In this document: in pieces, positions 1 to 64,000 of the stretch
Layout: the number at the start of each line of letters is the position of its first letter
How positions within the stretch are numbered: the stretch's first letter is position 1
Source of the DNA: Streptomyces sp. NBC_01244
GTDB lineage: Bacteria; Actinomycetota; Actinomycetes; Streptomycetales; Streptomycetaceae
DNA: 64,000 bases
Direction of reading: 5' to 3'
NCBI RefSeq assembly: GCF_035987325.1
Contig: NZ_CP108488.1
Coordinates: forward strand, 4,960,001-5,024,000
The notes under the pieces: generated by a model
Told to the model about the DNA's origin: nothing
Seen by the model: only the letters and a program-made list of their open reading frames with translations
Database searches by the model: none
Program-made: the position numbers and the translations under genes

Positions 1-259
1 GGACCAGCGGGGCGGTGGTGTGCCGCAGCCCGGCGTCCAGCGCGGCGAGGGGGCCGCCGCCCGGGGGGTCCTCCCGGGCCCAGTGCACGGGCCGGGACGT
101 CTGCCTGCGGTCGGCTACGACGACGGTGGTGCGGGCGTCCGCGCAGGCGTCCAGGACGCGGTCGAGGAGGGGGCGGCCGCCGACGAGCAGGCCGGGTTTG
201 TCGGCTCCGCCGAGTCGGCTTGCGGCGCCGCCGGCCAGGACGATGGCGTCGTAGGTCAT
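1..259 (-). CDS. mobA: Molybdenum cofactor guanylyltransferase-like protein (partial, N-terminal part)
   Basis: The reverse strand reads in from an ATG at 259 and is cut by the left edge, leaving 86 codons. The N-terminus has the nucleotidyltransferase signature: a hydrophobic strand, then LAGGAASRLGG and a DKP lysine (about residues 8-22), followed by GRPLLDRVL, and later the substrate-loop type sequence EDPPGGGPLAAL. This is the MobA/NTP-transferase fold, which links GMP to molybdopterin to give the MGD cofactor. MGD is needed by nitrate reductases such as the one encoded at 50053-52167, so the distance of 50 kb may be coincidental but the cofactor route is present. A related NTP transferase with another substrate cannot be excluded because the C-terminal half is missing. 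Confidence 0.72.
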   Translation of the reverse strand, partial: MTYDAIVLAGGAASRLGGADKPGLLVGGRPLLDRVLDACADARTTVVVADRRQTSRPVHWAREDPPGGGPLAALDAGLRHTTAPLV

Positions 260-677
260 TCCCCGAGTATGCGGGGGGTTGGGGCCGGATGGGCTGCGGC
301 GTTTACCGGGTCCCTACCCGGTGGCCCGGTGGCCCGGTGGCCCGGTGGCCCGGTGGGCCGATGTGCCGCTGCGCGGGGCGGAGTGCCCGCTGCGACCGTT
401 GCCGCTGCGCGGGGTGGAGTCCCCTACCCGCCCTTCCACCGTTCCCAGGGCTCTGCCCTGACCCGGTCCTCAAGCGCCGGACGGGCGGGAAGGGTGCCGG
501 GCTGCGCCCGGACCCCCTGGGGCTCCGCCCCAGACCCCGGTCCTCAAACGCCGTACGGCTGAAAGCGGGGTACCCCGGACCCCTGGGGCCGCGCCCCGGG
601 CCCCCGGCCTCGGCGGCGGGTGGATATGGGTCCGGGGCCGCCGTGGGCGGCCCCGGAGGGGTGGGGCGGGGTGGGGG
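260..677. other. Non-coding GC-rich gap with short repeats
   Basis: This 418-base stretch between the mobA start and the bpa stop holds no convincing gene. It contains five tandem 8-bp copies (317-356, unit CCCGGTGG), a twice-used GCTGCGCGGGG block, and the hairpin CTGGGGC-TCC-GCCCCAG (517-533) inside the GGGGCTCCGCCCCAGACCCC-type sequence that recurs between Streptomyces genes. The ORFs seen here have low-complexity translations and no ribosome binding sites. Confidence 0.7.
317..356. repeat. 8-bp tandem repeat, five copies
   Basis: Five perfect tandem copies of CCCGGTGG lie in the gap between mobA and bpa. Unit length and purity suggest slippage. No coding role is seen. Confidence 0.9.
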
Positions 678-1217
678 TTAGAGGTAGGGGCCCGAGCGGA
701 TGGCGCCGTGGGGGCCGTCCTCGTCGTCCTCGTGGGAGGAGCCCGGCGGGAGGGCGCGGCGCATCTGTTCCAGCTGGGCCCGCGCCGCCATCTGCTGCGC
801 GAACAGGGCCGTCTGGATGCCGTGGAACAGGCCTTCCAGCCAGCCCACCAACTGCGCCTGGGCGATCCGCAGTTCCGCTTCGGAGGGGATCGCCTCTTCT
901 GTGAAGGGGAGGGAGAGCCGCTCCAGTTCCTCCACCAGCTCGGGAGCCAGGCCGTCTTCCAGCTCCTTCACCGACGCTGCGTGAATGTCCTTGAGACGGA
1001 CCCGGCTGGCCTCGTCCAGAGGTGCGGCGCGTACCTCTTCCAGGAGTTGCTTGATCATGCTGCCGATCCGCATGACCTTGGCGGGCTGTTCGACCATCTC
1101 CGTCACCGGGACCTCGCGCGACTCGTCATCGGCGCCGCCGACCGGCATCCCGTCCTGCCCCACGATCAGGCCGGGCGGGGGGCTGTCCTGCGACCGTTCA
1201 CTCCTCGGCATCTCCAT
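678..1217 (-). CDS. bpa: Bacterial proteasome activator Bpa
   Basis: A 179-residue protein. Its central part (about 40-150) is very close to the Bpa/PafE family: VEQPAKVMRIGSMIKQLLEE, then DEASRVRLKDIH, then AQAQLVGWLEGLFHG and QMAARAQLEQM. Bpa forms a dodecameric ring that opens the 20S proteasome independently of ATP. The last residues are SGPYL, matching the C-terminal docking tail (GQYL in mycobacteria) that inserts into proteasome alpha-ring pockets, with Q replaced by P. I chose the ATG at 1217. A GTG at 1235, preceded by GAAGG, is an alternative that adds six residues. The gene stands alone, opposite in orientation to nothing nearby, and is normal core Streptomyces content. Confidence 0.9.
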   Translation of the reverse strand: MEMPRSERSQDSPPPGLIVGQDGMPVGGADDESREVPVTEMVEQPAKVMRIGSMIKQLLEEVRAAPLDEASRVRLKDIHAASVKELEDGLAPELVEELERLSLPFTEEAIPSEAELRIAQAQLVGWLEGLFHGIQTALFAQQMAARAQLEQMRRALPPGSSHEDDEDGPHGAIRSGPYL

Positions 1218-1312
1218 GCCGTCATTCTCTCGCACACCTTCGTATTCACACGGTGTGCCCCCGCACGGGCGTGATCCACCCTGTGCGGGGGCACCAACCG
1301 GCACCGGATTCG

Positions 1313-4158
1313 TCAGACCTCGCGGCGGGCCAGCGCTCCGCTCGACCGGGTGACCAGGGCCGCCAGCAGGGCCGCGCCCACCGGGACCACGATCAGCAGC
1401 CCGCCCAGCGTGGTCCAGGGCACCGCGATCGGGATGTACGGGATGGCCTCGGTGGCCGCCTCGTAGCCGTTCTCGATGCCGTTGCGGACCAGGTCGGCCG
1501 CGGCCCGCCGTTCGGTGAGCCGGAGCCCGACCGCGGGCAGGATCCCGGCCGCCGAGCCGAGGACCACACCCATCAGGGCGACCACCCCGCACTGGAAGCC
1601 GCTGAGCGTGCGCCGCACCCGCGGCGGTGCGCCGACCGCCGCCAGGGTCTTCAGGTCGCCTTCGGCGTCCGCCTGGGCCAGGCCGGTGGCGATGCCGGCC
1701 GCGCCGATGGTGACGAGGCCCGCGAAGACGGTCAGGACGAGCATGACCAGGCTGTCGTCGCCCTCGTAGCCCTTCTCGATCCGGACGCTCGTGTCCACGC
1801 CGAGCTTGTCCAGGGCCCCCTCGAGGCGCTGGCGCTGCTCGGAGCTCGCGCCCCCGTCGAGGGTGAAGTACGAGCCGAAGGGGACGGTGGCGATGCCGGC
1901 GCTCTTCGCGGCCGCGGGCGGCAGCACCAGCTCCACGCCGTAGCCCTTCACCGATTCGGGCACCTGGTACGCGGCGAAGACCTTGTCCTTGCCGGGCGGC
2001 GGCTCATCGGGCGCGGCGCCGGGGGCGGACTCGCCCCGGCCCTTGAACAGCCGCACGGTGACCTTGTCGTCGCGCACGTTCTGCTTCTTGAAGGAGACGG
2101 CCTTGCCCGCCTTCAGCGCGGCCGCGGCGCCCGGGTCCTCGACGCCGAGGACGGTCATCAGCTTCGCGTCGGCGACGACCAGGGAGTACTGGACGCCGAA
2201 GCGGTCGTACTGGCACCGCCAGTCGGCCCGCAGCTTCTTCCGTTCGGCCAGGGAGAACGATTCCGGTCCGTTCACGGCCGAGTAGAGGGGGCAGCGCTGC
2301 TCCTTCGGGATGATGACCTCGGCCATCCCGCACTCCGCGTCGTCCCCGTACGGGGAGCAGCCCGGCTTGCCGACGACGAGCCGGTCCACGTCGGCCCGTA
2401 CGGCCAGCGGGAGTTCCTTCGACAGGGTCTCGCGCACCGCGGGCACGTCCCGGTACGCGGTGAACTCGTTGCTCTCGATCAGGCCGGCGCCGTACGGGAG
2501 CTGGGCGACGTACTCGTGCCGCGCCTGGATCTCCCTGCTGTGCTGGTAGGTGGCCACGGCGACGGTGCCGGCGACGGCGGCCAGGACGGCGGCCACGGCC
2601 GGCGCGGTACGCCCCCGGTTGCGGACGGCGTCGCGCAGCGCCAGGCGGGGCGACAGCGGCAGCCACCGGCCGGCGCGGCCGAACAGGCCGACCAGGGTGG
2701 GGGTGAGGGCGACGACGCCGAGCTCGGCGATGGCGCTGCCGCCCGCGACGACGGTGGAGCCCATCTCGGAGACCGAGCCGAACAGGGCGATGGCGGCCCC
2801 GCCCGCGATGGCGATCAGGCCGAGCACGGGCAGCACCCGGTTGGCCCGGCGCACGCCGCGGCGGCCGGTGAGGGAGGCCAGCACGGTCTGCCGGGAAGCG
2901 TTGACGGCCGGGACGATGGCGGCCAGCAGGCCTGTCAGGATGGCGAGCAGGCCGATGGCGAGGAGTTCCAGCGGGCGGACGTCGAAGCTGCCGAACCGCT
3001 TGCCGATCGTGTCCTCCAGCACCGGGCGGAGCCCGACGGTGAGGGCGATGCCGATGACGGTGCCGATGACGGCCGCCGCGGCGCCGATGACGAGTCCGCC
3101 GGAGAGCACGATGGCCCGGATGTGCCGCCGGTCACCGCCGTTGGCGCCGACCAGGCCGAGCTGGCGGCGCGAGCGCCGGGCGCCGACCGCGAAGGCGGGT
3201 CCGGCCAGCAGGCAGATCTCCAGCATGGCGAGGCCGACGATGGTGGAGACGATGGCCAGTTCGGTGGCTCCGAGGCTGACGCCGGGCTGCCACATGTCCT
3301 TGGGCTGCTGGGTGTAGAGCGGCACCTCGGAGTCGGCCGGCGGGTCGAGCAGCACGACGCGCGATTCGACGACGAGGTGCAGCTTGGCGTTGGCCTCCTT
3401 GACCATGTTCCACGTGAAACCTTCGCCGCCGACCTTCACCAGGTACTCGTCCTGGGGGTCCAGCCCCGTGCCGCCGGCGGCCCTGCGGTCCCGGTCGAGC
3501 GGGGCCAGCAGGGTCCCCGGCAGGGCCAGGAGCTGTGAGTTGTGCAGGTTGTCGGGCATCTCGTAGACGCCGACGATCTTGTACGAGGTGGTCGACTCGC
3601 GCGGGGTCACGCTGGAGCCGAGGAAGTACCCGGACTCCTCCAGGAAGGCACCGGTGGCGAGGACCTCTCCGGGAGCCTGCGGCAGCCGGCCCCGCTCCAG
3701 CGTCCACAGGCCCTTGATCAGCGGGCTCGTCGGGTCCACCTCGCGGAGCTCGGCGTCCAGGATCCCGTAGCGGCTGCGGACCTTGGCGTAGGCCTTGCTG
3801 TCCTTGACGGCCTGCGCTCCGGCCGGGAATTCGGGCGCGGCGGCGGGCTTGTCCCGGCCGTCCGCGCTCTTTTCGTACTTCTCGTAGCCGCCGACCGGGG
3901 CGTAGCTCTGCGCGTCGGGGCTCTGGTAGAGCGGCGCGTCCATGTGGGGCGAGGTCAGCTTGGCGTCGGCGGCGCCGAGCACCCGGTCGAGGCGCTGCTC
4001 GGTGGAGAGCTCCGAGCTGCGGATGGTGAGGTCGACGGCGCTCACGCCGACGATCGGCAGGGCGATCATGGCCAGGACGAGGGCACTGCGGCCCTTGGAG
4101 CGCCAGGCGTCGCGGCGGGCTATCCGGATCGCCGCGATCCAGGAGTGGTACGAGGAGA

Positions 4159-4162
<4 letters not shown>
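1313..4162 (-). CDS. FtsX-like ABC transporter permease
   Basis: A 949-residue membrane protein. It has an N-terminal membrane segment just after the start (SALVLAMIALPIVGVSAVDL), a long extracytoplasmic domain, a block of helices around 330-520, a second extracytoplasmic region and final helices near the C-terminus. This is the MacB/FtsX 4+4 layout of permeases that export lipids, peptides or antibiotics by mechanotransmission. The GTG start at 4162 overlaps the TGA of the upstream ATPase gene (GTGA), so the two are translationally coupled and surely form one transporter. A PadR regulator follows upstream. The substrate is not apparent. Confidence 0.9.
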
Positions 4163-4890
<728 letters not shown>

Positions 4891-4923
4891 GAAGGGTTCC
4901 CCCCTGGGACGTGGAGCGGTGGT

Positions 4924-5616
4924 TCAGACCCGCCGCGCGCGGGCGATACGGGAAAGAGACCGGTCGGTGTTGGTCGTGGGTGCGGTCGTGGGTGTGGTCG
5001 GGGCGGTCGTGGCCCCGGGGGCCGTGCCGTGGCCCTCGGGCGGTTCGGCCTCGGCCGGCGCACGCTCCCCGCGCGCGGACAGCCGTACCAGCCGGGACTC
5101 GCAGTGGTCGAGCCAGCGGGCCTCGGCCTCGGTCTGGAAGATCAGCTGTTCCAGGACCAGCAGCCAGGCGATGTCGTCGCGCTCGCTGCCGCGCCCGCTC
5201 TCGATGGCCGCGAGCGCCTGCGCCTTGAGCCGGGTGTAGTCCTGCATGGCCTGGACGGTGGCGTGCCGTTGGGCCTGGATGACGGCGCGGATGTCCACGC
5301 CGGTCGCGCCCACGGCCATGGCGAGCTTGATGGCGAGCTCGTCCCGGGGCGGGTTGGCCCGGTCGACGGGACGCTCGTACCACTCGCGCAGTTCGTGGCG
5401 CCCGGTCTCGGTGATGGCGTACAGGGTGTGCCCGGCCGTGTCCTCGCCGCCGGGGGCGACGAGGCCGTCGCGCTCCAGCCGGGCGAGCGTGGTGTACACC
5501 TGCCCGACGTTGAGCGGCCAGGTGGAACCGGTGCGGGACTCGAATTCGGTGCGCAGCTGGGAGCCGTACCGGGGGCCCCGTTCCAGCAGGGCGAGAAGGC
5601 CGTGGCGGATCGACAT
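4924..5616 (-). CDS. PadR family transcriptional regulator
   Basis: A 230-residue protein. The N-terminal winged helix starts at MSIRHGLLALLERGPRYGSQL, with the wing in GHTLYAITETGRHEL, and a helical C-terminal dimerisation part follows (about 85-190). The tail is Pro/Thr rich. PadR proteins repress transporter genes and dissociate on binding drug-like ligands. I chose the ATG at 5616 because MSIRHGLLALL is the conserved family start. It lies inside an AT-rich palindrome (5613-5642) that would serve as autoregulatory operator. The following ABC exporter genes are the obvious targets. Confidence 0.9.
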   Translation of the reverse strand: MSIRHGLLALLERGPRYGSQLRTEFESRTGSTWPLNVGQVYTTLARLERDGLVAPGGEDTAGHTLYAITETGRHELREWYERPVDRANPPRDELAIKLAMAVGATGVDIRAVIQAQRHATVQAMQDYTRLKAQALAAIESGRGSERDDIAWLLVLEQLIFQTEAEARWLDHCESRLVRLSARGERAPAEAEPPEGHGTAPGATTAPTTPTTAPTTNTDRSLSRIARARRV

Positions 5617-5642
5617 ACTCAGTATGTATACCGAGTATGTAT
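5613..5642. promoter_or_regulatory. PadR operator / padR-ABC promoter region
   Basis: ACATACT-C-AGTATGT (5613-5627) is a perfect 7+1+7 palindrome covering the padR start codon. AGTATGTAT is repeated directly at 5621-5629 and 5634-5642. The island is strikingly AT-rich in a GC-rich chromosome. PadR proteins are known to bind ATAC/GTAT-type inverted repeats, so this is most likely the autoregulatory site. Confidence 0.75.
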
Positions 5643-5689
5643 CGCTCCGCAACCATCCTGGGGCCTACGCCGCAAGGGGGACCCGGGGG

Positions 5690-6271
5690 CTACATGCCCC
5701 GGCGCAGCCGCATTCCCATGAATCCGAGACCCAGCCCCATCAGGGCGAATCCCGTTCCGAGCGGCAGTATGTGCGCGGCCAGGTCGGCGGCACGCTCGTT
5801 CGGCTCGGTGCCGAGCGCGCCGATCGCCTGGACCGCCGGGGGCTCGGAGGGGAGCGCGGGAACCGCCGCGAGCTGCTCGGTGCGCGGGTGCGCCGGGACG
5901 GGACGCGCGGCGAGCACGGTCTCGGGATTGGCGGGCGCGCCCACCGGCCGCCCGGGACGCTCCCGCCCGGCCCCGGCGGAACTCCCGGCCAGATCCTCGA
6001 AGGCCCGGTCGGCCGCGTCGGCCGCGTCGGCCACGGCCACGGGCGCGGCCACGGAAGCGCGGGCGGGCGCAGGGGCGAAGACGTGGGCGGAGGCGAACGG
6101 GAGGGCGGGGGCGAAGGCCGCACCGGGGGCGAAGGCAGAAGTGGGGGCGGAGGCCGAAGCGGAGGCCGGGGCGGACCCGGAGGCCGCGGCGTGCGCGGGC
6201 GCCGTGATCAGCAGCGTGGCGGTCGCCAACGCTGCCCCGGCGGTCCAGCGCAGCGCGCGGGCGTAGGTCAC
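5690..6271 (-). CDS. Putative secreted, membrane-anchored low-complexity protein
   Basis: A 193-residue protein of unknown function. It begins with a signal peptide (ALRWTAGAALATATLLITAPAHA), continues as a region almost entirely of Ala, Pro, Ser and Phe (about 30-75), then an unremarkable linker. It ends with one hydrophobic segment, LGTGFALMGLGLGFMGMRL, and basic residues. The layout suggests a surface protein tethered by a C-terminal helix, like a short cell-wall stalk. The start is a GTG at 6271. The gene is convergent to nothing and shares strand with the next secreted protein gene. Codon use looks genuine, but the repeat-rich centre lowers certainty. Confidence 0.6.
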   Translation of the reverse strand: MTYARALRWTAGAALATATLLITAPAHAAASGSAPASASASAPTSAFAPGAAFAPALPFASAHVFAPAPARASVAAPVAVADAADAADRAFEDLAGSSAGAGRERPGRPVGAPANPETVLAARPVPAHPRTEQLAAVPALPSEPPAVQAIGALGTEPNERAADLAAHILPLGTGFALMGLGLGFMGMRLRRGM

Positions 6272-6337
6272 GGACTCAGATTTACATAACCGGACAAAAC
6301 CGGCATCCCGTACAGGCCGTTCGGGATGCCGGCCCGC

Positions 6338-6772
6338 TCAGAAGGTCGGATTCTTCACGGATCCGGACCCGCACAGGCTCCGGTAGCCGGCGTCGTTGAA
6401 CGCCGCGGCCTGTACGCCGACCCGGTCGATCCCGCGCTTGTCCTGGAGGGTGGTCTCCCAGGTCTGGCTCTTGCCGGCCCCGCGCTTGTTGAAGCGCCAG
6501 GGCCAGTCGTGCGAGCCGCCGCGGTGGTCCAGCGTGTAGAGCTGGACCCCCGCGACGCGGGCGTCGTCCGCGGTGTCCACGGACGTGAGCTTGATGTGGA
6601 TGAGGGTGGAGCCGTTCAGCCAGGTCCAGTCGGCGCTGCCGTAGGCGCCGGTGGTGTCGCAGCCGGACGAGGCGCCGGCCGCCGAGGCGGGCGCGACGGC
6701 GAGCGCGCCCACCGCCAGCGCGGCGGCGGTGGCGGTGAGGACGCGGACGAGGCTGCGCGCGGGGTGGTGCAA
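6338..6772 (-). CDS. Small secreted protein
   Basis: A protein of about 144 residues with a signal peptide (RVLTATAAALAVGALAVAPASA) followed by a mature domain of about 105 residues containing two cysteines (GCDTTGAYG and SLCGSGS) that could form a disulfide. The mature part is rich in Trp, Gly and Asp and resembles small extracellular Streptomyces proteins of unknown role. I chose a TTG at 6772 because CGGGAG lies at a suitable distance upstream and the signal peptide then has normal length. The ATG at 6865 would add an unlikely extension. No family is recognised. Confidence 0.6.
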   Translation of the reverse strand: MHHPARSLVRVLTATAAALAVGALAVAPASAAGASSGCDTTGAYGSADWTWLNGSTLIHIKLTSVDTADDARVAGVQLYTLDHRGGSHDWPWRFNKRGAGKSQTWETTLQDKRGIDRVGVQAAAFNDAGYRSLCGSGSVKNPTF

Positions 6773-6876
6773 CAGGACTCCCGGAGGTGCGGCGGGTATG
6801 ACCTGCGCGTATGTATCAGAGCCGCTGCCCGGCGGGCGAACTCCGTTCACTCCTCCGTGGAGCACCCCTCAGTGCC

Positions 6877-6919
6877 GGATCACTCCCGGATCACTCCCGG
6901 ATCACTCCCGGATCACTCC
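6877..6919. repeat. 11-bp tandem repeat at the 3' end of a kinase gene
   Basis: Four near-perfect copies of GGATCACTCCC run from 6877 to 6919. On the minus strand each unit carries a TGA, one of which (6913-6915) is the stop codon of the kinase gene. Because 11 is not a multiple of three, the array closes all three reading frames. Confidence 0.85.
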
Positions 6920-8640
6920 GGGTCGCCGGTCGAGATGTACAGGGTGAAGGTGGTTTCCTTCGGGTCGATGGCCTCACCGTCGGCGGGGTACTGCTCCACG
7001 ACGGTCCCCTCGCCGTAGATCGCCTCGTCCTTGGGCTTCGGGTCGTACTTCCAGCCGGCGGCCCGGATGCACGCCTTCACCGAGACCTCGTTCATGTACC
7101 GGAAGTCCGGCGCCGTCACCTTTCCGACCTGGGTGTGGTGCTTCGGTGCCTCCTTGCACTTGGACTCCGCGATCGTCCGCGAGAGGTCCGGCCCCTTGTG
7201 CCCGGCCTTCGCGGGGCCGGATGCCGAGGCGGACGCCGAGGTGGAGGAGCCCGGCGGCGTCGGCCCCGCCTTGTCCTTGTCGTCCCCGCCGAGGTCCAGC
7301 GCGGCGATCAGCCCGCCGATGGCCAGCAGCGCCACCACGACGGCGCCCACCACGACCGGGGTGTTCTTCTTCCGGGCACCCGCGGCCGGACCCTGACCGC
7401 CCTGACCGCCCTGACCGCCCTGCGGCGAGAGCGTGTACGGCGGCGGGGTCGAGGCGGAGTACGGGGCCGGGGTCTGCGCCTGCGGCTGGAAGTGCGAGGG
7501 CTGCTGCTGGTGCTGCTGGTGCTGCTGCGGGTACCCGTACGCCCCGGCCTGCGGCCCCGGCGGCGGCGTCGGCGCGTACGCGGACGGCACCGGGGTGTGC
7601 GGCGCCTGGTACGGCTGCTGCACCGAGTGCGGCGGCGCCTGCAGGGCGGAGTCCACCGGCGGGAACACGGCCGAGCCGAGCCCGGCGCCGCTGTTCGTCG
7701 GGTGCGAGCCCGGGACGATGACCGGGGCCCCGGCGTGCCCGGCGCTCGCCACCCGCGCGACCTCGTCGAGCATGGCGGCGGCGGTGGGGAAACGCTCGTT
7801 CGGGTTCTTCTTCAGGGCCCGCGCCACCAGGGCGTCCATCGCCGGGGTGACCGCGCGGTTGATGGAGGAGGGCGCGACGGGCTCCTCCTGCACGTGGGCG
7901 TACGCCATGCCCAGGGCCGAATCGGAGACGAAGGGGACCCGCCCGGTCAGCAGCTCGAAGAGCATGATGCCCACCGAGTACAGGTCGGAGCGTGCGTCCA
8001 CGGCCCGCCCGAGCGCCTGCTCGGGGGAGAGGTACTGAGGGGTCCCGACGACCATGCCGGTCTGCGTCATCGAGGTGACCCCCGACTGCATGGCCCGCGC
8101 GATGCCGAAGTCCATGACCTTCACCACTCCGCGCCGCGTCATCATGACGTTGCCCGGCTTGATGTCGCGGTGGACCAGCCCCATCTCGTGGCTGCTCTCC
8201 AGGGCGGCCAGCACGTCGGCCGTCACCTTCAGCGCCTTGTCGGCCGGCATGGCCCCGTACTGCGTGATGTCGCCGTGCAGGACGGAGCCGAGCGGCTGCC
8301 CCTCGACGTACTCCATGACGATGTACGGCATCACCGCGCCGTCGGCCATCGAGGGGTTCGCGAAGGAGACGACGCCCTCACCGGTGTCGAATACCGAGAC
8401 GATGTTGGTGTGCGACAGTTTCGCTACAGCCTGCGCCTCGCGGCGGAAGCGTTCGCGGAAGGACTGCTCGCGCCCGAGCTCGCTGTGCAGGGTCTTGATG
8501 GCGACCTGGCGGTCGAGTGCCGAGTCGTACGCGAGATAAACGGAGGCCATGCCTCCCTCGCCGAGCAAGTCCCTTAGCTGGTAACGGCCACCGGCCAGAG
8601 AGCCGCCTGCGTACTGGCCCTGAGTGCCGTCCTGGCTCAT
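6913..8640 (-). CDS. Serine/threonine protein kinase with one PASTA domain (PknB-like)
   Basis: A 575-residue receptor kinase. The cytoplasmic kinase domain (about 17-285) has the glycine loop LLGEGGMASV, the ATP-binding lysine in VAIKTL, catalytic loop VHRDIKPGN, DFG loop VMDFGIAR and the GTPQYLSPEQ activation segment. A Pro/Gln/Gly-rich juxtamembrane linker follows (about 300-405), then one membrane helix (VVVGAVVVALLAIGGLIAAL). An extracellular part ends in a single PASTA domain. PASTA kinases sense peptidoglycan fragments and control growth and division. It is divergent from a second kinase gene across 260 bases, an arrangement that suggests joint regulation. Other family members carry three or four PASTA units, so one is short. 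Confidence 0.92.
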   Translation of the reverse strand: MSQDGTQGQYAGGSLAGGRYQLRDLLGEGGMASVYLAYDSALDRQVAIKTLHSELGREQSFRERFRREAQAVAKLSHTNIVSVFDTGEGVVSFANPSMADGAVMPYIVMEYVEGQPLGSVLHGDITQYGAMPADKALKVTADVLAALESSHEMGLVHRDIKPGNVMMTRRGVVKVMDFGIARAMQSGVTSMTQTGMVVGTPQYLSPEQALGRAVDARSDLYSVGIMLFELLTGRVPFVSDSALGMAYAHVQEEPVAPSSINRAVTPAMDALVARALKKNPNERFPTAAAMLDEVARVASAGHAGAPVIVPGSHPTNSGAGLGSAVFPPVDSALQAPPHSVQQPYQAPHTPVPSAYAPTPPPGPQAGAYGYPQQHQQHQQQPSHFQPQAQTPAPYSASTPPPYTLSPQGGQGGQGGQGPAAGARKKNTPVVVGAVVVALLAIGGLIAALDLGGDDKDKAGPTPPGSSTSASASASGPAKAGHKGPDLSRTIAESKCKEAPKHHTQVGKVTAPDFRYMNEVSVKACIRAAGWKYDPKPKDEAIYGEGTVVEQYPADGEAIDPKETTFTLYISTGDPE

Positions 8641-8900
8641 GACTGTTGCTTCCCCTCGGGTGTGTCCCTACGCCTCTGGCTGAGCGCATGTCGGCCTCAG
8701 TCTGCCGGAGGGCAAGCACACGTCAAGCCAGGTTCCCGTTCCGTGACCACAAGGCCACAGGGGGTCCACAGGCGGGCCGTGCCGTCGGGTGGCGGCGTCC
8801 TTGTCCGAACAGTGACCGGTTGCGAGGCTGTAGCGTTCGTCGGAGCACACGATGAGGACTACCGCTGAGCGGCGGCCGAGACAGACGACGGTGAGGACTG

Positions 8901-10499
<1,599 letters not shown>

Positions 10500-10515
10500 T
10501 CGCCCCGAGGCATGC

Positions 10516-10560
10516 GAACGGCCCGGCGGTCATGTCATCGACATGGCCGCCGGGCCGTTC
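10516..10560. terminator. Bidirectional intrinsic terminator
   Basis: A 21-bp stem (one G-T wobble) with a 3-base loop spans 10516-10560, beginning GAACGGCCCGGCGG and ending CCGCCGGGCCGTTC. It lies between the convergent kinase gene and the PPOX-family gene. There is no U-tract, as is usual in actinobacteria. Confidence 0.85.
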
Positions 10561-10592
10561 CCACGTCGGGACCGAAGTCCCGGGGAGACCGC

Positions 10593-11009
10593 TCAGAGCG
10601 CGTGCTGGTACTGCCGGTCCAGATTGCCCGCGAGGGTGTGGACGGTGACGAGGTGCGGCTCGATCCGCATGTAGACGGGGTCGAAGACCGCGCCGTCCAC
10701 GAAGTGCGGACCGGGGCCGAACAGTTCCAGTTCGGCGGTGGTGGGTTCGACGAGGTTCGCGGTGCCGGTGAACTGCACCGACCACAGCTGGGACTCGCCG
10801 GAATTGAAGTTGTCGGCTCCGTACGAGACCACGCTGCCGTTGCAGGCGTGGTGGTAGCCGAAACCGGCGTGCATTCTCAGGACGACCTTGCCGTTCACCA
10901 CGATGTGGCGCGCGACGGCGAGGAAGGGCAGCGCGCGCATGCTGGTGGCGGCTCGGCCGTACGGCACGCGGCGCAGCAGTTCGATGGCGTGGAGTTCCTC
11001 TGGGGACAT
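10593..11009 (-). CDS. Pyridoxamine 5'-phosphate oxidase family protein
   Basis: A protein of about 138 residues with the split-barrel flavin-binding fold of the PPOX/DUF family: YGRAATSMRALPFLAVARHIV, then KVVLRMHAGFGYH, and YGADNFNSGESQLWSVQFTG near the middle. Members bind FMN, F420 or heme and often act in redox stress. I chose ATG 11009, in front of SPEELHAIELLRR, which starts the conserved region. GTG 11018 is an alternative. It is a single gene with a terminator at its 3' end. It stands near a DevR-like regulator, whose regulons in other actinobacteria include such proteins, but no binding site was found. Confidence 0.8.
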   Translation of the reverse strand: MSPEELHAIELLRRVPYGRAATSMRALPFLAVARHIVVNGKVVLRMHAGFGYHHACNGSVVSYGADNFNSGESQLWSVQFTGTANLVEPTTAELELFGPGPHFVDGAVFDPVYMRIEPHLVTVHTLAGNLDRQYQHAL

Positions 11010-11152
11010 GTCATCCACTGTCCGGTACCGACACCCTGCCGGAAAAGAGGAGCCCGCCCCGCACATCGGGGACGTTGGTCCCGAATGAAACAGCGCGCCC
11101 CGTGGAATCGTGCGACCACGGGGCGTAACGCTCTGTAGCGAATGCGGGGAGG

Positions 11153-11833
11153 CTAGCGCCCCTTCTCGGCCTGCAGCCGGGCCACGTACGCGGCGGCCTG
11201 GGACCGGCGCTCCATGCCGAGCTTGGACAGCAGGCTGGAGACGTAGTTCTTGATCGTCTTCTCGGCCAGGTGCAGCCGCTCGCCGATCACGCGGTTCGTC
11301 AGGCCCTCGCCGATCAGGTCGAGGATCTTGCGCTCCTGCTCGGTGAGGTTCGACAGGCGGTCGTCGCCCTTGCCGTTCTTGCCGTCGCGCAGCCGCTCCA
11401 GCACCCGGGCCGTGGCCACGGGGTCCAGCAGGGACTTGCCGGCCGCCACGTCACGCACCGCGTTGAGCAGCTCGTTCCCGCGGATGGCCTTGAGCACGTA
11501 GCCCGAGGCGCCGGCCATGATCGCGTCGAACAGCGCCTCGTCGTCGGCGAACGAGGTGAGCATCAGGCACTTGATGTCCTCGTTCTGGGAGCGCACCTCG
11601 CGGCACACCTCCACGCCGCTGCCGTCGGGCAACCGGACGTCGAGGACGGCCACGTCGGGGCGGGTGGCGGGGATGCGGACCAGCGCGTCGGCGGCCGTAC
11701 CGGCCTCACCCACCACCTCGATGTCCGATTCCATCGACAACAGCTCGTGAACACCCCTACGCACCACTTCGTGGTCGTCCAGGAGGAATACCTTGATTTT
11801 TCCGTTTTCGCGCACGAACTCAGTTTCACACAC
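11153..11833 (-). CDS. DevR/DosR-like NarL-family response regulator
   Basis: A 226-residue regulator. The receiver domain (about 11-130) has the acidic pair in LLDDHEVVRRGV, the phosphoacceptor Asp in VAVLDVRLPDGSG, the Thr/Ser in MLTSF and the Lys in YVLKAI. The LuxR-type helix-turn-helix is near the C-terminus: LTEQERKILDLIGEGLTNRVI then EKTIKNYVSSLLSKLGMERR. The sequence is strikingly close to mycobacterial DosR, the hypoxia and redox regulator. No histidine kinase is adjacent, so it is an orphan here. The GTG start at 11833 follows AAGGGG. It is divergent from the bkd operon, whose promoter region it faces across 307 bases. Confidence 0.9.
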   Translation of the reverse strand: MCETEFVRENGKIKVFLLDDHEVVRRGVHELLSMESDIEVVGEAGTAADALVRIPATRPDVAVLDVRLPDGSGVEVCREVRSQNEDIKCLMLTSFADDEALFDAIMAGASGYVLKAIRGNELLNAVRDVAAGKSLLDPVATARVLERLRDGKNGKGDDRLSNLTEQERKILDLIGEGLTNRVIGERLHLAEKTIKNYVSSLLSKLGMERRSQAAAYVARLQAEKGR

Positions 11834-12140
11834 TCACCCCTTCCCTGCCGGAGACGAGCGGGATAACGTGCCGTTGTTCCGGCCCCCTGCAAGGCTGTGA
11901 CCAGTGGTTGTTCCCGGTTCCGCGAATTTACTTGGAAATCCAAGCAAAATCGCAGGTCAAACGGGGTTTCGCAGTTATGCGACGCACTGGGTAACGTGCA
12001 TTGCGCAGGGCACTCGCCGGGGCACCTGTCACGCCTGAATCCCAGACCCGGAGCGCACCCACCCCGTGCGCGGGCAGAGATCCAGGTGAGCCGCACTGGT
12101 CCCCGGAGAACCCGGGTGCCGGACCGACGGAGGAGCAATC
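11834..12140. promoter_or_regulatory. Divergent promoter region of response regulator and bkd operon
   Basis: No gene is seen in these 307 bases. Two palindromes stand out: CTTGGA-AA-TCCAAG (11931-11944) and TCGCA-GTTA-TGCGA (11969-11982), both in the most AT-rich part. They are candidates for binding sites of the DevR-like protein or of an Lrp-type bkd regulator. GGAGGAGC precedes the GTG of the E1 alpha gene. Confidence 0.6.
11931..11944. promoter_or_regulatory. 14-bp palindrome upstream of bkd operon
   Basis: CTTGGAAATCCAAG is a perfect 6+2+6 palindrome about 200 bases upstream of the E1 alpha start and 100 bases upstream of the divergent response regulator gene. It is operator-like, but the binding protein is not known. 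Confidence 0.5.
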
Positions 12141-13349
12141 GTGACCGTGGAGAGCACTGCCGCGCGCAAGCCGCGACGCAGCAGCGGCACCAAGCGGCCG
12201 GCCGGCGCGGCCAACGCCGCCAAGCCCGCCGCTGCCACCGCGAAGAAGCATGACGCCGAGCCCCAGCTCGTACAGCTGCTGACGCCCGAGGGGGTGCGCG
12301 TCGACGTCGCGGAAAATTCCGACGTCGCGGAATTCGCGCCCTTCGTCGCCGACATCACCACCGATGACCTGCGCGGTCTCTACCGCGACATGGTCATGAC
12401 CCGCCGCTTCGACGGCGAGGCGACCGCACTCCAGCGCCAGGGCGAGCTGGGCCTGTGGGCCTCGCTGCTCGGCCAGGAGGCAGCCCAGATCGGCTCCGGC
12501 CGGGCCCTGCGCGACGACGACTACGTCTTCCCGACGTACCGCGAGCACGGAGTGGCCTGGTGCCGCGGGGTCGACCCGACCAACCTGCTCGGCATGTTCC
12601 GCGGTGTGAACCACGGTGGCTGGGACCCGACCACCAACAACTTCCACCTGTACACGATCGTCATCGGCTCCCAGACGCTGCACGCGACCGGGTACGCGAT
12701 GGGCGTGGCCAAGGACGGCGCCGACTCGGCCGTCATCGCCTACTTCGGCGACGGCGCGTCCAGCCAGGGCGACGTGGCGGAGGCCTTCACCTTCTCGGCG
12801 GTCTACAACTCGCCCGTGGTGTTCTTCTGCCAGAACAACCAGTGGGCCATCTCCGAGCCCACCGAGCGCCAGATGCGCGTGCCGCTCTACCAGCGCGCCC
12901 AGGGCTTCGGCTTCCCGGGCGTCCGGGTGGACGGCAACGACGTACTGGCCTGCCTCGCGGTCACCCGCTGGGCGCTGGAGCGGGCCCGCCGGGGAGAGGG
13001 GCCCACGCTGGTGGAGGCCTTCACCTACCGGATGGGCGCGCACACCACCTCCGACGACCCGACGAAGTACCGGCGCGACGAGGAGACGGCGGCCTGGGAG
13101 GCCAAGGACCCGATCCTGCGCCTGAAGGCCCACCTGCTGGCCACCGGAGGCGCCGACGAGGCGTACTTCGAGCAGCTGGAGGTGGAGAGCGAGGCACTCG
13201 GCAAGCGGGTGCGCGAGGTCGTCCGCTCGATGCCCGACCCCGACACGATGGCGATCTTCGAGAACGTCTACGCGGACGGGCACGCGCTCGTCGACGAGGA
13301 GCGCGCGCAGTTCGCCGCCTACCTCGCGTCCTTCGAAGGCGGGGAGTGA
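12141..13349 (+). CDS. bkdA: Branched-chain 2-oxo-acid (or pyruvate) dehydrogenase E1 alpha subunit
   Basis: A 402-residue thiamine-diphosphate enzyme subunit. The ThDP motif runs GDGASSQGDVAEAF (about 203-216) to CQNNQWAI. It also has LWASLLGQEAAQIG and the phosphorylation-loop-like RMGAHTTSDDPTKYR. The first 40 residues are a basic, Ala-rich extension. With E1 beta and E2 immediately downstream, it oxidatively decarboxylates branched 2-oxo acids to acyl-CoA, which in Streptomyces supplies iso and anteiso fatty acid starters. Sequence alone does not separate branched-chain from pyruvate substrates. The GTG start has GGAGGAG upstream. Confidence 0.9.
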   Translation: MTVESTAARKPRRSSGTKRPAGAANAAKPAAATAKKHDAEPQLVQLLTPEGVRVDVAENSDVAEFAPFVADITTDDLRGLYRDMVMTRRFDGEATALQRQGELGLWASLLGQEAAQIGSGRALRDDDYVFPTYREHGVAWCRGVDPTNLLGMFRGVNHGGWDPTTNNFHLYTIVIGSQTLHATGYAMGVAKDGADSAVIAYFGDGASSQGDVAEAFTFSAVYNSPVVFFCQNNQWAISEPTERQMRVPLYQRAQGFGFPGVRVDGNDVLACLAVTRWALERARRGEGPTLVEAFTYRMGAHTTSDDPTKYRRDEETAAWEAKDPILRLKAHLLATGGADEAYFEQLEVESEALGKRVREVVRSMPDPDTMAIFENVYADGHALVDEERAQFAAYLASFEGGE

Positions 13350-13354
13350 CCGTC

Positions 13355-14335
13355 ATGGCCGTACAGAAGCTCACCATCGCCAAGGCGCTCAACGACTCCC
13401 TGCGCAAGGCCCTGGAAGAGGACCCCAAGGTCCTGATCATGGGCGAGGACGTCGGCAAGCTCGGCGGCGTCTTCCGCATCACCGACGGACTGCAGAAGGA
13501 CTTCGGCGAGGAGCGGGTCATCGACACCCCGCTGGCCGAGTCCGGCATCGTCGGCACCGCGATCGGCCTGGCCCTGCGCGGGTACCGCCCGGTCGTGGAG
13601 ATCCAGTTCGACGGGTTCGTCTTCCCCGCGTACGACCAGATCGTCACGCAGCTGGCCAAGATGCACGCGCGTTCGCTCGGCACCATCAAGATGCCGGTCG
13701 TCATCCGCATCCCCTACGCGGGCGGCATCGGCGCGGTCGAGCACCACTCGGAGTCCCCGGAGACGCTGTTCGCGCACGTCCCGGGCCTCAAGGTGGTCTC
13801 GCCGTCCAACGCGAGCGACGCCTACTGGATGCTCCAGCAGGCGATCCTCAGCGACGACCCGGTCATCTTCTTCGAACCGAAGCGCCGCTACTGGGACAAG
13901 GGCGAGGTCGACGTCGAGGCCATCCCCGACGCGCTGCACGGCTCGCGGGTGGCCCGCGCGGGCACCGACATCACCCTGGCGGCCTACGGTCCCATGGTGA
14001 AGGTCTGCCTGGAGGCCGCCGCGGCCGCCGCCGAGGAAGGCAAGTCGGTCGAGGTCGTGGACCTGCGCTCGATGTCCCCGGTGGACTTCGACGGGATCCA
14101 GGCGTCGGTGGAGAAGACCCGCCGGCTCGTGGTGGTCCACGAGGCGCCGGTGTTCCTCGGTGTGGGTTCGGAGATCGCCGCTCGCATCACGGAGCGGTGC
14201 TTCTACCACCTGGAGGCGCCCGTGCTGCGCGTGGGCGGCTACCACGCCCCGTACCCGCCGGCCCGCCTGGAGGACGAGTACCTGCCGGGCCTGGACAGGG
14301 TGCTCGACGCAGTCGACCGCTCGCTGGCGTACTGA
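13355..14335 (+). CDS. bkdB: Branched-chain 2-oxo-acid dehydrogenase E1 beta subunit
   Basis: A 326-residue transketolase-like beta subunit with MGEDVGKLGGVFR, DTPLAESGIVG, EIQFDGFVFPAYDQI and GGIGAVEHHSESPE, all characteristic of the family. It pairs with the alpha subunit to form the alpha2beta2 E1 component. The start is ATG 13355, preceded by GGGGAG. GTG 13346, overlapping the TGA of the alpha gene, is possible and would add three residues. The gene is co-transcribed between the alpha and E2 genes. Confidence 0.93.
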   Translation: MAVQKLTIAKALNDSLRKALEEDPKVLIMGEDVGKLGGVFRITDGLQKDFGEERVIDTPLAESGIVGTAIGLALRGYRPVVEIQFDGFVFPAYDQIVTQLAKMHARSLGTIKMPVVIRIPYAGGIGAVEHHSESPETLFAHVPGLKVVSPSNASDAYWMLQQAILSDDPVIFFEPKRRYWDKGEVDVEAIPDALHGSRVARAGTDITLAAYGPMVKVCLEAAAAAAEEGKSVEVVDLRSMSPVDFDGIQASVEKTRRLVVVHEAPVFLGVGSEIAARITERCFYHLEAPVLRVGGYHAPYPPARLEDEYLPGLDRVLDAVDRSLAY

Positions 14336-14348
14336 GGAGAGCCCTGCG

Positions 14349-15884
14349 ATGACGATCCGCGAATTCAAGATGCCCGATGTGGGCGAGGGCCTCACCGAGG
14401 CCGAGATCCTCAAGTGGTACGTCCAGCCGGGTGACACCGTCACCGACGGCCAGGTCGTGTGCGAGGTGGAGACGGCGAAGGCGGCCGTCGAGCTGCCGAT
14501 CCCCTTCGACGGGGTCGTGCACGCGCTCCTCTTCGAGGAGGGCGTCACGGTCGACGTCGGCCAGGTGATCATTTCGGTGCGGACTGCCTCCGGCGGTGAC
14601 GCGGGGGAGGCTGCTTCGGCTGTCGCCGGTGCTCCGGCCGCTGCTGCCGTTCCGGCGGCGACGGCGGACTCGGAGGCCGCCGGCGGCGCCGAGGACGCGG
14701 CCCCCACGGCCCGCCAGCCTGTCCTGGTCGGGTACGGAGTTTCCACCGCTTCCACGAAGCGCCGCCCGCGCAAGGCACCGCAGCCGGCGGTCGCTGCGCA
14801 GAACGGCACGGGTATCGCGCAGCCGGCTCCGGTCGCTCCCGCCGCCACGCAGTCCGTAGCGGTCCCGGCCCAGCCGGGGACGACCGGCGCGCAGCCCCCG
14901 AGCGGCACGGCCACCCCGGTCGCCGGTTCGAGCGCGGCCCGCGCACTGGCGAAGCCGCCGGTGCGCAAGCTCGCCAAGGACCTCGGCATCGACCTGGCGG
15001 CGGTGATCCCCACCGGCGACGGCGGGGTCGTGACCCGCGAGGACGTGCACGCGGCGGCCGCGGCGGCCATCGCCCCGCAGGCCGTGGCTCCGGCGGTCCC
15101 GGTGGCCCCGGCTCCGGCGGCCCAGACGGTCCAGGCGGCCCAGGCGGCTCCGGTACAGGCCCAGGCCGAGGTGCCCGGATCCGCCCGCGAGACCCGTATC
15201 CCGGTCAAGGGCGTCCGCAAGGTCACCGCCCAGGCCATGGTCGGCTCCGCCTTCACCGCGCCGCACGTCACCGAGTTCATCACCTTCGACGTGACCCGCA
15301 CGATGAAGCTGGTCCAGGAGCTCAAGGAGGACCCGGACCTCGCCGGTCTGCGGATCAACCCGCTGCTCCTGATCGCCAAGGCCGTCCTCGTGGCGATCCG
15401 CCGCAACCCGGACGTGAACGCGTCCTGGGACGAGGCGGCCCAGGAGATCGTGCTCAAGCACTACGTCAACCTGGGCATCGCGGCGGCCACCCCGCGCGGG
15501 CTGATCGTCCCGAACATCAAGGACGCCCACGCCAAGACGCTCGGCGAGCTGTCGCGGGCCCTGTCCGGGCTGGTCGCCACCGCCCGTGAGGGCAAGACCT
15601 CCCCGGCCGACATGCAGCAGGGCACGATCACCATCACCAACGTCGGCGTCTTCGGCGTCGACACCGGCACGCCGATCCTGAACCCCGGCGAGTCCGCGAT
15701 CCTCGCGGTCGGCGCGATCAAGCTCCAGCCCTGGGTCCACAAGGGCAAGGTCAAGGCCCGCCACGTCACCACCCTGGCGCTGTCCTTCGACCACCGCCTC
15801 ATCGACGGTGAACTCGGCTCCCGCTTCCTCGCGGACATCGCCGCCGTCCTGGAGCACCCGCGCCGTCTGATCACCTGGTCCTGA
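14349..15884 (+). CDS. bkdC: Dihydrolipoamide acyltransferase (E2) of 2-oxo-acid dehydrogenase complex
   Basis: A 511-residue protein with three modules. The N-terminal lipoyl domain (about 1-80) has the lipoylated lysine in EVETAKAAVEL. A long Ala/Pro linker contains the E3-binding domain (about 198-235, VRKLAKDLGIDLAAVIPTG). The C-terminal catalytic domain carries the active-site motif SFDHRLIDG (canonical DHRxxDG). It transfers the acyl group from lipoamide to CoA. No E3 (dihydrolipoamide dehydrogenase) gene is in the window, so E3 is shared from elsewhere. The ATG is 13 bases after the E1 beta stop with a GAGGAG site. Confidence 0.94.
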   Translation: MTIREFKMPDVGEGLTEAEILKWYVQPGDTVTDGQVVCEVETAKAAVELPIPFDGVVHALLFEEGVTVDVGQVIISVRTASGGDAGEAASAVAGAPAAAAVPAATADSEAAGGAEDAAPTARQPVLVGYGVSTASTKRRPRKAPQPAVAAQNGTGIAQPAPVAPAATQSVAVPAQPGTTGAQPPSGTATPVAGSSAARALAKPPVRKLAKDLGIDLAAVIPTGDGGVVTREDVHAAAAAAIAPQAVAPAVPVAPAPAAQTVQAAQAAPVQAQAEVPGSARETRIPVKGVRKVTAQAMVGSAFTAPHVTEFITFDVTRTMKLVQELKEDPDLAGLRINPLLLIAKAVLVAIRRNPDVNASWDEAAQEIVLKHYVNLGIAAATPRGLIVPNIKDAHAKTLGELSRALSGLVATAREGKTSPADMQQGTITITNVGVFGVDTGTPILNPGESAILAVGAIKLQPWVHKGKVKARHVTTLALSFDHRLIDGELGSRFLADIAAVLEHPRRLITWS

Positions 15885-15894
15885 CGGCCCGCCG

Positions 15895-15928
15895 TTCCGG
15901 CCTCCGGGTACCCACCCGGAGGCCGGAA
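15895..15928 (+). terminator. Terminator of the bkd operon
   Basis: A perfect 15-bp stem with a 4-base loop starts at TTCCGGCCTCCGGGT and ends ACCCGGAGGCCGGAA. It is followed by TTT, ten bases after the E2 stop codon. Confidence 0.88.
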
Positions 15929-16067
15929 TTTCGCGTCAAACCGGCCCCGGACGTCCTCCGGGTGGCCTCCGGGTGGCCTTCGGACGGCCCCCAGGGCTGC
16001 CTCCAGACCGCCTCTGACGTGCAGAAATCCCTTGGGGAAGACCTCCGTCCGGTGTGATGATCGGCCC

Positions 16068-17015
16068 ATGCATTTCCGCGCTGCCACAGCAGACTCCGCC
16101 GACCTGGACCGCGCCCTCGCCTACCCGGCCGACGGCCCCGTCCCCGCCCTCACCCCCGAGAAGATCCGGGAAGAGTTCGCCGCGGGCCGGATGCGCCCCG
16201 AGTGGACCTGGTTCGCCGAGGACGAGAACGGCGAGATCCTGGCCCGCGCCCTGTGGTGGGGCCGTGCCGACAGCGAGCGCCCCGCCGTCCTGGACTGCCT
16301 GCAGGTACGTGGCTCCGTGACCGACCCGGCCGCCGTCGCCGCCGGGCTGCTCGCCGCCGGGCACGAGGCCTTCGGCAAGCTCCCCGACTACAACATCTCG
16401 CTGCCGCGCGACTGGCGCGCCTCCGCGGACGGCATGGCCGACGCGGTCGCCTGGCGGCAGAAGGCCGCCGCCGCCTCCGGTCTGGTCCGCGAGATCGAGC
16501 GGCTGCGCTTCGAGTGGACCCCGGCCGCCGGCACTGCCGAGCCCACCGGCCGGCTGGTCTTCCGCGAGGGCACCGACGAGGAGTTCCTCGACGCCTTCGT
16601 CCGCCTCTCGCAGGGCAGCCTGGACCTGCACACGCAGAACGAGCTCCGCACGATCGACGCCGAGGAACTGGCGCGCGACGACATCGAGTTCTACACCGAC
16701 TGCCCCGGCGAGCGCTCCTGGTGGCGCCTGGCGCACCTGCCGGACGGCACCCTCGCCGGCATGGCGATCCCCTCCGCGACCCCGTACCACCGCAACGTCG
16801 GCTACCTCGGCGTGGTCCCCGAACAGCGCGGCCGGGGCCTGATCGACGAGATCCTCGCCGAGATCACCCGCTTCCACGCCTCCGAGGGCGCCGAGCGCAT
16901 CACCGCCACCACGGACGCCGTGAACGCCCCGATGGCCGCCGCCTTCACCCGCGCCGGCTACGAGGTCACGGAGATCCGGCTGGTCCTGGAGGGGCCGTCC
17001 GAAGCCACCGGCTGA
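16068..17015 (+). CDS. GNAT family N-acetyltransferase (tandem-domain)
   Basis: A 315-residue protein that appears to contain two GNAT folds. The first is degenerate, and the second (about 170-310) has the acetyl-CoA loop VVPEQRGRGLIDEIL and the C-terminal strand NAPMAAAFTRAGYEVTE. Tandem GNATs of this size occur widely in Streptomyces and include mycothiol-synthase-like enzymes and antibiotic-modifying enzymes. The substrate cannot be stated. I chose ATG 16068, which begins the domain directly. It stands alone between the bkd terminator and the transketolase gene. Confidence 0.82.
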   Translation: MHFRAATADSADLDRALAYPADGPVPALTPEKIREEFAAGRMRPEWTWFAEDENGEILARALWWGRADSERPAVLDCLQVRGSVTDPAAVAAGLLAAGHEAFGKLPDYNISLPRDWRASADGMADAVAWRQKAAAASGLVREIERLRFEWTPAAGTAEPTGRLVFREGTDEEFLDAFVRLSQGSLDLHTQNELRTIDAEELARDDIEFYTDCPGERSWWRLAHLPDGTLAGMAIPSATPYHRNVGYLGVVPEQRGRGLIDEILAEITRFHASEGAERITATTDAVNAPMAAAFTRAGYEVTEIRLVLEGPSEATG

Positions 17016-17233
17016 CGATCGGGAGCGTGCCGGCCCGGTAGCCGGGGCGGGCGCCGCGGCCGGGGTCAAAGGTGGTCCGCGTACTCCGTCAGCTGCCCCG
17101 GGGACCTGACGGAGTGGCCGCGGCCCACTGCCCCGCGGGGCCCGGTCCCTTGCAAGGTGGCCGCTGGCCGATGGCCGCGGCCGAGGGGTACGTCGGCAGG
17201 GCCATCCCTACCGAGCAGAGGAGCCCCGAGCAA

Positions 17234-19363
17234 GTGACGCGCAGCCCAGAGCAGAAATCCCCCCGTCCCTTCGAGTGGAGCGACCTGGACCGGCGCGCCG
17301 TCGACACCGCCCGCGCGTTGGCGATCGACGCCGTGGAGACCGCGGGCCACGGCCATCCGGGTACCGCCATGAGCCTGGCGCCCGCCGCCTACCTGCTGTT
17401 CCAGCAGCTGATGCGGCACAACCCGGCCGACCCCGACTGGGCCGGCCGCGACCGCTTCGTGCTGTCCTGCGGACACTCCAGCCTGACGCTCTACACCCAG
17501 CTCTACCTCTCCGGCTACGGCCTGGAACTCGACGACCTGAAGGCGCTGCGCACGGAGGGCAGCCTGACCCCGGCGCACCCCGAGTACGGGCACACCCCCG
17601 GCGTCGAGACCACGACCGGCCCGCTCGGCCAGGGCCTGGGCAATGCCGTCGGCATGGCGATGGCGGCCCGCCGCGAGCGCGGTCTGTTCGATCCGCAGGC
17701 CGCACCGGGCGAGAGCCCCTTCGACCACACCGTCTGGGTGTTCGCCTCCGACGGCGACCTGGAGGAGGGCATCAGCCACGAGGCCGGTTCCCTCGCGGGC
17801 CACCAGCGGCTGGGCAACCTCGTCGTGCTCTGGGACGACAACCGCATCTCCATCGAGGACGACACGCGGATCGCGGTCTCCGAGGACGTGCCCGCGCGCT
17901 ACCGGGCCTACGGCTGGCACGTCCAGCAGGTCGACTGGACCGTGACCGGGGAGTACGTGGAGGACATGGCCGCCCTGCACGAGGCCCTGTCGGCCGCCCG
18001 TGAGGAGACCGGCCGGCCTTCGCTCGTCGCGCTGCGCACCATCATCGGCTGGCCGTCGCCGGGCAAGCGGAACAGCGGAAAGATCCACGGCTCCGCGCTC
18101 GGTGCGGCCGAGGCCGCGGCCACCAAGGAGGCCATGGGGCTGGACCCCCGGCGCTCCTTCGACGTACCGGACGAGGTGCTCGCGCACGCCCGGCAGGTCG
18201 GCGAGCGGGCCCGCGCCGACGTCAAGGCGTGGGCGAAGCGGTACGCGGACTGGCGCGCCGGCGCCCCCGGGCGGGCGGCCGAGTTCGACCGGATCAGCGT
18301 GCGCGAACTGCCCGAGGGGTGGACGGACGCGCTGCCCGTCTTCGAGGCGGGCGGTCAGATCGCCACCCGCAAGGCGTCGGGGGACGTGCTGAGCGCGCTC
18401 GCCGGGACGCTGCCCGAGCTGTGGGGCGGTTCCGCGGACCTCGCCGACTCCAACCTGACCACGATGAAGGGGGAACCCTCCTTCATTCCGGAGGAGTTGT
18501 CGACGGAGGCGTACGCGGGTCACCGGTACGGGCGGACCTTGCACTTCGGGATCCGCGAGCACGCCATGGGCGCCATCCTCAACGGCATCGCCCTGCACGG
18601 CGGGACCCGCCCCTACGGCGGCACCTTCCTGGTCTTCTCCGACTACATGCGCCCCGCCGTCCGCCTCGCGGCCATGATGAAGCTGCCCGTCACCTACGTC
18701 TGGACCCACGACTCCATCGGGCTCGGCGAGGACGGCCCCACCCACCAGCCGATCGAGCACCTGTGGGGGCTGCGCGGCATCCCCGGCCTCGACGTCGTAC
18801 GCCCGGCCGACGCGAACGAGACGGCCGTCGCCTGGCGGACCATCCTGGAGAACGACGACCGGCCCGCCGGACTCTGCCTCAGCCGGCAGAACCTGCCCGT
18901 CCTCGACCGCTCCGGCGGGTCCGGTGTGGCACCGGCCGAGGGCACCGCACGCGGCGGCTACGTCCTGGCCGAGGCCGAGGGCGGCGCTCCCGAGGTCGTG
19001 CTGATCGCCACGGGCAGCGAGGTGCACATCGCGCTGGACGCCCGGGCCGTCCTGCAGAGCGAGGGCATCGCCGCCCGGGTCGTGTCGATGCCGTGCCTGG
19101 AATGGTTCCGGGAGCAGAGCCCCGAGTACCGCGAGCAGGTCCTGCCGAGCGCCCTGCGGGCCCGTGTCACGGTCGAGGCCGGATCCGCGCTCGGCTGGTA
19201 CCAGCTCCTCGGCGACGCCGGGATCCCGGTGGGAATCGACCAGTTCGGAGACAGCGCCCCGTACACCACGCTGTACGCGCGCCACGGCTTCACCGCCGAC
19301 CACGTGGCCGCCACCGCCCGCGAAAGCCTGGCCCGCGTCGCGGCGCGGCGGGGCGAGCACTGA
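17234..19363 (+). CDS. tkt: Transketolase
   Basis: A 709-residue thiamine-diphosphate enzyme. It has GHGHPGTAMSLAP near the N-terminus, the ThDP motif SDGDLEEGISHEA to LWDDN, GIREHAMGAILNGIALHGG in the pyrimidine domain, and a C-terminal domain with VSMPCLEWFREQ. It makes erythrose-4-phosphate available in the pentose phosphate pathway. I chose GTG 17234 because AGGAG lies nine bases upstream and homologues start near there. The longer reading frame back to 17072 is unlikely. It stands about 3 kb from an extra DAHP synthase, which uses erythrose-4-phosphate, so it could support the neighbouring cluster, although core function is just as likely. Confidence 0.93.
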   Translation: MTRSPEQKSPRPFEWSDLDRRAVDTARALAIDAVETAGHGHPGTAMSLAPAAYLLFQQLMRHNPADPDWAGRDRFVLSCGHSSLTLYTQLYLSGYGLELDDLKALRTEGSLTPAHPEYGHTPGVETTTGPLGQGLGNAVGMAMAARRERGLFDPQAAPGESPFDHTVWVFASDGDLEEGISHEAGSLAGHQRLGNLVVLWDDNRISIEDDTRIAVSEDVPARYRAYGWHVQQVDWTVTGEYVEDMAALHEALSAAREETGRPSLVALRTIIGWPSPGKRNSGKIHGSALGAAEAAATKEAMGLDPRRSFDVPDEVLAHARQVGERARADVKAWAKRYADWRAGAPGRAAEFDRISVRELPEGWTDALPVFEAGGQIATRKASGDVLSALAGTLPELWGGSADLADSNLTTMKGEPSFIPEELSTEAYAGHRYGRTLHFGIREHAMGAILNGIALHGGTRPYGGTFLVFSDYMRPAVRLAAMMKLPVTYVWTHDSIGLGEDGPTHQPIEHLWGLRGIPGLDVVRPADANETAVAWRTILENDDRPAGLCLSRQNLPVLDRSGGSGVAPAEGTARGGYVLAEAEGGAPEVVLIATGSEVHIALDARAVLQSEGIAARVVSMPCLEWFREQSPEYREQVLPSALRARVTVEAGSALGWYQLLGDAGIPVGIDQFGDSAPYTTLYARHGFTADHVAATARESLARVAARRGEH

Positions 19364-19376
19364 GAGCGAGCCGGCG

Positions 19377-19425
19377 CGCAACGCCCGTACCCCGGACTCG
19401 ACGAGTCCGGGGTACGGGCGTTGCG
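19377..19425. terminator. Very long perfect hairpin terminator
   Basis: A 23-bp perfect stem with loop GAC lies between the convergent transketolase and luciferase-like genes. The arms begin CGCAACGCCCG and end CGGGCGTTGCG. It should stop transcription from both sides. Confidence 0.92.
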
Positions 19426-19538
19426 GCCGGGCATCGGGCCGGACGCCTCCACCGCTTCGTACGTCTTCGGCCGCGGCCGCGGACACAGCTCTGCCCTGCC
19501 CGGCAGGGGCGGGCAGGGCAGAGCTGGAGGGGGGTGGC

Positions 19539-20612
19539 TCAGGCGGTGGTGGTGACGGTGGCCGGGTGGCGGGGGCCCGGGGGGACGGCCGGCGGGCGGG
19601 AAGAGGCCATCTCCTTGCGGAGGACCGGGACCACTTCTTCGCCGAGGATGTCGATCTGTTCCAGGACCGTCTTCAGCGGGAGGCCCGCGTGGTCGACGAC
19701 GAACAGCTGGCGCTGGTAGTCCCCGTAGGCATCGCGGAAGGTCAGGGTCTTCTCGATCGCCTCGTCGGGGCTGCCCACCGTCAGGGGGGTCCGCTCGGTG
19801 AACTGCTCCAGCGAGGGGCCGCCGCCGTAGACCGGGGCGCGGTCGAAGTACGGGCGGAACTCCCGTACCGCGTCCTGGGACTTCGGCCGCAGGAAGACCT
19901 GGCCGCCCAGACCGACCATCGCCTGTTCGGGGGTGCCGTGCCCGTGGTGCGCCCACCGCTCGCGGTAGAGGTCCACCAGGCCGGCGAAGTGCGCGATCGG
20001 GGCGAAGAGGTTGTTCGCGAAGAAGCCGTCGCCGTAGTAGGCGGCCTGTTCGGCGACCTCCGGAGAGCGGATCGAGCCGTGCCAGACGAACGGCGGGACG
20101 CCGTCCAGGGGGCGCGGGGTCGAGGTGAAGCCTTGCAGAGGGGCGCGGAAACGGCCCTTCCAGTCGACGTTCTCCTCGCGCCACAGCCGGTGCAGGAGCG
20201 CGTAGTTCTCCACCGCCAGTTCCAGGCCCTTGCGGAGGTCCTGGCCGAACCAGGGGTAGACGGCGGGCGTGTTGCCGCGTCCCATCATCAGGTCAACCCG
20301 GCCGTCGGCCAGGTGCTGGAGCATCGCGAAGTCCTCCGCGATCTTCACCGGGTCGTTCGTGGTGATGAGCGTGGTGGAGGTGGAGAGGATCAGCCGCTCG
20401 GTGCGGGCCGCGATCCACGCCAGCATCGTGGTCGGCGAGGACGGGACGAAGGGCGGATTGTGGTGCTCGCCCGTCGCGAAGACGTCGAGGCCGGCTTCCT
20501 CCGCCTTGACGGCGATGGTCGTCATGGCCTTGATCCGCTCGTGCTCGGTCGGCGCTCGACCGGTCAGCGGATCGGGTGTCACGTCACCGATGGAGAAGAT
20601 GCCGAACTGCAC
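19539..20612 (-). CDS. LLM-class flavin-dependent (luciferase-like) monooxygenase
   Basis: A 357-residue bacterial-luciferase-fold protein: FGIFSIGDVTPD at the start, GLDVFATGEHH, MLAWIAARTERLILST, MMGRGNTPAVYPWFG and PPFVWHGSIRSPEVAEQAAYYGDGFF. This family uses reduced FMN or F420 to oxidise small molecules. The start is the GTG at 20612, with a GAGAGG site. A WrbA-like FMN quinone reductase gene lies 100 bases upstream on the same strand and could provide reduced flavin, so the two are likely an operon. Whether they belong to the neighbouring biosynthetic cluster is unclear. Confidence 0.88.
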   Translation of the reverse strand: MQFGIFSIGDVTPDPLTGRAPTEHERIKAMTTIAVKAEEAGLDVFATGEHHNPPFVPSSPTTMLAWIAARTERLILSTSTTLITTNDPVKIAEDFAMLQHLADGRVDLMMGRGNTPAVYPWFGQDLRKGLELAVENYALLHRLWREENVDWKGRFRAPLQGFTSTPRPLDGVPPFVWHGSIRSPEVAEQAAYYGDGFFANNLFAPIAHFAGLVDLYRERWAHHGHGTPEQAMVGLGGQVFLRPKSQDAVREFRPYFDRAPVYGGGPSLEQFTERTPLTVGSPDEAIEKTLTFRDAYGDYQRQLFVVDHAGLPLKTVLEQIDILGEEVVPVLRKEMASSRPPAVPPGPRHPATVTTTA

Positions 20613-20713
20613 CGCGCTCACCTCTCGCTGTTCTTCGCTTCGTTGCTGACCGGGACGTGCGGTGCGCCGGGGGGTGCCGTCGTGGCACCGCACGTCCCTG
20701 GCCGGGTGCCGGA

Positions 20714-21334
20714 TCAGACGGCGGCGGCCCAGCCGGTCTTCAGGGCGGTCGCGATCTCCACGGCGCGGCGCGCCTGGAACTCGACGGCGGAGAGGTTCTC
20801 CGGGTTCACGTTCGCCGCGGCGTTCGCCGAGACGCTGCTCGCGCCGTACGGGTTGCCGTTGCCCGGGAGGAACTGGACCGGGTCCGCGAAGCCGGGCGGG
20901 ACGATGATGGCGCCCCAGTGGTAGAAGGTGTTGTTCAGGGCGAGGATCGTGCTCTCCTGGCCACCGTGCGTCGAGGACGTGGAGGTGAAGGAGGAGCAGA
21001 CCTTGTTGACGGTCTTGCCCTGGAACCACAGGCCACCGGTGGTGTCGATGAACTGCTTGATCTGCGAGGCGGGCAGGCCGAAGCGGGTCGGCGTACCGAT
21101 CAGGATGACGTCCGCCCACTCGATGTCCTCGAGGGAGGCGACCGGGATGTCCTTGGTCTGCTCGACGTGCTTCGCCCAGTCCGGGGTGGCCGCGATGACG
21201 GAGTCCGGGGCGATCTCGGCGACGCGGCGCAGACGCACCTCACCGCCGGCCTTCTCGGCGGCGGTGGCCGCGGCCTCGGCCAGCTGGTGAACGTTGCCAG
21301 TGGACGAGTAGTAGATGACGGCGACATTGGTCAT
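20714..21334 (-). CDS. wrbA: NAD(P)H:quinone oxidoreductase, WrbA type
   Basis: A 206-residue flavodoxin-like protein with the FMN phosphate loop YYSSTGNVHQLA, TPTRFGLPASQIKQFID, SSFTSTSSTHGGQESTI and GASSVSAN, which together define the WrbA group. It reduces quinones by two electrons and protects against redox cycling. The ATG at 21334 starts TNVAVIYY. It is upstream of the luciferase-like monooxygenase gene on the same strand. Confidence 0.92.
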   Translation of the reverse strand: MTNVAVIYYSSTGNVHQLAEAAATAAEKAGGEVRLRRVAEIAPDSVIAATPDWAKHVEQTKDIPVASLEDIEWADVILIGTPTRFGLPASQIKQFIDTTGGLWFQGKTVNKVCSSFTSTSSTHGGQESTILALNNTFYHWGAIIVPPGFADPVQFLPGNGNPYGASSVSANAAANVNPENLSAVEFQARRAVEIATALKTGWAAAV

Positions 21335-21454
21335 GGCCGTGGTACTCCCTATAAGCGATTGCGTGGTGGGGGGCCCTGGTACAGGACATTGCTGGATGCG
21401 ACGGGCACGGGCCAGGGCGGGAACCACAGTCCGTCAAGTTCCGCGCGCCGCTGG

Positions 21455-22519
21455 TCAGCGCGGTAGCGAGGAGATGCCGATGCGGCCCACGTCGATCCGG
21501 GCGCCCTGGCCCCAGAGGCGGTTCTGCCGCAGCGAGGCGGGGTCGACGTACGTCTGCTCGTACGGGGCGCCGCGGTCCGGGTCGTAGGCGGGCTCGGAGG
21601 AGACCTTCACCAGGCCCCGGCCGTTGCCGCCTTCGGCGTCGAGCAGGTTGAACAGCCCGAGTCCGCAGGAGAGCTGACGCGGGGTCACGTCTTCTTCCTG
21701 CCCGCCGTGGTCGAGGACCATGTGGGTGCGGTCGGCGAGCCGGTGGCCCGGCCGGTCCACCGTGAAGACCTGGGCGCCGTCGATCTTCCAGACGGCGGCG
21801 CCGCCGGTGCGGTCGTAGGAGACCGACAGCTTGTGCTTCTGGTCGGGGGTGCGGTCGGCGACGGGAACCGCGTACGAGAAGGACGCGTACGAGGCGCCGG
21901 GCGTGGGCAGCCGCTCGTAGAAGGCGTAGATCTTGCGGTCGGTGACGAAGAAGTCGAAGACCAGGCTCGACTCCAGGTCGTACATCGACATGGTGCCGGC
22001 GGCGAGCCGCAGGTCGGTCCGGGGATCGGCGACGTCGGCGCCGAAGGGGTGGTTCGCGGTGCCGAAGGTGCGCGCGGAGTAGTTGCCCGCCTCGCAGCTC
22101 AGGACCTGGCCGGGGGTGGTGTCGAAGCCGGTGAACCCGGCCGTGGAGGTGTGGTTGGCCATCGCGTACCACTTGAGGTGGTCGTAGGCGCCCGCGCCCG
22201 CCGGCTCCGGCTCGGTGGTGTAGGTGAACGCCGGCTGCCCGGTGGCCGGGTTGGTGCCGGAGGCGGCGACGCGCAGGCCGGCCGCCGAGGTGGTGGGGGT
22301 CCCGTCGCCGGCGGGCAGGTCGCCGGTGGGCGTCAGCTGCCACTTGGCGTCGGATCCGGTGGTGTCGAAGCCCCTGCGGAAGTCGTCCCAGGTGACGGAC
22401 CAGCCCCGGGCGGCGGCGTCCTCGCCGCCGGCCGGGGCGGCCTGGGAGACGGGGGCGGTGCTCAGGGACAGGGTCAGGGCCAGGGCGGTCACGGACAGCG
22501 GAAGTAAGCCGCGTTTCAC
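21455..22519 (-). CDS. Secreted DUF protein (lectin-like fold)
   Basis: A 354-residue exported protein. The signal peptide is KRGLLPLSVTALALTLSLST followed by an AQAA-type cleavage region. The mature part (about 30-354) is rich in Trp, Asp and aromatic residues, without transmembrane segments. WSVTWDDFRRGFD and KIDGAQVFTVD look like a jelly-roll or concanavalin-like fold, of the type found in DUF6081-family actinobacterial exoproteins. No catalytic motif was recognised. The GTG at 22519 is followed closely downstream of the DAHP synthase stop (22546) by 26 bases, so it may be read through from that gene. Confidence 0.65.
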   Translation of the reverse strand: MKRGLLPLSVTALALTLSLSTAPVSQAAPAGGEDAAARGWSVTWDDFRRGFDTTGSDAKWQLTPTGDLPAGDGTPTTSAAGLRVAASGTNPATGQPAFTYTTEPEPAGAGAYDHLKWYAMANHTSTAGFTGFDTTPGQVLSCEAGNYSARTFGTANHPFGADVADPRTDLRLAAGTMSMYDLESSLVFDFFVTDRKIYAFYERLPTPGASYASFSYAVPVADRTPDQKHKLSVSYDRTGGAAVWKIDGAQVFTVDRPGHRLADRTHMVLDHGGQEEDVTPRQLSCGLGLFNLLDAEGGNGRGLVKVSSEPAYDPDRGAPYEQTYVDPASLRQNRLWGQGARIDVGRIGISSLPR

Positions 22520-22545
22520 GGACTGTGCCTCTCGGGTGTGGTGGG

Positions 22546-23901
22546 TTAACGCCGGTGGTTGCGCAGCATCTCCGCGACCAGGAAGGCGACGTCGAGGGAC
22601 TGGCTGTGGTTGAGGCGGGGGTCGCAGGCCGTCTCGTAGCGGAGGCACAGGTCGTCGGCCTCCAGGTTGTAGCCGCCGCCCAGGCACTCGGTGACGTCGT
22701 CGCCGGTCAGCTCCATGTGCAGGCCGCCGGGGTGGGTGCCCAGGGACCGGTGGACCTCGAAGAAGCCCGCGACCTCGTTCAGCACGTCGTCGAAGTGCCG
22801 GGTCTTGTGGCCGGTTGAGGCCGTGAAGGTGTTGCCGTGCATCGGGTCGCAGACCCAGGGCACGACCAGCCCTTCGGCGGCCACCTTGCCGACCAGGTCG
22901 GGCAGCAGGTCGCGGACCTTCTCGGCGCCCATGCGCACGACGAAGGTGAGCCGGCCCGGGATCTGGTCGGGGTTGAGCCGCTCCGACAGGGCCAGCACGG
23001 TGTCCGGGGTCGCGGTCGGGCCGAGCTTGACGGCGACGGGGTTGGAGATGCGCGAGAAGTACTCGACGTGCGCGCCGTCCAGGTCGCGGGTGCGCTCGCC
23101 GATCCACACGAGGTGGCCGCTGGTCGCGTACGCGAGGCCGGTCTCCGGCTCGACGCGGGTCAGCGCCGCCTCGTAGTCCAGCAGCAGGCCCTCGTGGCTC
23201 GCGTACATCTCCGTGGCGTGCAGGGCGCCGGGGTCGACACCACAGGCGCGCATGAAGGCGAGCGCGCGGTCGATCTCGCCGGCGATCCGCTCGTAGCGGC
23301 CGACGGCCGGGGTGCCCTCCAGGAAGCCCTGGTTCCAGCGGTGCACCAGGGAGAGGTCGGCGCCGCCGCCCGTCATGAAGGCCCGTACGAGGTTCAGCGT
23401 CGTGGTGGACGCCTCGTACATGGTGCGCAGGCGCTGCGGGTCGGGGCGGCGGTCGGCCTCCGTGAAGGCATGGCCGTTGACGGCGTCGCCCCGGTAGGAG
23501 GGCAGGGCCATCCCTTCGCGGACCTCGGTGCCGCTGGAGCGGGGCTTGGCGTACTGACCGGCGAGCCGGCCGACCTTGACCACCGGCAGGGACGAACCGT
23601 GGGTGAGGACGACGGCCATCTGCAGCAGGGTGCGCAGCTTGCCCTCGACCGCCGGGGCCGTGTTGCCCGCGAAGGTCTCGGCGCAGTCGCCGCCCTGGAG
23701 CAGGAAGGCCTCGCCGCGGGCGACCGCACCGAGCTGGTCGCGCAGCCGGTCGCATTCCGCGGCGTACACCAGCGGCGGGGCGTTCTTCAGATGCGCGGCG
23801 ACCTGGTCGAGTTCTTCGTGATCGGGCCAGTCCGGCTGCTGCGCGGCCGGACGGGAACGCCAGGAATCGATTGCCGACGTGTGAGATGAATTTGTGATCA
23901 T
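22546..23901 (-). CDS. aroH: 3-deoxy-D-arabino-heptulosonate-7-phosphate synthase, class II (cluster copy)
   Basis: A 451-residue class II DAHP synthase, normal length for actinobacteria. It has DSWRSRPAAQQPDW, the metal-binding Cys in LLQGGDCAETF, KVGRLAGQYAKPRS, GERTRDLDGAH and the C-terminal ECLGGG loop. It condenses phosphoenolpyruvate with erythrose-4-phosphate, the first step to chorismate. I chose ATG 23901 because GAGGCGG stands just upstream. It is divergent from a trpE homologue across a 183-base AT-rich region, so it probably is a dedicated copy feeding the cluster. Actinobacteria normally have another copy for primary metabolism. Confidence 0.93.
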   Translation of the reverse strand: MITNSSHTSAIDSWRSRPAAQQPDWPDHEELDQVAAHLKNAPPLVYAAECDRLRDQLGAVARGEAFLLQGGDCAETFAGNTAPAVEGKLRTLLQMAVVLTHGSSLPVVKVGRLAGQYAKPRSSGTEVREGMALPSYRGDAVNGHAFTEADRRPDPQRLRTMYEASTTTLNLVRAFMTGGGADLSLVHRWNQGFLEGTPAVGRYERIAGEIDRALAFMRACGVDPGALHATEMYASHEGLLLDYEAALTRVEPETGLAYATSGHLVWIGERTRDLDGAHVEYFSRISNPVAVKLGPTATPDTVLALSERLNPDQIPGRLTFVVRMGAEKVRDLLPDLVGKVAAEGLVVPWVCDPMHGNTFTASTGHKTRHFDDVLNEVAGFFEVHRSLGTHPGGLHMELTGDDVTECLGGGYNLEADDLCLRYETACDPRLNHSQSLDVAFLVAEMLRNHRR

Positions 23902-24084
23902 ATCCGCCTCGAATGGACTGTGTGACGTGCTTGTGCCGCTACTCAATAGGTGTTGGCTGAAACTGGTCAAGCGTTTCTCGAAGTGGTCCGCATCCCGAAT
24001 CCCCGATTGGTCTGGCTACATTTACCGACCTGATGATTTGCTGCACACGTCCCGCTACGGGTCGAGGCGAGTAAGGAAAACTGG
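23902..24084. promoter_or_regulatory. Divergent promoter region of DAHP synthase and trpE-like gene
   Basis: These 183 bases separate the two divergent aromatic-supply genes and are clearly less GC-rich than the flanks. A possible plus-strand -10 (TACATT, near 24018) is visible. No perfect palindrome longer than 6 bp was found. An AAGGAAAACTGG site precedes the trpE ATG. Confidence 0.5.
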
Positions 24085-25542
24085 ATGCCAACAGTGAATG
24101 TAAGAATCCGGACGACGGCGCTTCCGGCGTCGCACGCACCCCTGGATCTCTACACACGGCTGGGCTCCCAGCTCGGCACCGACCAGGTCTTCCTGTTCGA
24201 GCACCCGGTCGGATCCGAACCGGGCCGGATGGCCGCCCTGGTGGGCTGGGGCCGGCTGTTGCAGCTGCGCGTGTACGCCAACCGGGTCGAGATCGACGGG
24301 CTCGCGTCCCTGACCGCCCTGGCGCGGGCCGCCGCGGCGGCCGCCGGGCTCCGGGAGGACGACGTGGGCGGTGCCTGGCGCGGCCCCTCGCCGAGCTTTT
24401 GGGAGCTGCTGCGGGCCACCCAGCGGCTCTTCGAGCTGGAGGGCGAGAGCCCGTGCGACGGCTTCTCCTTCGGCTTCGTCACCGTCATCGGCTACGGCGC
24501 GGCCGGGCACATGGAGCGGCTGCGCGCGGACACCGACCCCGCCAAGGCCGACATCACGCTGACGCTGTTCCGCACCACCGCGCACTACGCGGCCGCCGGG
24601 GAGCCTCCCGTCCTGGTGCACGCCGCCGCCGACGGCTGGCCCGCGGCGCCCGAGGTGGACCTGAGCCCGCTGGTCGGCGCGGACGAGCCGGTGCCCGCCC
24701 CGGAGGTGTACGAGGTGCGGGACTCCATGGAGCGGGAGGACTTCCTGCACCGGGTGAGGCGGTGTCTGGCGCACATCGCCGACGGCGAGGTGGACCAGAT
24801 CCAGGTCGGCCACCGCATCGACGTACGGTCCTCGCTGTCCCCCGTGGACGTCTACCGGCGGCTGCGGGCCCGCAACCCCTCGCCGCACATGTACCTGCTG
24901 CCGCATGCGACGGGCACCGTCGTCGGCGCCAGCCCCGAACTGCTGTTCCGGATGTCCGACGACACCCTGACGCTGCGGTCGATCGCCGGTACGGCGCACC
25001 GCAGCGGCGATCCGCAGACCGACGAGCGGCGCGTGGCCGAGCTGGTGAAGGACCCCAAGGAGCGGGCCGAGCACCTGATGCTGGTCGACCTGGCGCGGGA
25101 GGACCTCGCGGCGGTGACCGGGCCCGGGAACCCGCGGGTGGAGAAGCTGATGACGGTGGAGGCCTTCTCGCACGTCTTCCACATGATCTCGACGGTCAGC
25201 GGGAAGCTGCCGCCGGACGCCGACGTGTGGTCGGCGCTGTGTTCGGCCTTCCCGGCGGGGACGGTCACCGGGGTGCCCCGGCCCCGCGCCATGGAGCTGA
25301 TCGGGACGCTGGAGATCGAACCGCGCGGGCTGTACGCGGGGGCGGTGGGGCTGCTCGACGTCCGGGGCTGGAACGAGCTGGCCCTGTGCATCCGCACGAT
25401 CGTCCACGACGGCGCGGTGTACTCGACGCAGAGCTCCGCCGGCATCGTCGAGGGCTCCGACCCCGCCGCCGAGTGGAACGAGACGATGGCGAAGATGTCG
25501 GCGGCCTACTGGGCGCTGACCGGCAAGGAACTGCTGGCCTGA
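24085..25542 (+). CDS. trpE: Anthranilate synthase component I (TrpE-like)
   Basis: A 485-residue chorismate-binding enzyme. It has ASPELLFRM, SIAGTAHRSG (Ala as in TrpE; PabB has Lys in PIKGT), AEHLMLVDLAREDLAAV, FSHVFHMISTVSGKL, FPAGTVTGVPRPRAMELI and GLYAGAVGL. The enzyme turns chorismate into anthranilate with ammonia from a TrpG partner. No glutaminase gene is in the window, so TrpG or PabA must come from elsewhere, or ammonia is used. The first 200 residues are more divergent than the C-terminal half. It supplies anthranilate, either for the trpD/trpC route to indole or directly for the product. Confidence 0.9.
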   Translation: MPTVNVRIRTTALPASHAPLDLYTRLGSQLGTDQVFLFEHPVGSEPGRMAALVGWGRLLQLRVYANRVEIDGLASLTALARAAAAAAGLREDDVGGAWRGPSPSFWELLRATQRLFELEGESPCDGFSFGFVTVIGYGAAGHMERLRADTDPAKADITLTLFRTTAHYAAAGEPPVLVHAAADGWPAAPEVDLSPLVGADEPVPAPEVYEVRDSMEREDFLHRVRRCLAHIADGEVDQIQVGHRIDVRSSLSPVDVYRRLRARNPSPHMYLLPHATGTVVGASPELLFRMSDDTLTLRSIAGTAHRSGDPQTDERRVAELVKDPKERAEHLMLVDLAREDLAAVTGPGNPRVEKLMTVEAFSHVFHMISTVSGKLPPDADVWSALCSAFPAGTVTGVPRPRAMELIGTLEIEPRGLYAGAVGLLDVRGWNELALCIRTIVHDGAVYSTQSSAGIVEGSDPAAEWNETMAKMSAAYWALTGKELLA

Positions 25543-25552
25543 GCGGGACCGG

Positions 25553-25590
25553 GACGCCGCGCACCCCGCCGGTGCGGGGCGTGCGGCGTC
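25553..25590. terminator. Terminator between trpE and mocR
   Basis: GACGCCGC at 25553 and GCGGCGTC ending at 25590 form an imperfect 17-bp stem between the convergent trpE-like and MocR genes. The arm overlaps the stop codon of the regulator gene. Confidence 0.6.
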
Positions 25591-27094
25591 AGCCCGAGAG
25601 CATCAGCACCCCGCGGGGACTCCCGGTGTTCGAGAACTTCCTGGCCGCCTTCGGCGCCGACCCCGCCGACCCCGCCGACCCCGCCGCGGCCGTCTCCGCG
25701 TAGCCCGCGGCCAGTTCGGCGGCCGCGCGGCGAAGTCCGGTCCGCGAGTGCGCGCCGTAGCCCAGGACCAGTGCGGGCCGGGACCGGTGCGGTGCGGCGT
25801 GGAACTCCCGGCCGCCGCGCAGCCGTACCCCGCGCCGCTGGGCGGCGGCCACCAGCGCCTCCTCGTCGGCGGCCCGGGGCAGCCCCACGTACACGTGCAG
25901 GCCGGCGGCCGCGCCCAGCAGCGAGGCCTCCGGCAGATGGCGCTGGAGCGCGTCGGTGAGCGCCTCGCGCCGGCCGCGGTAGCGGGCCCGGGTGGAGCGC
26001 AGGTGCCGGTCGAAGGCGCCGCTGGCCATCAGGTCGGCGAAGGCCAGCTGGGTCAGCACGTCGTGGCCGAGGTCCCGGTGGGCGCGGACCCGCTCGAGGT
26101 CGGCGAAGAGCGCAGGCGGCGCCACCAGCCAGCCAAGCCGCAGCCCCGGCACGAGCGTCTTGCTCACCGTCCCCGCGTGCACCACCCGGTCGGGGGCCCG
26201 GCGCTGGAGGGCCAGCGGGCGGGGCGCGCGGTCGAACCACAGGTCGCCGTCGTGGTCGTCCTCGACGATCCAGCCGTCCACGTCGTGCGCCCACCGCAGC
26301 AGTGCCTCCCGGCGCTGTCCGCTGAGCACCGCGCCGGTCGGGAACTGGTGGGTGGGCGTGACGAGGACCGCCCGCGCACCGGACCGGGCGAGCGCCTCGA
26401 CGTCGATGCCCTCGCGGTCGACGGGGATGGGCAGCGGCCGCATTCCGGCGTCCTTGACGAACCCGCGAAGCCGCTGGTGGCAGGGATCCTCGACGGCCAT
26501 GTCGGGTGCGCCCCGGTGCGGCAGGACCGAGCAGAGCAGGCCCAGGCCCTGGGCGAAGCCGGAGACCACCATGACCTGTTCGGGGGCCGTGCGCACGCCC
26601 CGTACCCGGCCCATGTAACGGGCCAGTTCCTCGCGCAGCGGGGCCGTCCCGGCCAGCGGCGGATAGTCGAGCTGTCCGGGCCGTACGGCGTACAGCGCGC
26701 GCTGGTAGGAGGCCAGCCATTCACGGTGCGGGAAGTGCGGGGTGCTGTCGGCTCCGCCGGTGCGCAGGTCGATCCAGGGTGCGGGCGGGGAGACGGGGAG
26801 CGCGGGCTCGGGGCGCTGATCGCGGGACGCGGCGCCGGCCGGGGCGAGATGGCGGGCGACCCGGGTGCCGGACCCCCGTACGGCCTCCAGGTACCCCTCG
26901 GCGACGAGCTGCCCGTAGGCCTCCACCACCACGCTGCGCGAGACCGAGAGGTCCGCGGCGAGCCGGCGGGTGGAGGGCATGGGCGTGCCCGGATGCAGCA
27001 CCCCCTGCGCGATCTCACTCCTCACGATGTTCTGCAATTGTGCGGTGAGCGATTCCCCCGCATTCCTGGAAATATTTCTCGAAAAATTCCACAT
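25589..27094 (-). CDS. MocR-family regulator (GntR-HTH plus aminotransferase domain)
   Basis: A 501-residue fusion. The GntR winged helix (about 10-80) reads LTAQLQNIVRSEIAQGVL, PSTRRLAADLSVSRSVVVEAY, EGYLEAVRGSGTRVA. The rest (about 115-480) is a fold-type I aminotransferase domain with PLP lysine in VSKTLVPGLRLGW and DDHDGDLWFD. MocR proteins sense PLP or amino-acid ligands and usually act on a divergent target. This gene faces trpD across 110 bases, and its 3' end converges with trpE, so it is a good candidate for control of the tryptophan-supply genes. I chose ATG 27094 because a G-rich site precedes it. The C-terminal tail has a DPADPADP repeat. Confidence 0.91.
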   Translation of the reverse strand: MWNFSRNISRNAGESLTAQLQNIVRSEIAQGVLHPGTPMPSTRRLAADLSVSRSVVVEAYGQLVAEGYLEAVRGSGTRVARHLAPAGAASRDQRPEPALPVSPPAPWIDLRTGGADSTPHFPHREWLASYQRALYAVRPGQLDYPPLAGTAPLREELARYMGRVRGVRTAPEQVMVVSGFAQGLGLLCSVLPHRGAPDMAVEDPCHQRLRGFVKDAGMRPLPIPVDREGIDVEALARSGARAVLVTPTHQFPTGAVLSGQRREALLRWAHDVDGWIVEDDHDGDLWFDRAPRPLALQRRAPDRVVHAGTVSKTLVPGLRLGWLVAPPALFADLERVRAHRDLGHDVLTQLAFADLMASGAFDRHLRSTRARYRGRREALTDALQRHLPEASLLGAAAGLHVYVGLPRAADEEALVAAAQRRGVRLRGGREFHAAPHRSRPALVLGYGAHSRTGLRRAAAELAAGYAETAAAGSAGSAGSAPKAARKFSNTGSPRGVLMLSG

Positions 27095-27204
27095 CCCGAG
27101 TTCCCCCCTCTGGACAACTGGACCTGGCCAAAACCGGCGACTGGTATGGGCGCCCTTCCGAAATACGCACCAGACTGGCTTCCTCATAACTAGGGAGGTT
27201 TTCC
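27095..27204. promoter_or_regulatory. mocR-trpD divergent intergenic region
   Basis: CTGGAC is repeated directly at 27110-27115 and 27118-27123, and CTGGT (27141-27145) is inverted as ACCAG at 27169-27173. MocR regulators typically bind direct repeats in the divergent promoter, so these are candidate sites. AGGGAGG precedes the trpD GTG. Confidence 0.5.
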
Positions 27205-28251
27205 GTGGAACGAAAGTGGCCGGAACTGCTGACCGCCTTGGTCACGGGCGAGGACCTGAGTCCGGAGGAGACCGACTGGGCGATGGATCAGGTCATGCGG
27301 GGCGATGTCGCTCCCGTCCACATCGCCGGACTGCTGATCGGACTGCGCGCCAAGGGCGAGACCGTCGGCGAAATCGAGGGCTTCACCCGGGCCATGCGCC
27401 GGCACGCGGTCCGCATCCGCATCCCCGGACCCACGGTGGACATCGTCGGAACGGGTGGCGACGGCTCGAACAGCGTGAACGTCTCCACCATGTCGGCGGT
27501 CGTCGCGGCGGGCGCGGGTGCCAAGGTCGTCAAGCACGGCAACCGCTCCGCCTCCTCCGCCTCGGGCTCCGCCGACGTGCTGCGGGAGCTGGGCATCAGC
27601 CTGGACTTGGAGCCGGCGGACGTGGTGGCGCTGGCCGAGGAGGCCGGCATCACCTTCTGCTTCGCACCCCGCTTCCACCCCGCGATGCGGCACGCCTCCG
27701 GGCCGCGCCGCGAACTGGGGGTCCGTACGGTCTTCAACGTGCTGGGTCCGCTGACCAACCCGGCCGATGTCACGGCGCACGCCATCGGGGTGGCCGACCC
27801 GCGCATGGCCCCGCTCGTGGCAGGGGTGCTCGCGCGCCGCGGGGCCTCGGCCCTGGTGTTCCGGGGCGACGACGGCCTGGACGAACTGTCGGTCTCGACC
27901 ACCTCCCGGATCTGGTCGGTGGCGGGCGGAGAGGTGCGCGAGGAGCGGTTCGACCCGCGGGAGATCGGGATCGCCCTCGCTCCCGCCGACGCGCTGCGCG
28001 GCGGGGACGCCCGGCACAACGCCCAGGTCGCCCGGGACGTGTTCGCCGGGGCGCGCGGGCCCGTACAGGACGCCGTGGTGCTGTCGGCGGCGGCCGGGCT
28101 GGCCGCTCTGGAGGCCTCGTCCCGGCCGGTCGCCGAGCGGCTGGCCGCCGGAGTGGAGCGGGCCCGGGCCGCCATCGACACGGGGGCGGCGGCTTCGGTC
28201 CTCGGCCGCTGGGTGGCGCTGTCCTCCAAGCTCGCCCCCTCGGAGAGCTGA
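27205..28251 (+). CDS. trpD: Anthranilate phosphoribosyltransferase (cluster copy)
   Basis: A 348-residue enzyme with [18 protein letters not shown] (PRPP-binding), [29 protein letters not shown] and [11 protein letters not shown]. It transfers the phosphoribosyl group from PRPP to anthranilate. Both conserved motifs are intact and the length is normal. It is the first gene downstream of the MocR divergent region, with TrpC in the opposite orientation beyond a strong terminator. Together with TrpE and TrpC it forms a partial second tryptophan branch. TrpF activity would come from PriA, and TrpA/B are not present. Confidence 0.94.
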
Positions 28252-28278
28252 ACCGGCGGGAAGGCGCCGGGACCCGGA

Positions 28279-28311
28279 CGGGCCGTTCGCGTGAGGTACG
28301 CGAACGGCCCG
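28279..28311. terminator. Bidirectional terminator between trpD and trpC
   Basis: A perfect 14-bp stem (CGGGCCGTTCGCGT and ACGCGAACGGCCCG) with a 5-base loop lies between the convergent trpD and trpC genes. Confidence 0.9.
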
Positions 28312-28319
28312 CCCTTGTG

Positions 28320-29135
28320 TCATCTCCGGTCCCCTCCCCGGCGGGCACCGGCGGCGAGGAAGCCGGCGACGGTCGCGCGGGGCGTGCCCCCGGTCACCAA
28401 CGCCTCGCCGACCAGTACCGCGTCCGCCCCTTCGGCCGCGTACGCGGCGACGTCCTCGGCGTCGCGCACGCCCGACTCCGCGATCCGGACGATGTCGTCG
28501 GGGATGGCCGCCGAGAGCTTGCCGAAGGTCCGCCGGTCCACCTCGAGGGTGCGCAGGTCACGGGCGTTGACCCCGATGATCCGTGCGCCGGCGGCGACCG
28601 CGCGGGCCACCTCCTGCTCGGTGTGGACCTCGACGAGCGGGGTCAGACCGATGTCCTCGGCCAGCTTGATCAGCGTGACCAGGTCCTCCTGGGACAGCGC
28701 CGCCACGATCAGCAGGGCGAGGTCGGCCTGGTGGGCCCGGGCCTCCCACAGCTGGTACTGGCTGACGATGAAGTCCTTGCGCAGGACCGGGATGGAGACC
28801 CGGGCGCGGACCGCGTCCAGGTCGTCCAGCGAGCCGCGGAAGCGGCGCTCCTCGGTGAGGACGCTGACCACCGCCGCCCCGCCGGCCTCGTAGGCCGCGG
28901 CCAGTTCGGCCGGGTCGGGGATGACCGCGAGCGGGCCCTTGGAGGGGCTGGCCCGTTTGACCTCCGCGATGACCTGGACGCCCTCCGGGCGGCGCAGGGC
29001 GGCCACGGCGTCGACGGGCGGGCAGGCCCCGGCGGCCAGGGCCTTCAGGTCGCCGAGCGGCGTGCGGAGCCGGCGCACCGACAGGTCGGCGAGGACGCCC
29101 TCGATGATCGCGTCGAGGGCGCTGCCCGCGCTCAC
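28320..29135 (-). CDS. trpC: Indole-3-glycerol phosphate synthase (cluster copy)
   Basis: A 271-residue TIM-barrel enzyme with [44 protein letters not shown] and [14 protein letters not shown], all expected for TrpC. It closes the indole ring. The GTG start at 29135 overlaps the TGA of the P450 gene (GTGA), so it is translationally coupled to that operon rather than to trpD. This places a primary-type enzyme inside a tailoring operon and argues that indole or tryptophan is the cluster precursor. Confidence 0.94.
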
Positions 29136-30499
29136 CGGGAGCCCTCCCCGCGCAGGACGACGACCGCGTGGTCGTCGGGCGCCATGAAGAAGCCCTGCAT
29201 CTGCGAGGGCGGCAGGGCCGCCAGGCCCTCCGGGCGCTCCAGGGTGTGGGCGGTCAGGACCCGGGTGAGGATCGCCTTCATCTCGCCGAGCGAGAAGCCG
29301 CGGCCGACGCACATCCGGCTGCCGCCGCCGAACGCGCCCCAGGCGTAGGCCTCGTGGGACTCGCCGAGGAACCGCTCGGGGCGGAACTCCAGCGGGTCCT
29401 TCCACACCTCCGGCGAGCGCTGGAGCAGGTAGGCGCAGTGCACCAGGATGGTGCCGGCCGGGATGACGTAGCCGTCGAGCTCCAGGTCCTGCTTGAGCAG
29501 CCGGACCCCGTTGAGCGGGGTGACCGGGTGCAGGCGCAGCACCTCCTTGAGCACGGCCTCCAGGTACGGGGACTCGGCGAGCGAGTCGCGGGTGATCTCG
29601 CGTCCGTCCTGGTGGATCTCACGCAGTTCGGCCGTGAGGAGCTCGCGCACCCGGTCGTCGTCCAGCAGCCGCAGGAAGGCCCAGGACAGGGTGTTCGCCG
29701 TGGTGGAGAAGCCCGTGTAGAGGAGGCTGAACACCTCGTCGCGCACTGTGTCGTGGGTGAGTTCCTCGTCCTTGTCCTGTCCCAGGCGCAGCAGGGTGGT
29801 GAGGAAGTCGTCCTTGCCGCGCCGGTCCGCCCTCTCGATGTAGCCGTCGATGCGCCGGGCGATGAAGGCGCGCAGCGAGGCGTCCGCGTCGATGATCTCG
29901 GCGCGGGTGTACTTGGCGTTCTCCGTGCGCAGCAGCATGGCCCGGAGCTCGTCCTGCTCCCCGGGGGACATGTTGCCGCAGACCACGTCGGTGATGACCT
30001 GGGAGGTCAGGTTCTGGAGCTCGTCGTAGAGGGGGAACGGGGTGTCCCGGGGCCACTCCCCGATGACGCGGTCCAGGGTGCCCAGGACCAGCGGCGAGTA
30101 GTCCTGGCTGCCGCCGAAGGCGGGGTGCAGGCGCCCGCGGCGGCACCGGTGGGACGCTCCGTCGATGTAGCCGACGGAGGATTCGTCGGTGCCGAAGAAC
30201 AGCTTGTTGGCCTGGGCGCCGCTGGCGACCGCCTCGGGGGCCTCGTACATGGCCTTGACCTGGTGCGGGCGGGTGAGGAACGCCCACTGGCCGTTGGCCG
30301 GGATGTGTTCGAGCCCCTCGTTGCCGAGGTTGCCGAGCGGCAGCTGGAACAGCGTGCCGTGGGCCTGCTCCAGTTCCAGCAGATTGCCGAACGGGTCCGC
30401 GTTGAAACGGGCGACGATCTCCTCGGGGGTGCCGGAGGGCGAGGGCGGCGGGCCGCCCGTGCCCTGGTGTGCGGATGTCGGATGGTCGGTGACCGACAT
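29132..30499 (-). CDS. Cytochrome P450
   Basis: A 455-residue P450 with heme loop [13 protein letters not shown] (Cys about 397), ExxR in KEVLRLHPV, and the I-helix [15 protein letters not shown] (about 259-273). In the I-helix the usual acid of the AGx(D/E)T pair is Ser in this protein (TGFST), while the threonine remains. Such changes are known in P450s with unusual chemistry. It has no transmembrane anchor and would need ferredoxin and reductase from elsewhere. Its TGA overlaps the GTG of trpC, and the aromatic decarboxylase gene ends one base upstream (30501), so it is in the same operon. The substrate is probably an indole or aniline. Confidence 0.93.
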
Positions 30500-30500
30500 G

Positions 30501-31991
30501 TCAGATCTCCTCGGGTGCGCGGAGCCGGCCGGCGGCCCACGCGATGTCCTTGAGCAGCTGGTCCACGACGGCCCTGCCGGTCCGGGGGTGCAGGATGCAG
30601 ACCCGGACGACCATGCCGTGCCGGGGCAGTTCGGTCGTCGTCAGATAGACGTTGCCGTGGGAGCACACGAGCTCGCACAGCTTGGCGTTGAGCCGGTCCA
30701 GTTCGCCTTGGCCGAGGCCTTCGGCGGTGAACTTGAAGTTGAGCACGGGCAGGTGCAGGGGGTGGTCCGCGACCACCTCCAGCCCGTCGATGCGCGGGAG
30801 TTCGCGCGCGAGGTACTCGATCAGGTCGAGCTTCTCGTCCATGCAGGCCTCGAAGGCGTCGACGCCGTGCATCTTCAGCGGCAGCCACGCGGTGAGGCCG
30901 CGGATCTCCCGGGACAGCTCGGGGCCGTAGGTGCAGAAGTCCCCGATCTCGTCCTCTTCGACGAGGCCCGGCAGATAGGAGGCGCCGGGGATCTCGAAGG
31001 TGCGGCGCAGGCTCTCCTGGTCCTTGACGAGCAGGGCCGAGCTTCCGTGCGGGAGGAAGAGGGACTTGTGCGCGTCGACGGCGATCGAGTCGGCCTCCTC
31101 GATGCCCCGCAGCGCGGCGCGGCCGCGCTCGGTGATGCGGAAGAAGCCGCCGAAGCAGGCGTCGGCGTGGAACCAGATGCCCTCCTCGCGGCAGATCCCG
31201 GCGATCGCCGCCAGGTCGTCCACCGCACCGGAATTGGTGGTTCCGGCGGTGCCCACGACGGCGGCAGGAACCAGCCCGGCGGCCCGGTCGGCGGCGATGG
31301 CGGCCCGCAGGGCGCCGAGGTCCATCGCGCAGTCCTCGCGGGCGGCCACCGAGCGGATCCGGGAGCCCGGGATGCCGGCGATGCCGGCCGCCTTGGCGAC
31401 CGAGTAGTGGCCCTCGGAGGAGACGTAGACGACGGGCTCCCCGGGGAGGTCCTCGGCGGCCCGCCGGGCGCAGAGCAGGCCCATCAGGTTGGCTATGGAG
31501 CCGCCCGTGGTGAGGTACCCGAAGGAGCCCTCCCCGTAGCCGAGCATCCGGCCGTACCAGCGGATGACGTTGCGCTCGATCTGCTGGAAGCCGGGGGCGG
31601 CGATCCACACTCCGGCGAAGCGGTTGATCGAGCGGGCGATGAAGTCGCCGACCGCGCCCTGGAAGAGGCCCCCGGAGGGGACGTGCGCCATGAACCCGGG
31701 GTGGGGGTGCATGGTGCCGTTGGCGGTGGCCGGGCCGAAGAGCTCGTCGAGGAGCTCGCCGACCTCGGCCCCTTGCCGCGGGATCTCGTCCTCGCGCAGT
31801 TCGGCGCAGATCTTGCGGCCCGCCTCGTACGCCTCCGTCTGCAGGGAGTCGTTGACGTAGCTGGCGGGGTGCGCGCCGTCGGCCAGCTCCTGGTGGAAGC
31901 CGAGGACCCGCTCGGAGACGGCGTCGAGCAGTGCGCGCATGGCCTGCGGGGAGAGGTTGAGTGCCAGCTCCTCCTGCTGCCCCGCGGTCAC
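30501..31991 (-). CDS. PLP-dependent aromatic L-amino acid decarboxylase
   Basis: A 496-residue group II decarboxylase. It has VGTAGTTNSGAVDD, WFHADACFGG, the PLP lysine in SIAVDAHKSLFLPHG, and GYLTTGGSIANLMGL. These enzymes decarboxylate tryptophan, 5-hydroxytryptophan, DOPA or similar. With TrpC and a kynurenine-monooxygenase-like protein next door, tryptophan or a hydroxylated or ring-opened derivative is the likely substrate, giving tryptamine or an equivalent amine. The GTG at 31991 overlaps the TGA of the upstream monooxygenase gene, so it is translationally coupled. Tyrosine or glutamate decarboxylase activity is less likely but not excluded. Confidence 0.88.
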   Translation of the reverse strand: MTAGQQEELALNLSPQAMRALLDAVSERVLGFHQELADGAHPASYVNDSLQTEAYEAGRKICAELREDEIPRQGAEVGELLDELFGPATANGTMHPHPGFMAHVPSGGLFQGAVGDFIARSINRFAGVWIAAPGFQQIERNVIRWYGRMLGYGEGSFGYLTTGGSIANLMGLLCARRAAEDLPGEPVVYVSSEGHYSVAKAAGIAGIPGSRIRSVAAREDCAMDLGALRAAIAADRAAGLVPAAVVGTAGTTNSGAVDDLAAIAGICREEGIWFHADACFGGFFRITERGRAALRGIEEADSIAVDAHKSLFLPHGSSALLVKDQESLRRTFEIPGASYLPGLVEEDEIGDFCTYGPELSREIRGLTAWLPLKMHGVDAFEACMDEKLDLIEYLARELPRIDGLEVVADHPLHLPVLNFKFTAEGLGQGELDRLNAKLCELVCSHGNVYLTTTELPRHGMVVRVCILHPRTGRAVVDQLLKDIAWAAGRLRAPEEI

Positions 31992-33457
31992 TTCTTGCCC
32001 CCGCGGGTCGCGGCGGTCGCGGTGGTGACGCCGCCCGCGCCGGCCGTGGTGCCGGGGTCGGTGTGGCCGGCGACGGACCTCCCCTTGCCCCCGATCCGCT
32101 CGCCGAAGGCCTGGTGGATCTTCCCGGCCTCGGTCTCCGGATCGAAGCGCTCCAGCAGGTCCGTGAGGGCCTGCTGGTCGCGTTCGTACAGCTCCAGGGA
32201 GACGTCGTACGGGATGGTCGTGAAGGCCACGCGCTGGTAGAGCGGGACGAAGTGGTCCGGGTAGCGCTCGTGCAGCTCCCGTTCGATGCGCCGCTGTGTG
32301 TGGTACTGCTGCTGTCCGGCCTGCGCGCTGAGCTCGTCCAGGTGGGCCCGGGACAGCGCGATGATCGCGTCGCCCGGCGCCTTGCGGGCGGCCGTGAAGT
32401 CGGCCAGCGTCTGCTGGACGGCGGCGGCCGGGTCGTGCCGGGTGAGCGCCCGCTGGAACAGCTCGATGAAGGTCGCGACGTCCTCGAAGCTGCAGTTGAT
32501 GCCCTGTCCGTAGAACGGGACCATCGTGTGCGCGGCGTCGCCGAGGAGCACGGTGCGGCCGTAGTGGAACGGGTTGCACCGGACGATCTTCAAGGAGGCC
32601 GGCGGAGCGGCGAAGAAGTCGTCCGTCAGGTCGGGGAGCAGACTCACCGCGTCCGGGAAGTACTTGTAGAAGAACGCCTTCACCGCCGCGGAGGTGGTGA
32701 GCTGGCGCAGGCCCGGACGGCCGTTCTCGTCGGGATCCAGCGGCATGAACAGCGTCGTGGTGTACGAGCCGTCCTGGTTGGGCTGGGCGATGAGGACGAA
32801 CTCGCCGCGCGGCCACAGGTGCAGGGCGTGCCGGTCGTCGCCGCTGGTCATCGTGCGCAGCGCGTGCTCGCCCTTGCCGCCGGGCGGCATGTGGAGCTCG
32901 ATGTAGCCGTGCTTGATGAACTCCTGCTGGACCTCGAGCCGGGCGCCGGCCTTGGTCATCTCGTGCCGGACGATGCTGTTGGCACCGTCCACGCCGAGCA
33001 GCAGGTCGCCCTCGGCCTCCCGGACGCCCTTGTCCTTCGCGACGAAGACGGCGCGGGCGTTGCGGGTGTCGACCTTGATCGCCTCGTGGTCGAAGAAGAC
33101 CCGGGCTCCGGCTTCCTCCGCCTCGGTGAGCAGGGTGCAGTGGAGCACGTGGCGCGGGATGGACAGGAGATGGTGTTCCTTGGTCCCGTAGGGCTGGGAC
33201 GTCAGGGAACCGTCGTCGTGGTGCACGACCCGCCGCGGGCACGGGACACCGTGGCCGTAGAGGACGTCGCGCAGTTCCGGATCGAGCGTGGACAGGCCGC
33301 GCAAGGTCAGGGTGAGGTTGAAGGAATGACCGCGCCCGGTGCGCGGCAGACGCGGATCGGGACCGCGTTCGTAGATGTCGACTTCGATGGAAAGTTTGCG
33401 CAGCTGCCGTGCCACGAGGCAGCTGACGGGGCCCCCACCGATGAGGATCGCTCTCAA
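31988..33457 (-). CDS. FAD-dependent monooxygenase, kynurenine 3-monooxygenase-like
   Basis: A 489-residue class A flavoprotein. It follows the KMO layout: ILIGGGPVSCLVARQL at the N-terminus (the last Gly of GxGxxG is replaced by Ser), YERGPDPRLPR, GRGHSFNLTLTLRGL, LTSQPYGTKEHHLLSIPR, GVDGANSIVRHEM, LLGDAAHTMVPFYGQGINCSFED. It likely hydroxylates an aromatic ring next to an amino group, such as kynurenine, anthranilate or tryptamine. The start is a TTG at 33457, chosen because GGAGG lies eight bases upstream and it begins the flavin-binding strand. It overlaps the decarboxylase gene and begins the operon. Whether kynurenine itself is made is unknown because no tryptophan dioxygenase is seen. 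Confidence 0.83.
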   Translation of the reverse strand: MRAILIGGGPVSCLVARQLRKLSIEVDIYERGPDPRLPRTGRGHSFNLTLTLRGLSTLDPELRDVLYGHGVPCPRRVVHHDDGSLTSQPYGTKEHHLLSIPRHVLHCTLLTEAEEAGARVFFDHEAIKVDTRNARAVFVAKDKGVREAEGDLLLGVDGANSIVRHEMTKAGARLEVQQEFIKHGYIELHMPPGGKGEHALRTMTSGDDRHALHLWPRGEFVLIAQPNQDGSYTTTLFMPLDPDENGRPGLRQLTTSAAVKAFFYKYFPDAVSLLPDLTDDFFAAPPASLKIVRCNPFHYGRTVLLGDAAHTMVPFYGQGINCSFEDVATFIELFQRALTRHDPAAAVQQTLADFTAARKAPGDAIIALSRAHLDELSAQAGQQQYHTQRRIERELHERYPDHFVPLYQRVAFTTIPYDVSLELYERDQQALTDLLERFDPETEAGKIHQAFGERIGGKGRSVAGHTDPGTTAGAGGVTTATAATRGGKK

Positions 33458-33596
33458 GGGAAAGTCCTCCAGATTCTGTGTACAGAGCGGCAGTTGAGCC
33501 GATGTGTCACACGCGGCGATCCTCAGGCCAAAGTTTCCGGGCGGACAACGGAACAGAGGTCGGTGTGTCACCTCCGGAGTGACCGGAACACGGCGT

Positions 33597-34592
33597 TCAG
33601 GAGGCCGGAACCGGCATTTTGCGGGACGGACGGTGCACGGCCCCCTCCCACAGCGGCTTCACGCGCGGCAGGCTCGACGGCGGCTGCGGAAGCGTCGCCG
33701 GATACACGGCGTCGATCTCGCGGGCGATCGTCACGCGGCTGATCAGCTGCGAGTGGTCCGAGCGCGGCAGTTCCACCTCGAAGAGGTCGTGCAGCAGCGC
33801 CGGGATCTCCTGCGGCTTGAACCGGCGCTCGGTGGCCGTACCGTCCGGCAGCACGGTGGTCAGGACGGTGCTGTCGAGGAAGTGGTGCTCCCGCTCACCC
33901 ATCTTCTGGGCCACCAGGCGGCACGCGAACGGCGAGCGCGGGTGCGTGGACAGGAAGTGGTTCGCGACCAGCCAGTCCTGTGGGTGGCGCTGGTCCAGGG
34001 TGAAGGCGTGCAGGTCGAACCAGCCCTGCGGACCGCTGGCCTGGAGCGCGTACACGCCGTCGCCCAGCTCGGTGGTCTCCCGGTTCAGCCGGAAGCCCCA
34101 GCCGTCGGAGGTCACCTCGGCGCCGTCCGCCAGCTCGACGGGCTCCAGCGGGTTGCGGCCGAACCCCGGGTCGCACACCCACACCCGGCCGGTCTCGGCG
34201 GTCTCCGCCGTTTCCACCCGCAGCAGGGCGTGCGTGGCCGGGCGGATGCCGTCGGCGCCGACCCGGACCCGCGAGGCGAGCCCCGTCACCGCGAAGCCGA
34301 TGCGCTCCAGCGCGGCCGCGAGCAGCAGGTTGTGCTCGTAGCAGTAGCCGCCGCGGCGCCGGCGCACCAGCTTGTTCTGCAGATCCAGCAGGTCCAGGGA
34401 GACCGGTCGGCCGAGGACGATGTCGACGACCTCGAAGGGGATGGCGGTGATGTGCGCCCGGGTCAGGGCACGGAGCACATCGATCGTGGGGGCGAGCTCC
34501 CCGGTGTAGCCGATCCGCAGGAGGTACGCGTCCAGATCAAGTCGGCTGCCCTGCCAGGCCGTGGCGTCGTCGTTCTGCATCATGGCGCTCAT
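33597..34592 (-). CDS. Arylamine N-acetyltransferase 1
   Basis: A 331-residue NAT. The catalytic triad is visible: Cys84 in GGYCYEHN, His121 in THALL and Asp141 in CDPGFGRN. Around it are YLLRIGY at the start and FEVVDIVLGRPVSLDL. NAT enzymes move acetyl or other acyl groups from CoA to aromatic amines, and relatives form amides in antibiotic pathways. Two further NAT genes lie in the cluster (58636-59490 and the edge at 63563). It is separated from the monooxygenase operon by 140 bases. It may acylate an aniline or tryptamine, either as protection or as part of the product. Confidence 0.9.
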   Translation of the reverse strand: MSAMMQNDDATAWQGSRLDLDAYLLRIGYTGELAPTIDVLRALTRAHITAIPFEVVDIVLGRPVSLDLLDLQNKLVRRRRGGYCYEHNLLLAAALERIGFAVTGLASRVRVGADGIRPATHALLRVETAETAETGRVWVCDPGFGRNPLEPVELADGAEVTSDGWGFRLNRETTELGDGVYALQASGPQGWFDLHAFTLDQRHPQDWLVANHFLSTHPRSPFACRLVAQKMGEREHHFLDSTVLTTVLPDGTATERRFKPQEIPALLHDLFEVELPRSDHSQLISRVTIAREIDAVYPATLPQPPSSLPRVKPLWEGAVHRPSRKMPVPAS

Positions 34593-34801
34593 CGTGCATA
34601 CCGGACCCGCAACGGTCCGGTGTCCGGTCCCGAGAACGTCAGATCGGCCGGGAATCCATCACCTTCGCCACCTGCCCGGGTACCACCCGACCCCCCCGCA
34701 TCCCTTGTGCCGCAAGGGCTGTGGGGCCCCGCCACCACCCTCCGGGCACACCCAGGTGGCCGCCGCACCTCCCCTGCGCGCAGGTCCCCGGCGGACGGTG
34801 T

Positions 34802-34820
34802 GACTGCATCCGACGCAGTC
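34802..34820. promoter_or_regulatory. 19-bp near-perfect palindrome upstream of transposase-like gene
   Basis: GACTGCATC-C-GACGCAGTC (one mismatched pair) ends 13 bases before the ATG of the transposase-like gene, with AAGGGGG between. It is operator-like. Ten of its bases (CCGACGCAGT) recur at 42314, upstream of the plus-strand ligase gene. The binding protein is unknown. Confidence 0.55.
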
Positions 34821-34833
34821 AAGGGGGCATGTC

Positions 34834-36090
34834 ATGACCACCGTCATGAACACCAACGTCCGGAAGGAAGGGTCCGTCGTGGGGGCGCAGAGGGGCCGCG
34901 CCACCGCGGTCCAGCTCCGGCGAGACCAGCTGAGCGAGGTGACCGAGGACCTGTGCGCCACGGTCTTCGCCTCGCTCCGCCGCAAGGATCAGCGGGAAAG
35001 AGGCCTGCAGTACGTACGGGGCCTGCTCACCACCCATGGGCGCAAGTCGATCCGCAGCATCGCCGCGCAGGTCGGGGGCCCCGCCGCCGAGCAGAGCCTG
35101 CACCACTTCATCTCCAGTTCCACCTGGGACTGGCAGCCCATCCGCACCGCGCTCTCGCGCTACCTGGAGGCCTCCACCCCGCTCACCGCGTGGGTCGCCC
35201 AGCCGATGGCGATACCCAAGGGCGGCGAGCACTCCGTGGGCGTGGGCCACCGCTTCGACCCGCACCAGGGCCAGATGTTCCGCGGCCAGCAGGCCTTCGG
35301 CACCTGGTTCATCTCTCCCGAGATGGCCACTCCGGTGGGCTGGCGGCTCTTCCTGCCGGACGCCGAGAACAACGCCGAGGCCGTGGCCAATTCGGCCCAG
35401 CGCCAGGTCGGCGCGCCCGAGGCCGCGCAGCACATGTCGTACGAGGAGTGCGCCGCGAGCGGCGTCATCGAGACGGTCAAGGCCTCCGGGATGCCCGCGC
35501 GTCCCGTGGTCCTCGACATCCGGCACATCGGCACCCGCCTGACGATGAACCGCTTCGCCGAGGCCCGGGTACCCGTCATCGCGCGGATCAGCCCGAACAG
35601 CCGGCTGCTCGTCACCGACCCGGCACTGCCCGGCTACGGCTCCGGCCTCATGAACGCCGGAGACGTGCTCCAGTCCATCAAGGGGCTGCGCACGCCCGTG
35701 GAATGGCAGGATCCGGTCAACCCGTCCGTGCACCGCAGCAGTCTCGCCGCCGCGGTGCGCGTGATGATGCCCGACCCGTCGCAGTCCCGCCGCCGCCAGC
35801 TGCTGCTGATCGGCGAGTGGACCGACCCGCGCCGGCTGCCGACCCAGATGTGGATCACCGACCTGACCCGGCTGCCCGTGGGGCCGCTGCTGCGGCTCAC
35901 CAAGAAGGCCCGCCGGGTCACGCTCTCCGCCCAGCACAGCGGCCAGGAACTGGGCCTGCGCGACTACGCGGGGCGCTCCCTGCACGGCTGGCACCGGCAC
36001 GTCACCATGGCCTCCATCGCGCACGCCGCCCACAGCCTCGTGGGTCCGGCGCAGCACCAGGAGTCCTACGCCGTGCCCGCGACCTCCTGA
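34834..36090 (+). CDS. IS701-type transposase-like protein, catalytically degenerate
   Basis: A 418-residue protein with the IS701 DDE fold: GLQYVRGLLTTHGRKSIRSIA, SLHHFISSSTWDW, PKGGEHSVGVGHRFDPHQGQ and a final RSLHGWHRHVTMASIAHA. Active relatives have VDETGF before PKKG and YEVR before W. Here these are WVAQPMAIPKGG (119-131) and DYAGRS, so the first Asp and the last Glu appear to be lost. No terminal inverted repeats or target duplications were seen and a normal promoter region precedes it. Such proteins recur in Streptomyces clusters and likely serve as DNA-binding regulators. Its 3' end overlaps the pucR 3' end by 25 bases (convergent). Confidence 0.82.
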   Translation: MTTVMNTNVRKEGSVVGAQRGRATAVQLRRDQLSEVTEDLCATVFASLRRKDQRERGLQYVRGLLTTHGRKSIRSIAAQVGGPAAEQSLHHFISSSTWDWQPIRTALSRYLEASTPLTAWVAQPMAIPKGGEHSVGVGHRFDPHQGQMFRGQQAFGTWFISPEMATPVGWRLFLPDAENNAEAVANSAQRQVGAPEAAQHMSYEECAASGVIETVKASGMPARPVVLDIRHIGTRLTMNRFAEARVPVIARISPNSRLLVTDPALPGYGSGLMNAGDVLQSIKGLRTPVEWQDPVNPSVHRSSLAAAVRVMMPDPSQSRRRQLLLIGEWTDPRRLPTQMWITDLTRLPVGPLLRLTKKARRVTLSAQHSGQELGLRDYAGRSLHGWHRHVTMASIAHAAHSLVGPAQHQESYAVPATS

Positions 36091-38021
36091 CCCGCCTCGG
36101 CACGCCGCTCCTGCAGCACCTGGCGGGCCTTGCGCAGGCGCAGCGCCATCTGGATCTCCAGGGCCCGGTCCGGCTTCTGCCACAGCGGGCCGAGCAGTTC
36201 CGCGATGCGGTCCAGGCGGCGCGAGACGGTGTTGGCGTGGACGTGCAGCGCCTCGGCCGCGTGAGTGGGGCTGCCGCCCGACTCGAAGTACGCGTCCAGG
36301 GTGCGGGCCAGCTCCGTGAAGCGGGTCTCGTCGTACTCCAGTACCGGGCCGATCGTCGAGCCGATGAACGCCTCGACATCGTGGTCCGTGGACAGCAGCA
36401 GGCCCAGGAAGCCCAGTTCGCTCAGCGAAGCGGTGCCGCCGGCCCCGTCCAGCGCGGTCAGGGCGTCCAGGCAGCGCACGGCCTCGGCATACACCCGGGC
36501 CACCTCGGGGGCGCCCTGCGAGGGGCCCGCGGCGCCCGTGGACACCGGGTGGCCGAGCAGCGGTGACAGCTCGGCCGAGACCTGGCGGGCGGCGGCCGAG
36601 GCGTCGGAGCCGGGCAGCACGAGCACGATGCAGCCGCGGCGCACGCCCTTGAGGCCGTTCATCCGGTAGGCGTACGACGACGCCCAGGCCACGGCCCTGC
36701 CCAGCTCCCCGCCCTCCGGCCGGGCCACGACCACGACGTGCGGGCGGTCCAGCTCGATGCCCAGGCGCCGCACCCGCTCCAGCAGGTGCCGGTCGGAGCG
36801 GTTCGGCCGGTCCAGCAGTTCCTGGAGCAGCTCCTCGTGGACCGGCCCCTCGGCCGCCGCCATGCCGCGCTGGATCAGGATCAGCGAGGCCACCGTCTGC
36901 GAGGCCATCTGCAGCAGCCGTACGTCCTCCACGGTGAGCGGCGCCGAGGCGTGCAGCACCAGGACGCCCAGGTTCTCGGCGCCGGCCAGCACCGGGGCCA
37001 GCCACACGTCACCGGGCAGTTCCACGGGCAGCAGGTCGGCATGGACCGCCAGGGCCGCCTTCGCCACGGCCTCCTCGTCGAGGTCGGCCGGCAGCTCGCC
37101 GGTGGAGACCAGCGGCCGCCCGCCGGGATCCCGGACCTGGAGGACCCCGTCCAGCGCGTCCGCGGTGGCCCGAGCCAGCGCCGACATGTTCGCCCCGTCC
37201 AGGACCAGCCCGGCCATCCGGGCGTGGCACTCCCACAGGTAGCGGACCCGGGTCAGCGTGGTGTTGGTCCGGGAGCCGAACCACTCCAGCTCGGTGACCT
37301 CCTCCCGGGTCTGCTCCAGCAGCCGCGCCTTCTCGATGGCGACGGCGGCCAGGTCGGCGAGCGAGAACAGCAGCCCGATCTCGTCCGGGGTGAAGCGGCG
37401 CACGGCGCGGTCGGCGCCGTACAGGGCGCCCAGGGTGGTCTCCCCGTGGCGCAGCGGCACCGCGATGATCGCGTGCAGGCCCTCGGCGCGGACCACGGCG
37501 TCCAGGCCGGGGCCGTGCGGAACGGTGTCGTCGTTCAGGTAGTCGGCGCTCCACACGGGCGCGCGGCGGGCCTGGGCCATGCTGCCCAGGCCGTGGCCGG
37601 CGCCCGCTTCGAGCCCGACGTTGAGGTCGGTGGTCTCGCCCTCGGAGGTCCGTACGTAGCCCGTGCCGTCGGGGCGGTCGAGTGAGACCCAGGCCATGTC
37701 GAAGCCGAGCAGCCGCCGGGCCCGCCGGGTGATCACCCGCAGCAGGCTGTCCAGGTCGTACGGCGAGGTCAAGTCGTGCGCGGTGTCCACCAGCGCGGTG
37801 AGCGCCGCCTCCCGTTGCTGACGCCGCCCGGCGCTCGCCTGGACCGCGCGCGCCAGTTCCAGTGCCCGGGTCAGCTCGGCGATCTCCGCCGCGCCGGCCC
37901 CCGCCCTGCGCCTGTCGGACAGCAGACCCTCGAAGCGGCTCTGCGGTGCTTCCTCCGCGAGGAGTTCCAGCACGGCCAGCGTGCCGGAGCCCCCCGGATC
38001 GGAACCGATGTCCGGCCCCAT
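36066..38021 (-). CDS. GAF-domain PucR/CdaR-type transcriptional regulator
   Basis: A 651-residue protein. The central GAF domain (about 70-230) reads LRVITRRARRLLGFDMAWVSL, then IIAVPLRHGETTLGALYGADR. A middle region (about 280-420) resembles a second sensory fold, followed by a GGDEF-like part and the PucR C-terminal helix-turn-helix YFESGGSPTHAAEALHVHAN, TVSRRLDRIAELLG. PucR regulators control secondary or nitrogen metabolism in response to small molecules. The ATG at 38021 has GGGGGAG upstream. It is divergent from a methyltransferase gene across 236 bases, so it is a likely pathway-specific activator. Confidence 0.9.
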   Translation of the reverse strand: MGPDIGSDPGGSGTLAVLELLAEEAPQSRFEGLLSDRRRAGAGAAEIAELTRALELARAVQASAGRRQQREAALTALVDTAHDLTSPYDLDSLLRVITRRARRLLGFDMAWVSLDRPDGTGYVRTSEGETTDLNVGLEAGAGHGLGSMAQARRAPVWSADYLNDDTVPHGPGLDAVVRAEGLHAIIAVPLRHGETTLGALYGADRAVRRFTPDEIGLLFSLADLAAVAIEKARLLEQTREEVTELEWFGSRTNTTLTRVRYLWECHARMAGLVLDGANMSALARATADALDGVLQVRDPGGRPLVSTGELPADLDEEAVAKAALAVHADLLPVELPGDVWLAPVLAGAENLGVLVLHASAPLTVEDVRLLQMASQTVASLILIQRGMAAAEGPVHEELLQELLDRPNRSDRHLLERVRRLGIELDRPHVVVVARPEGGELGRAVAWASSYAYRMNGLKGVRRGCIVLVLPGSDASAAARQVSAELSPLLGHPVSTGAAGPSQGAPEVARVYAEAVRCLDALTALDGAGGTASLSELGFLGLLLSTDHDVEAFIGSTIGPVLEYDETRFTELARTLDAYFESGGSPTHAAEALHVHANTVSRRLDRIAELLGPLWQKPDRALEIQMALRLRKARQVLQERRAEAGQEVAGTA

Positions 38022-38257
38022 GTGTGTCTCCCCCCATCTGACCAGTGAAATCAAGCCAGATCACCGAACCTAGGTTCCGTCCGGCGACGGGTCAAGCGGA
38101 CTCCTGCCGGTGGGGCGTGGTCGCGGGTGGTGGTGGCCCGGCAACCACCGGGGCGCCGAGGAGTGTCGCGGGGTCACCTTCTCGGTGCCCCGGCCAGCCG
38201 GGATTCTGACATCCGTACCGAAAGAGGACGCCGCACACCACGGGGGCAGAGAGCGTC

Positions 38258-39064
38258 ATGACACTGGTCAGGGACTACCGGCGTGCGCCGGAACAGAGCC
38301 GGAGTGCGGGGGAGGGGGCCGGGCGGCCCGACGGCCCCGCGCCGTGCGGGCACGAGCGGGCCCCGCGGCCCGACGCCATCGCGCCGCCGCGCTCCCGCGC
38401 CCGCTCCACCGACGCCGCGATGAGACTGCTCGGCTTCGACGGCTCCCTGGCGGGCGATTCCCCGACGCGGCCGCGCTCCGGCTCGTTCCTGGCGGTCGGC
38501 AGTGGTACGGGCGCCGTCGCGCTCTCCGCGGCCCTCGCCGGCTCCGAGCGGGTCGTCGCCTCGGACACCGACCCGCAGGCCGTGCGCACCACGGCGCTGA
38601 CCGCCGCCCGGCACGGGCTGTCGGATCGGGTGCGGGCCGTCGAGGGGGACCTCTTCTCCGGTCTCGGCGCCCACGAGCGCTTCGCCACCGTCTACTGGCA
38701 CTCCGACTTCGTGCCGGCCCTCGCGGAGCACCACTGCGCCCACGCCCACACCCACGCCCACACCCGCGCGTCCGCGCCCGCCGGCTACGCCGCCCACCTG
38801 CGCTACCTCACCGAGGCACCCCGGTGGACCGAGCCGGGCGGGTCGGCGCTGCTGCACTTCAGCGACCGCGGCGACGTGCCGGGCCTGTGGGACCTGGCCG
38901 ACACCTGCGGCCGCGAGCTGCGCGTGCTGCGCAGCCGCCGGATCAAGGAGGCCGACGGGATCGTCGAGCACCTGCTGTTCGAGATCACCGTCGCCCCGGT
39001 GGCGCCTCCCGAGCCCGCGCCCCGCGCGCTCACCCCTCGGGTACGGGTACGCGGCCGGGCTTGA
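38258..39064 (+). CDS. Class I SAM-dependent methyltransferase
   Basis: A 268-residue protein. Residues 1-60 are a disordered, basic, Pro/Arg-rich leader. Then comes the Rossmann methyltransferase: AVGSGTGAVALSAALAGSE (SAM-binding glycine loop), VVASDTDPQAVRTT, VEGDLFSGLG and VYWHSDFVPA. The HAHTHAHT stretch (about 160-170) is a short His repeat. The target could be N, O or C of an indole or phenol. This cannot be told from sequence. Its 3' end overlaps the convergent transaldolase-like gene by 35 bases, so the two are antisense to each other at their ends. Confidence 0.78.
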   Translation: MTLVRDYRRAPEQSRSAGEGAGRPDGPAPCGHERAPRPDAIAPPRSRARSTDAAMRLLGFDGSLAGDSPTRPRSGSFLAVGSGTGAVALSAALAGSERVVASDTDPQAVRTTALTAARHGLSDRVRAVEGDLFSGLGAHERFATVYWHSDFVPALAEHHCAHAHTHAHTRASAPAGYAAHLRYLTEAPRWTEPGGSALLHFSDRGDVPGLWDLADTCGRELRVLRSRRIKEADGIVEHLLFEITVAPVAPPEPAPRALTPRVRVRGRA

Positions 39065-40124
39065 TCCGGAGCTCCAGCAGGGCCCGGGCCCGGGACCACA
39101 CGGCGACGCACGCCCGGCTGTGCCGGTCCGCCGCCCCGGCCAGGGCGGGGGCGGCGGCCGCCAGGTCCAGATCGCGGCGGGCCCGCGGGCCGGTGCCGCT
39201 GAGCGTGTCGCCGCGCAGCAGCGCCCCGTGGGCCACCGCGTCCAGCGCGGCCCCGGACAGCGCCACACCGGTGCCCCAGCCGACGAGCCGGGGCACGGTG
39301 CCGGCCGCCGTCGCCGGGTCGAAGCCCGACCACATCAGGCGGTGCGGGCGGGCCCCCGCGGCGACCAGGGCGGGCCATCGGGGGTCGTCGTAGCGGGCGT
39401 CGGCGCGGTCGTAGAGCAGCCGGGCGACCTGCACCGCGGCCGGGCCGAGTGCGGTGACGTGCAGGCCCGAGACGAAGGCGATCCGGCCGAGGTCCAGGCC
39501 CGCGGCATGCGCGAGGCCCAGTCCGGCGAGCCAGGCATCGAGGACGGCCTCGTACGCCTCCACCCCGAACACCGGGCCGCAGTAGACGCTCAGGCCCTCG
39601 CCGAGACAGCGCAGGGCGGCGGTCAGCCCCTCCGGGGTGGCCTCCACCGCCACCAGGGCGTTGGGCCGCCGGACGCGGTGCGCGAGACGCCGGACCGCTT
39701 CCGTCTTCGCGCTCGCGCCCGCGTCGGCGTGCCAGGGGGCGAGGGGCACCACGACCAGGCCGTCCGCGCCGTCGCCGGCCGTGTACCAGGGCAGCAGGAT
39801 GTCGCAGGCCCGGCGCGCGTCGCCGGCGACCAGTTCCTCCAGCAGCTCGCCCGGACCGTCGTACCGGTCCCCCCGGGCCTCGCCGTGGACGGCGGAGGCG
39901 ACACCGCGCTCCAGCTCCGGGTCGTAGACGTCCGTGCGGTCCAGGTCGGCCAGGACGGAATCCACGTCGCACAGCAGGCCGCGCACCCCGGAGACCGTGA
40001 TCAGGCGGTCGAGATCGCCGGCGGCCAGGCCGGTCCGGCCGATGCCCTCCAGCCAGGGCGACACGCCCTCGGCCGCGAGCCGCCGCAGGACGCTCCCGTC
40101 CCGCGGCGGTTCAGCGCCCGCCAC
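39030..40124 (-). CDS. Transaldolase-like protein lacking the Schiff-base lysine
   Basis: A 364-residue protein with the layout of actinobacterial transaldolase: SVLRRLAAEGVSPWLEGIGR, AGDARRACDILLPWY, ADGLVVVPLAPWHAD, GEGLSVYCGPVFGVEAYEAVLDAW and PHRLMWSG. The catalytic segment of active enzymes, RPNxLIKIPAT, is RPNALVAVEAT here (about 153-162), so the Schiff-base Lys is Ala159. The early GVTxNPT segment is GLLCDVDSV. It is therefore probably not a transaldolase; it may bind sugar phosphates or do other chemistry. It overlaps the 3' end of the quinone reductase gene by 14 bases, so it is coupled to it. Confidence 0.72.
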   Translation of the reverse strand: MAGAEPPRDGSVLRRLAAEGVSPWLEGIGRTGLAAGDLDRLITVSGVRGLLCDVDSVLADLDRTDVYDPELERGVASAVHGEARGDRYDGPGELLEELVAGDARRACDILLPWYTAGDGADGLVVVPLAPWHADAGASAKTEAVRRLAHRVRRPNALVAVEATPEGLTAALRCLGEGLSVYCGPVFGVEAYEAVLDAWLAGLGLAHAAGLDLGRIAFVSGLHVTALGPAAVQVARLLYDRADARYDDPRWPALVAAGARPHRLMWSGFDPATAAGTVPRLVGWGTGVALSGAALDAVAHGALLRGDTLSGTGPRARRDLDLAAAAPALAGAADRHSRACVAVWSRARALLELRIKPGRVPVPEG

Positions 40125-41124
40125 CGGGCCGGAGTCCGGCCGTGTCCAGCGCGGGCAGGAGCAGCGCCCGGCGGCCGTGCAGGTCGCCCTTCTCGATCCG
40201 GCGGTGGACGTCCGCGGCCTCGCTCAGCGGCAGCTTCTCCAGGGCGCGGGGGCGCAGCAGGCCCGCCGCGAGGAGCCGGTTGATGGCCCGGGCGGCCTCG
40301 GCCAGTTCGGCGGAGGTGGCGCTGGAGATGACGAAGCCGCGGACGGAGCCGTCCTTCATGTAGAGGGCGCCCGCGGGCAGCACCGGGGCGGTGCGGGCTC
40401 CGGCGAGCAGGACGATGCGGCCGCGCGCGGCGAGCGCGTCGACGGCCGCGGTCAGGTCGTTGCCGCCGGAGGTGTCCAGGTGCAGGTCGATGCCGCCGGG
40501 CGCGAACTCCCGCAGGCGCTCGGCGAGCGCGGGATCGCGGTAGTCGAGCACCTCGGCGGCGCCCAGGGCGCGGCAGTGCCCGAAGTCCTCCGGGCGGGCG
40601 GTGGCCAGCACCCGGGCCCCCGCCTCGGCGGCCATGACCACCATCGCGCTGCCGACGTTGCCGGCGGCGCCCGCGACCAGGACGGTGTCGCCGGCGCGCA
40701 GCGCGCCGTGGGTGAAGAGTCCGAGGTAGGCGGTCGCCGCCGGGTGCACCACGGCCACGGCCTCGTACGGGTCCACGCCCTCCGGCAGCCGGTAGAGCCG
40801 CTCGGCGGGGACCACGGCGAGCTCGGCCGCCGGGCCCTGACGGCCGGCGTGGCCGAGGCTGTTGCTCCACACCTGGTCGCCGGGGCGCAGGCCGGGCGCG
40901 CCCGGGCCCGCCTGGACGACCGTGCCCACGAGGTCGCGGCTGATCACGAAGGGGAAGGGGACCGGGGTCCGGTACAGGCCGGAGCGGACGAAGGTGTCCA
41001 CCGGGTTGACGGTCGTGGCGGTGACCCGCACCAGGACGTCGCCGGGGCCGGGGACGGGGGCGGGCAGTTCGCCGTACTTGATGGCGTCCGGGGACCCGAG
41101 TTCTTCGATGAAGGCAGCACGCAT
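40111..41124 (-). CDS. NADPH:quinone oxidoreductase / zinc-free medium-chain dehydrogenase
   Basis: A 337-residue MDR-family protein. It has VNPVDTFVRSGLY, the cofactor-binding GAAGNVGSAMVVMA (AxxGxxG), LDYRDPAL, and GRIVLLAG. No zinc ligands are seen in the canonical positions, as expected for the quinone oxidoreductase branch. It is the first gene of a two-gene operon with the transaldolase-like protein, whose start lies inside it. It is divergent from the GNAT gene across about 100 bases. It may reduce a quinone or enone intermediate or serve detoxification. Confidence 0.88.
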   Translation of the reverse strand: MRAAFIEELGSPDAIKYGELPAPVPGPGDVLVRVTATTVNPVDTFVRSGLYRTPVPFPFVISRDLVGTVVQAGPGAPGLRPGDQVWSNSLGHAGRQGPAAELAVVPAERLYRLPEGVDPYEAVAVVHPAATAYLGLFTHGALRAGDTVLVAGAAGNVGSAMVVMAAEAGARVLATARPEDFGHCRALGAAEVLDYRDPALAERLREFAPGGIDLHLDTSGGNDLTAAVDALAARGRIVLLAGARTAPVLPAGALYMKDGSVRGFVISSATSAELAEAARAINRLLAAGLLRPRALEKLPLSEAADVHRRIEKGDLHGRRALLLPALDTAGLRPGGGR

Positions 41125-41225
41125 GGTCGGATTGTGCGCGGGGCCACACGGCAGGGCACACCCTGCTCGCCAAGTCCGTCAACTCCCGGGCCCGCGGGGC
41201 TGTTCGCCGTCCTAGGGTGACGTCC

Positions 41226-41678
41226 GTGCAGCTGGAATTCACCGAAATCGACCCCCACGGGCCCGTGTTCGAGTCGCTGGCCCGCCCCCTCTACCGGGCG
41301 CTGCGGCCCGCCCTGTCCGACGCCGCCTTCACCGCCTTCGCCCGCGAGGGCGCGGCCCAGGGGCTGGTGTTCACGGCCGCACGGACCCCCGACGGCCGCT
41401 GCGCGGCCCTGGCCGCGCACCGGGTCCTGGCCACCAGCCGGGGCCGGGTGCTGTTCGTGGACGACCTGGTCGGCGATCCCGCGCTGCGCGGGGCCGGGGC
41501 GGGCGGCGCGCTGTGGGAGGAACTCGTACGGCGTGCCCGGCTGGCCGGCTGCGTCCGCGTCGAGCTGGACTCCGGCGTGACCAATCACGGGGCGCACCGC
41601 TTCTACCACCGAAAGCGCATGGCGGTGGCCGCATTTCATTTCTCCTACGACCTGGCGCAGGACCCGGAGACGACCTGA
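41226..41678 (+). CDS. GNAT family N-acetyltransferase
   Basis: A 150-residue acetyltransferase with the CoA loop DPALRGAGAGGALWEELVRRA (about 84-104) and HRFYHRKRM near the end, a typical compact GNAT. I chose GTG 41226 because AGGGTGA lies just upstream; GTG 41217 in the same frame is an alternative. It is the first of a plus-strand series with the SRPBCC gene 56 bases downstream. A GNAT at this place could be a self-resistance or tailoring enzyme. Confidence 0.82.
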   Translation: MQLEFTEIDPHGPVFESLARPLYRALRPALSDAAFTAFAREGAAQGLVFTAARTPDGRCAALAAHRVLATSRGRVLFVDDLVGDPALRGAGAGGALWEELVRRARLAGCVRVELDSGVTNHGAHRFYHRKRMAVAAFHFSYDLAQDPETT

Positions 41679-41734
41679 CGGACCCCCCGGCGCACCTTTG
41701 ACCGGCGGCCGCGCAGAAAAGCAAGCTTCCGGCC

Positions 41735-42277
41735 ATGACACAGGTCACCAGCACCGAGAATGCACTCTTCGAACTCAGCTCCTCGCTTTATGTGGACGCC
41801 GCTCCGGCGGACGTCTACGACATCGTGAGCGATCTCGCCCGCAGCGGCGAATGGAGCCCCGAATGCGTCGGCGGCGAATGGACCGTCGGTACCCCGCGCA
41901 CCGTCGGTTCCGTCTTCCGCGGTGAGAACCTGCGCAGCGAGGACGTCGTCGGCTGGGCCCCCGTGGTGCGCGGTACCTGGTTCACGGAGTCCGAGGTCGT
42001 CGCCGCCGAGCCCGGCCGGGCCTTCCAGTGGGCCATGCGCGACAGCGCCGGCCGCAGGCAGCAGAGCGTCTGGGGCTTCGCGATCGAACCCCAGGGCACC
42101 GGCTCGCGCCTCACCCACCACTTCCGCATGATCTCCGCCACCGAGGGGATCCGCGGTATCACCTCGGAGATGTCCGACACCGAGCGGGAGGCGTTCTTCG
42201 CCGAATGGGGCGCCAAGGTCGAAGGCGACCTCGGCACGACCCTCGGCCGGATCAAGGACGTCGTCGAAGAGAACTGA
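41735..42277 (+). CDS. SRPBCC (polyketide cyclase/START-like) protein
   Basis: A 180-residue protein with the helix-grip fold: SSLYVDAAPADVYDIVSDLARSGEWSPE, FTESEVVAAEPGRAFQW, GSRLTHHFRMI. This family binds hydrophobic small molecules and includes aromatases, cyclases and ligand carriers. With no polyketide synthase here, it may act as a cyclase or carrier of an aromatic intermediate. It is 106 bases upstream of the ligase gene on the same strand. Confidence 0.85.
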   Translation: MTQVTSTENALFELSSSLYVDAAPADVYDIVSDLARSGEWSPECVGGEWTVGTPRTVGSVFRGENLRSEDVVGWAPVVRGTWFTESEVVAAEPGRAFQWAMRDSAGRRQQSVWGFAIEPQGTGSRLTHHFRMISATEGIRGITSEMSDTEREAFFAEWGAKVEGDLGTTLGRIKDVVEEN

Positions 42278-42383
42278 AAAGTCTTCCGGCCCCGGCCGGA
42301 AGGAATGTACGCCCCGACGCAGTGGAGTTCCGGTATTCCCCTCCGGGCCGGATTCCCGTATCCAACGACGAGAGCCTGACCAC

Positions 42384-43961
42384 ATGCTTCTGCAGCGCAT
42401 AGCAAATCGCGGAATCCGCCTGGGAACCCTCCTCGAACGAGCTGCGTCCCGGCACCCCTCGAACGTCCTGATCCTCGATCACGACCTCGACGCGGCCCCG
42501 CAGCTGGGCCGGCGCGCCACGATCGCCGAGGTGGCCGACGCCGTGGACGACCTCGCGTCCCGGCTGTGGGCCGCCGGGGTGCGCCCCGGCGGGCGGGTCG
42601 TCATCTACAAGTCGGACGCCTTCGACATCACCCTGCTGGCCTGCTCCGCGGCCCGCATCGGCGCGGTGCCCGTGCTGCTCTCCCCCCAGCTCGACGGTGC
42701 GACCGCCGCCGAACTGGTCCGCCGCACCGAGCGGCCGTTCCTGGTCACCGACCGGAGCAAGCTGGACGAGGAGCTGCCCGAGGGCATCTTCGGGATCACC
42801 GAGCGGGTCCTGCTGACCGCCGGCGTCCACGAGCAGGCGACGGCGCTGGCCGACCTGGCCGGCGCACGCCGGATCCCCGCGGTCACGATGCCCGTGGACC
42901 ACCCCACGCTCATCACCCACACGTCCGGCACCACCGGCACCCCGAAGCTGGCCGTGCACACCGGCCGCAGCCTGCAGGCCCGTTACCGTCCGCAGGCCGC
43001 CGCGGTGCTCCCCGTACTGCCCGGCCGCGAGACGATCGCGCTGCACGTCTCCTTCGTGCACTCGCGGCTCTTCACCGCCCTCGCCATCTCGCTGCTGCGC
43101 GGCTTCCCGATCCTCGTCCTGCGCGAGTCGGACCCGAAGCACGTCGGCGACCTCTTCGCCCAGCTGCGGCCCGGTGTCCTGGAGGCCCACCCCAACTCCT
43201 TCATGGAGTGGGAGGAGCTCGCCGAGGACCCGCGCGGCCCGCTGGCCAACGTCAAGCTGTTCAGCAGCACCTTCGACGCGATCCACCCGCGTACGGTGCG
43301 CACCCTGCTGGGCGCCACCCGCCGCAGGGGCGCCCTCTTCGGCCAGCTGTACGGCCAGAGCGAGGTCGGCCCCGCCGTCGTACGGGCCTTCTCGCGCCGC
43401 CGCGGCGAGGACGACGACGGCCGCTGCGTCGGCATCCCGTTCCCCGGGATGACGGACGTCCGCGTCGTCAGCCGCGACGGCAACCCGGTGTCACCCGACA
43501 ACCCCGGCTACATCGAGGTCCGCAGCGACGGCCGGATCGTCACTTACCTCGGCGAGCAGGAGCGCTACGACAGCCAGGTCTCCGACGGAGGCTGGTGGCG
43601 GATGGGCGATGTCGGCTACCGCACCAAGTGGGGCTGCGTGCACCTGCTGGACCGCGAGGTCGACCTCATCGAGGGCTTCGGCAGCACCCTCGCCGCCGAG
43701 GACACCCTCTTCGGGAAGCTCGAGGAGCTCACCGAGGTCATCGTCATCCCCGGCCCGGACGGCCGGGCGACCCCGATCGTCTGCACCAAGGACGACAAGC
43801 CGCTGGACGCCATCCGCTGGCAGCGCGCCGCGGCGGGCCTGTCCCCGATGGCCGACCCCGTGCACATGCGGCTGGAAGAACTGCCCCAGACCGCCACGTC
43901 CAAGATCAAGCGACTGGAGCTGGTCCGGCTGATCGCCGCCCGGACCGCCCCGCTCGCCTAG
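42384..43961 (+). CDS. AMP-forming ligase 1, divergent (candidate diazotase or acyl-CoA ligase)
   Basis: A 525-residue ANL-family enzyme. The P-loop THTSGTTGTPKLAVH (about 177-190), YGQSEVGPAVV and a C-terminal lysine in TATSKIKRLEL are present. The hinge region is unusual: VHLLDREVDLIEGFGSTLAAEDTL stands where other members have GRxxDxIxxxG. Ligase 2 (56999-58573) shares this hinge, so they are paralogues. ANL enzymes next to nitrite-forming genes are known to activate nitrite with ATP for diazotisation (CreM in the cremeomycin pathway). The alternative is activation of a carboxylic acid such as an anthranilate. It lies 18 bases upstream of a flavin hydroxylase gene. Confidence 0.72.
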   Translation: MLLQRIANRGIRLGTLLERAASRHPSNVLILDHDLDAAPQLGRRATIAEVADAVDDLASRLWAAGVRPGGRVVIYKSDAFDITLLACSAARIGAVPVLLSPQLDGATAAELVRRTERPFLVTDRSKLDEELPEGIFGITERVLLTAGVHEQATALADLAGARRIPAVTMPVDHPTLITHTSGTTGTPKLAVHTGRSLQARYRPQAAAVLPVLPGRETIALHVSFVHSRLFTALAISLLRGFPILVLRESDPKHVGDLFAQLRPGVLEAHPNSFMEWEELAEDPRGPLANVKLFSSTFDAIHPRTVRTLLGATRRRGALFGQLYGQSEVGPAVVRAFSRRRGEDDDGRCVGIPFPGMTDVRVVSRDGNPVSPDNPGYIEVRSDGRIVTYLGEQERYDSQVSDGGWWRMGDVGYRTKWGCVHLLDREVDLIEGFGSTLAAEDTLFGKLEELTEVIVIPGPDGRATPIVCTKDDKPLDAIRWQRAAAGLSPMADPVHMRLEELPQTATSKIKRLELVRLIAARTAPLA

Positions 43962-43979
43962 CCGCTGCCGGAGAGCCAC

Positions 43980-45245
43980 ATGTCAAGAATCATCATCGTG
44001 GGCGGCGGCATCGGCGGGCTCGCCGCCGCCCTCGGCATCAGCGAACGGGGCCACGAGGTCCTCGTACTGGAACGCGCGCCGGAGTTCGCCGAGATCGGCG
44101 CCGGCATCCAGATCGCCCCCAACGGGCTGCACGCCCTGGACCGGCTCGGCGTCGGCGAAGCCGCCCGCGCCATCACCGTCCGCATGGACGAACTGCGCTT
44201 CATGGACGGTGTCTCGGGCGCGCACGTCGCGAGCCTGCCGCTCACCGAGGACTACCGCGCCGAGTTCGCCAATCCGTACGCCGTCGTCCACCGCGCCGAA
44301 CTGCACCGCATCCTGCTCGACCGGTGCCTGGCCGACCCGCTGATCAGCCTGCGCAGCGGTGTCACCGTCACCGGATACACCCAGGACCCGGCACGGGCCA
44401 CCGTCCTGCTCGCCTCCGGCGAGGCCGTCGACGGCGACGCGGTGATCGGCGCGGACGGCATCAACTCGGCCGTCCGGGCCCAGCTCGTCGGCGACGGCGC
44501 GCCCCGCGTCTCCGGGATCACCGTCTACCGGGCGATCATCCCGATGGACGAGGTCCCCGAGGACCTGCGGATGCCGCGCTCCGTCGCCTGGTGGGCCGGA
44601 CCGCACTGCCACCTCGTGCACTACCCGATCGCCGGCGGCGCCTACCTCAACCTCGCGGCCAGCAAGGACGACGGCCGTACGGAGCCCTTCGCCGGCGTGG
44701 CCGTCGACGAGGCCACCGTGCTGCGGGAGTTCGCCGGCCTCGGCGAGACGGCCCGGCGCCTGATGGCCGCGGGCCACGACTGGAAGTCGTGGATGCTCGT
44801 CGACCGCGACCCGGTCTCCCAGTGGACCGACGGCCGCGTCGTCCTCCTCGGCGACGCCGCCCATCCGATGCTGCACTACGCCGCCCAGGGCGCCTGTCAG
44901 GCCCTGGAGGACGCCGTCGTGCTCGGCGCCCTCATGGACGGCCCCTCCGGCGAACTCGCCGTCCGCTTCGAGAAGTACAACGCGCTCCGCCGCGAGCGCA
45001 CCGCCCGCATCCAGCTCGCCGCCCGCTGGAGCACGGCGCTGTGGCATCCCGCGGGCCCGGCGGCCGACGAGCGCAACGCGCTCCTGTCCGGCCTGTCGGA
45101 GACCGAGATGCGCGGCCACGTCGGCTGGATGCACGGCCTGCGCGACCCCCTGCGCGACCCCCTGAACGACCCCCTGAACGACCCCCTGAACGACCCCCTG
45201 AACGACCCCCTGACCGTCCCTCTCCCCAACGGAGCCCCCGCGTGA
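43980..45245 (+). CDS. FAD-dependent aromatic hydroxylase (3-hydroxybenzoate 6-hydroxylase/salicylate hydroxylase type)
   Basis: A 421-residue class A monooxygenase with IIIVGGGIGGLAAALGI, EIGAGIQIAPNG, VIGADGINSAVR and VVLLGDAAHPMLHYAAQGA. It hydroxylates an ortho- or para-activated phenol or aniline, possibly with decarboxylation, as salicylate hydroxylase does. The C-terminus carries a DPLN repeat (about 389-412). Its TGA overlaps the GTG of the creE-like gene. The same pairing of aromatic hydroxylase, ANL ligase, CreE and CreD exists in the cremeomycin cluster, which supports a diazo-forming role. Confidence 0.86.
   Translation: MSRIIIVGGGIGGLAAALGISERGHEVLVLERAPEFAEIGAGIQIAPNGLHALDRLGVGEAARAITVRMDELRFMDGVSGAHVASLPLTEDYRAEFANPYAVVHRAELHRILLDRCLADPLISLRSGVTVTGYTQDPARATVLLASGEAVDGDAVIGADGINSAVRAQLVGDGAPRVSGITVYRAIIPMDEVPEDLRMPRSVAWWAGPHCHLVHYPIAGGAYLNLAASKDDGRTEPFAGVAVDEATVLREFAGLGETARRLMAAGHDWKSWMLVDRDPVSQWTDGRVVLLGDAAHPMLHYAAQGACQALEDAVVLGALMDGPSGELAVRFEKYNALRRERTARIQLAARWSTALWHPAGPAADERNALLSGLSETEMRGHVGWMHGLRDPLRDPLNDPLNDPLNDPLNDPLTVPLPNGAPA
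45144..45215 (+). repeat. 12-bp in-frame tandem repeat, six copies (DPLN)
   Basis: GACCCCCTG plus AAC or CGC repeats in frame six times at the 3' end of the hydroxylase gene. It encodes DPLR, four DPLN and DPLT. It directly precedes the overlapping start of the creE-like gene. Confidence 0.92.
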
Positions 45246-47230
45246 CGACCTCCAACTCCCACACTGAACTGTGCGTGATCGGGGCCGGCCCCCGCGGTCT
45301 CTCGGTCCTGGAACGGCTGCTCTCCCGCGAGCGCCACACCCCGCAGCACGCGTCCGTGGTCATCCACGTGGTCGACCCCGCAGCCCCGGGCGCCGGCGCC
45401 GTCTGGCGCACCGAGCAGTCCCGCCACCTGCTGATGAACACGGTGGCCTCGCAGATCACCGTCTACACCGACGAGACGTCGAAGATCGACGGCCCGATCG
45501 AGAACGGCCCGAGCCTGTACGAGTGGGCCCAGTCGCTGGCCCTGCTGGCCGACGAGGCCGCGTACACCGCGCCGACCCTCGCCGAGGCCCGTGCGCTCGG
45601 CCCCAACACCTACCCCTCGCGCGCCTTCTACGGCGAGTACCTGCGCGACTCCTTCGAGCGCCTGGTGGAGAACGCCCCCGCGCACGTCACCGTCGAGGTG
45701 CACCGAGCCAAGGCCGTGGCCATCGCCGACACCCACGGCGTCCCCGGCGGCCCCCAGGGCGTCCGCCTCGACGACGGCACCCGCCTCAACGACCTCGACG
45801 GCATCGTCCTGGCCCTCGGCCACGTCCCCTCGCGCCTGACCGTCCGCGAGGAGCGCACCGCGAGCCTGTCGCGGATCCACCACCTCACCTACGTCACCCC
45901 CGGGAACCCGGCCGACGTCGACCTGAGCACGGTGGAAGCCGGCCAGAACGTGCTGCTGCGCGGTCTCGGCCTCAACTTCTTCGACCACATGGCCCTCTTC
46001 ACGGCCGGCCGCGGCGGCGTCTTCGAGCGCGAGGACGGCAAGGTCGTCTACCGGCCCTCCGGCCAGGAGCCCAAGCTCCACGCCTTCTCCCGGCGCGGTG
46101 TCCCGTACCACGCCCGCGGCGAGAACGAGAAGGGCAGCGACGGCCGTTACTTCCCGCGGCTGCTCACCCCCCAGCTCATCGAGAAGCTGCGCGAGCGGTC
46201 CGACGACGGCACCCCGGTCAGCTTCTCCGCCGACCTGTGGCCCGTCATCTCCCGCGAGGTCGAGTCGGTCTACTACGCCACCCTGCTCTCCACCCGCGGC
46301 CAGGACGACTCCGTCCGCGAGGAGTTCACCCGCCGCTACCTGGCCGTCCCCATCGGTGAGGACACCGGCGACCTGCTCGCCGAGTTCGGCATCGGGGACG
46401 ACGCCCGGTGGGACTGGGACCGCCTGTCCCGCCCGTACGGCGACCGGAAGTTCACCAGCCGCACCGAGTTCCACGCCTGGCTCACCGAGTACCTGGCCGC
46501 CGACGTCGTCGCCGCCCGCGCCGGCAACGTCAGCGGACCGCTCAAGGCCGCCCTCGACGTCATGCGCGACCTGCGCAACGAGATCCGCCTCGCCGTCGAC
46601 CACGGCGGTCTGGAGGGCAACTCGCACCGCGACGACCTCGAGGGCTGGTACACCCCGCTCAACGCCTTCCTCTCGATCGGCCCGCCGGCCTCCCGCATCG
46701 AGGAGATGATCGCGCTGATCGAGGCCGGGGTGCTCACCATCACCGGCCCCGGCACGCGGGTCCGCATCGACCCGACGACCCAGCAGTACGTCGCCGAGTC
46801 CCTCGAGGTGCCGGGCGAGCCCATCCGCTCCCGCGCCCTCATCGAGGCCCGGCTGCCCGAGCCCGACATCCGGCGCACCGCCGACCCGCTGCTCCAGCAC
46901 CTGCTCAACACCGACCAGGCCGCGCCCTACACGATCGCCGGCAGCCACGGGACGAACTACGAGACCGGCGGCCTCGCGGTCACCGAGCGCCCCTACCGGC
47001 TCATCGACGGCCGCGGCCGGGCCCACCCGCGGCGCTTCGCCTACGGGGTGCCCACCGAGTCCGTGCACTGGGTCACCGCGGCCGGCATCCGCCCGGGCGT
47101 CGACTCCGTCACCCTCGGCGACTCCGACGCCATCGCCGGCGCCGCGCTGTCCCTGCCCCCGGTCTCCCAGGTGCCCGCGGGCATCCGCCCGGTGGTGTCG
47201 CACGCCGACTTCGCCGGGGTGATCGTGTGA
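45242..47230 (+). CDS. creE: CreE-like flavin-dependent N-monooxygenase (L-aspartate to nitrosuccinate)
   Basis: A 662-residue protein of the FAD/NAD(P)-binding PF13454-like group, long for a monooxygenase but normal for the CreE/FzmM/KinM family. It has CVIGAGPRGLSVLERLL at the N-terminus (FAD), RHLLMNTVASQITVYTDET, IVLALGHVPSR and NVLLRGLGLNFFDHMA, a long middle part and PAGIRPV near the end. CreE oxidises the amine of L-aspartate to nitrosuccinate in several diazo and N-N pathways. The assignment rests on size, flavin motif and a CreD-like lyase gene directly downstream with a GTGA overlap. No other known N-hydroxylase shape fits better. Function with another substrate is possible. Confidence 0.76.
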   Translation: MTTSNSHTELCVIGAGPRGLSVLERLLSRERHTPQHASVVIHVVDPAAPGAGAVWRTEQSRHLLMNTVASQITVYTDETSKIDGPIENGPSLYEWAQSLALLADEAAYTAPTLAEARALGPNTYPSRAFYGEYLRDSFERLVENAPAHVTVEVHRAKAVAIADTHGVPGGPQGVRLDDGTRLNDLDGIVLALGHVPSRLTVREERTASLSRIHHLTYVTPGNPADVDLSTVEAGQNVLLRGLGLNFFDHMALFTAGRGGVFEREDGKVVYRPSGQEPKLHAFSRRGVPYHARGENEKGSDGRYFPRLLTPQLIEKLRERSDDGTPVSFSADLWPVISREVESVYYATLLSTRGQDDSVREEFTRRYLAVPIGEDTGDLLAEFGIGDDARWDWDRLSRPYGDRKFTSRTEFHAWLTEYLAADVVAARAGNVSGPLKAALDVMRDLRNEIRLAVDHGGLEGNSHRDDLEGWYTPLNAFLSIGPPASRIEEMIALIEAGVLTITGPGTRVRIDPTTQQYVAESLEVPGEPIRSRALIEARLPEPDIRRTADPLLQHLLNTDQAAPYTIAGSHGTNYETGGLAVTERPYRLIDGRGRAHPRRFAYGVPTESVHWVTAAGIRPGVDSVTLGDSDAIAGAALSLPPVSQVPAGIRPVVSHADFAGVIV

Positions 47231-48693
47231 TCCGGACGGCCGACTGCCCGGCGGACGCGGGGCTGTTGTCCCCCGTTCGCGCGGGCACGCCCGTCGAAGC
47301 CGCCGTGGACGACCGGGCCTGGCTGCGCGCCATGCTCGACGCCGAAGCGGCCCTGGCCCGGGCGCAGGCCCGGCTGGGCACCCTGCCCGCGGAGGCCGCC
47401 GAGGTCATCTCGGACACCGCCCTGACGGCGGAGTTCGACCTGCGGGCGCTGGCCCTGGCCGCCCGGGAGACCGCCAACCCGGTGGTCGGCCTGGTCGCGG
47501 CGCTGACCCGCGAGGTCGCCTCCCGCGACCCGAAGGCCGCCGAGTACGTCCACCGCGGCTCCACCAGCCAGGACATCTTCGACACCGGCGCCATGCTCGT
47601 CGCCGACCGTGCCCTGCGGCTGATCCGCGCCGACCTGGCCCGCACCGCGCGGGCCCTCGGTGCCCTGGCCCTGCGCCACCGGGACACCCCGATGGCCGGC
47701 CGGACCCTGGCCCTCCAGGCCGTGCCCACCACCTTCGGGCTCAAGGCGGCCGGCTGGCGCCAGCTGGTGCTCGACGCCGAGGCCCGGATCTCCGCCGTCC
47801 TCGCCGAGGGACTGCCCGTCTCCCTCGGCGGGGCGGCGGGCACCCTCGCCGGATACCTGGAGTACGCCGAGATCGACGACGCGGGACGGCACGAAGGGGC
47901 CCCGGGCCGTACCGGTTCCGGCGCCGGCCGCACCTTCGACCGGGCCCGGTACCTCGACGAACTCGTCGACGTCTTCGCCGCGGAGACGGGCCTGGCCCGG
48001 CCCGTCCTGCCCTGGCACAGCCTGCGCACCCCGCTCGCCGACCTCGCCGCCGTGCTCGGCTTCACCGCCGCCGCGCTCGGCAAGATCGCCCTCGACGTGC
48101 AGAACCTGGCCCGCACCGAGACCGGCGAGGTCGCCGAGCCCGGCCCGGCCGGCCGCGGCGGCTCCTCCGCGATGCCCCACAAGCGCAACCCGGTGCTCGC
48201 CACCCTGCTGCGCAGCGCCGCTCTCCAGGTGCCCGTCATCGCCGCGGGCCTCACCCAGTGCCTGCTGAGCGAGGACGAGCGCTCCGCCGGAGCCTGGCAC
48301 GCCGAGTGGCTGCTGCTCCGTGAAGGCCTGCGGCTCGCGGGCGGCGCCGCGCACACGGCCGTCGAGCTCGCCGAGGGCCTGACCGCCGACCCCGGCCGGA
48401 TGGCCGCCAACCTGGCCCTGACCGACAGCCGGATCGTCTCCGAGCGGATCGCCGCCCGGCTCACCCCGGCGCTCGGCAGGCCGGCCGCCAGGGAACTGCT
48501 GACCCGGGCCTCCCGGTCCGCGGCGGCCAACGGCCTTCCGCTGGCCGCCGTCCTCGCCGAGGCCCCCGAGCTCGCGGGCCGGATCGGACGCGAGCGCCTC
48601 GCCGAGCTGTGTGACCCCACGGGCTACACCGGCGCCGCCGGCGACCTCGTCGACCGCGCCCTGGCCACCGGACAAGGAGCGGACACCCGATGA
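47227..48693 (+). CDS. creD: CreD-like nitrosuccinate lyase (fumarase/adenylosuccinate lyase superfamily)
   Basis: A 488-residue superfamily lyase. It shows EYVHRGSTSQDIFDTG (about 98-113) and the signature GSSAMPHKRNPVL (about 311-323), including the catalytic Ser of the mobile loop. PcaB (3-carboxymuconate cycloisomerase) is the closest named group, and CreD belongs there. CreD releases nitrous acid from nitrosuccinate, leaving fumarate. No other beta-ketoadipate genes are here, and the creE-like gene is immediately upstream with a GTGA overlap, while narK overlaps downstream (ATGA). This strongly favours nitrosuccinate lyase over PcaB. Confidence 0.77.
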   Translation: MIRTADCPADAGLLSPVRAGTPVEAAVDDRAWLRAMLDAEAALARAQARLGTLPAEAAEVISDTALTAEFDLRALALAARETANPVVGLVAALTREVASRDPKAAEYVHRGSTSQDIFDTGAMLVADRALRLIRADLARTARALGALALRHRDTPMAGRTLALQAVPTTFGLKAAGWRQLVLDAEARISAVLAEGLPVSLGGAAGTLAGYLEYAEIDDAGRHEGAPGRTGSGAGRTFDRARYLDELVDVFAAETGLARPVLPWHSLRTPLADLAAVLGFTAAALGKIALDVQNLARTETGEVAEPGPAGRGGSSAMPHKRNPVLATLLRSAALQVPVIAAGLTQCLLSEDERSAGAWHAEWLLLREGLRLAGGAAHTAVELAEGLTADPGRMAANLALTDSRIVSERIAARLTPALGRPAARELLTRASRSAAANGLPLAAVLAEAPELAGRIGRERLAELCDPTGYTGAAGDLVDRALATGQGADTR

Positions 48694-50060
48694 GAGGCAA
48701 GGCCTGGATCACCGAATGGGATCCGGAGGACGAGGTCTTCTGGGAGCGGACCGGCCGCCGGGTCGCGCGCCGCAACCTGTGGCTCTCCGTGCTGTCCGAG
48801 CACATCGGCTTCTCCGTGTGGAGCATGTGGTCGGTGCTCGTGCTGTTCATGTCCCCGGAGATCGGCTTCGACTTCACCAAGGCGGAGAAGTTCCTCCTGG
48901 TGGTCACGCCCACCCTGGTCGGCGCCGTCCTGCGGCTCCCGTACAGCAGCGCCGTGGCCCGCTTCGGCGGCCGCAACTGGACGGTCTTCGCGTCCGGCGT
49001 GCTGCTCGTCCCCTGCGGCCTGGCCGCGTACTTCGTGCAGCGGCCCGGCACCCCGCTGTGGGTGTTCCTGCTGATCGGCGGGCTCGCCGGGGTCGGCGGC
49101 GGCAACTTCGCCTCCTCGATGACCAACATCACCGGCTTCTACCCGCTGCGGCACCAGGGCTGGGCGCTGGGCCTCAACGCGGGCGGCGGCAACCTGGGCG
49201 TGGCCTTCGTCCAGCTGCTGGGGCTCCTCGTCATCGCCACCGCGGGCAGCACCCACCCCTCGTACGTCGCCGCCGTGTACCTGCCGCTGATCGGCTGTGT
49301 CGCGCTGCTGGCCGCGGTGAAGATGGACAACCTGGCCACCCTGCGCACCGCACCCGGCGCCCTGCGCGAGGCGGCCGCCCACCCGGACACCTGGTGGATC
49401 TCCCTCCTGTACATCGGGACCTTCGGCTCCTTCATCGGCTACGGCTTCGCCTTCGGGCTGGTCCTGCAGAGCCAGTTCGACTCCACCGCCCTGGAGGCCG
49501 CCTCCGCGACCTTCCTGGGCCCCCTGCTCGGCTCGCTGTCGCGGCCCCTGGGCGGCCGGCTCGCCGACCGCTACGGCGGCGCCCGCGTCACCCTGTGGAA
49601 CTTCCTCGGCATGACGGTCGGCACCGCCGTCCTGCTCGTGGCCTCGCTCCAGGGCTCCTTCGCGCTGTTCATCGCCGCCTTCACGGTGCTGTTCGTGCTC
49701 ACCGGACTCGGCAACGGCTCCACGTACAAGATGATCCCGGCCGTGCACGCCGCCGAGGCCGAGCGGGCCGTCGCGGCCGGCCACGACGCCGAGGCCGCCT
49801 TCACCCGATCCCGTCGGCGCTCCGGCGCGGTCATCGGCATCGCCGGCGCCGTCGGCGCCCTCGGCGGGGTCGCCATCAACCTGGCCTTCCGTACCGCGTA
49901 CGGCAGTTGGGGCACCGGAACCGCGGCCTTCGCGGTGTTCCTCGGGTACTACGGGCTGTGCATGCTGCTCGTGTGGGCCGTCTACCTGCGGCCGCGCCCC
50001 GAGCAGGGCCCCGCCGAAGTGACCCGCCCGGACCGACAGCGGAGCACCACCCGTGTCTGA
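48690..50060 (+). CDS. narK: NarK-type nitrate/nitrite transporter (MFS)
   Basis: A 456-residue MFS protein with about twelve membrane segments. The nitrate signature sequences are present: GGGNFASSMTNITGFYP and LGLNAGGGNLGV, in helices 5 and 8-type positions. It also has RLPYSSAVARFGGRNW between helices. NarK proteins import nitrate, export nitrite, or exchange the two. The ATG overlaps the TGA of the CreD-like gene, and the following nitrate reductase gene overlaps its 3' end by 8 bases. It would bring in nitrate for the reductase, or handle nitrite made by the cluster. Confidence 0.9.
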   Translation: MRGKAWITEWDPEDEVFWERTGRRVARRNLWLSVLSEHIGFSVWSMWSVLVLFMSPEIGFDFTKAEKFLLVVTPTLVGAVLRLPYSSAVARFGGRNWTVFASGVLLVPCGLAAYFVQRPGTPLWVFLLIGGLAGVGGGNFASSMTNITGFYPLRHQGWALGLNAGGGNLGVAFVQLLGLLVIATAGSTHPSYVAAVYLPLIGCVALLAAVKMDNLATLRTAPGALREAAAHPDTWWISLLYIGTFGSFIGYGFAFGLVLQSQFDSTALEAASATFLGPLLGSLSRPLGGRLADRYGGARVTLWNFLGMTVGTAVLLVASLQGSFALFIAAFTVLFVLTGLGNGSTYKMIPAVHAAEAERAVAAGHDAEAAFTRSRRRSGAVIGIAGAVGALGGVAINLAFRTAYGSWGTGTAAFAVFLGYYGLCMLLVWAVYLRPRPEQGPAEVTRPDRQRSTTRV

Positions 50061-52167
50061 GACGGCACCGGGGGAGACCGCCACGCACTGCCCGTACTGC
50101 GCCCTGCAGTGCGGGACATTGCTGACCGGGACCGGCCCCGGCACCGGGCAGGAAGGGGCGGCCGCCACGGCCGCCCCGGCCACGGCCGGCATCCCGGCCC
50201 TGGCCGTCCGCCCCGACCCCGACTTCCCCGTCAACCGGGGCGGGCTGTGCCAGAAGGGCTGGACCGCACCCGAGCTGCTCGGCGTGCCGGACCGGCTGCG
50301 CACCCCCCTCGTGCACGGCCGCCCGGCGAGCTGGGACGAGGCGCTGGACGTGGTGGCCGCCGGGCTGCGCCGGGTACAGGAGCGGCACGGCAAGGACGCC
50401 GCCGCCGTCTTCGGCAGCGGCTCGCTGACCAACGAGAAGGCGTACCTCCTGGGCAAGTTCGCCCGGGTCGCCCTCGGCACCAGCCAGATCGACTACAACG
50501 GCCGCTTCTGCATGTCCTCGGCGGCCGCCGCCGGCAACGCCGCCTTCGGGATCGACCGGGGCCTGCCCTTTCCCGTCACCGACCTCGGCTCCGCCGACGT
50601 CGTGCTCATCGCGGGCGGCAACCCGGCCGAGACCATGCCCCCGCTCATGCGGCACCTGGAACACCCCCGGCTGATCGTCATCGACCCGCGCCGCACCCGG
50701 ACCGCCGCGCGGGCCGCCCTGCACCTCCAGCCGGCCCCCGGCACCGACCTCGCGCTCGCCCTGGGCCTGCTGCACGTCGTCGTCGCGGAGGGCCTCACCG
50801 ACACCGCGTACGTCGGGCAGCGCACCCGCGGCTTCGACGCCGCGTGGAGCCGGGCCCTGTCCTGGTGGCCCGAGCGCACCGAACGGGTCACCGGTGTGCC
50901 CGCCGCCCTGCTGCGCGAGGCCGCGCGGATGCTCGCCGGCGCGGACCGCGCGTACGTGCTGACCGGCCGCGGCGCCGAGCAGCACAGCAAGGGCACGGAC
51001 ACCGTGGCCGCCTTCGTCAACCTCGCCCTCGCCCTGGGCCTGCCCGGACGCGAGGGAAGCGGCTACGGCTGCCTCACCGGGCAGGGCAACGGCCAGGGCG
51101 GCCGCGAACTCGGCCAGAAGGCCGACCAGCTGCCCGGTTACCGCAGCATCGCGGACCCCGCCGACCGGGCCCACGTCGCCGCGGTCTGGGGCGTCGACCC
51201 GGCCTCGCTGCCCGGCCCGGGCCGCAGCGCCGTCGAACTGTTCGGCGCGCTCGGCCAGGACGTCCACGCCCTGCTCGTCTTCGGCTCGAACCCGGTCGTC
51301 TCGGCCCCCGACGCGGCCCGGGTGCGGCGACAGCTCTCCGCCCTCGACCTGCTGGTCGTCTCGGACTTCGTGCCCTCCGAGACGGCGGCGCTGGCGGACG
51401 TGGTGCTGCCGGTGGCCCAGTGGGCCGAGGAGGAGGGCACCATGACCAGCCTGGAGGGCAGGGTGCTGCGCCGGCGCCGCGCCCTGACCCCGCCGCCGGG
51501 AGTCCGCACCGACCTGGAGGTGCTGTCCGCGCTGGCCGGCCGGCTCGGCTTCGACGAGAGCGCCTTCCCCGCCTCCCCGCCGGCCGTCTTCGAGGAGCTG
51601 CGCGCCGCCACCCGCGGCGGCCGCGCCGACTACTCCGGGATCAGCTACGCGCGCCTGGAGACGGGCGAGGCCCTGTACTGGCCCTGCCCCGAGGGCTCGA
51701 CGGGCACCCCGCGGCTCTTCCTCGACCGCTTCGCCCACCCGGACGGCCGGGCCGTCTTCGCGCCGGTGGACCACCGGGACGCCGCCGAACTCCGCAGCGA
51801 CCTCTACCCGCTGCTCGCGACGACCGGCCGGGTGCTGGCCCAGTACCAGTCCGGCGCGCAGACCCGCCGGATACCGGCCCTGGTCGAGGCCTCCGGCGCC
51901 GAGTGCTTCGTCGAGGTCCACCCCGACACGGCGGAGCGCGCCGGGCTCGCGGACGGCGACCGCGCCCGGGTCCGCTCGGCCCGCGGCAGCACCGAGGCCG
52001 TGGTCCGCTACGAGGGCTCCCTGCGCCCGGACACCGTCTTCCTCCCCTTCCACTTCGGGGACGGGGGCAGCGCCAACCTGCTGACCAACCCCGCCCTGGA
52101 CCCCGTCTCGCGGATGCCCGAGTTCAAGGTGTGCGCGGTGCGGCTGGAGGCGGTGGCCGCCCGATGA
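50053..52167 (+). CDS. nasC: Assimilatory-type molybdenum nitrate reductase catalytic subunit
   Basis: A 704-residue molybdopterin oxidoreductase. The N-terminus has the [4Fe-4S] cysteines CPYCALQCG and GLCQKGW. Further on are FCMSSAAAAGNAAFG (likely Mo-ligand Cys), IAGGNPAETMPPLM, VIDPRRTRTA, ADVVLPVAQWAEEEGTMTSLEGRVLRRR and a C-terminal MGD-binding part. It is the size of NasA/NasC/NarB nitrate reductases, smaller than formate dehydrogenases. It reduces nitrate to nitrite in the cytoplasm. It overlaps narK and the electron donor gene on either side. No nitrite reductase gene follows, which is unusual for an assimilation operon. Confidence 0.89.
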   Translation: MSETAPGETATHCPYCALQCGTLLTGTGPGTGQEGAAATAAPATAGIPALAVRPDPDFPVNRGGLCQKGWTAPELLGVPDRLRTPLVHGRPASWDEALDVVAAGLRRVQERHGKDAAAVFGSGSLTNEKAYLLGKFARVALGTSQIDYNGRFCMSSAAAAGNAAFGIDRGLPFPVTDLGSADVVLIAGGNPAETMPPLMRHLEHPRLIVIDPRRTRTAARAALHLQPAPGTDLALALGLLHVVVAEGLTDTAYVGQRTRGFDAAWSRALSWWPERTERVTGVPAALLREAARMLAGADRAYVLTGRGAEQHSKGTDTVAAFVNLALALGLPGREGSGYGCLTGQGNGQGGRELGQKADQLPGYRSIADPADRAHVAAVWGVDPASLPGPGRSAVELFGALGQDVHALLVFGSNPVVSAPDAARVRRQLSALDLLVVSDFVPSETAALADVVLPVAQWAEEEGTMTSLEGRVLRRRRALTPPPGVRTDLEVLSALAGRLGFDESAFPASPPAVFEELRAATRGGRADYSGISYARLETGEALYWPCPEGSTGTPRLFLDRFAHPDGRAVFAPVDHRDAAELRSDLYPLLATTGRVLAQYQSGAQTRRIPALVEASGAECFVEVHPDTAERAGLADGDRARVRSARGSTEAVVRYEGSLRPDTVFLPFHFGDGGSANLLTNPALDPVSRMPEFKVCAVRLEAVAAR

Positions 52168-53453
52168 CGCGCACCGTGATCGTGGGCAACGGCCGTTCCG
52201 GACGCGCGTACGCCGCCCGGCTCGCGGAGCGGGACGGCCGCGGACCGGTGGACCTGCTGGGCGCCGAGCCCGGACCGGTCCTGTGCCGGTCCCTGCTGGC
52301 GTCCGTACTGTCCGGCGAACTCCCCCCGCACCTCCTGCGCCTGCCGCCGCTGCCGCCCCCCGTGACCGAGCACGCCGGGGTCCCGGTGACCTCCGTGGAC
52401 CGGGTCCGGCGCGTGGTGGTCCGGGCCGACGGGCGGGCGTTCCCCTACGACCGCCTCGTGCTGGCCACCGGCTCGGCGCCGAGCCTGCCGCCGATCGCGG
52501 GCCCGGCCGGGGCGTCGCCGCCCGACGGCGTCGCCGTCCTGCGGTCGGCGGCCGACGCGGCCCGGATACCGGCCGGCGCCGTCGTGGTGCTGGGCGGCGG
52601 CCCGCTCGCCGTCGAGGCCGCCTTCGCGCTGCGCCGCGCGGGCCGCGCCGAGGTGGCGCTCGTCCACCGCGGGCCGTGGCCCCTCGACCGGCACCTGCCC
52701 GAGCGGGCCGGTCGGGCCCTGGCGGCCCGGCTGGACGCCGCCGGGGTCGAAGTCCACCTGGAACAGCGGGCGGAGTCCTACGACCGGGCCAAACTCACCC
52801 TCACCGACGGACGGGTGCTGGCCGCCGACGCTCTCCTGCCGTGCACCGGCACCCTCCCGGAGAGCCGGCTGGCCCGCGAGGCCGGCCTCCCCGTGCGCAC
52901 CGGCGTCCTCACCGACCCCGCGGGCCGCACCACCGACCCCGCCGTCCACGCGATCGGCTCCTGCGCGGAGCCGCTGCGCCCCCGCCCCGGCGGCTCCTTG
53001 CTGCGGCTGCGGGCCGACGGTGCGGGACTGCTGGCCTTCGGCAGCCTGGCGGACGCCGAGGAGAGCGTGGTCCTCACCGACCCGGCCCGTCACCGCTACG
53101 CCGAACTGGCCCTGCGCGCGGGCCGGGTGACCGGGGCCGCGGTCATCGGCCTCCCGCACGCCGTGGCCGCCGTCACCGGACTGCACGACAGCGGTGACCC
53201 CGCACCCCTCGACCTGCTGCCGCTGCTGCTCGGCAGCCCGGCGGCGGTCCCGGCCGCCGGGGACCCGCTGGACGCCGTGCTGTGCCACTGCAACGACGTC
53301 ACCGGCCACAAGCTGGCCGCCGCCTGGCGCCGGGGCGCCCGGGACCTGCCCGCACTGGCTCGCGCCACCCGCGCCACCACCGGCTGCGGCGGATGCGCGG
53401 ACGAGGTGCGCGCCCTGTGCGACGTACTCACGACCGAACGGAGCGACACATGA
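52164..53453 (+). CDS. FAD and [2Fe-2S] (BFD-like) oxidoreductase, nitrate reductase electron donor
   Basis: A 429-residue protein: a pyridine-nucleotide-disulfide-type FAD/NAD(P)H domain (FAD loop VIVGNGRSGRAYAARLA; second glycine loop VVVLGGGPLAVEAAFALRRAG) and a C-terminal BFD-like domain with the cysteines CHCNDVTGHKL and TGCGGCADEVRAL, which bind a [2Fe-2S] cluster. In Bacillus NasB the same modules pass electrons from NAD(P)H to the nitrate reductase catalytic subunit. The ATG overlaps the TGA of the reductase gene, and the next gene (a NirB N-terminal piece) again overlaps by four bases. This is the expected partner of the reductase. Confidence 0.82.
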   Translation: MTRTVIVGNGRSGRAYAARLAERDGRGPVDLLGAEPGPVLCRSLLASVLSGELPPHLLRLPPLPPPVTEHAGVPVTSVDRVRRVVVRADGRAFPYDRLVLATGSAPSLPPIAGPAGASPPDGVAVLRSAADAARIPAGAVVVLGGGPLAVEAAFALRRAGRAEVALVHRGPWPLDRHLPERAGRALAARLDAAGVEVHLEQRAESYDRAKLTLTDGRVLAADALLPCTGTLPESRLAREAGLPVRTGVLTDPAGRTTDPAVHAIGSCAEPLRPRPGGSLLRLRADGAGLLAFGSLADAEESVVLTDPARHRYAELALRAGRVTGAAVIGLPHAVAAVTGLHDSGDPAPLDLLPLLLGSPAAVPAAGDPLDAVLCHCNDVTGHKLAAAWRRGARDLPALARATRATTGCGGCADEVRALCDVLTTERSDT

Positions 53454-54652
53454 CCCGGAACCTGGTCGTCGTGGGACACGGCATGGTCGGCCACCACCTG
53501 GTGGCCGAGGTGCGCGCCCGTGACCGGGGCGGGGCCTGGCGGATCACCGTGCACGGAGAGGAAGGGCGACCCGCGTACGACCGGGTCGCCCTCTCTTCGT
53601 ACGCGCACGGCCGCGTCGCGGCCGCCCTCACCCTGCCCCGGGAGCCCCTCGAGGGCGCGGACGTCCGGCTGGGCAGCACCGTCACGGCCGTCGACCCGGC
53701 CCGGCGGACGGTGCGGTGTGCCGACGGGCGGGAGGTCCCCTACGACGCCCTGGTGCTCGCCACCGGATCCCGCCCCTTCGTACCGCCCGTCCCCGGGCAC
53801 GACCTGCCCGGCTGCCACGTCTACCGGACGATCGAGGACGTCGACGCCATCCGGGCCGCCGCCCGGCCCGGCCGGCCCGCCGTCGTCATCGGCGGGGGCC
53901 TGCTCGGCCTGGAGGCCGCCAGCGCCCTGCACGCGCTCGGCATGCGCACCGAGGTGGTCGAGCGGGCCCCGTGGCTGATGGCGCTCCAGGTCGACGCGGG
54001 CGGCGGGGCCGTGCTGGGCCGCCGGATCTCGGCCCTCGGCATCGGCGTGCACTGCGACGCCGCCGTCGAGTCCGTCGATCCAGGCGCCGACGGTGCGGTC
54101 GCCGCCGTCACCCTGGCCGGGACCGGACCGCTCCCCGCCGACCTGGTGGTCTTCGCCGCCGGGGTCCGGCCCCGCGACGAACTGGCCGCCGCGGCCGGCC
54201 TGGCCCGGGCGGAGCGCGGCGGGATCCTCACCGACCGGCACTGCCGCACCTCGGACCCGGCCGTCTGGGCCGTCGGCGAGTGCGCGGCCGTCGAGGGCCG
54301 CTGCCACGGCATGGTGGCCCCGGGGCGCCGGATGGCCGAGGCGGTCGCCGCCCAGCTGACCGGCGACCCCGCCGCCGCCTTCCCGGGCGCGGACCCCGCC
54401 GCCCGGCTGAAGCTGCTGGGCGTGGAGGTGGCCGGCTTCGGCGACGTGCAGGGGCGGGAGCCGGGCGCGCTGGAGTTCGTGCGCCACGACCACCGCACGG
54501 ACGCGTACGCCAAGCTGACCCTGGCCGCGGACGCCCGTACCGTGCTCGGCGCGGTCCTGTCCGGCGACACCCGCGCCTACCCCGCCCTGCACGCCCTGTA
54601 CGGCCGCCCCCTGACGGCCTCGGCGGACCGGCTGATGCACACGCCGGGCTGA
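53450..54652 (+). CDS. Free-standing NirB N-terminal flavin domain (no siroheme nitrite reductase part)
   Basis: A 400-residue protein that tracks the first 400 residues of NirB: NLVVVGHGMVGHHLV, ITVHGEEGRPAYDRVALSSY, YDALVLATGSRPFVPPV, YRTIEDVDAI, VVIGGGLLGLEAASAL, VFAAGVRPRDELA, GILTDRHCRTSDPAVWAVGECA and ARLKLLGVEVAGFGDVQG. NirB is about 850 residues and continues into [2Fe-2S] and siroheme domains; none of those follow, since a hairpin terminator starts 9 bases after the stop. It can thus accept electrons from NADH but not reduce nitrite. It may be a second donor for the reductase, or act on another partner. Confidence 0.85.
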   Translation: MTRNLVVVGHGMVGHHLVAEVRARDRGGAWRITVHGEEGRPAYDRVALSSYAHGRVAAALTLPREPLEGADVRLGSTVTAVDPARRTVRCADGREVPYDALVLATGSRPFVPPVPGHDLPGCHVYRTIEDVDAIRAAARPGRPAVVIGGGLLGLEAASALHALGMRTEVVERAPWLMALQVDAGGGAVLGRRISALGIGVHCDAAVESVDPGADGAVAAVTLAGTGPLPADLVVFAAGVRPRDELAAAAGLARAERGGILTDRHCRTSDPAVWAVGECAAVEGRCHGMVAPGRRMAEAVAAQLTGDPAAAFPGADPAARLKLLGVEVAGFGDVQGREPGALEFVRHDHRTDAYAKLTLAADARTVLGAVLSGDTRAYPALHALYGRPLTASADRLMHTPG

Positions 54653-54660
54653 ACGGACGC

Positions 54661-54713
54661 GCGAACGGCCCCGGCCCCGCACCCCTTTCGGGGGCGGGGC
54701 CGGGGCCGTTCGC
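54661..54713. terminator. Terminator at the end of the nitrite operon
   Basis: A perfect 20-bp stem (54661-54680 with 54694-54713) is extended inside by CCCC and GGGG around TTTC. It lies nine bases after the stop of the NirB-like gene and faces the convergent flavodoxin gene. Confidence 0.92.
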
Positions 54714-54729
54714 GGCGGTGGGGCGCCGG

Positions 54730-55404
54730 TCAGCGGCGGGCGCGGAGGAGGCCCGCCACCTGGGCCACGCGGCGGCCCAGGTGGCGGACCGTCTCCAGGT
54801 CCGCCTTGGTCACGCCCTCGTCGCCCGCGTCGGTGTTCGCCTGGGCGCCGGCGCCCAGGTTGATGCCGAGGCGGTTGAGGTCGTTCTCCGAGCCCGTGGA
54901 GGAGTTCCAGCCCGGCGGGATGTCCAGGTTGACCCAGTGCATTCCGTGCTGGGCCGCCAGGATGGAGAAGTACTGGAGGGTGTGGAGCTTGTCCCCGTTC
55001 ATGGAGCCGGCCACCGTGAAGCCGGAGGCGGCCTTGTCCCGCCAGGCCTGGGCGGCCCAGCGCTTGGAGCTGGCCTCCGCGAAGGCGTGGAAGGCCGAGG
55101 AGGCGCTGCCCATGTAGGTGGGCGACCCGAACATGACTCCGTCGGCCTCGTCCAGCAGGGTCCACTGGCTGTCACTGATGGACAGCACGTCGACGAGGAC
55201 CGCGCGGGCCCCCGCCTCGCCGGCGCCGTCGCGGGCGGCGGCCGCCAGGGCCGCCGTGTGGCCGCGCCCCGAGTGGTAGGCGACGACCACCAGCGGGGAC
55301 TCGACGGCGGAGGTCCCGGTGGGGGCCTGGCCGGGGACCTGGCCGGGGACTTGGCCGGGGGTCCCGGTGGGGATCTCGCTGGGGGGAGTCATCGTCTCCG
55401 TCAT
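54730..55404 (-). CDS. Flavodoxin/WrbA-like NADPH-dependent FMN reductase
   Basis: A 224-residue protein: an unusual N-terminal tail of PGQV repeats (about 16-28), coded by near-identical 12-bp DNA units around 55320-55365, then a flavodoxin fold: VVVAYHSGRGHTAALAAAARDG, DGVMFGSPTYMGSASSAFHAF, KAASGFTVAGSMNGDK. It binds FMN and could reduce a quinone, nitro, azo or N-oxide group, or deliver flavin to the monooxygenase. Its ATG overlaps the TGA of the upstream FAD-monooxygenase gene (TGATG), so they are coupled. A second WrbA-like gene lies at 20714 but is a different branch. Confidence 0.83.
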   Translation of the reverse strand: MTETMTPPSEIPTGTPGQVPGQVPGQAPTGTSAVESPLVVVAYHSGRGHTAALAAAARDGAGEAGARAVLVDVLSISDSQWTLLDEADGVMFGSPTYMGSASSAFHAFAEASSKRWAAQAWRDKAASGFTVAGSMNGDKLHTLQYFSILAAQHGMHWVNLDIPPGWNSSTGSENDLNRLGINLGAGAQANTDAGDEGVTKADLETVRHLGRRVAQVAGLLRARR

Positions 55405-57002
55405 CAGTGTGCTCCGGTCGGGATGAGGGTCGCGGTGAGTTCCGCCTCGAGGCGGTTGAGGTCCCGGTCGTGGCCGTGGGCCGCGATGTGCCCGTCGGGC
55501 CGGACCAGGTAGTACCCGGGACGCCAGCAGCCGGTGGCGCGCAGCGAGTTGCGCCGCCGCAGCCGCTCCACCCGGACCTGGGGCCAGCGGTCGAGGATGT
55601 GGCCGATCTCGGCGCTCCAGTCGGAGCCGCCGCTGGAGGGCGGCAGCACCGCCAGGGTCCAGCCCTGCGGGTCGGCGGCGGGGCCCGAGATGCGGTGCGC
55701 GAGGGCCAGCCGGCGCGGGAAGACGGCGCCGACCTTGAGGCCGCCGGGCAGCTTCTCGTGCAGACCGCAGCCGGCCTTGCGCGAGGGCCGCTGGGTGGCG
55801 CGGACGATGTCGTAGGCGAGCCTGCGGCCCGCCATGACGGGGGCGTAGAAGTGCGAGACCAGCCCGGTGCGGTCCAGGACCCGGAAGGCGGCGTCGCGGG
55901 CCCGGACCTGGACCCGGCCGTTGAACATCCAGGCGCGCGTCTGGAAGTCGGTGTCGCGCACGATCCGCTGGGTCGCGTCCGAGCGCTCGGGCCCGTAGGT
56001 GTCGAGCAGGGAGACGGGCGAGGCGCCGTGGATGACCGCGGCCAGCTTCCAGGCCAGGTTGTGGGCGTCCTGGAGGCCGCTGTTCATGCCCTGGCCGCCG
56101 GCCGGGCTGTGCACGTGCGCGGCGTCGCCCATCAGGAAGATGCGGCCGCGCTGGAAGTCGCTGGCGTGCCGGGCGTGGACGCGGAAGACCGTCTCCCACA
56201 CCGGCTCGGTGATCTTGATGCCGCGCGGGCCGCGGTCGTAGATGACCTGCTGCATCATCTTGACGTTCACGCGCTCGCCGCCGGGCGGCATCACCGACAG
56301 GAAGCGGTAGACGCCGTCCGGCTGCGGGACGATCACCAGGGTGCCGTTGGGGTTCTGGAAGTACAGCACCTGGTCGGTGGGGAGGGTGCCCTCGATGCGG
56401 GCGTCGACGAGGGCGAACTCCATCTCGTACGTGCTGCCGGTGAAGGCCGAGCCCAGCTCGCCGCGGACCTTGCTGCCCGCGCCGTCGGCGCCGATCAGGA
56501 AGGGCACCCGGGTGCGCTCGATGAGGCCGTCGCCGTGCTCGAGGACGGCGGTGACCCCGTCGGTGGCGTTGACGTCGCCGGAGTGGTCGACCTTCTCGAT
56601 GTCGAGCAGCCGCACCCCGCGCTCGACCTTGCCGCCGAGCGCGTGCAGCCGCTCGGTGAGCACCCGCTCGGTCTCGGGCTGCGGCAGGTGCCGCGGCGCC
56701 AGGTCCTCCTGGAAGTCGAAGGTGGCCAGGTGCCGGCGCTCGGAGAAGTAGCTGAGGGCGTTGATCTGGACGGAGGCCTCCCGGATGGCGGGGCCGGCCC
56801 CCATGTCCTCCAGGATGTCCAGGGCGCGCGGCCACAGGGCCAGCGCCTTGGGCACGCCCAGCGGAACCGTCGTCAAGTCGATGATCCGGACCCCGACCCC
56901 CCGGCGCAGCAGCTCGATGGCCGCGGTCAGGCCGGTGGGGCCGGCGCCGACGATCAGGACGTCGTAGTCCGTGCCGCCCGTGCTCTGGATGTGCTCGGTC
57001 AC
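55404..57002 (-). CDS. FAD-dependent aromatic hydroxylase, PheA/TfdB type
   Basis: A 532-residue class A flavin monooxygenase. It has VLIVGAGPTGLTAAIELLRRGV, LIGADGAGSKVRGELG, IFLMGDAAHVHSPAGGQGMNSGLQDAHNLAWKLA, and a C-terminal thioredoxin-like extension (from about 410) that the PheA/TfdB family carries. Such enzymes hydroxylate phenols and aromatic polyketides. The substrate here could be the aniline or phenol part of the product. The GTG at 57002 overlaps the TGA of the upstream ligase gene (GTGA). It follows ligase 2 and precedes the flavodoxin. Confidence 0.87.
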   Translation of the reverse strand: MTEHIQSTGGTDYDVLIVGAGPTGLTAAIELLRRGVGVRIIDLTTVPLGVPKALALWPRALDILEDMGAGPAIREASVQINALSYFSERRHLATFDFQEDLAPRHLPQPETERVLTERLHALGGKVERGVRLLDIEKVDHSGDVNATDGVTAVLEHGDGLIERTRVPFLIGADGAGSKVRGELGSAFTGSTYEMEFALVDARIEGTLPTDQVLYFQNPNGTLVIVPQPDGVYRFLSVMPPGGERVNVKMMQQVIYDRGPRGIKITEPVWETVFRVHARHASDFQRGRIFLMGDAAHVHSPAGGQGMNSGLQDAHNLAWKLAAVIHGASPVSLLDTYGPERSDATQRIVRDTDFQTRAWMFNGRVQVRARDAAFRVLDRTGLVSHFYAPVMAGRRLAYDIVRATQRPSRKAGCGLHEKLPGGLKVGAVFPRRLALAHRISGPAADPQGWTLAVLPPSSGGSDWSAEIGHILDRWPQVRVERLRRRNSLRATGCWRPGYYLVRPDGHIAAHGHDRDLNRLEAELTATLIPTGAH

Positions 57003-58573
57003 GACGCTGCCTCCAGCTGTTCGCGCAGGATCGACGCCAGCTTGATGCGCTGGACCTTCATGGTGGCCGTGCGCGGTAGTTCGGCGAGCGGGATCTGGAT
57101 GGGATCGGCCATCTTCGGCAGGTCGGCGACGGCCCGCTTCCAGCGCGCGAGGTCCAGCGGCTCGCCCTGGCGGGTGCAGACCACCGGCAGGGCCTCCTGG
57201 TTGGGGCCGGGTACGAGCACCAGCTCGGCCAGCTCCTCCAGGCGCTGGAGCACGGCGTCCTCGACCTCCAGGGTGGAGTGGATGCCGGGGATCACGTCGA
57301 CCTCGCGGTCGAGCAGGTGCAGGCAGCCCACCTTGGTGCTGAAGCCGACGTCGCCGCCGCGCCACCACTTGCCGAAGGCCTGCTTGTCGAAGCGCTCCTT
57401 CTCCCCGTAGTAGCCGATGGCCCGGCCGGGGGTGCTGACCTCGATGTATCCGGGGTTCTCGCGGGAGGGCTTGAGGCCGTTGCGGGGCACCAGGCGGTAC
57501 TTGGTGATCCCGGGCATCGGGTAGCCGAGGCAGCGGCCGTCGGCCTTGTGGGCGTTCTTGCGCGTGTAGTGGCGGCCGGTGAGGGGGCCGCACTCGCTCT
57601 GCCCGTAGATCTGGAAGAAGACCGGGTTGGTGCGCTGCGAGGCCTTCAGCAGGCGGTCCATGGTGCCCGGGTGGATCGCGTCGAAGGTGCTGCTGAAACA
57701 GGCGACGTTGGAGAAGGGGCGGCGCGGGTCGTCGACCAGCTCCTCCCACTCCATGAAGGAGTTGGGGTGGGTCTCCACGAACGCCGGGCGGATCCGCCCG
57801 AAGAGCTCGGCGATCTTCTCGTTGCCGGTGTCGTTGACGACGGCCACGTGGAGGCCGCGCTGGAGCAGTACGGCCATGCCCAGGTACATCCGGGAGTGCA
57901 CGTACGAGAGGTGGATGGCGGCGGTGTCGCCCGTCTTGAGGAGCTTGCCGAGGCGGCGCTGCGGACGGTAGCGGCCGAAGAGGCTGCGGTGCGAGTGGAC
58001 GACCAGCTTGGGCAGGCCGGTGGTGCCCGAGGTGTGCGTCATCAGGGCCGGCTGGTCCGGGGCGAGCAGCACGGGCTCGCGGCGCGGCGAACCGGCCAGG
58101 TCCTGGAGGGAGACGACCCCGTCGCGGGCGGCGGAGACCGACAGCACGGCGTGGGTGACGGACACCAGGTCGGCGCCGGCGAGCGGACCGTCGAGCTTGG
58201 TGTCGTCCGTCAGCAGGTACGGCCGGTCGAGGCGGGCCAGCAGGGCGGCGGTGCTCTCGCCGTCCAGGGCGGGGGAGAGCATCACCGGGACGGCGCCGAT
58301 GCGGGCGCTCGCGCTGGCCAGGATGTAGATGTCGAAGTTGTTGTTCTTGTAGATCGCGACCTGGTCGCTCGCGCGCACACCCGCCGCGTACAGACGGGCG
58401 GCCATGTCGTCGATGTGGTCGGCCAGTTCGCCGACCGTCAGATACCCCGAGACGTCCGGCAGTACGTCCAGGCTGTGGTCCAGCATGATCGTCGTGCTGG
58501 GGCGGGCGGCGGCGGCCTGCTCGGGAACGGTCCCTATGTAGAGCCCGTTTGTTCGGGCGGGGTTCCGCAGCAT
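56999..58573 (-). CDS. AMP-forming ligase 2, divergent (candidate diazotase or acyl-CoA ligase)
   Basis: A 524-residue ANL enzyme closely related to ligase 1 (42384-43961). Both have the opening pattern of TVGELADHIDDMAARLYAAGV, the P-loop THTSGTTGLPKLVVH, IYGQSECGPL, and the odd hinge LLDREVDVIPGIHSTLEVEDAVL followed by a lysine in TATMKVQRIKL. The catalytic lysine is therefore present. Two such enzymes in one cluster point to two different activation steps, for example a diazotisation and a carboxylate activation. It is in a five-gene minus-strand run with NAT2 62 bases upstream. Confidence 0.72.
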   Translation of the reverse strand: MLRNPARTNGLYIGTVPEQAAAARPSTTIMLDHSLDVLPDVSGYLTVGELADHIDDMAARLYAAGVRASDQVAIYKNNNFDIYILASASARIGAVPVMLSPALDGESTAALLARLDRPYLLTDDTKLDGPLAGADLVSVTHAVLSVSAARDGVVSLQDLAGSPRREPVLLAPDQPALMTHTSGTTGLPKLVVHSHRSLFGRYRPQRRLGKLLKTGDTAAIHLSYVHSRMYLGMAVLLQRGLHVAVVNDTGNEKIAELFGRIRPAFVETHPNSFMEWEELVDDPRRPFSNVACFSSTFDAIHPGTMDRLLKASQRTNPVFFQIYGQSECGPLTGRHYTRKNAHKADGRCLGYPMPGITKYRLVPRNGLKPSRENPGYIEVSTPGRAIGYYGEKERFDKQAFGKWWRGGDVGFSTKVGCLHLLDREVDVIPGIHSTLEVEDAVLQRLEELAELVLVPGPNQEALPVVCTRQGEPLDLARWKRAVADLPKMADPIQIPLAELPRTATMKVQRIKLASILREQLEAAS

Positions 58574-58635
58574 CAGGTCTCTCCTCGGCGGGATTGCGGG
58601 GAAGGCGGGGAAGGCGGGGGCGGGTGCACGGGGCC

Positions 58636-59490
58636 TCAGTGGACCAGGACGCTCTCGCGCAGGACGCGCTCGTCCTCGTGCGAGAGCGTGATGCGGAAGG
58701 TGTCGCGCAGGTGCGTGATCGCCTCGTCGGTGGTCAGCTCGCGCTGGTGCTTGAACCCGTCGGCGTAGTCGGCGAAGAGCGTGCGGTGGCGCAGGGTGTG
58801 CCGGACGGTGTCGTCACCGCGCTGGGCGACCAGCTTGCCGATGAACGGCGAGGCCGGGTTCGTGGAGGTGTACACGTTCGACACCTCGAAGTCGATCCAG
58901 TGGTGCTGCTCCTCGCGCAGGCTGTACACGTCGAACCAGCCGTCGTGGTGCAGGCACCGCAGCACCCACTCCTCGCTCTCGCCCTCGCCCTCGCGGTCCA
59001 GCTTCCAGGTCCAGTCGCCGACCGTGACCTCGGCGCCGTCCTCGAAGGGGATGGGCTCCAGCGGGCCCTCGTCGCCGAAGCCGACGTCGGCGAGGTAGCG
59101 GCGGCCTTCGGCCTCGACGATCACGACCGCGTGCGAGCGGTAGCGGATCGCGTCGCTGCCGCGGCGGACGCGCGCCAGGTGGCGGGTGGACTTGAAGCCG
59201 ACCTGGTCGAGCGCGGCCGCGAAGAGCAGGTTGTTCTCCAGGCAGCAGCCACCGCGGCCGGAGTCGACGATCTTCTTCTGCAGGCTCGGGAGGTCGAGCG
59301 AGATGCGGTGTCCGACGGCCAGGTCGACGATCTCCCAGGAGACGGCGTCGACGTGGGCGCGGTGCAGCCGGCGCAGGGTCTCGAAGTCGGCGGTGGCCTG
59401 ACCTTCGAAGCCGATGCGGGCCAGGTACGCGTCGAGCACCAGGGCGTCGGAGTTCCAGTCAGCGGCGGGCGGCGGCGGCAGGGCGTTCAT
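58636..59490 (-). CDS. Arylamine N-acetyltransferase 2
   Basis: A 284-residue NAT, full family length. The triad is visible as Cys83 in RGGCCLENN (two adjacent Cys, the second aligning with the catalytic one), His120 in RSHAVV and Asp135 in ADVGFG. EIVDLAVGHRISLDLPSL resembles NAT1 in the same region, so the two are paralogues. It probably acylates an arylamine in the pathway. It lies between the MFS gene and ligase 2. An intergenic DNA repeat array of 10-bp and 8-bp units precedes it. Confidence 0.9.
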   Translation of the reverse strand: MNALPPPPAADWNSDALVLDAYLARIGFEGQATADFETLRRLHRAHVDAVSWEIVDLAVGHRISLDLPSLQKKIVDSGRGGCCLENNLLFAAALDQVGFKSTRHLARVRRGSDAIRYRSHAVVIVEAEGRRYLADVGFGDEGPLEPIPFEDGAEVTVGDWTWKLDREGEGESEEWVLRCLHHDGWFDVYSLREEQHHWIDFEVSNVYTSTNPASPFIGKLVAQRGDDTVRHTLRHRTLFADYADGFKHQRELTTDEAITHLRDTFRITLSHEDERVLRESVLVH

Positions 59491-59503
59491 CAGAGTGACC
59501 TTT

Positions 59504-59584
59504 CGTCTCGGGGTGTCTCGGGATGTCTCGGGATGTCTCGGGGCGTGCGGATCGTGCGTGGTGCGGTGGTGCGGTGGTGCGGTG
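59504..59584. repeat. Short tandem repeats upstream of NAT2
   Basis: Four 10-bp units based on TGTCTCGGGA (59504-59543) are followed by three 8-bp GTGCGGTG units (59561-59584). They occupy most of the 104-base gap between the MFS and NAT2 genes. They look like slippage products and no role is evident. Confidence 0.8.
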
Positions 59585-59594
59585 GGGCTGTGGT

Positions 59595-60866
59595 TCAGCG
59601 GGCCTCGGCGGGGACGGACGCCACCCCCGGGACCTCGGAGCGGCCCTTGTCCGCGGCGGCGGCGCGGTTCGACGCCCGTCCGGCCAGCACGACGAGGCCG
59701 ATGGCGGCGGCGAAGGCCAGGCCGATCCACAGCACCAGGTGCGTGAAGACGTCGGTGGCCTGCGGGACCTGCGCGCCGATGCCGGCGCCGAGGTTGAGCA
59801 GGAAGCTGTAGACGGCGATGGCGGTGGCGCGGTCCGCGCCGGCCGCTCCGCCGACGGCCTGGACCAGGGCGGGTCCGGCGGTCGCGACGCCCACCATGGC
59901 GGCGAACAGGGCGATGCCCAGGACCAGGGTGTTGTCCCCGGCCAGTGCGGCGGCGCCCATGCCCAGGCCGGCCAGGGCCAGCGCTCCGGCGGCCCGCCGG
60001 GTCGGCGGGATGGCGGCCAGCTTCGGCGCCGCGAGGACGGCGACCAGCAGGGACGGCAGTGCGGAGGCGCGCAGCGCGAACATGGCGTCGGGGTCGCCGA
60101 GCGACTCCGGGCCGTACAGCTGGACGCCGGTGTAGACGGCGGTGACCCCGCCGAGCACGATGAGCGCGGTGACGAACAGCGGGATCAGCCGCCCGGAGCT
60201 GAGCACGTTGCCGAAGGCGAAGCCGCCCCCGGCCCGGCCGGCGTCGCGCGGCGCGTCCGGCAGCATCACCATGCGGGCGGCCACGGCGCCCGCGGCCAGC
60301 AGCGGGGCCGAGACCCAGAACACGGCGCCCCAGCCGAACAGCGACTCCAGCAGCTGGGCGCCGAGCTGGCCGGCGACCAGGGTGCCGCCGAGCGCGCAGG
60401 ACACCACGGTCAGCGCGAGGGCGACCCGCTGGGCCGGCAGCCGCTCGCCGAAGTAGGCGTACACGACGGGGGCGAAGACGCCGGCGGCCAGGCCCTGCAC
60501 GGCGCGCATGGCCAGTCCTCCGGTCTGCCCGCCGGCCAGCGGCACGGCCAGCGTGGCGAGGGACAGCGCGGCGAGGCTGGTCCAGATCGCGGTCCGGCGG
60601 CCGTAGTTCTCGGCGAGCGGGCCGCTGAGGAGCGAGCCGCAGGCGTAGGCGATGGCGAAGGCCGAGGTCGCCCAGGCGGCGGCGGACTGCTCCACGCCCC
60701 ATGCCGTGGCGATCTCCGGCATGAGCGGGATGGTCACGTAGGCCTGGCTGCCGAGGATGAGCCCGATGACGGCCATCACCGCGACGGTGGCACCGAAGGG
60801 AACCTGGTCCGTGGCGGCACGTCCGGGGTCTCCGGGTGATGCAGCGGGTTGCGGGATACCTGACAT
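59595..60866 (-). CDS. MFS transporter (drug exporter type)
   Basis: A 423-residue protein with about twelve membrane helices and the MFS A-motif-like GPLAENYGRRTAIW between helices 2 and 3. It is close to the arabinose-efflux/DHA1 group, so export of the cluster product is the most likely task, together with self-protection. The ATG at 60866 is preceded by GGAGG. It is in the same direction as LuxC upstream and NAT2 downstream, with gaps of 136 and 104 bases, so it may have its own promoter. Confidence 0.88.
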   Translation of the reverse strand: MSGIPQPAASPGDPGRAATDQVPFGATVAVMAVIGLILGSQAYVTIPLMPEIATAWGVEQSAAAWATSAFAIAYACGSLLSGPLAENYGRRTAIWTSLAALSLATLAVPLAGGQTGGLAMRAVQGLAAGVFAPVVYAYFGERLPAQRVALALTVVSCALGGTLVAGQLGAQLLESLFGWGAVFWVSAPLLAAGAVAARMVMLPDAPRDAGRAGGGFAFGNVLSSGRLIPLFVTALIVLGGVTAVYTGVQLYGPESLGDPDAMFALRASALPSLLVAVLAAPKLAAIPPTRRAAGALALAGLGMGAAALAGDNTLVLGIALFAAMVGVATAGPALVQAVGGAAGADRATAIAVYSFLLNLGAGIGAQVPQATDVFTHLVLWIGLAFAAAIGLVVLAGRASNRAAAADKGRSEVPGVASVPAEAR

Positions 60867-61002
60867 GGGGCGACTTCCTCCGTCGTGGGGACTGCGTAGT
60901 CGATAGGAATCCTGTGCGGGGCGGCGTGGGCCTGCCATCGGGCCCCGGGTACTCCGTCAGGTGCGCTCCGCGATCCATCAACTGCGACGGCGTCGCCGTC
61001 CG

Positions 61003-62442
61003 TCAGTCGCGCGCGGCGGTCTTGGTGCGCATCAGGAACTCGCTCAGAAAGCCGTCGTGCGGCACTCCGGGGCGGATCCAGTACGTGGGCCGGGACCCCG
61101 TGTACACGTTGGACACGGTCGGTTCCGCCAGCAGTTCGTCCACCAGCGGCCCGGTGTCGGCGTCCGGGCCGAGTACGGAGACCACCAGGCTGCCGCGCAG
61201 CGGCGCGATGCCCTGCGCCCGGCTCCAGGGCGCGACCCAGACACAGGGGAAGGGCATCTCCAGGCCGGTGCGGGGGTCGTCGGAGCGTTCCAGCTGGTGC
61301 ACCGCCGGGCGCAGCACCGCGCTTCCGTCGCCGAGTTCCGAGACGATGCCGTCCCCGCCGAGCCAGGCCCGTGCCCCGGGCTCGGCGGCGCGGGTGAGCA
61401 GGTACGCCTCCAGGGCGCGGGCGTGCCCGGCCGGCTGCACCGGGAGCACCGCCTTCGGGTCCTCGGGCGGCAGGTCCGCCGACGCCGCGAGCCGCTCGGC
61501 GAGCGCCCGCGACAGTGGGCCGGGATCACCCTCGACCAGCACGGTGGTGGCGTTGATGCAGGCCACCCCGCCCTGGTGGGCGACCGAGTCGACGATCACG
61601 TCCAGGTGATCGCGCCAGTCCTGGCCCGCGGTCACCAGGATCTTCGAGCGTCCGGGGCCCTGTGGCAGGACCCGGGATCCGCCGTACTTGGCGACGACCT
61701 CGTCGCCGCCGTAGACGAGTCCGAGGTCGGCCTCGTCCAGCACCGTGTCGGCCACCTCGTGCCCGGTGGGCAGGAGCGCCACCTGATCCGGCCCGAAGCC
61801 GGCCGCGCGCAGCGCCGCGACCAGCCGGTACGGGGTGAACGGCTCGCGCCGGGAGGGCCGTACGGCGACCCGGTAGCCCAGCGCCAGCGCTTCCAGCCAC
61901 AGCGAGTGCGGGCCGGGGTGGTTGCCCGCCGCGTGCACGGCGAAGACCGAGCCGCGCCGGGTCCAGACGGCGCTGCCCCGCCGGGTGCGCGGATCGCGCC
62001 AGGAGTCGGCGGCGCCGGCCGGGCGGGCCTGGTCCAGGATGTACGCCGCCTGCTCGGCGGCTTCGGTGACGGCGGCCGCGGCGGCCCGTACGACACCGAG
62101 CGGGACCCCGGAGACGCGGGCGGTGATCCGCTCGTGGGCGGCGGGGTCCAGGCCGCCGATGGTGTCCTCGGCGAAGATCCGGCCGGCCCGGGCGAGCAGC
62201 GCGAACCGCTCCGCGGCGGGCGGCGGGGAGGCGGCCCGCAGGGCTGCCATGGTGCGCCGCACGTACAGCCGGGGCACCAGGCCGAGGGTGGCGGCGGGGC
62301 GGCCGGCGACATCGGTGAGCGTGATCCGGTTGCGGGCGCGGAAGGTCCCCGAGGGCCCGAGGGCGTCCAGGGCGGGCAGCGTGTCCAGGGTGTCCGGCAC
62401 GGGCGGCGCGGGCGGCGCGGGCGGCTCTTCGGGGGCGGCCAT
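61003..62442 (-). CDS. LuxC-like acyl reductase (aldehyde dehydrogenase family)
   Basis: A 479-residue ALDH-superfamily protein. It has VFAVHAAGNHPGPHSLW, GYRVAVRPSRREPFTPYRL, ALLPTGHEVAD, KILVTAGQDW and the nucleophile Cys in GGVACINATTVLVEG. LuxC-type enzymes reduce acyl-thioesters (acyl-CoA or acyl-enzyme) to aldehydes with NADPH. The LuxE-like activating enzyme is directly upstream with a TGATG overlap, giving a complete acid-to-aldehyde pair. The first 35 residues are a Pro-rich tail. The substrate may be an aromatic acid such as an anthranilate, as fatty-acid genes are absent. Confidence 0.82.
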   Translation of the reverse strand: MAAPEEPPAPPAPPVPDTLDTLPALDALGPSGTFRARNRITLTDVAGRPAATLGLVPRLYVRRTMAALRAASPPPAAERFALLARAGRIFAEDTIGGLDPAAHERITARVSGVPLGVVRAAAAAVTEAAEQAAYILDQARPAGAADSWRDPRTRRGSAVWTRRGSVFAVHAAGNHPGPHSLWLEALALGYRVAVRPSRREPFTPYRLVAALRAAGFGPDQVALLPTGHEVADTVLDEADLGLVYGGDEVVAKYGGSRVLPQGPGRSKILVTAGQDWRDHLDVIVDSVAHQGGVACINATTVLVEGDPGPLSRALAERLAASADLPPEDPKAVLPVQPAGHARALEAYLLTRAAEPGARAWLGGDGIVSELGDGSAVLRPAVHQLERSDDPRTGLEMPFPCVWVAPWSRAQGIAPLRGSLVVSVLGPDADTGPLVDELLAEPTVSNVYTGSRPTYWIRPGVPHDGFLSEFLMRTKTAARD

Positions 62443-63512
62443 CAGTAGACCCCTTCGATCACGGTCTCGTTGTCGAACTCCCTGACCGGCGCGATGTCCG
62501 CGACCGAGTCCCCGGTCTGCTCCGCGCCGTGCGGGGGCCGGATCCGGGTGGCGTGGTCCCGCTCCAGGTTGTTCGGCATGAGCAGGCTCCGGCTCACGTG
62601 GTGCATGACCACCTGGCCGCGCTCCCCGTACGCGACGGGCCGCCGGGTCTCGGGGTCGACCACCGACAGCGTCATGTAGGGCGAGTACGGGTCGTACACG
62701 CACGGGTCGTCGTGTCCGAGCCCCGGCCGCTCGCCGGCGTTGCCGAGGATCATCGTGCTGCCGTACCCGCTGTAGAGGACGGTGTCCGGGAAGACCTCCG
62801 TGCGGTACAGGTACCGGCTGTCGGCGTCCATCTGGGTGCCCACCCAGTTGATCGCCCGCACCTTCTCGTTGACCAGCTCCGCCAGCTCCGTGTCGGCCGC
62901 GATCCGCTCCAGCACGGGCGGGGTGCACATGAGCACCCCGATGTCCTGGCTGCGCAGCACGTACCGCACCTGGTCCAGGATGTGCTCGGCGTACGCCCCG
63001 GCCCCGGCGGTGTCGCCGCGTGCGATGAGCTTCTTCACCCAGCGCGGGTCGAGGTCCACACCGAAGGTGAGGCCGCCCCGGTGGGCGGTCTGCCGTTTGA
63101 TGATGTCGCCGACCATGTGGGGGCCCGAGGGCACCACCGAGAGCCAGTTCACCCCCTGCGGGACCCCGTGCGCGTCGAGTTGGGCGCTGCTCCATTCGAC
63201 GAGGCGGTCCAGCCAGTCCCGCAGCAGCACGATCCGCTTCGGGGCGCCGGTGGTGCCACCGCTCTCGTACACGCCCACGACGTCGGGGCGTTCGCCGTAG
63301 CCGCGCGGGATCAGGTCCTCGGCGCGTACGTCGCGCAGCTCGCCGGCGTAGTTGGGGAAGCGGGTGAGGTCGGCGAAGGTGCGGATGTCGGTCAGCGGGT
63401 CGAAATCCAGGTCCCGGACCCGGTCCAGCCAGAACGGAGAGCCGGTCTCGGGGGAGAAGTGCCAGCGCATGGCGGAGCGCAGGAACTCCTCGGGGTCTTC
63501 CGTGGGGAACAC
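62442..63512 (-). CDS. LuxE-like acyl-protein synthetase / phenylacetate-CoA-ligase-like activating enzyme
   Basis: A 356-residue member of the LuxE/PaaK branch of ANL enzymes, shorter than CoA ligases. It shows the P-loop YESGGTTGAPKRIVLLRD, VVPSGPHMVGDI, LMCTPPVLERIA, SGYGSTMILGN and GQVVMHHVSRSLLMPNN. It activates a carboxylic acid as acyl-AMP and passes it to LuxC, as in luminous bacteria. The GTG at 63512 has AGGAG upstream. LuxE family enzymes usually use fatty acids, but the cluster context favours an aromatic acid. It forms a coupled pair with LuxC-like and lies 50 bases from NAT3. Confidence 0.82.
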   Translation of the reverse strand: MFPTEDPEEFLRSAMRWHFSPETGSPFWLDRVRDLDFDPLTDIRTFADLTRFPNYAGELRDVRAEDLIPRGYGERPDVVGVYESGGTTGAPKRIVLLRDWLDRLVEWSSAQLDAHGVPQGVNWLSVVPSGPHMVGDIIKRQTAHRGGLTFGVDLDPRWVKKLIARGDTAGAGAYAEHILDQVRYVLRSQDIGVLMCTPPVLERIAADTELAELVNEKVRAINWVGTQMDADSRYLYRTEVFPDTVLYSGYGSTMILGNAGERPGLGHDDPCVYDPYSPYMTLSVVDPETRRPVAYGERGQVVMHHVSRSLLMPNNLERDHATRIRPPHGAEQTGDSVADIAPVREFDNETVIEGVY

Positions 63513-63562
63513 GGTGCTCCTGAGGGGTGGGGAGAGCGGGGAGGGATGGGGGAGGGCGCCGG

Positions 63563-64000
63563 TCAGGACGCGCCCAGCCGGACCGCGCCGGCCGCGTCCA
63601 CGTCGAGGTCCGGCGGGATCTCGTCGAGCTCGATGCCGAAGTGCTCGCGGTAGGTCTCGATCACCTGGGAGTCGTCGTCGAGGCGCTCGGAGAACCGGTC
63701 GGCCCCCACCTGGCGCAGCAGGGTGCGGCCGATCAGGGTGACCCGGCCGTCCTCGGTCGGCAGGGAACACAACTGGCTCTGCAGGAACGGCGATTCCGCG
63801 CTGGTGCGGTACCACCACAGGGTGGCCCGCAGGTCCTCGACGGCGATCGGGCGGGGCTCCACGCGGTACTGCGCATGGGTGTTCATGAAGAGCTCGTGGC
63901 CGCCGTCGGGCAGCGGCGCGAGCCGGTAGACCCCGTGCGGGTCCCGCTGGTCGGCGCGGGTGTCGAGGGACAGCGGGTGGCGGCTGTTGCGGCCGAAGCC
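63563..64000 (-). CDS. Arylamine N-acetyltransferase 3 (partial, C-terminal half)
   Basis: The reading frame enters from the right edge with GFGRNSRHPLSLD, which corresponds to the segment after the catalytic Asp in NAT1 (DPGFGRNPLEP), and continues through HGVYRLAPLPDGG, LWWYRTSAESPFLQ (the usual NWYLSTxPxSxF segment) and DEIPPDLDVD to a stop at 63563. At least 145 codons are present. The Cys and His are outside the window. It is the third NAT gene in the cluster and sits just upstream of the LuxE-LuxC pair, on the same strand. Confidence 0.75.
   Translation of the reverse strand, partial: GFGRNSRHPLSLDTRADQRDPHGVYRLAPLPDGGHELFMNTHAQYRVEPRPIAVEDLRATLWWYRTSAESPFLQSQLCSLPTEDGRVTLIGRTLLRQVGADRFSERLDDDSQVIETYREHFGIELDEIPPDLDVDAAGAVRLGAS

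Follow-up and report, generated by a model that had tools for sequence, protein, structure and literature searches.

Two putative nitrite routes in one operon

A 64,000-nucleotide stretch of the genome of Streptomyces sp. NBC_01244 (hereafter the window) encodes, in one operon, an aspartate module consisting of CreE and CreD and a nitrate module consisting of NarK, NasA and two flavoproteins. Both modules likely feed nitrite to one predicted diazotase acting on a 3-hydroxyanthranilate-type arylamine, and the two would be partly interchangeable. With slightly less confidence, we favor a dual-fuel supply for diazotisation that combines an O2-dependent aspartate route with an O2-independent nitrate route. 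NarK, NasA and the flavoproteins would then form a movable nitrite cartridge, exchanged among diazo and diazeniumdiolate pathways, in which it joins or replaces CreE/CreD.

The original prediction named six genes that overlap end to end, and all six, with every claimed junction, are borne out in the sequence. On the plus strand, CreE (45242-47230) and CreD (47227-48693) have a GTGA in common, the end of CreD shares an ATGA with the start of NarK (48690-50060), and NarK overlaps NasA (50053-52167) by 8 bp. Further ATGA overlaps join NasA to an FAD protein with a BFD-type [2Fe-2S] domain (52164-53453), and the latter to a NirB-like protein (53450-54652). The predicted family assignments also hold at the level of type, as judged from profile and structure-chain matches. 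The unit is longer than had been described, since a seventh gene, encoding an FAD aromatic hydroxylase (43980-45245, plus strand; 3-hydroxybenzoate 6-hydroxylase-like, 444 bits versus a cut-off of 459), has a GTGA overlap with CreE. Upstream of the hydroxylase, on the same strand, lie the genes for an AMP-binding, diazotase-like enzyme (42384-43961), an SRPBCC/polyketide-cyclase-like protein of 180 aa (41735-42277) and a GNAT acetyltransferase (41217-41678), the last two recognised by domain search. The exact gene overlaps of the window are not general among relatives; where CreD occurs with a full-length NarK match (14 relatives), gaps of 14-611 bp separate the aligned portions of the two, distances that refer to alignment ends rather than to determined gene ends.

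The aspartate module

Residues 10-637 of CreE (662 aa, PF13454) align with chain 8cp2 at 660 bits, which points to an N-hydroxylase of the aspartate-nitrosuccinate (ANS) pathway. Chain 8cp2 is described as the L-aspartate N-hydroxylase from Streptomyces sp. V2 (PMC10404684). In a search of the window's own genome with profile PF13434, CreE was not marked by that model. CreD (488 aa) reaches 756 bits against the nitrosuccinate lyase model NF052556, which passes the curated cut-off of 650, and matches the CreD chain 5xny nearly end to end (576 bits). From this close homology, CreE is predicted to use NADPH and O2 to oxidise L-aspartate, giving nitrosuccinate, from which CreD would release nitrous acid. 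A second CreE/CreD pair is present in the same genome, on contig C2.

The nitrate module

In NasA the molybdopterin fold, the N-terminal [4Fe-4S] motif (CPYCALQC) and the CMSS(A) motif (NGRFCMSSA) are all present. We take the CMSS(A) motif to mark assimilatory nitrate reductases of the NasA/NasC kind. Against NCBIfam NF047855 the protein scores 715.7 bits and does not reach the cut-off of 1100, but this is still its best model, and we call it NasA-type rather than assigning it to that equivalog. The transporter is likewise called NarK-type, as it scores 290.5 bits against TIGR00886 (cut-off 311.7), and the NirB-like protein scores 417.5 bits versus the NirB cut-off of 578. By these matches NasA, NarK and the NirB-like protein clearly belong to their superfamilies, yet all stay below the NCBIfam cut-offs.

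Nitrate would be taken up by NarK and reduced to nitrite by NasA. Electrons are predicted to pass from NAD(P)H to the NirB-like flavoprotein, the donor on the NAD(P)H side, then to the FAD/[2Fe-2S] protein, recognised by domain search, and on to NasA. A domain search found no sirohaem domain in the window's flavoproteins, and the NirB-like protein, with 400 aa, has the flavin domain only. It was considered as a true nitrite reductase, a role rejected because the search found no sirohaem/[4Fe-4S] catalytic domain. Because the operon has no sirohaem nitrite reductase, nitrite would be left for use.

The gene set resembles assimilatory nas/nir operons, which also combine NarK, NasA, an FAD/BFD protein and a NirB-like flavoprotein; it differs from them in the missing sirohaem nitrite reductase and in being an extra copy in its genome. 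It could be argued that the nitrate genes belong to general nitrate assimilation and adjoin a biosynthetic cluster without serving it, the outcome that the original prediction had itself named as refuting it. The genes are indeed of the assimilatory type, and in two relatives (G134 and G167) every other NasA-type match is at 46% or lower, so that their cluster NasA could also serve assimilation. However, elsewhere in the window's own genome there are NasA-type genes 65% and 46% identical to that of the operon, plus two full NirB genes. Of 18 relatives compared, all have a full nirB, and 16 carry another NasA-type gene at 63-67% identity. In 13 relatives this other gene lies about 1-20 kb from a full nirB on the same contig, whereas none of the 18 genomes has a full nirB on the contig of the cluster nasA less than 200 kb away from it. 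Moreover, the cassette accompanies the diazotase even where CreE/CreD are missing. General assimilation was rejected on account of the second NasA-type gene and the full nirB elsewhere in the genome, and we consider it highly improbable.

Nitrite use by a predicted diazotase

The AMP-binding enzyme of the window (525 aa) is a predicted ATP-dependent diazotase of the CreM/Pzm18 kind. It has a TSGTTGTPK motif and scores 86 bits against the AvaA6 model NF058622, far short of the cut-off of 975. Its gene stands together with CreE/CreD, a quinone reductase and an SRPBCC protein, and the CreM-like label was assigned by this context, not by comparison with the CreM sequence. A protein search with the enzyme as the query returned mostly generic names. 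Genes for 3-hydroxyanthranilate formation, a set of the penzonemycin type, are found just outside the window (C1:5034662-5039000). They comprise a DAHP synthase gene (incomplete in the stretch examined) and anthranilate-synthase-like, isochorismatase and SDR genes, at 63-67% identity to those of relatives. The AMP-binding enzyme may activate nitrite with ATP and transfer it to an aryl amine made by this set. The aspartate route would operate given oxygen and aspartate; the nitrate route would take over in the presence of nitrate or under oxygen shortage, and would cost less reductant. The original prediction had the balance set by nitrate supply and redox state, for which a GlnR-box scan gave no support (2 matches versus 4.6 expected, nothing above chance).

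Distribution of the two modules among relatives

We searched 392 genomes of the same genus. NarK matches at E 1e-150 or better occurred in 346 of them, and gene contexts were compared for 30 regions and the window. CreE, CreD, NarK and NasA stand in this order in 14 of the 19 genomes with a NarK at least 69% identical (window included), a recurrence which argues that the order is not due to chance. The named strain Streptomyces sp. RPT161 also has it. Across genera, the comparison covered 80 named loci. Of 12 named loci that have CreE and CreD, only one carries the nitrate set and one a NarK piece.

Diazotase-like loci were counted at an identity of at least 66%, and one lower match was also looked at. 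The 38 loci comprise 14 with both modules, 14 with CreE/CreD only, 4 with the nitrate module only, 2 with CreE but not CreD and 4 with neither. Since some relatives hold only one of the modules, the two would be alternatives for one need, and since 14 loci have CreE/CreD alone, the nitrate module is not required. A nitrosuccinate lyase was not found in any of the four nitrate-only genomes. The CreD-like genes of G239 and G069 were considered as hidden lyases and rejected, as they score over the PcaB cut-off and under that of CreD. The original interpretation is supported in part: both routes are encoded in one unit, within an apparent biosynthetic cluster and next to a diazotase-like enzyme, the nitrate reductase is an extra copy, and there are single-module relatives. 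The single nitrite pool that it proposed, fed by both routes at once, would be a further prediction.

The dual state might instead be transitional, with the nitrate cassette inserted beside CreE/CreD, one module being lost and only one working in each strain. This would fit the patchy distribution, in which the presence of the nitrate module changes 8 times on the diazotase tree, as well as the remnants in L031 and L159 and the NasA of G250, which is disrupted by a frame change. Nevertheless, we consider it quite unlikely, since the 14 dual loci are spread over several branches of that tree and since, in seven dual-dual pairs, the two modules both give dN/dS values far below 1 (0.11-0.44 for CreE/CreD, 0.14-0.40 for NarK/NasA; three of the seven pairs come from one trio). 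Apart from the 0.44 reached by CreE, these values fall in the range spanned by two pairs that have CreE/CreD only. Both modules are under purifying selection. Remnants among the loci point to loss in either direction, which also fits partly interchangeable modules.

Relation to known clusters

Many diazo and hydrazone natural products are made with nitrite as their nitrogen donor. The window resembles the ANS clusters for cremeomycin, avenalumic acid, p-coumaric acid and penzonemycin in having CreE, CreD and a CreM-like AMP-binding enzyme (PMC9323291, PMC10777205). As in the penzonemycin gene table, there are a quinone reductase, matching Pzm13 in type and size, a 180-aa SRPBCC protein, like Pzm19, and 3-hydroxyanthranilate genes (PMC9323291). 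In contrast, neither a nitrate transporter nor a nitrate reductase appears in the gene tables for penzonemycin and for p-coumaric/avenalumic acid (PMC9323291, PMC10777205).

The window shares with the L-alanosine clusters (alnP/Q/R) the use of cluster-encoded nitrate reductases as a probable source of N-oxides. There, however, they are reported for strains whose clusters have no CreE/CreD, which they replace rather than join, and in connection with nitric oxide (NO) and a diazeniumdiolate (PMC11705231, PMC10831120). Our comparison with alanosine is based on the grouping of the window NasA with that of G023, rather than on alnP/Q/R sequences. In G023 the same nitrate cassette lies beside SbnA/SbnB genes, an alanosine-like make-up; the cassette neighbours in G180 and G217 gave no clearly recognised pathway. 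By analogy with the alanosine reductases, the nitrate route could end in NO. The nitrate cassette might then yield NO or another N-oxide, its flavoproteins reducing nitrite further, while CreE/CreD alone feeds the diazotase, making two N-oxide products in all. A review and a later paper tie alnP/Q/R to NO, and the NasA grouping points the same way. However, a domain search detected no NO-forming reductase family in the operon, and the four clusters that combine the diazotase with the nitrate cassette, with neither CreE nor an intact CreD beside it, fit nitrite for the diazotase. We therefore regard NO supply as unlikely and keep to nitrite as the probable product.

The pyrrolomycin cluster also has nitrate-nitrite reductase components (pyr18/pyr19), suggested to supply the nitro group; the account concerns pyrrole nitration and does not mention CreE/CreD (PMC10831120). 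Cluster-borne nitrate reductases and aspartate-derived nitrite were each already known, and the joint operon would be the new part. The original prediction knew of no described coupling. This stands in the open-licence literature searched, where we found no description of both modules in one cluster or operon, but the idea is less isolated given the alanosine reductase set reported in place of CreE/CreD.

Of 134 avenalumic-type clusters, 72 are reported to be without the aspartate genes, which leaves the origin of their nitrite to be explained (PMC10777205). A nitrate module that accompanies or replaces CreE/CreD is a concrete, testable candidate source for clusters of this kind, and would help genome mining to recognise N-N bond clusters overlooked by searches for CreE/CreD only. 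If the proposed dual supply is correct, antibiotic-type chemistry would be linked directly to environmental nitrate and oxygen, and where the aspartate route consumes three NADPH and O2, the nitrate route would offer a two-electron alternative.

Flanking genes

Several neighbours recur among 20 sets of loci that include the window. The SRPBCC gene is found in 17 of them, the divergent quinone oxidoreductase gene (40111-41124, minus strand; MDR family with ADH_N and ADH_zinc_N, PIG3 subfamily model below its cut-off) in 15 and the GNAT gene in 4. A GAF-PucR-type protein recognised by domain search (36066-38021, minus strand), likely the cluster regulator, is present in 5. Convergent to the operon lies a gene for an FMN reductase-like protein (54730-55400, minus strand, boundaries approximate; domain near 54930-55284). 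Among relatives, an FMN_red family occurs in 10 of the 20 sets, and the window's gene did not group with it. It is followed on the minus strand by an FAD_binding_3 monooxygenase gene (55404-56970, start approximate; domain search), found in 7 of the 20 sets including the window. Finally, a second AMP-binding enzyme (56999-58573, minus strand) is 49% identical to the predicted diazotase.

Nitrite genes of the window and their family assignments

The original prediction placed six genes that overlap end to end, from CreE to a NirB-like flavoprotein, at 45242-54652 of the window. All six were found, with the overlaps exactly as claimed. The same-strand run extends beyond them, since four more genes lie upstream of CreE: GNAT (41217-41678), SRPBCC (41735-42277), an AMP-binding enzyme (42384-43961, termed diazotase-like and predicted to use nitrite) and an aromatic hydroxylase (43980-45245). 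The order is thus GNAT-SRPBCC-AMP-binding-aromatic hydroxylase-CreE-CreD-NarK-NasA-FAD/BFD protein-NirB-like flavoprotein, and a quinone oxidoreductase gene (40111-41124) is divergent from this run. A paralogue of the AMP-binding enzyme, 49% identical, lies in the same cluster (56999-58573), and a second copy is also found near the cassette in several relatives.

CreD scores 756 bits with the NCBIfam nitrosuccinate lyase model, above the cut-off of 650, and 576 bits with the solved structure 5xny, labelled CreD. CreE matches 8cp2 (660 bits over residues 10-637) and no other solved structure at an E value up to 0.001; the 8cp2 protein is described as an L-aspartate N-hydroxylase that consumes three NADPH and O2 (PMC10404684). 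For NasA, the top NCBIfam model is assimilatory nitrate reductase, with a score under that model's cut-off, and NarK scores slightly under its family cut-off. All 23 cassette NasA rows in the comparison, among them the window's own and five from loci that lack the diazotase, contain the CxxCxxxC and CMSSA motifs. The last gene of the run encodes a NirB-kind flavin domain in which a domain and profile scan found no sirohaem domain, and a BFD [2Fe-2S] domain is encoded by the preceding gene. We infer that electrons would reach NasA through the FAD/BFD protein and the NirB-like flavoprotein.

The CreE-CreD-NarK-NasA order is conserved

We searched 392 same-genus genomes, sampled from a larger group, with NarK. 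With an E-value limit of 1e-150, 346 of them gave a match, and 30 NarK regions were fetched and compared against the window's genes. NarK of at least 69% identity occurs in 19 genomes (window included), 14 of which carry CreE-CreD-NarK-NasA in identical order, counting G331, whose contig ends within NasA. In four others (G009, G239, G356 and G069) NarK-NasA-flavoproteins come after the diazotase, with neither CreE nor an intact CreD at the locus and a CreD remnant retained in G069; the last, G130, has a different cluster. None of the 11 other fetched regions, with NarK at 62-68%, has CreE/CreD nearby: four contain NarK-NasA-flavoproteins and seven NarK alone. In 14 relatives, the segments that align with CreD and with NarK are separated by 14-611 bp. 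Thus, the exact CreD/NarK overlap is not general, while the order is kept.

In a separate CreD scan of named genomes, 12 of the best 80 relatives, many of which are other lyases, have CreE and CreD. The full nitrate set is present in one of the 12, Streptomyces sp. RPT161. Another, Streptantibioticus ferralitis, has a 102-residue NarK piece and no NasA, on a contig that continues beyond the piece. The other 10 have no nitrate genes within the flanks examined.

Modules are gained or lost around a retained diazotase-like gene

A search of the 392 genomes with the diazotase-like protein gave matches at E 1e-110 or better in 107. Loci of at least 66% identity number 38, spread over 34 genomes, with G108 counted twice for a copy at each chromosome end; there the whole cluster occurs near either end of the contig, in apparent terminal repeats of a linear chromosome. 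Within the fetched flanks, 14 loci have both modules (including G331, where diazotase and modules are on different contigs), 14 have CreE/CreD only (including G017, where a contig end cuts the locus), four have the nitrate module only, two have CreE without CreD nearby and four have neither. Two of the last four come from G289, in which a third contig holds the CreE-CreD-NarK-NasA set, and at one of these two loci there is a distant CreE-like match (34%). Neither CreE/CreD nor the nitrate cassette is near the diazotase in loci L236 and L241. Among the nitrate-only genomes, G009 and G356 (the latter assembly 96% complete with 7% contamination) lack a CreD-like match at E 1e-60, and the CreD-like proteins found in G239 and G069 exceed the PcaB cut-off and fall short of the CreD one.

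When the nitrate module is mapped onto a 40-row diazotase tree, with the four 'neither' rows excluded, 8 changes between presence and absence are needed; the module was therefore gained or lost repeatedly. The S. ferralitis locus is sister to that of RPT161. A DDE_5 transposase-like gene (window 34834-36090), which has relatives in 10 of the 20 loci sets (the window counted among them), may bear on module movement.

Over seven dual-cluster pairs, three of them within one trio and hence not independent, dN/dS is 0.11-0.44 for CreE, 0.17-0.28 for CreD, 0.14-0.40 for NarK and 0.19-0.25 for NasA. In two CreE/CreD-only pairs the values are 0.24-0.28 (CreE) and 0.24-0.25 (CreD), and a tenth pair (S. 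ferralitis and RPT161) has three genes in common. In the dual cluster of G250 a frame change, either true or a sequencing error, splits NasA (L158:10704-12787). Both nitrite modules are under purifying selection, and some relatives that retain the diazotase lack one or the other. The evolutionary reading is stronger than the original prediction could know.

The nitrate cassette is distinct from housekeeping genes

Elsewhere in the strain's genome, which totals 10.0 Mb in 3 contigs, are two NasA-type genes close to the cluster NasA (65% and 46% identity), weaker molybdopterin-enzyme matches and two full-length NirB genes above cut-off. Full NirB is above cut-off in 18 of 18 related genomes, and 16 of them, all except G134 and G167, have another NasA-type match (63-67% identity), with about half of these matches spanning only the first ~550 residues and that of G071 containing one stop. 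This gene shares a contig with NirB, about 1-20 kb apart, in 13 of the 16 and is on a separate contig in three. The window nitrate reductase is not the housekeeping copy. In a NasA tree, a branch with support 98 parts the cassette group from the strain's own second NasA, inner branches being mostly not well supported.

Rows of G130, G023 and G286 fall inside the cassette group, and in all three genomes the NarK-NasA-flavoproteins set adjoins other same-strand genes. Among those of G023 are genes for the 2,3-diaminopropionate enzymes SbnA and SbnB, both above cut-off, and for an adenylation enzyme, an acyl-CoA dehydrogenase and a thioesterase; we take this make-up to be alanosine-like. The G130 neighbours resemble this set in gene lengths and order, the only features compared, and the one gene scanned gave no match. 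G286 has an adenylation enzyme and a P450 nearby.

Second CreE/CreD pair and published systems

The strain's genome carries another CreE/CreD pair (58% and 68% identity) on its 300-kb contig (C2:133456-136883), with a more distant lyase nearby (139.9-141.0 kb) and no NarK/NasA match in C2:122001-160000. In the portions available of the following sources, the aspartate-nitrosuccinate (ANS) pathway is set out and said to be missing from 72 of 134 related clusters (PMC10777205), nitrate and nitrite reductases may provide nitrogen in alanosine clusters without ANS genes (PMC11705231), cluster-borne reductase genes alnP/Q/R and pyr18/pyr19 are named (PMC10831120) and such reductases are termed non-dedicated (PMC12154649). 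No description of ANS and nitrate reductase genes within one cluster was found in the open-licence literature searched, as far as its available text extends.

Likely substrate

Each of the DAHP synthase, SDR, isochorismatase and anthranilate-synthase-like families is found in 8 of the 20 loci sets; within the fetched stretches, at least one is represented in 10 sets and all four in five. The strain's own genome has the four-family set at C1:5034662-5039000, 10.7 kb past the window end. This set and the genes for the quinone reductase, SRPBCC protein and AMP-binding enzyme jointly match the penzonemycin gene list (PMC9323291), which suggests a 3-hydroxyanthranilate-type amine as the likely substrate. 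Between the window end and these genes (L023:4405-13602) lie genes for KAS III, dehydroquinase II, a TetR regulator and 2-oxoacid dehydrogenase E1/E2, a possible source of an acyl partner. Finally, window 19539-34592 groups a class-II DAHP synthase, a chorismate-binding enzyme, TrpC-/TrpD-type enzymes, a PLP decarboxylase, a VioC-like monooxygenase, a P450 and a NAT, likely a separate tryptophan-derived cluster.
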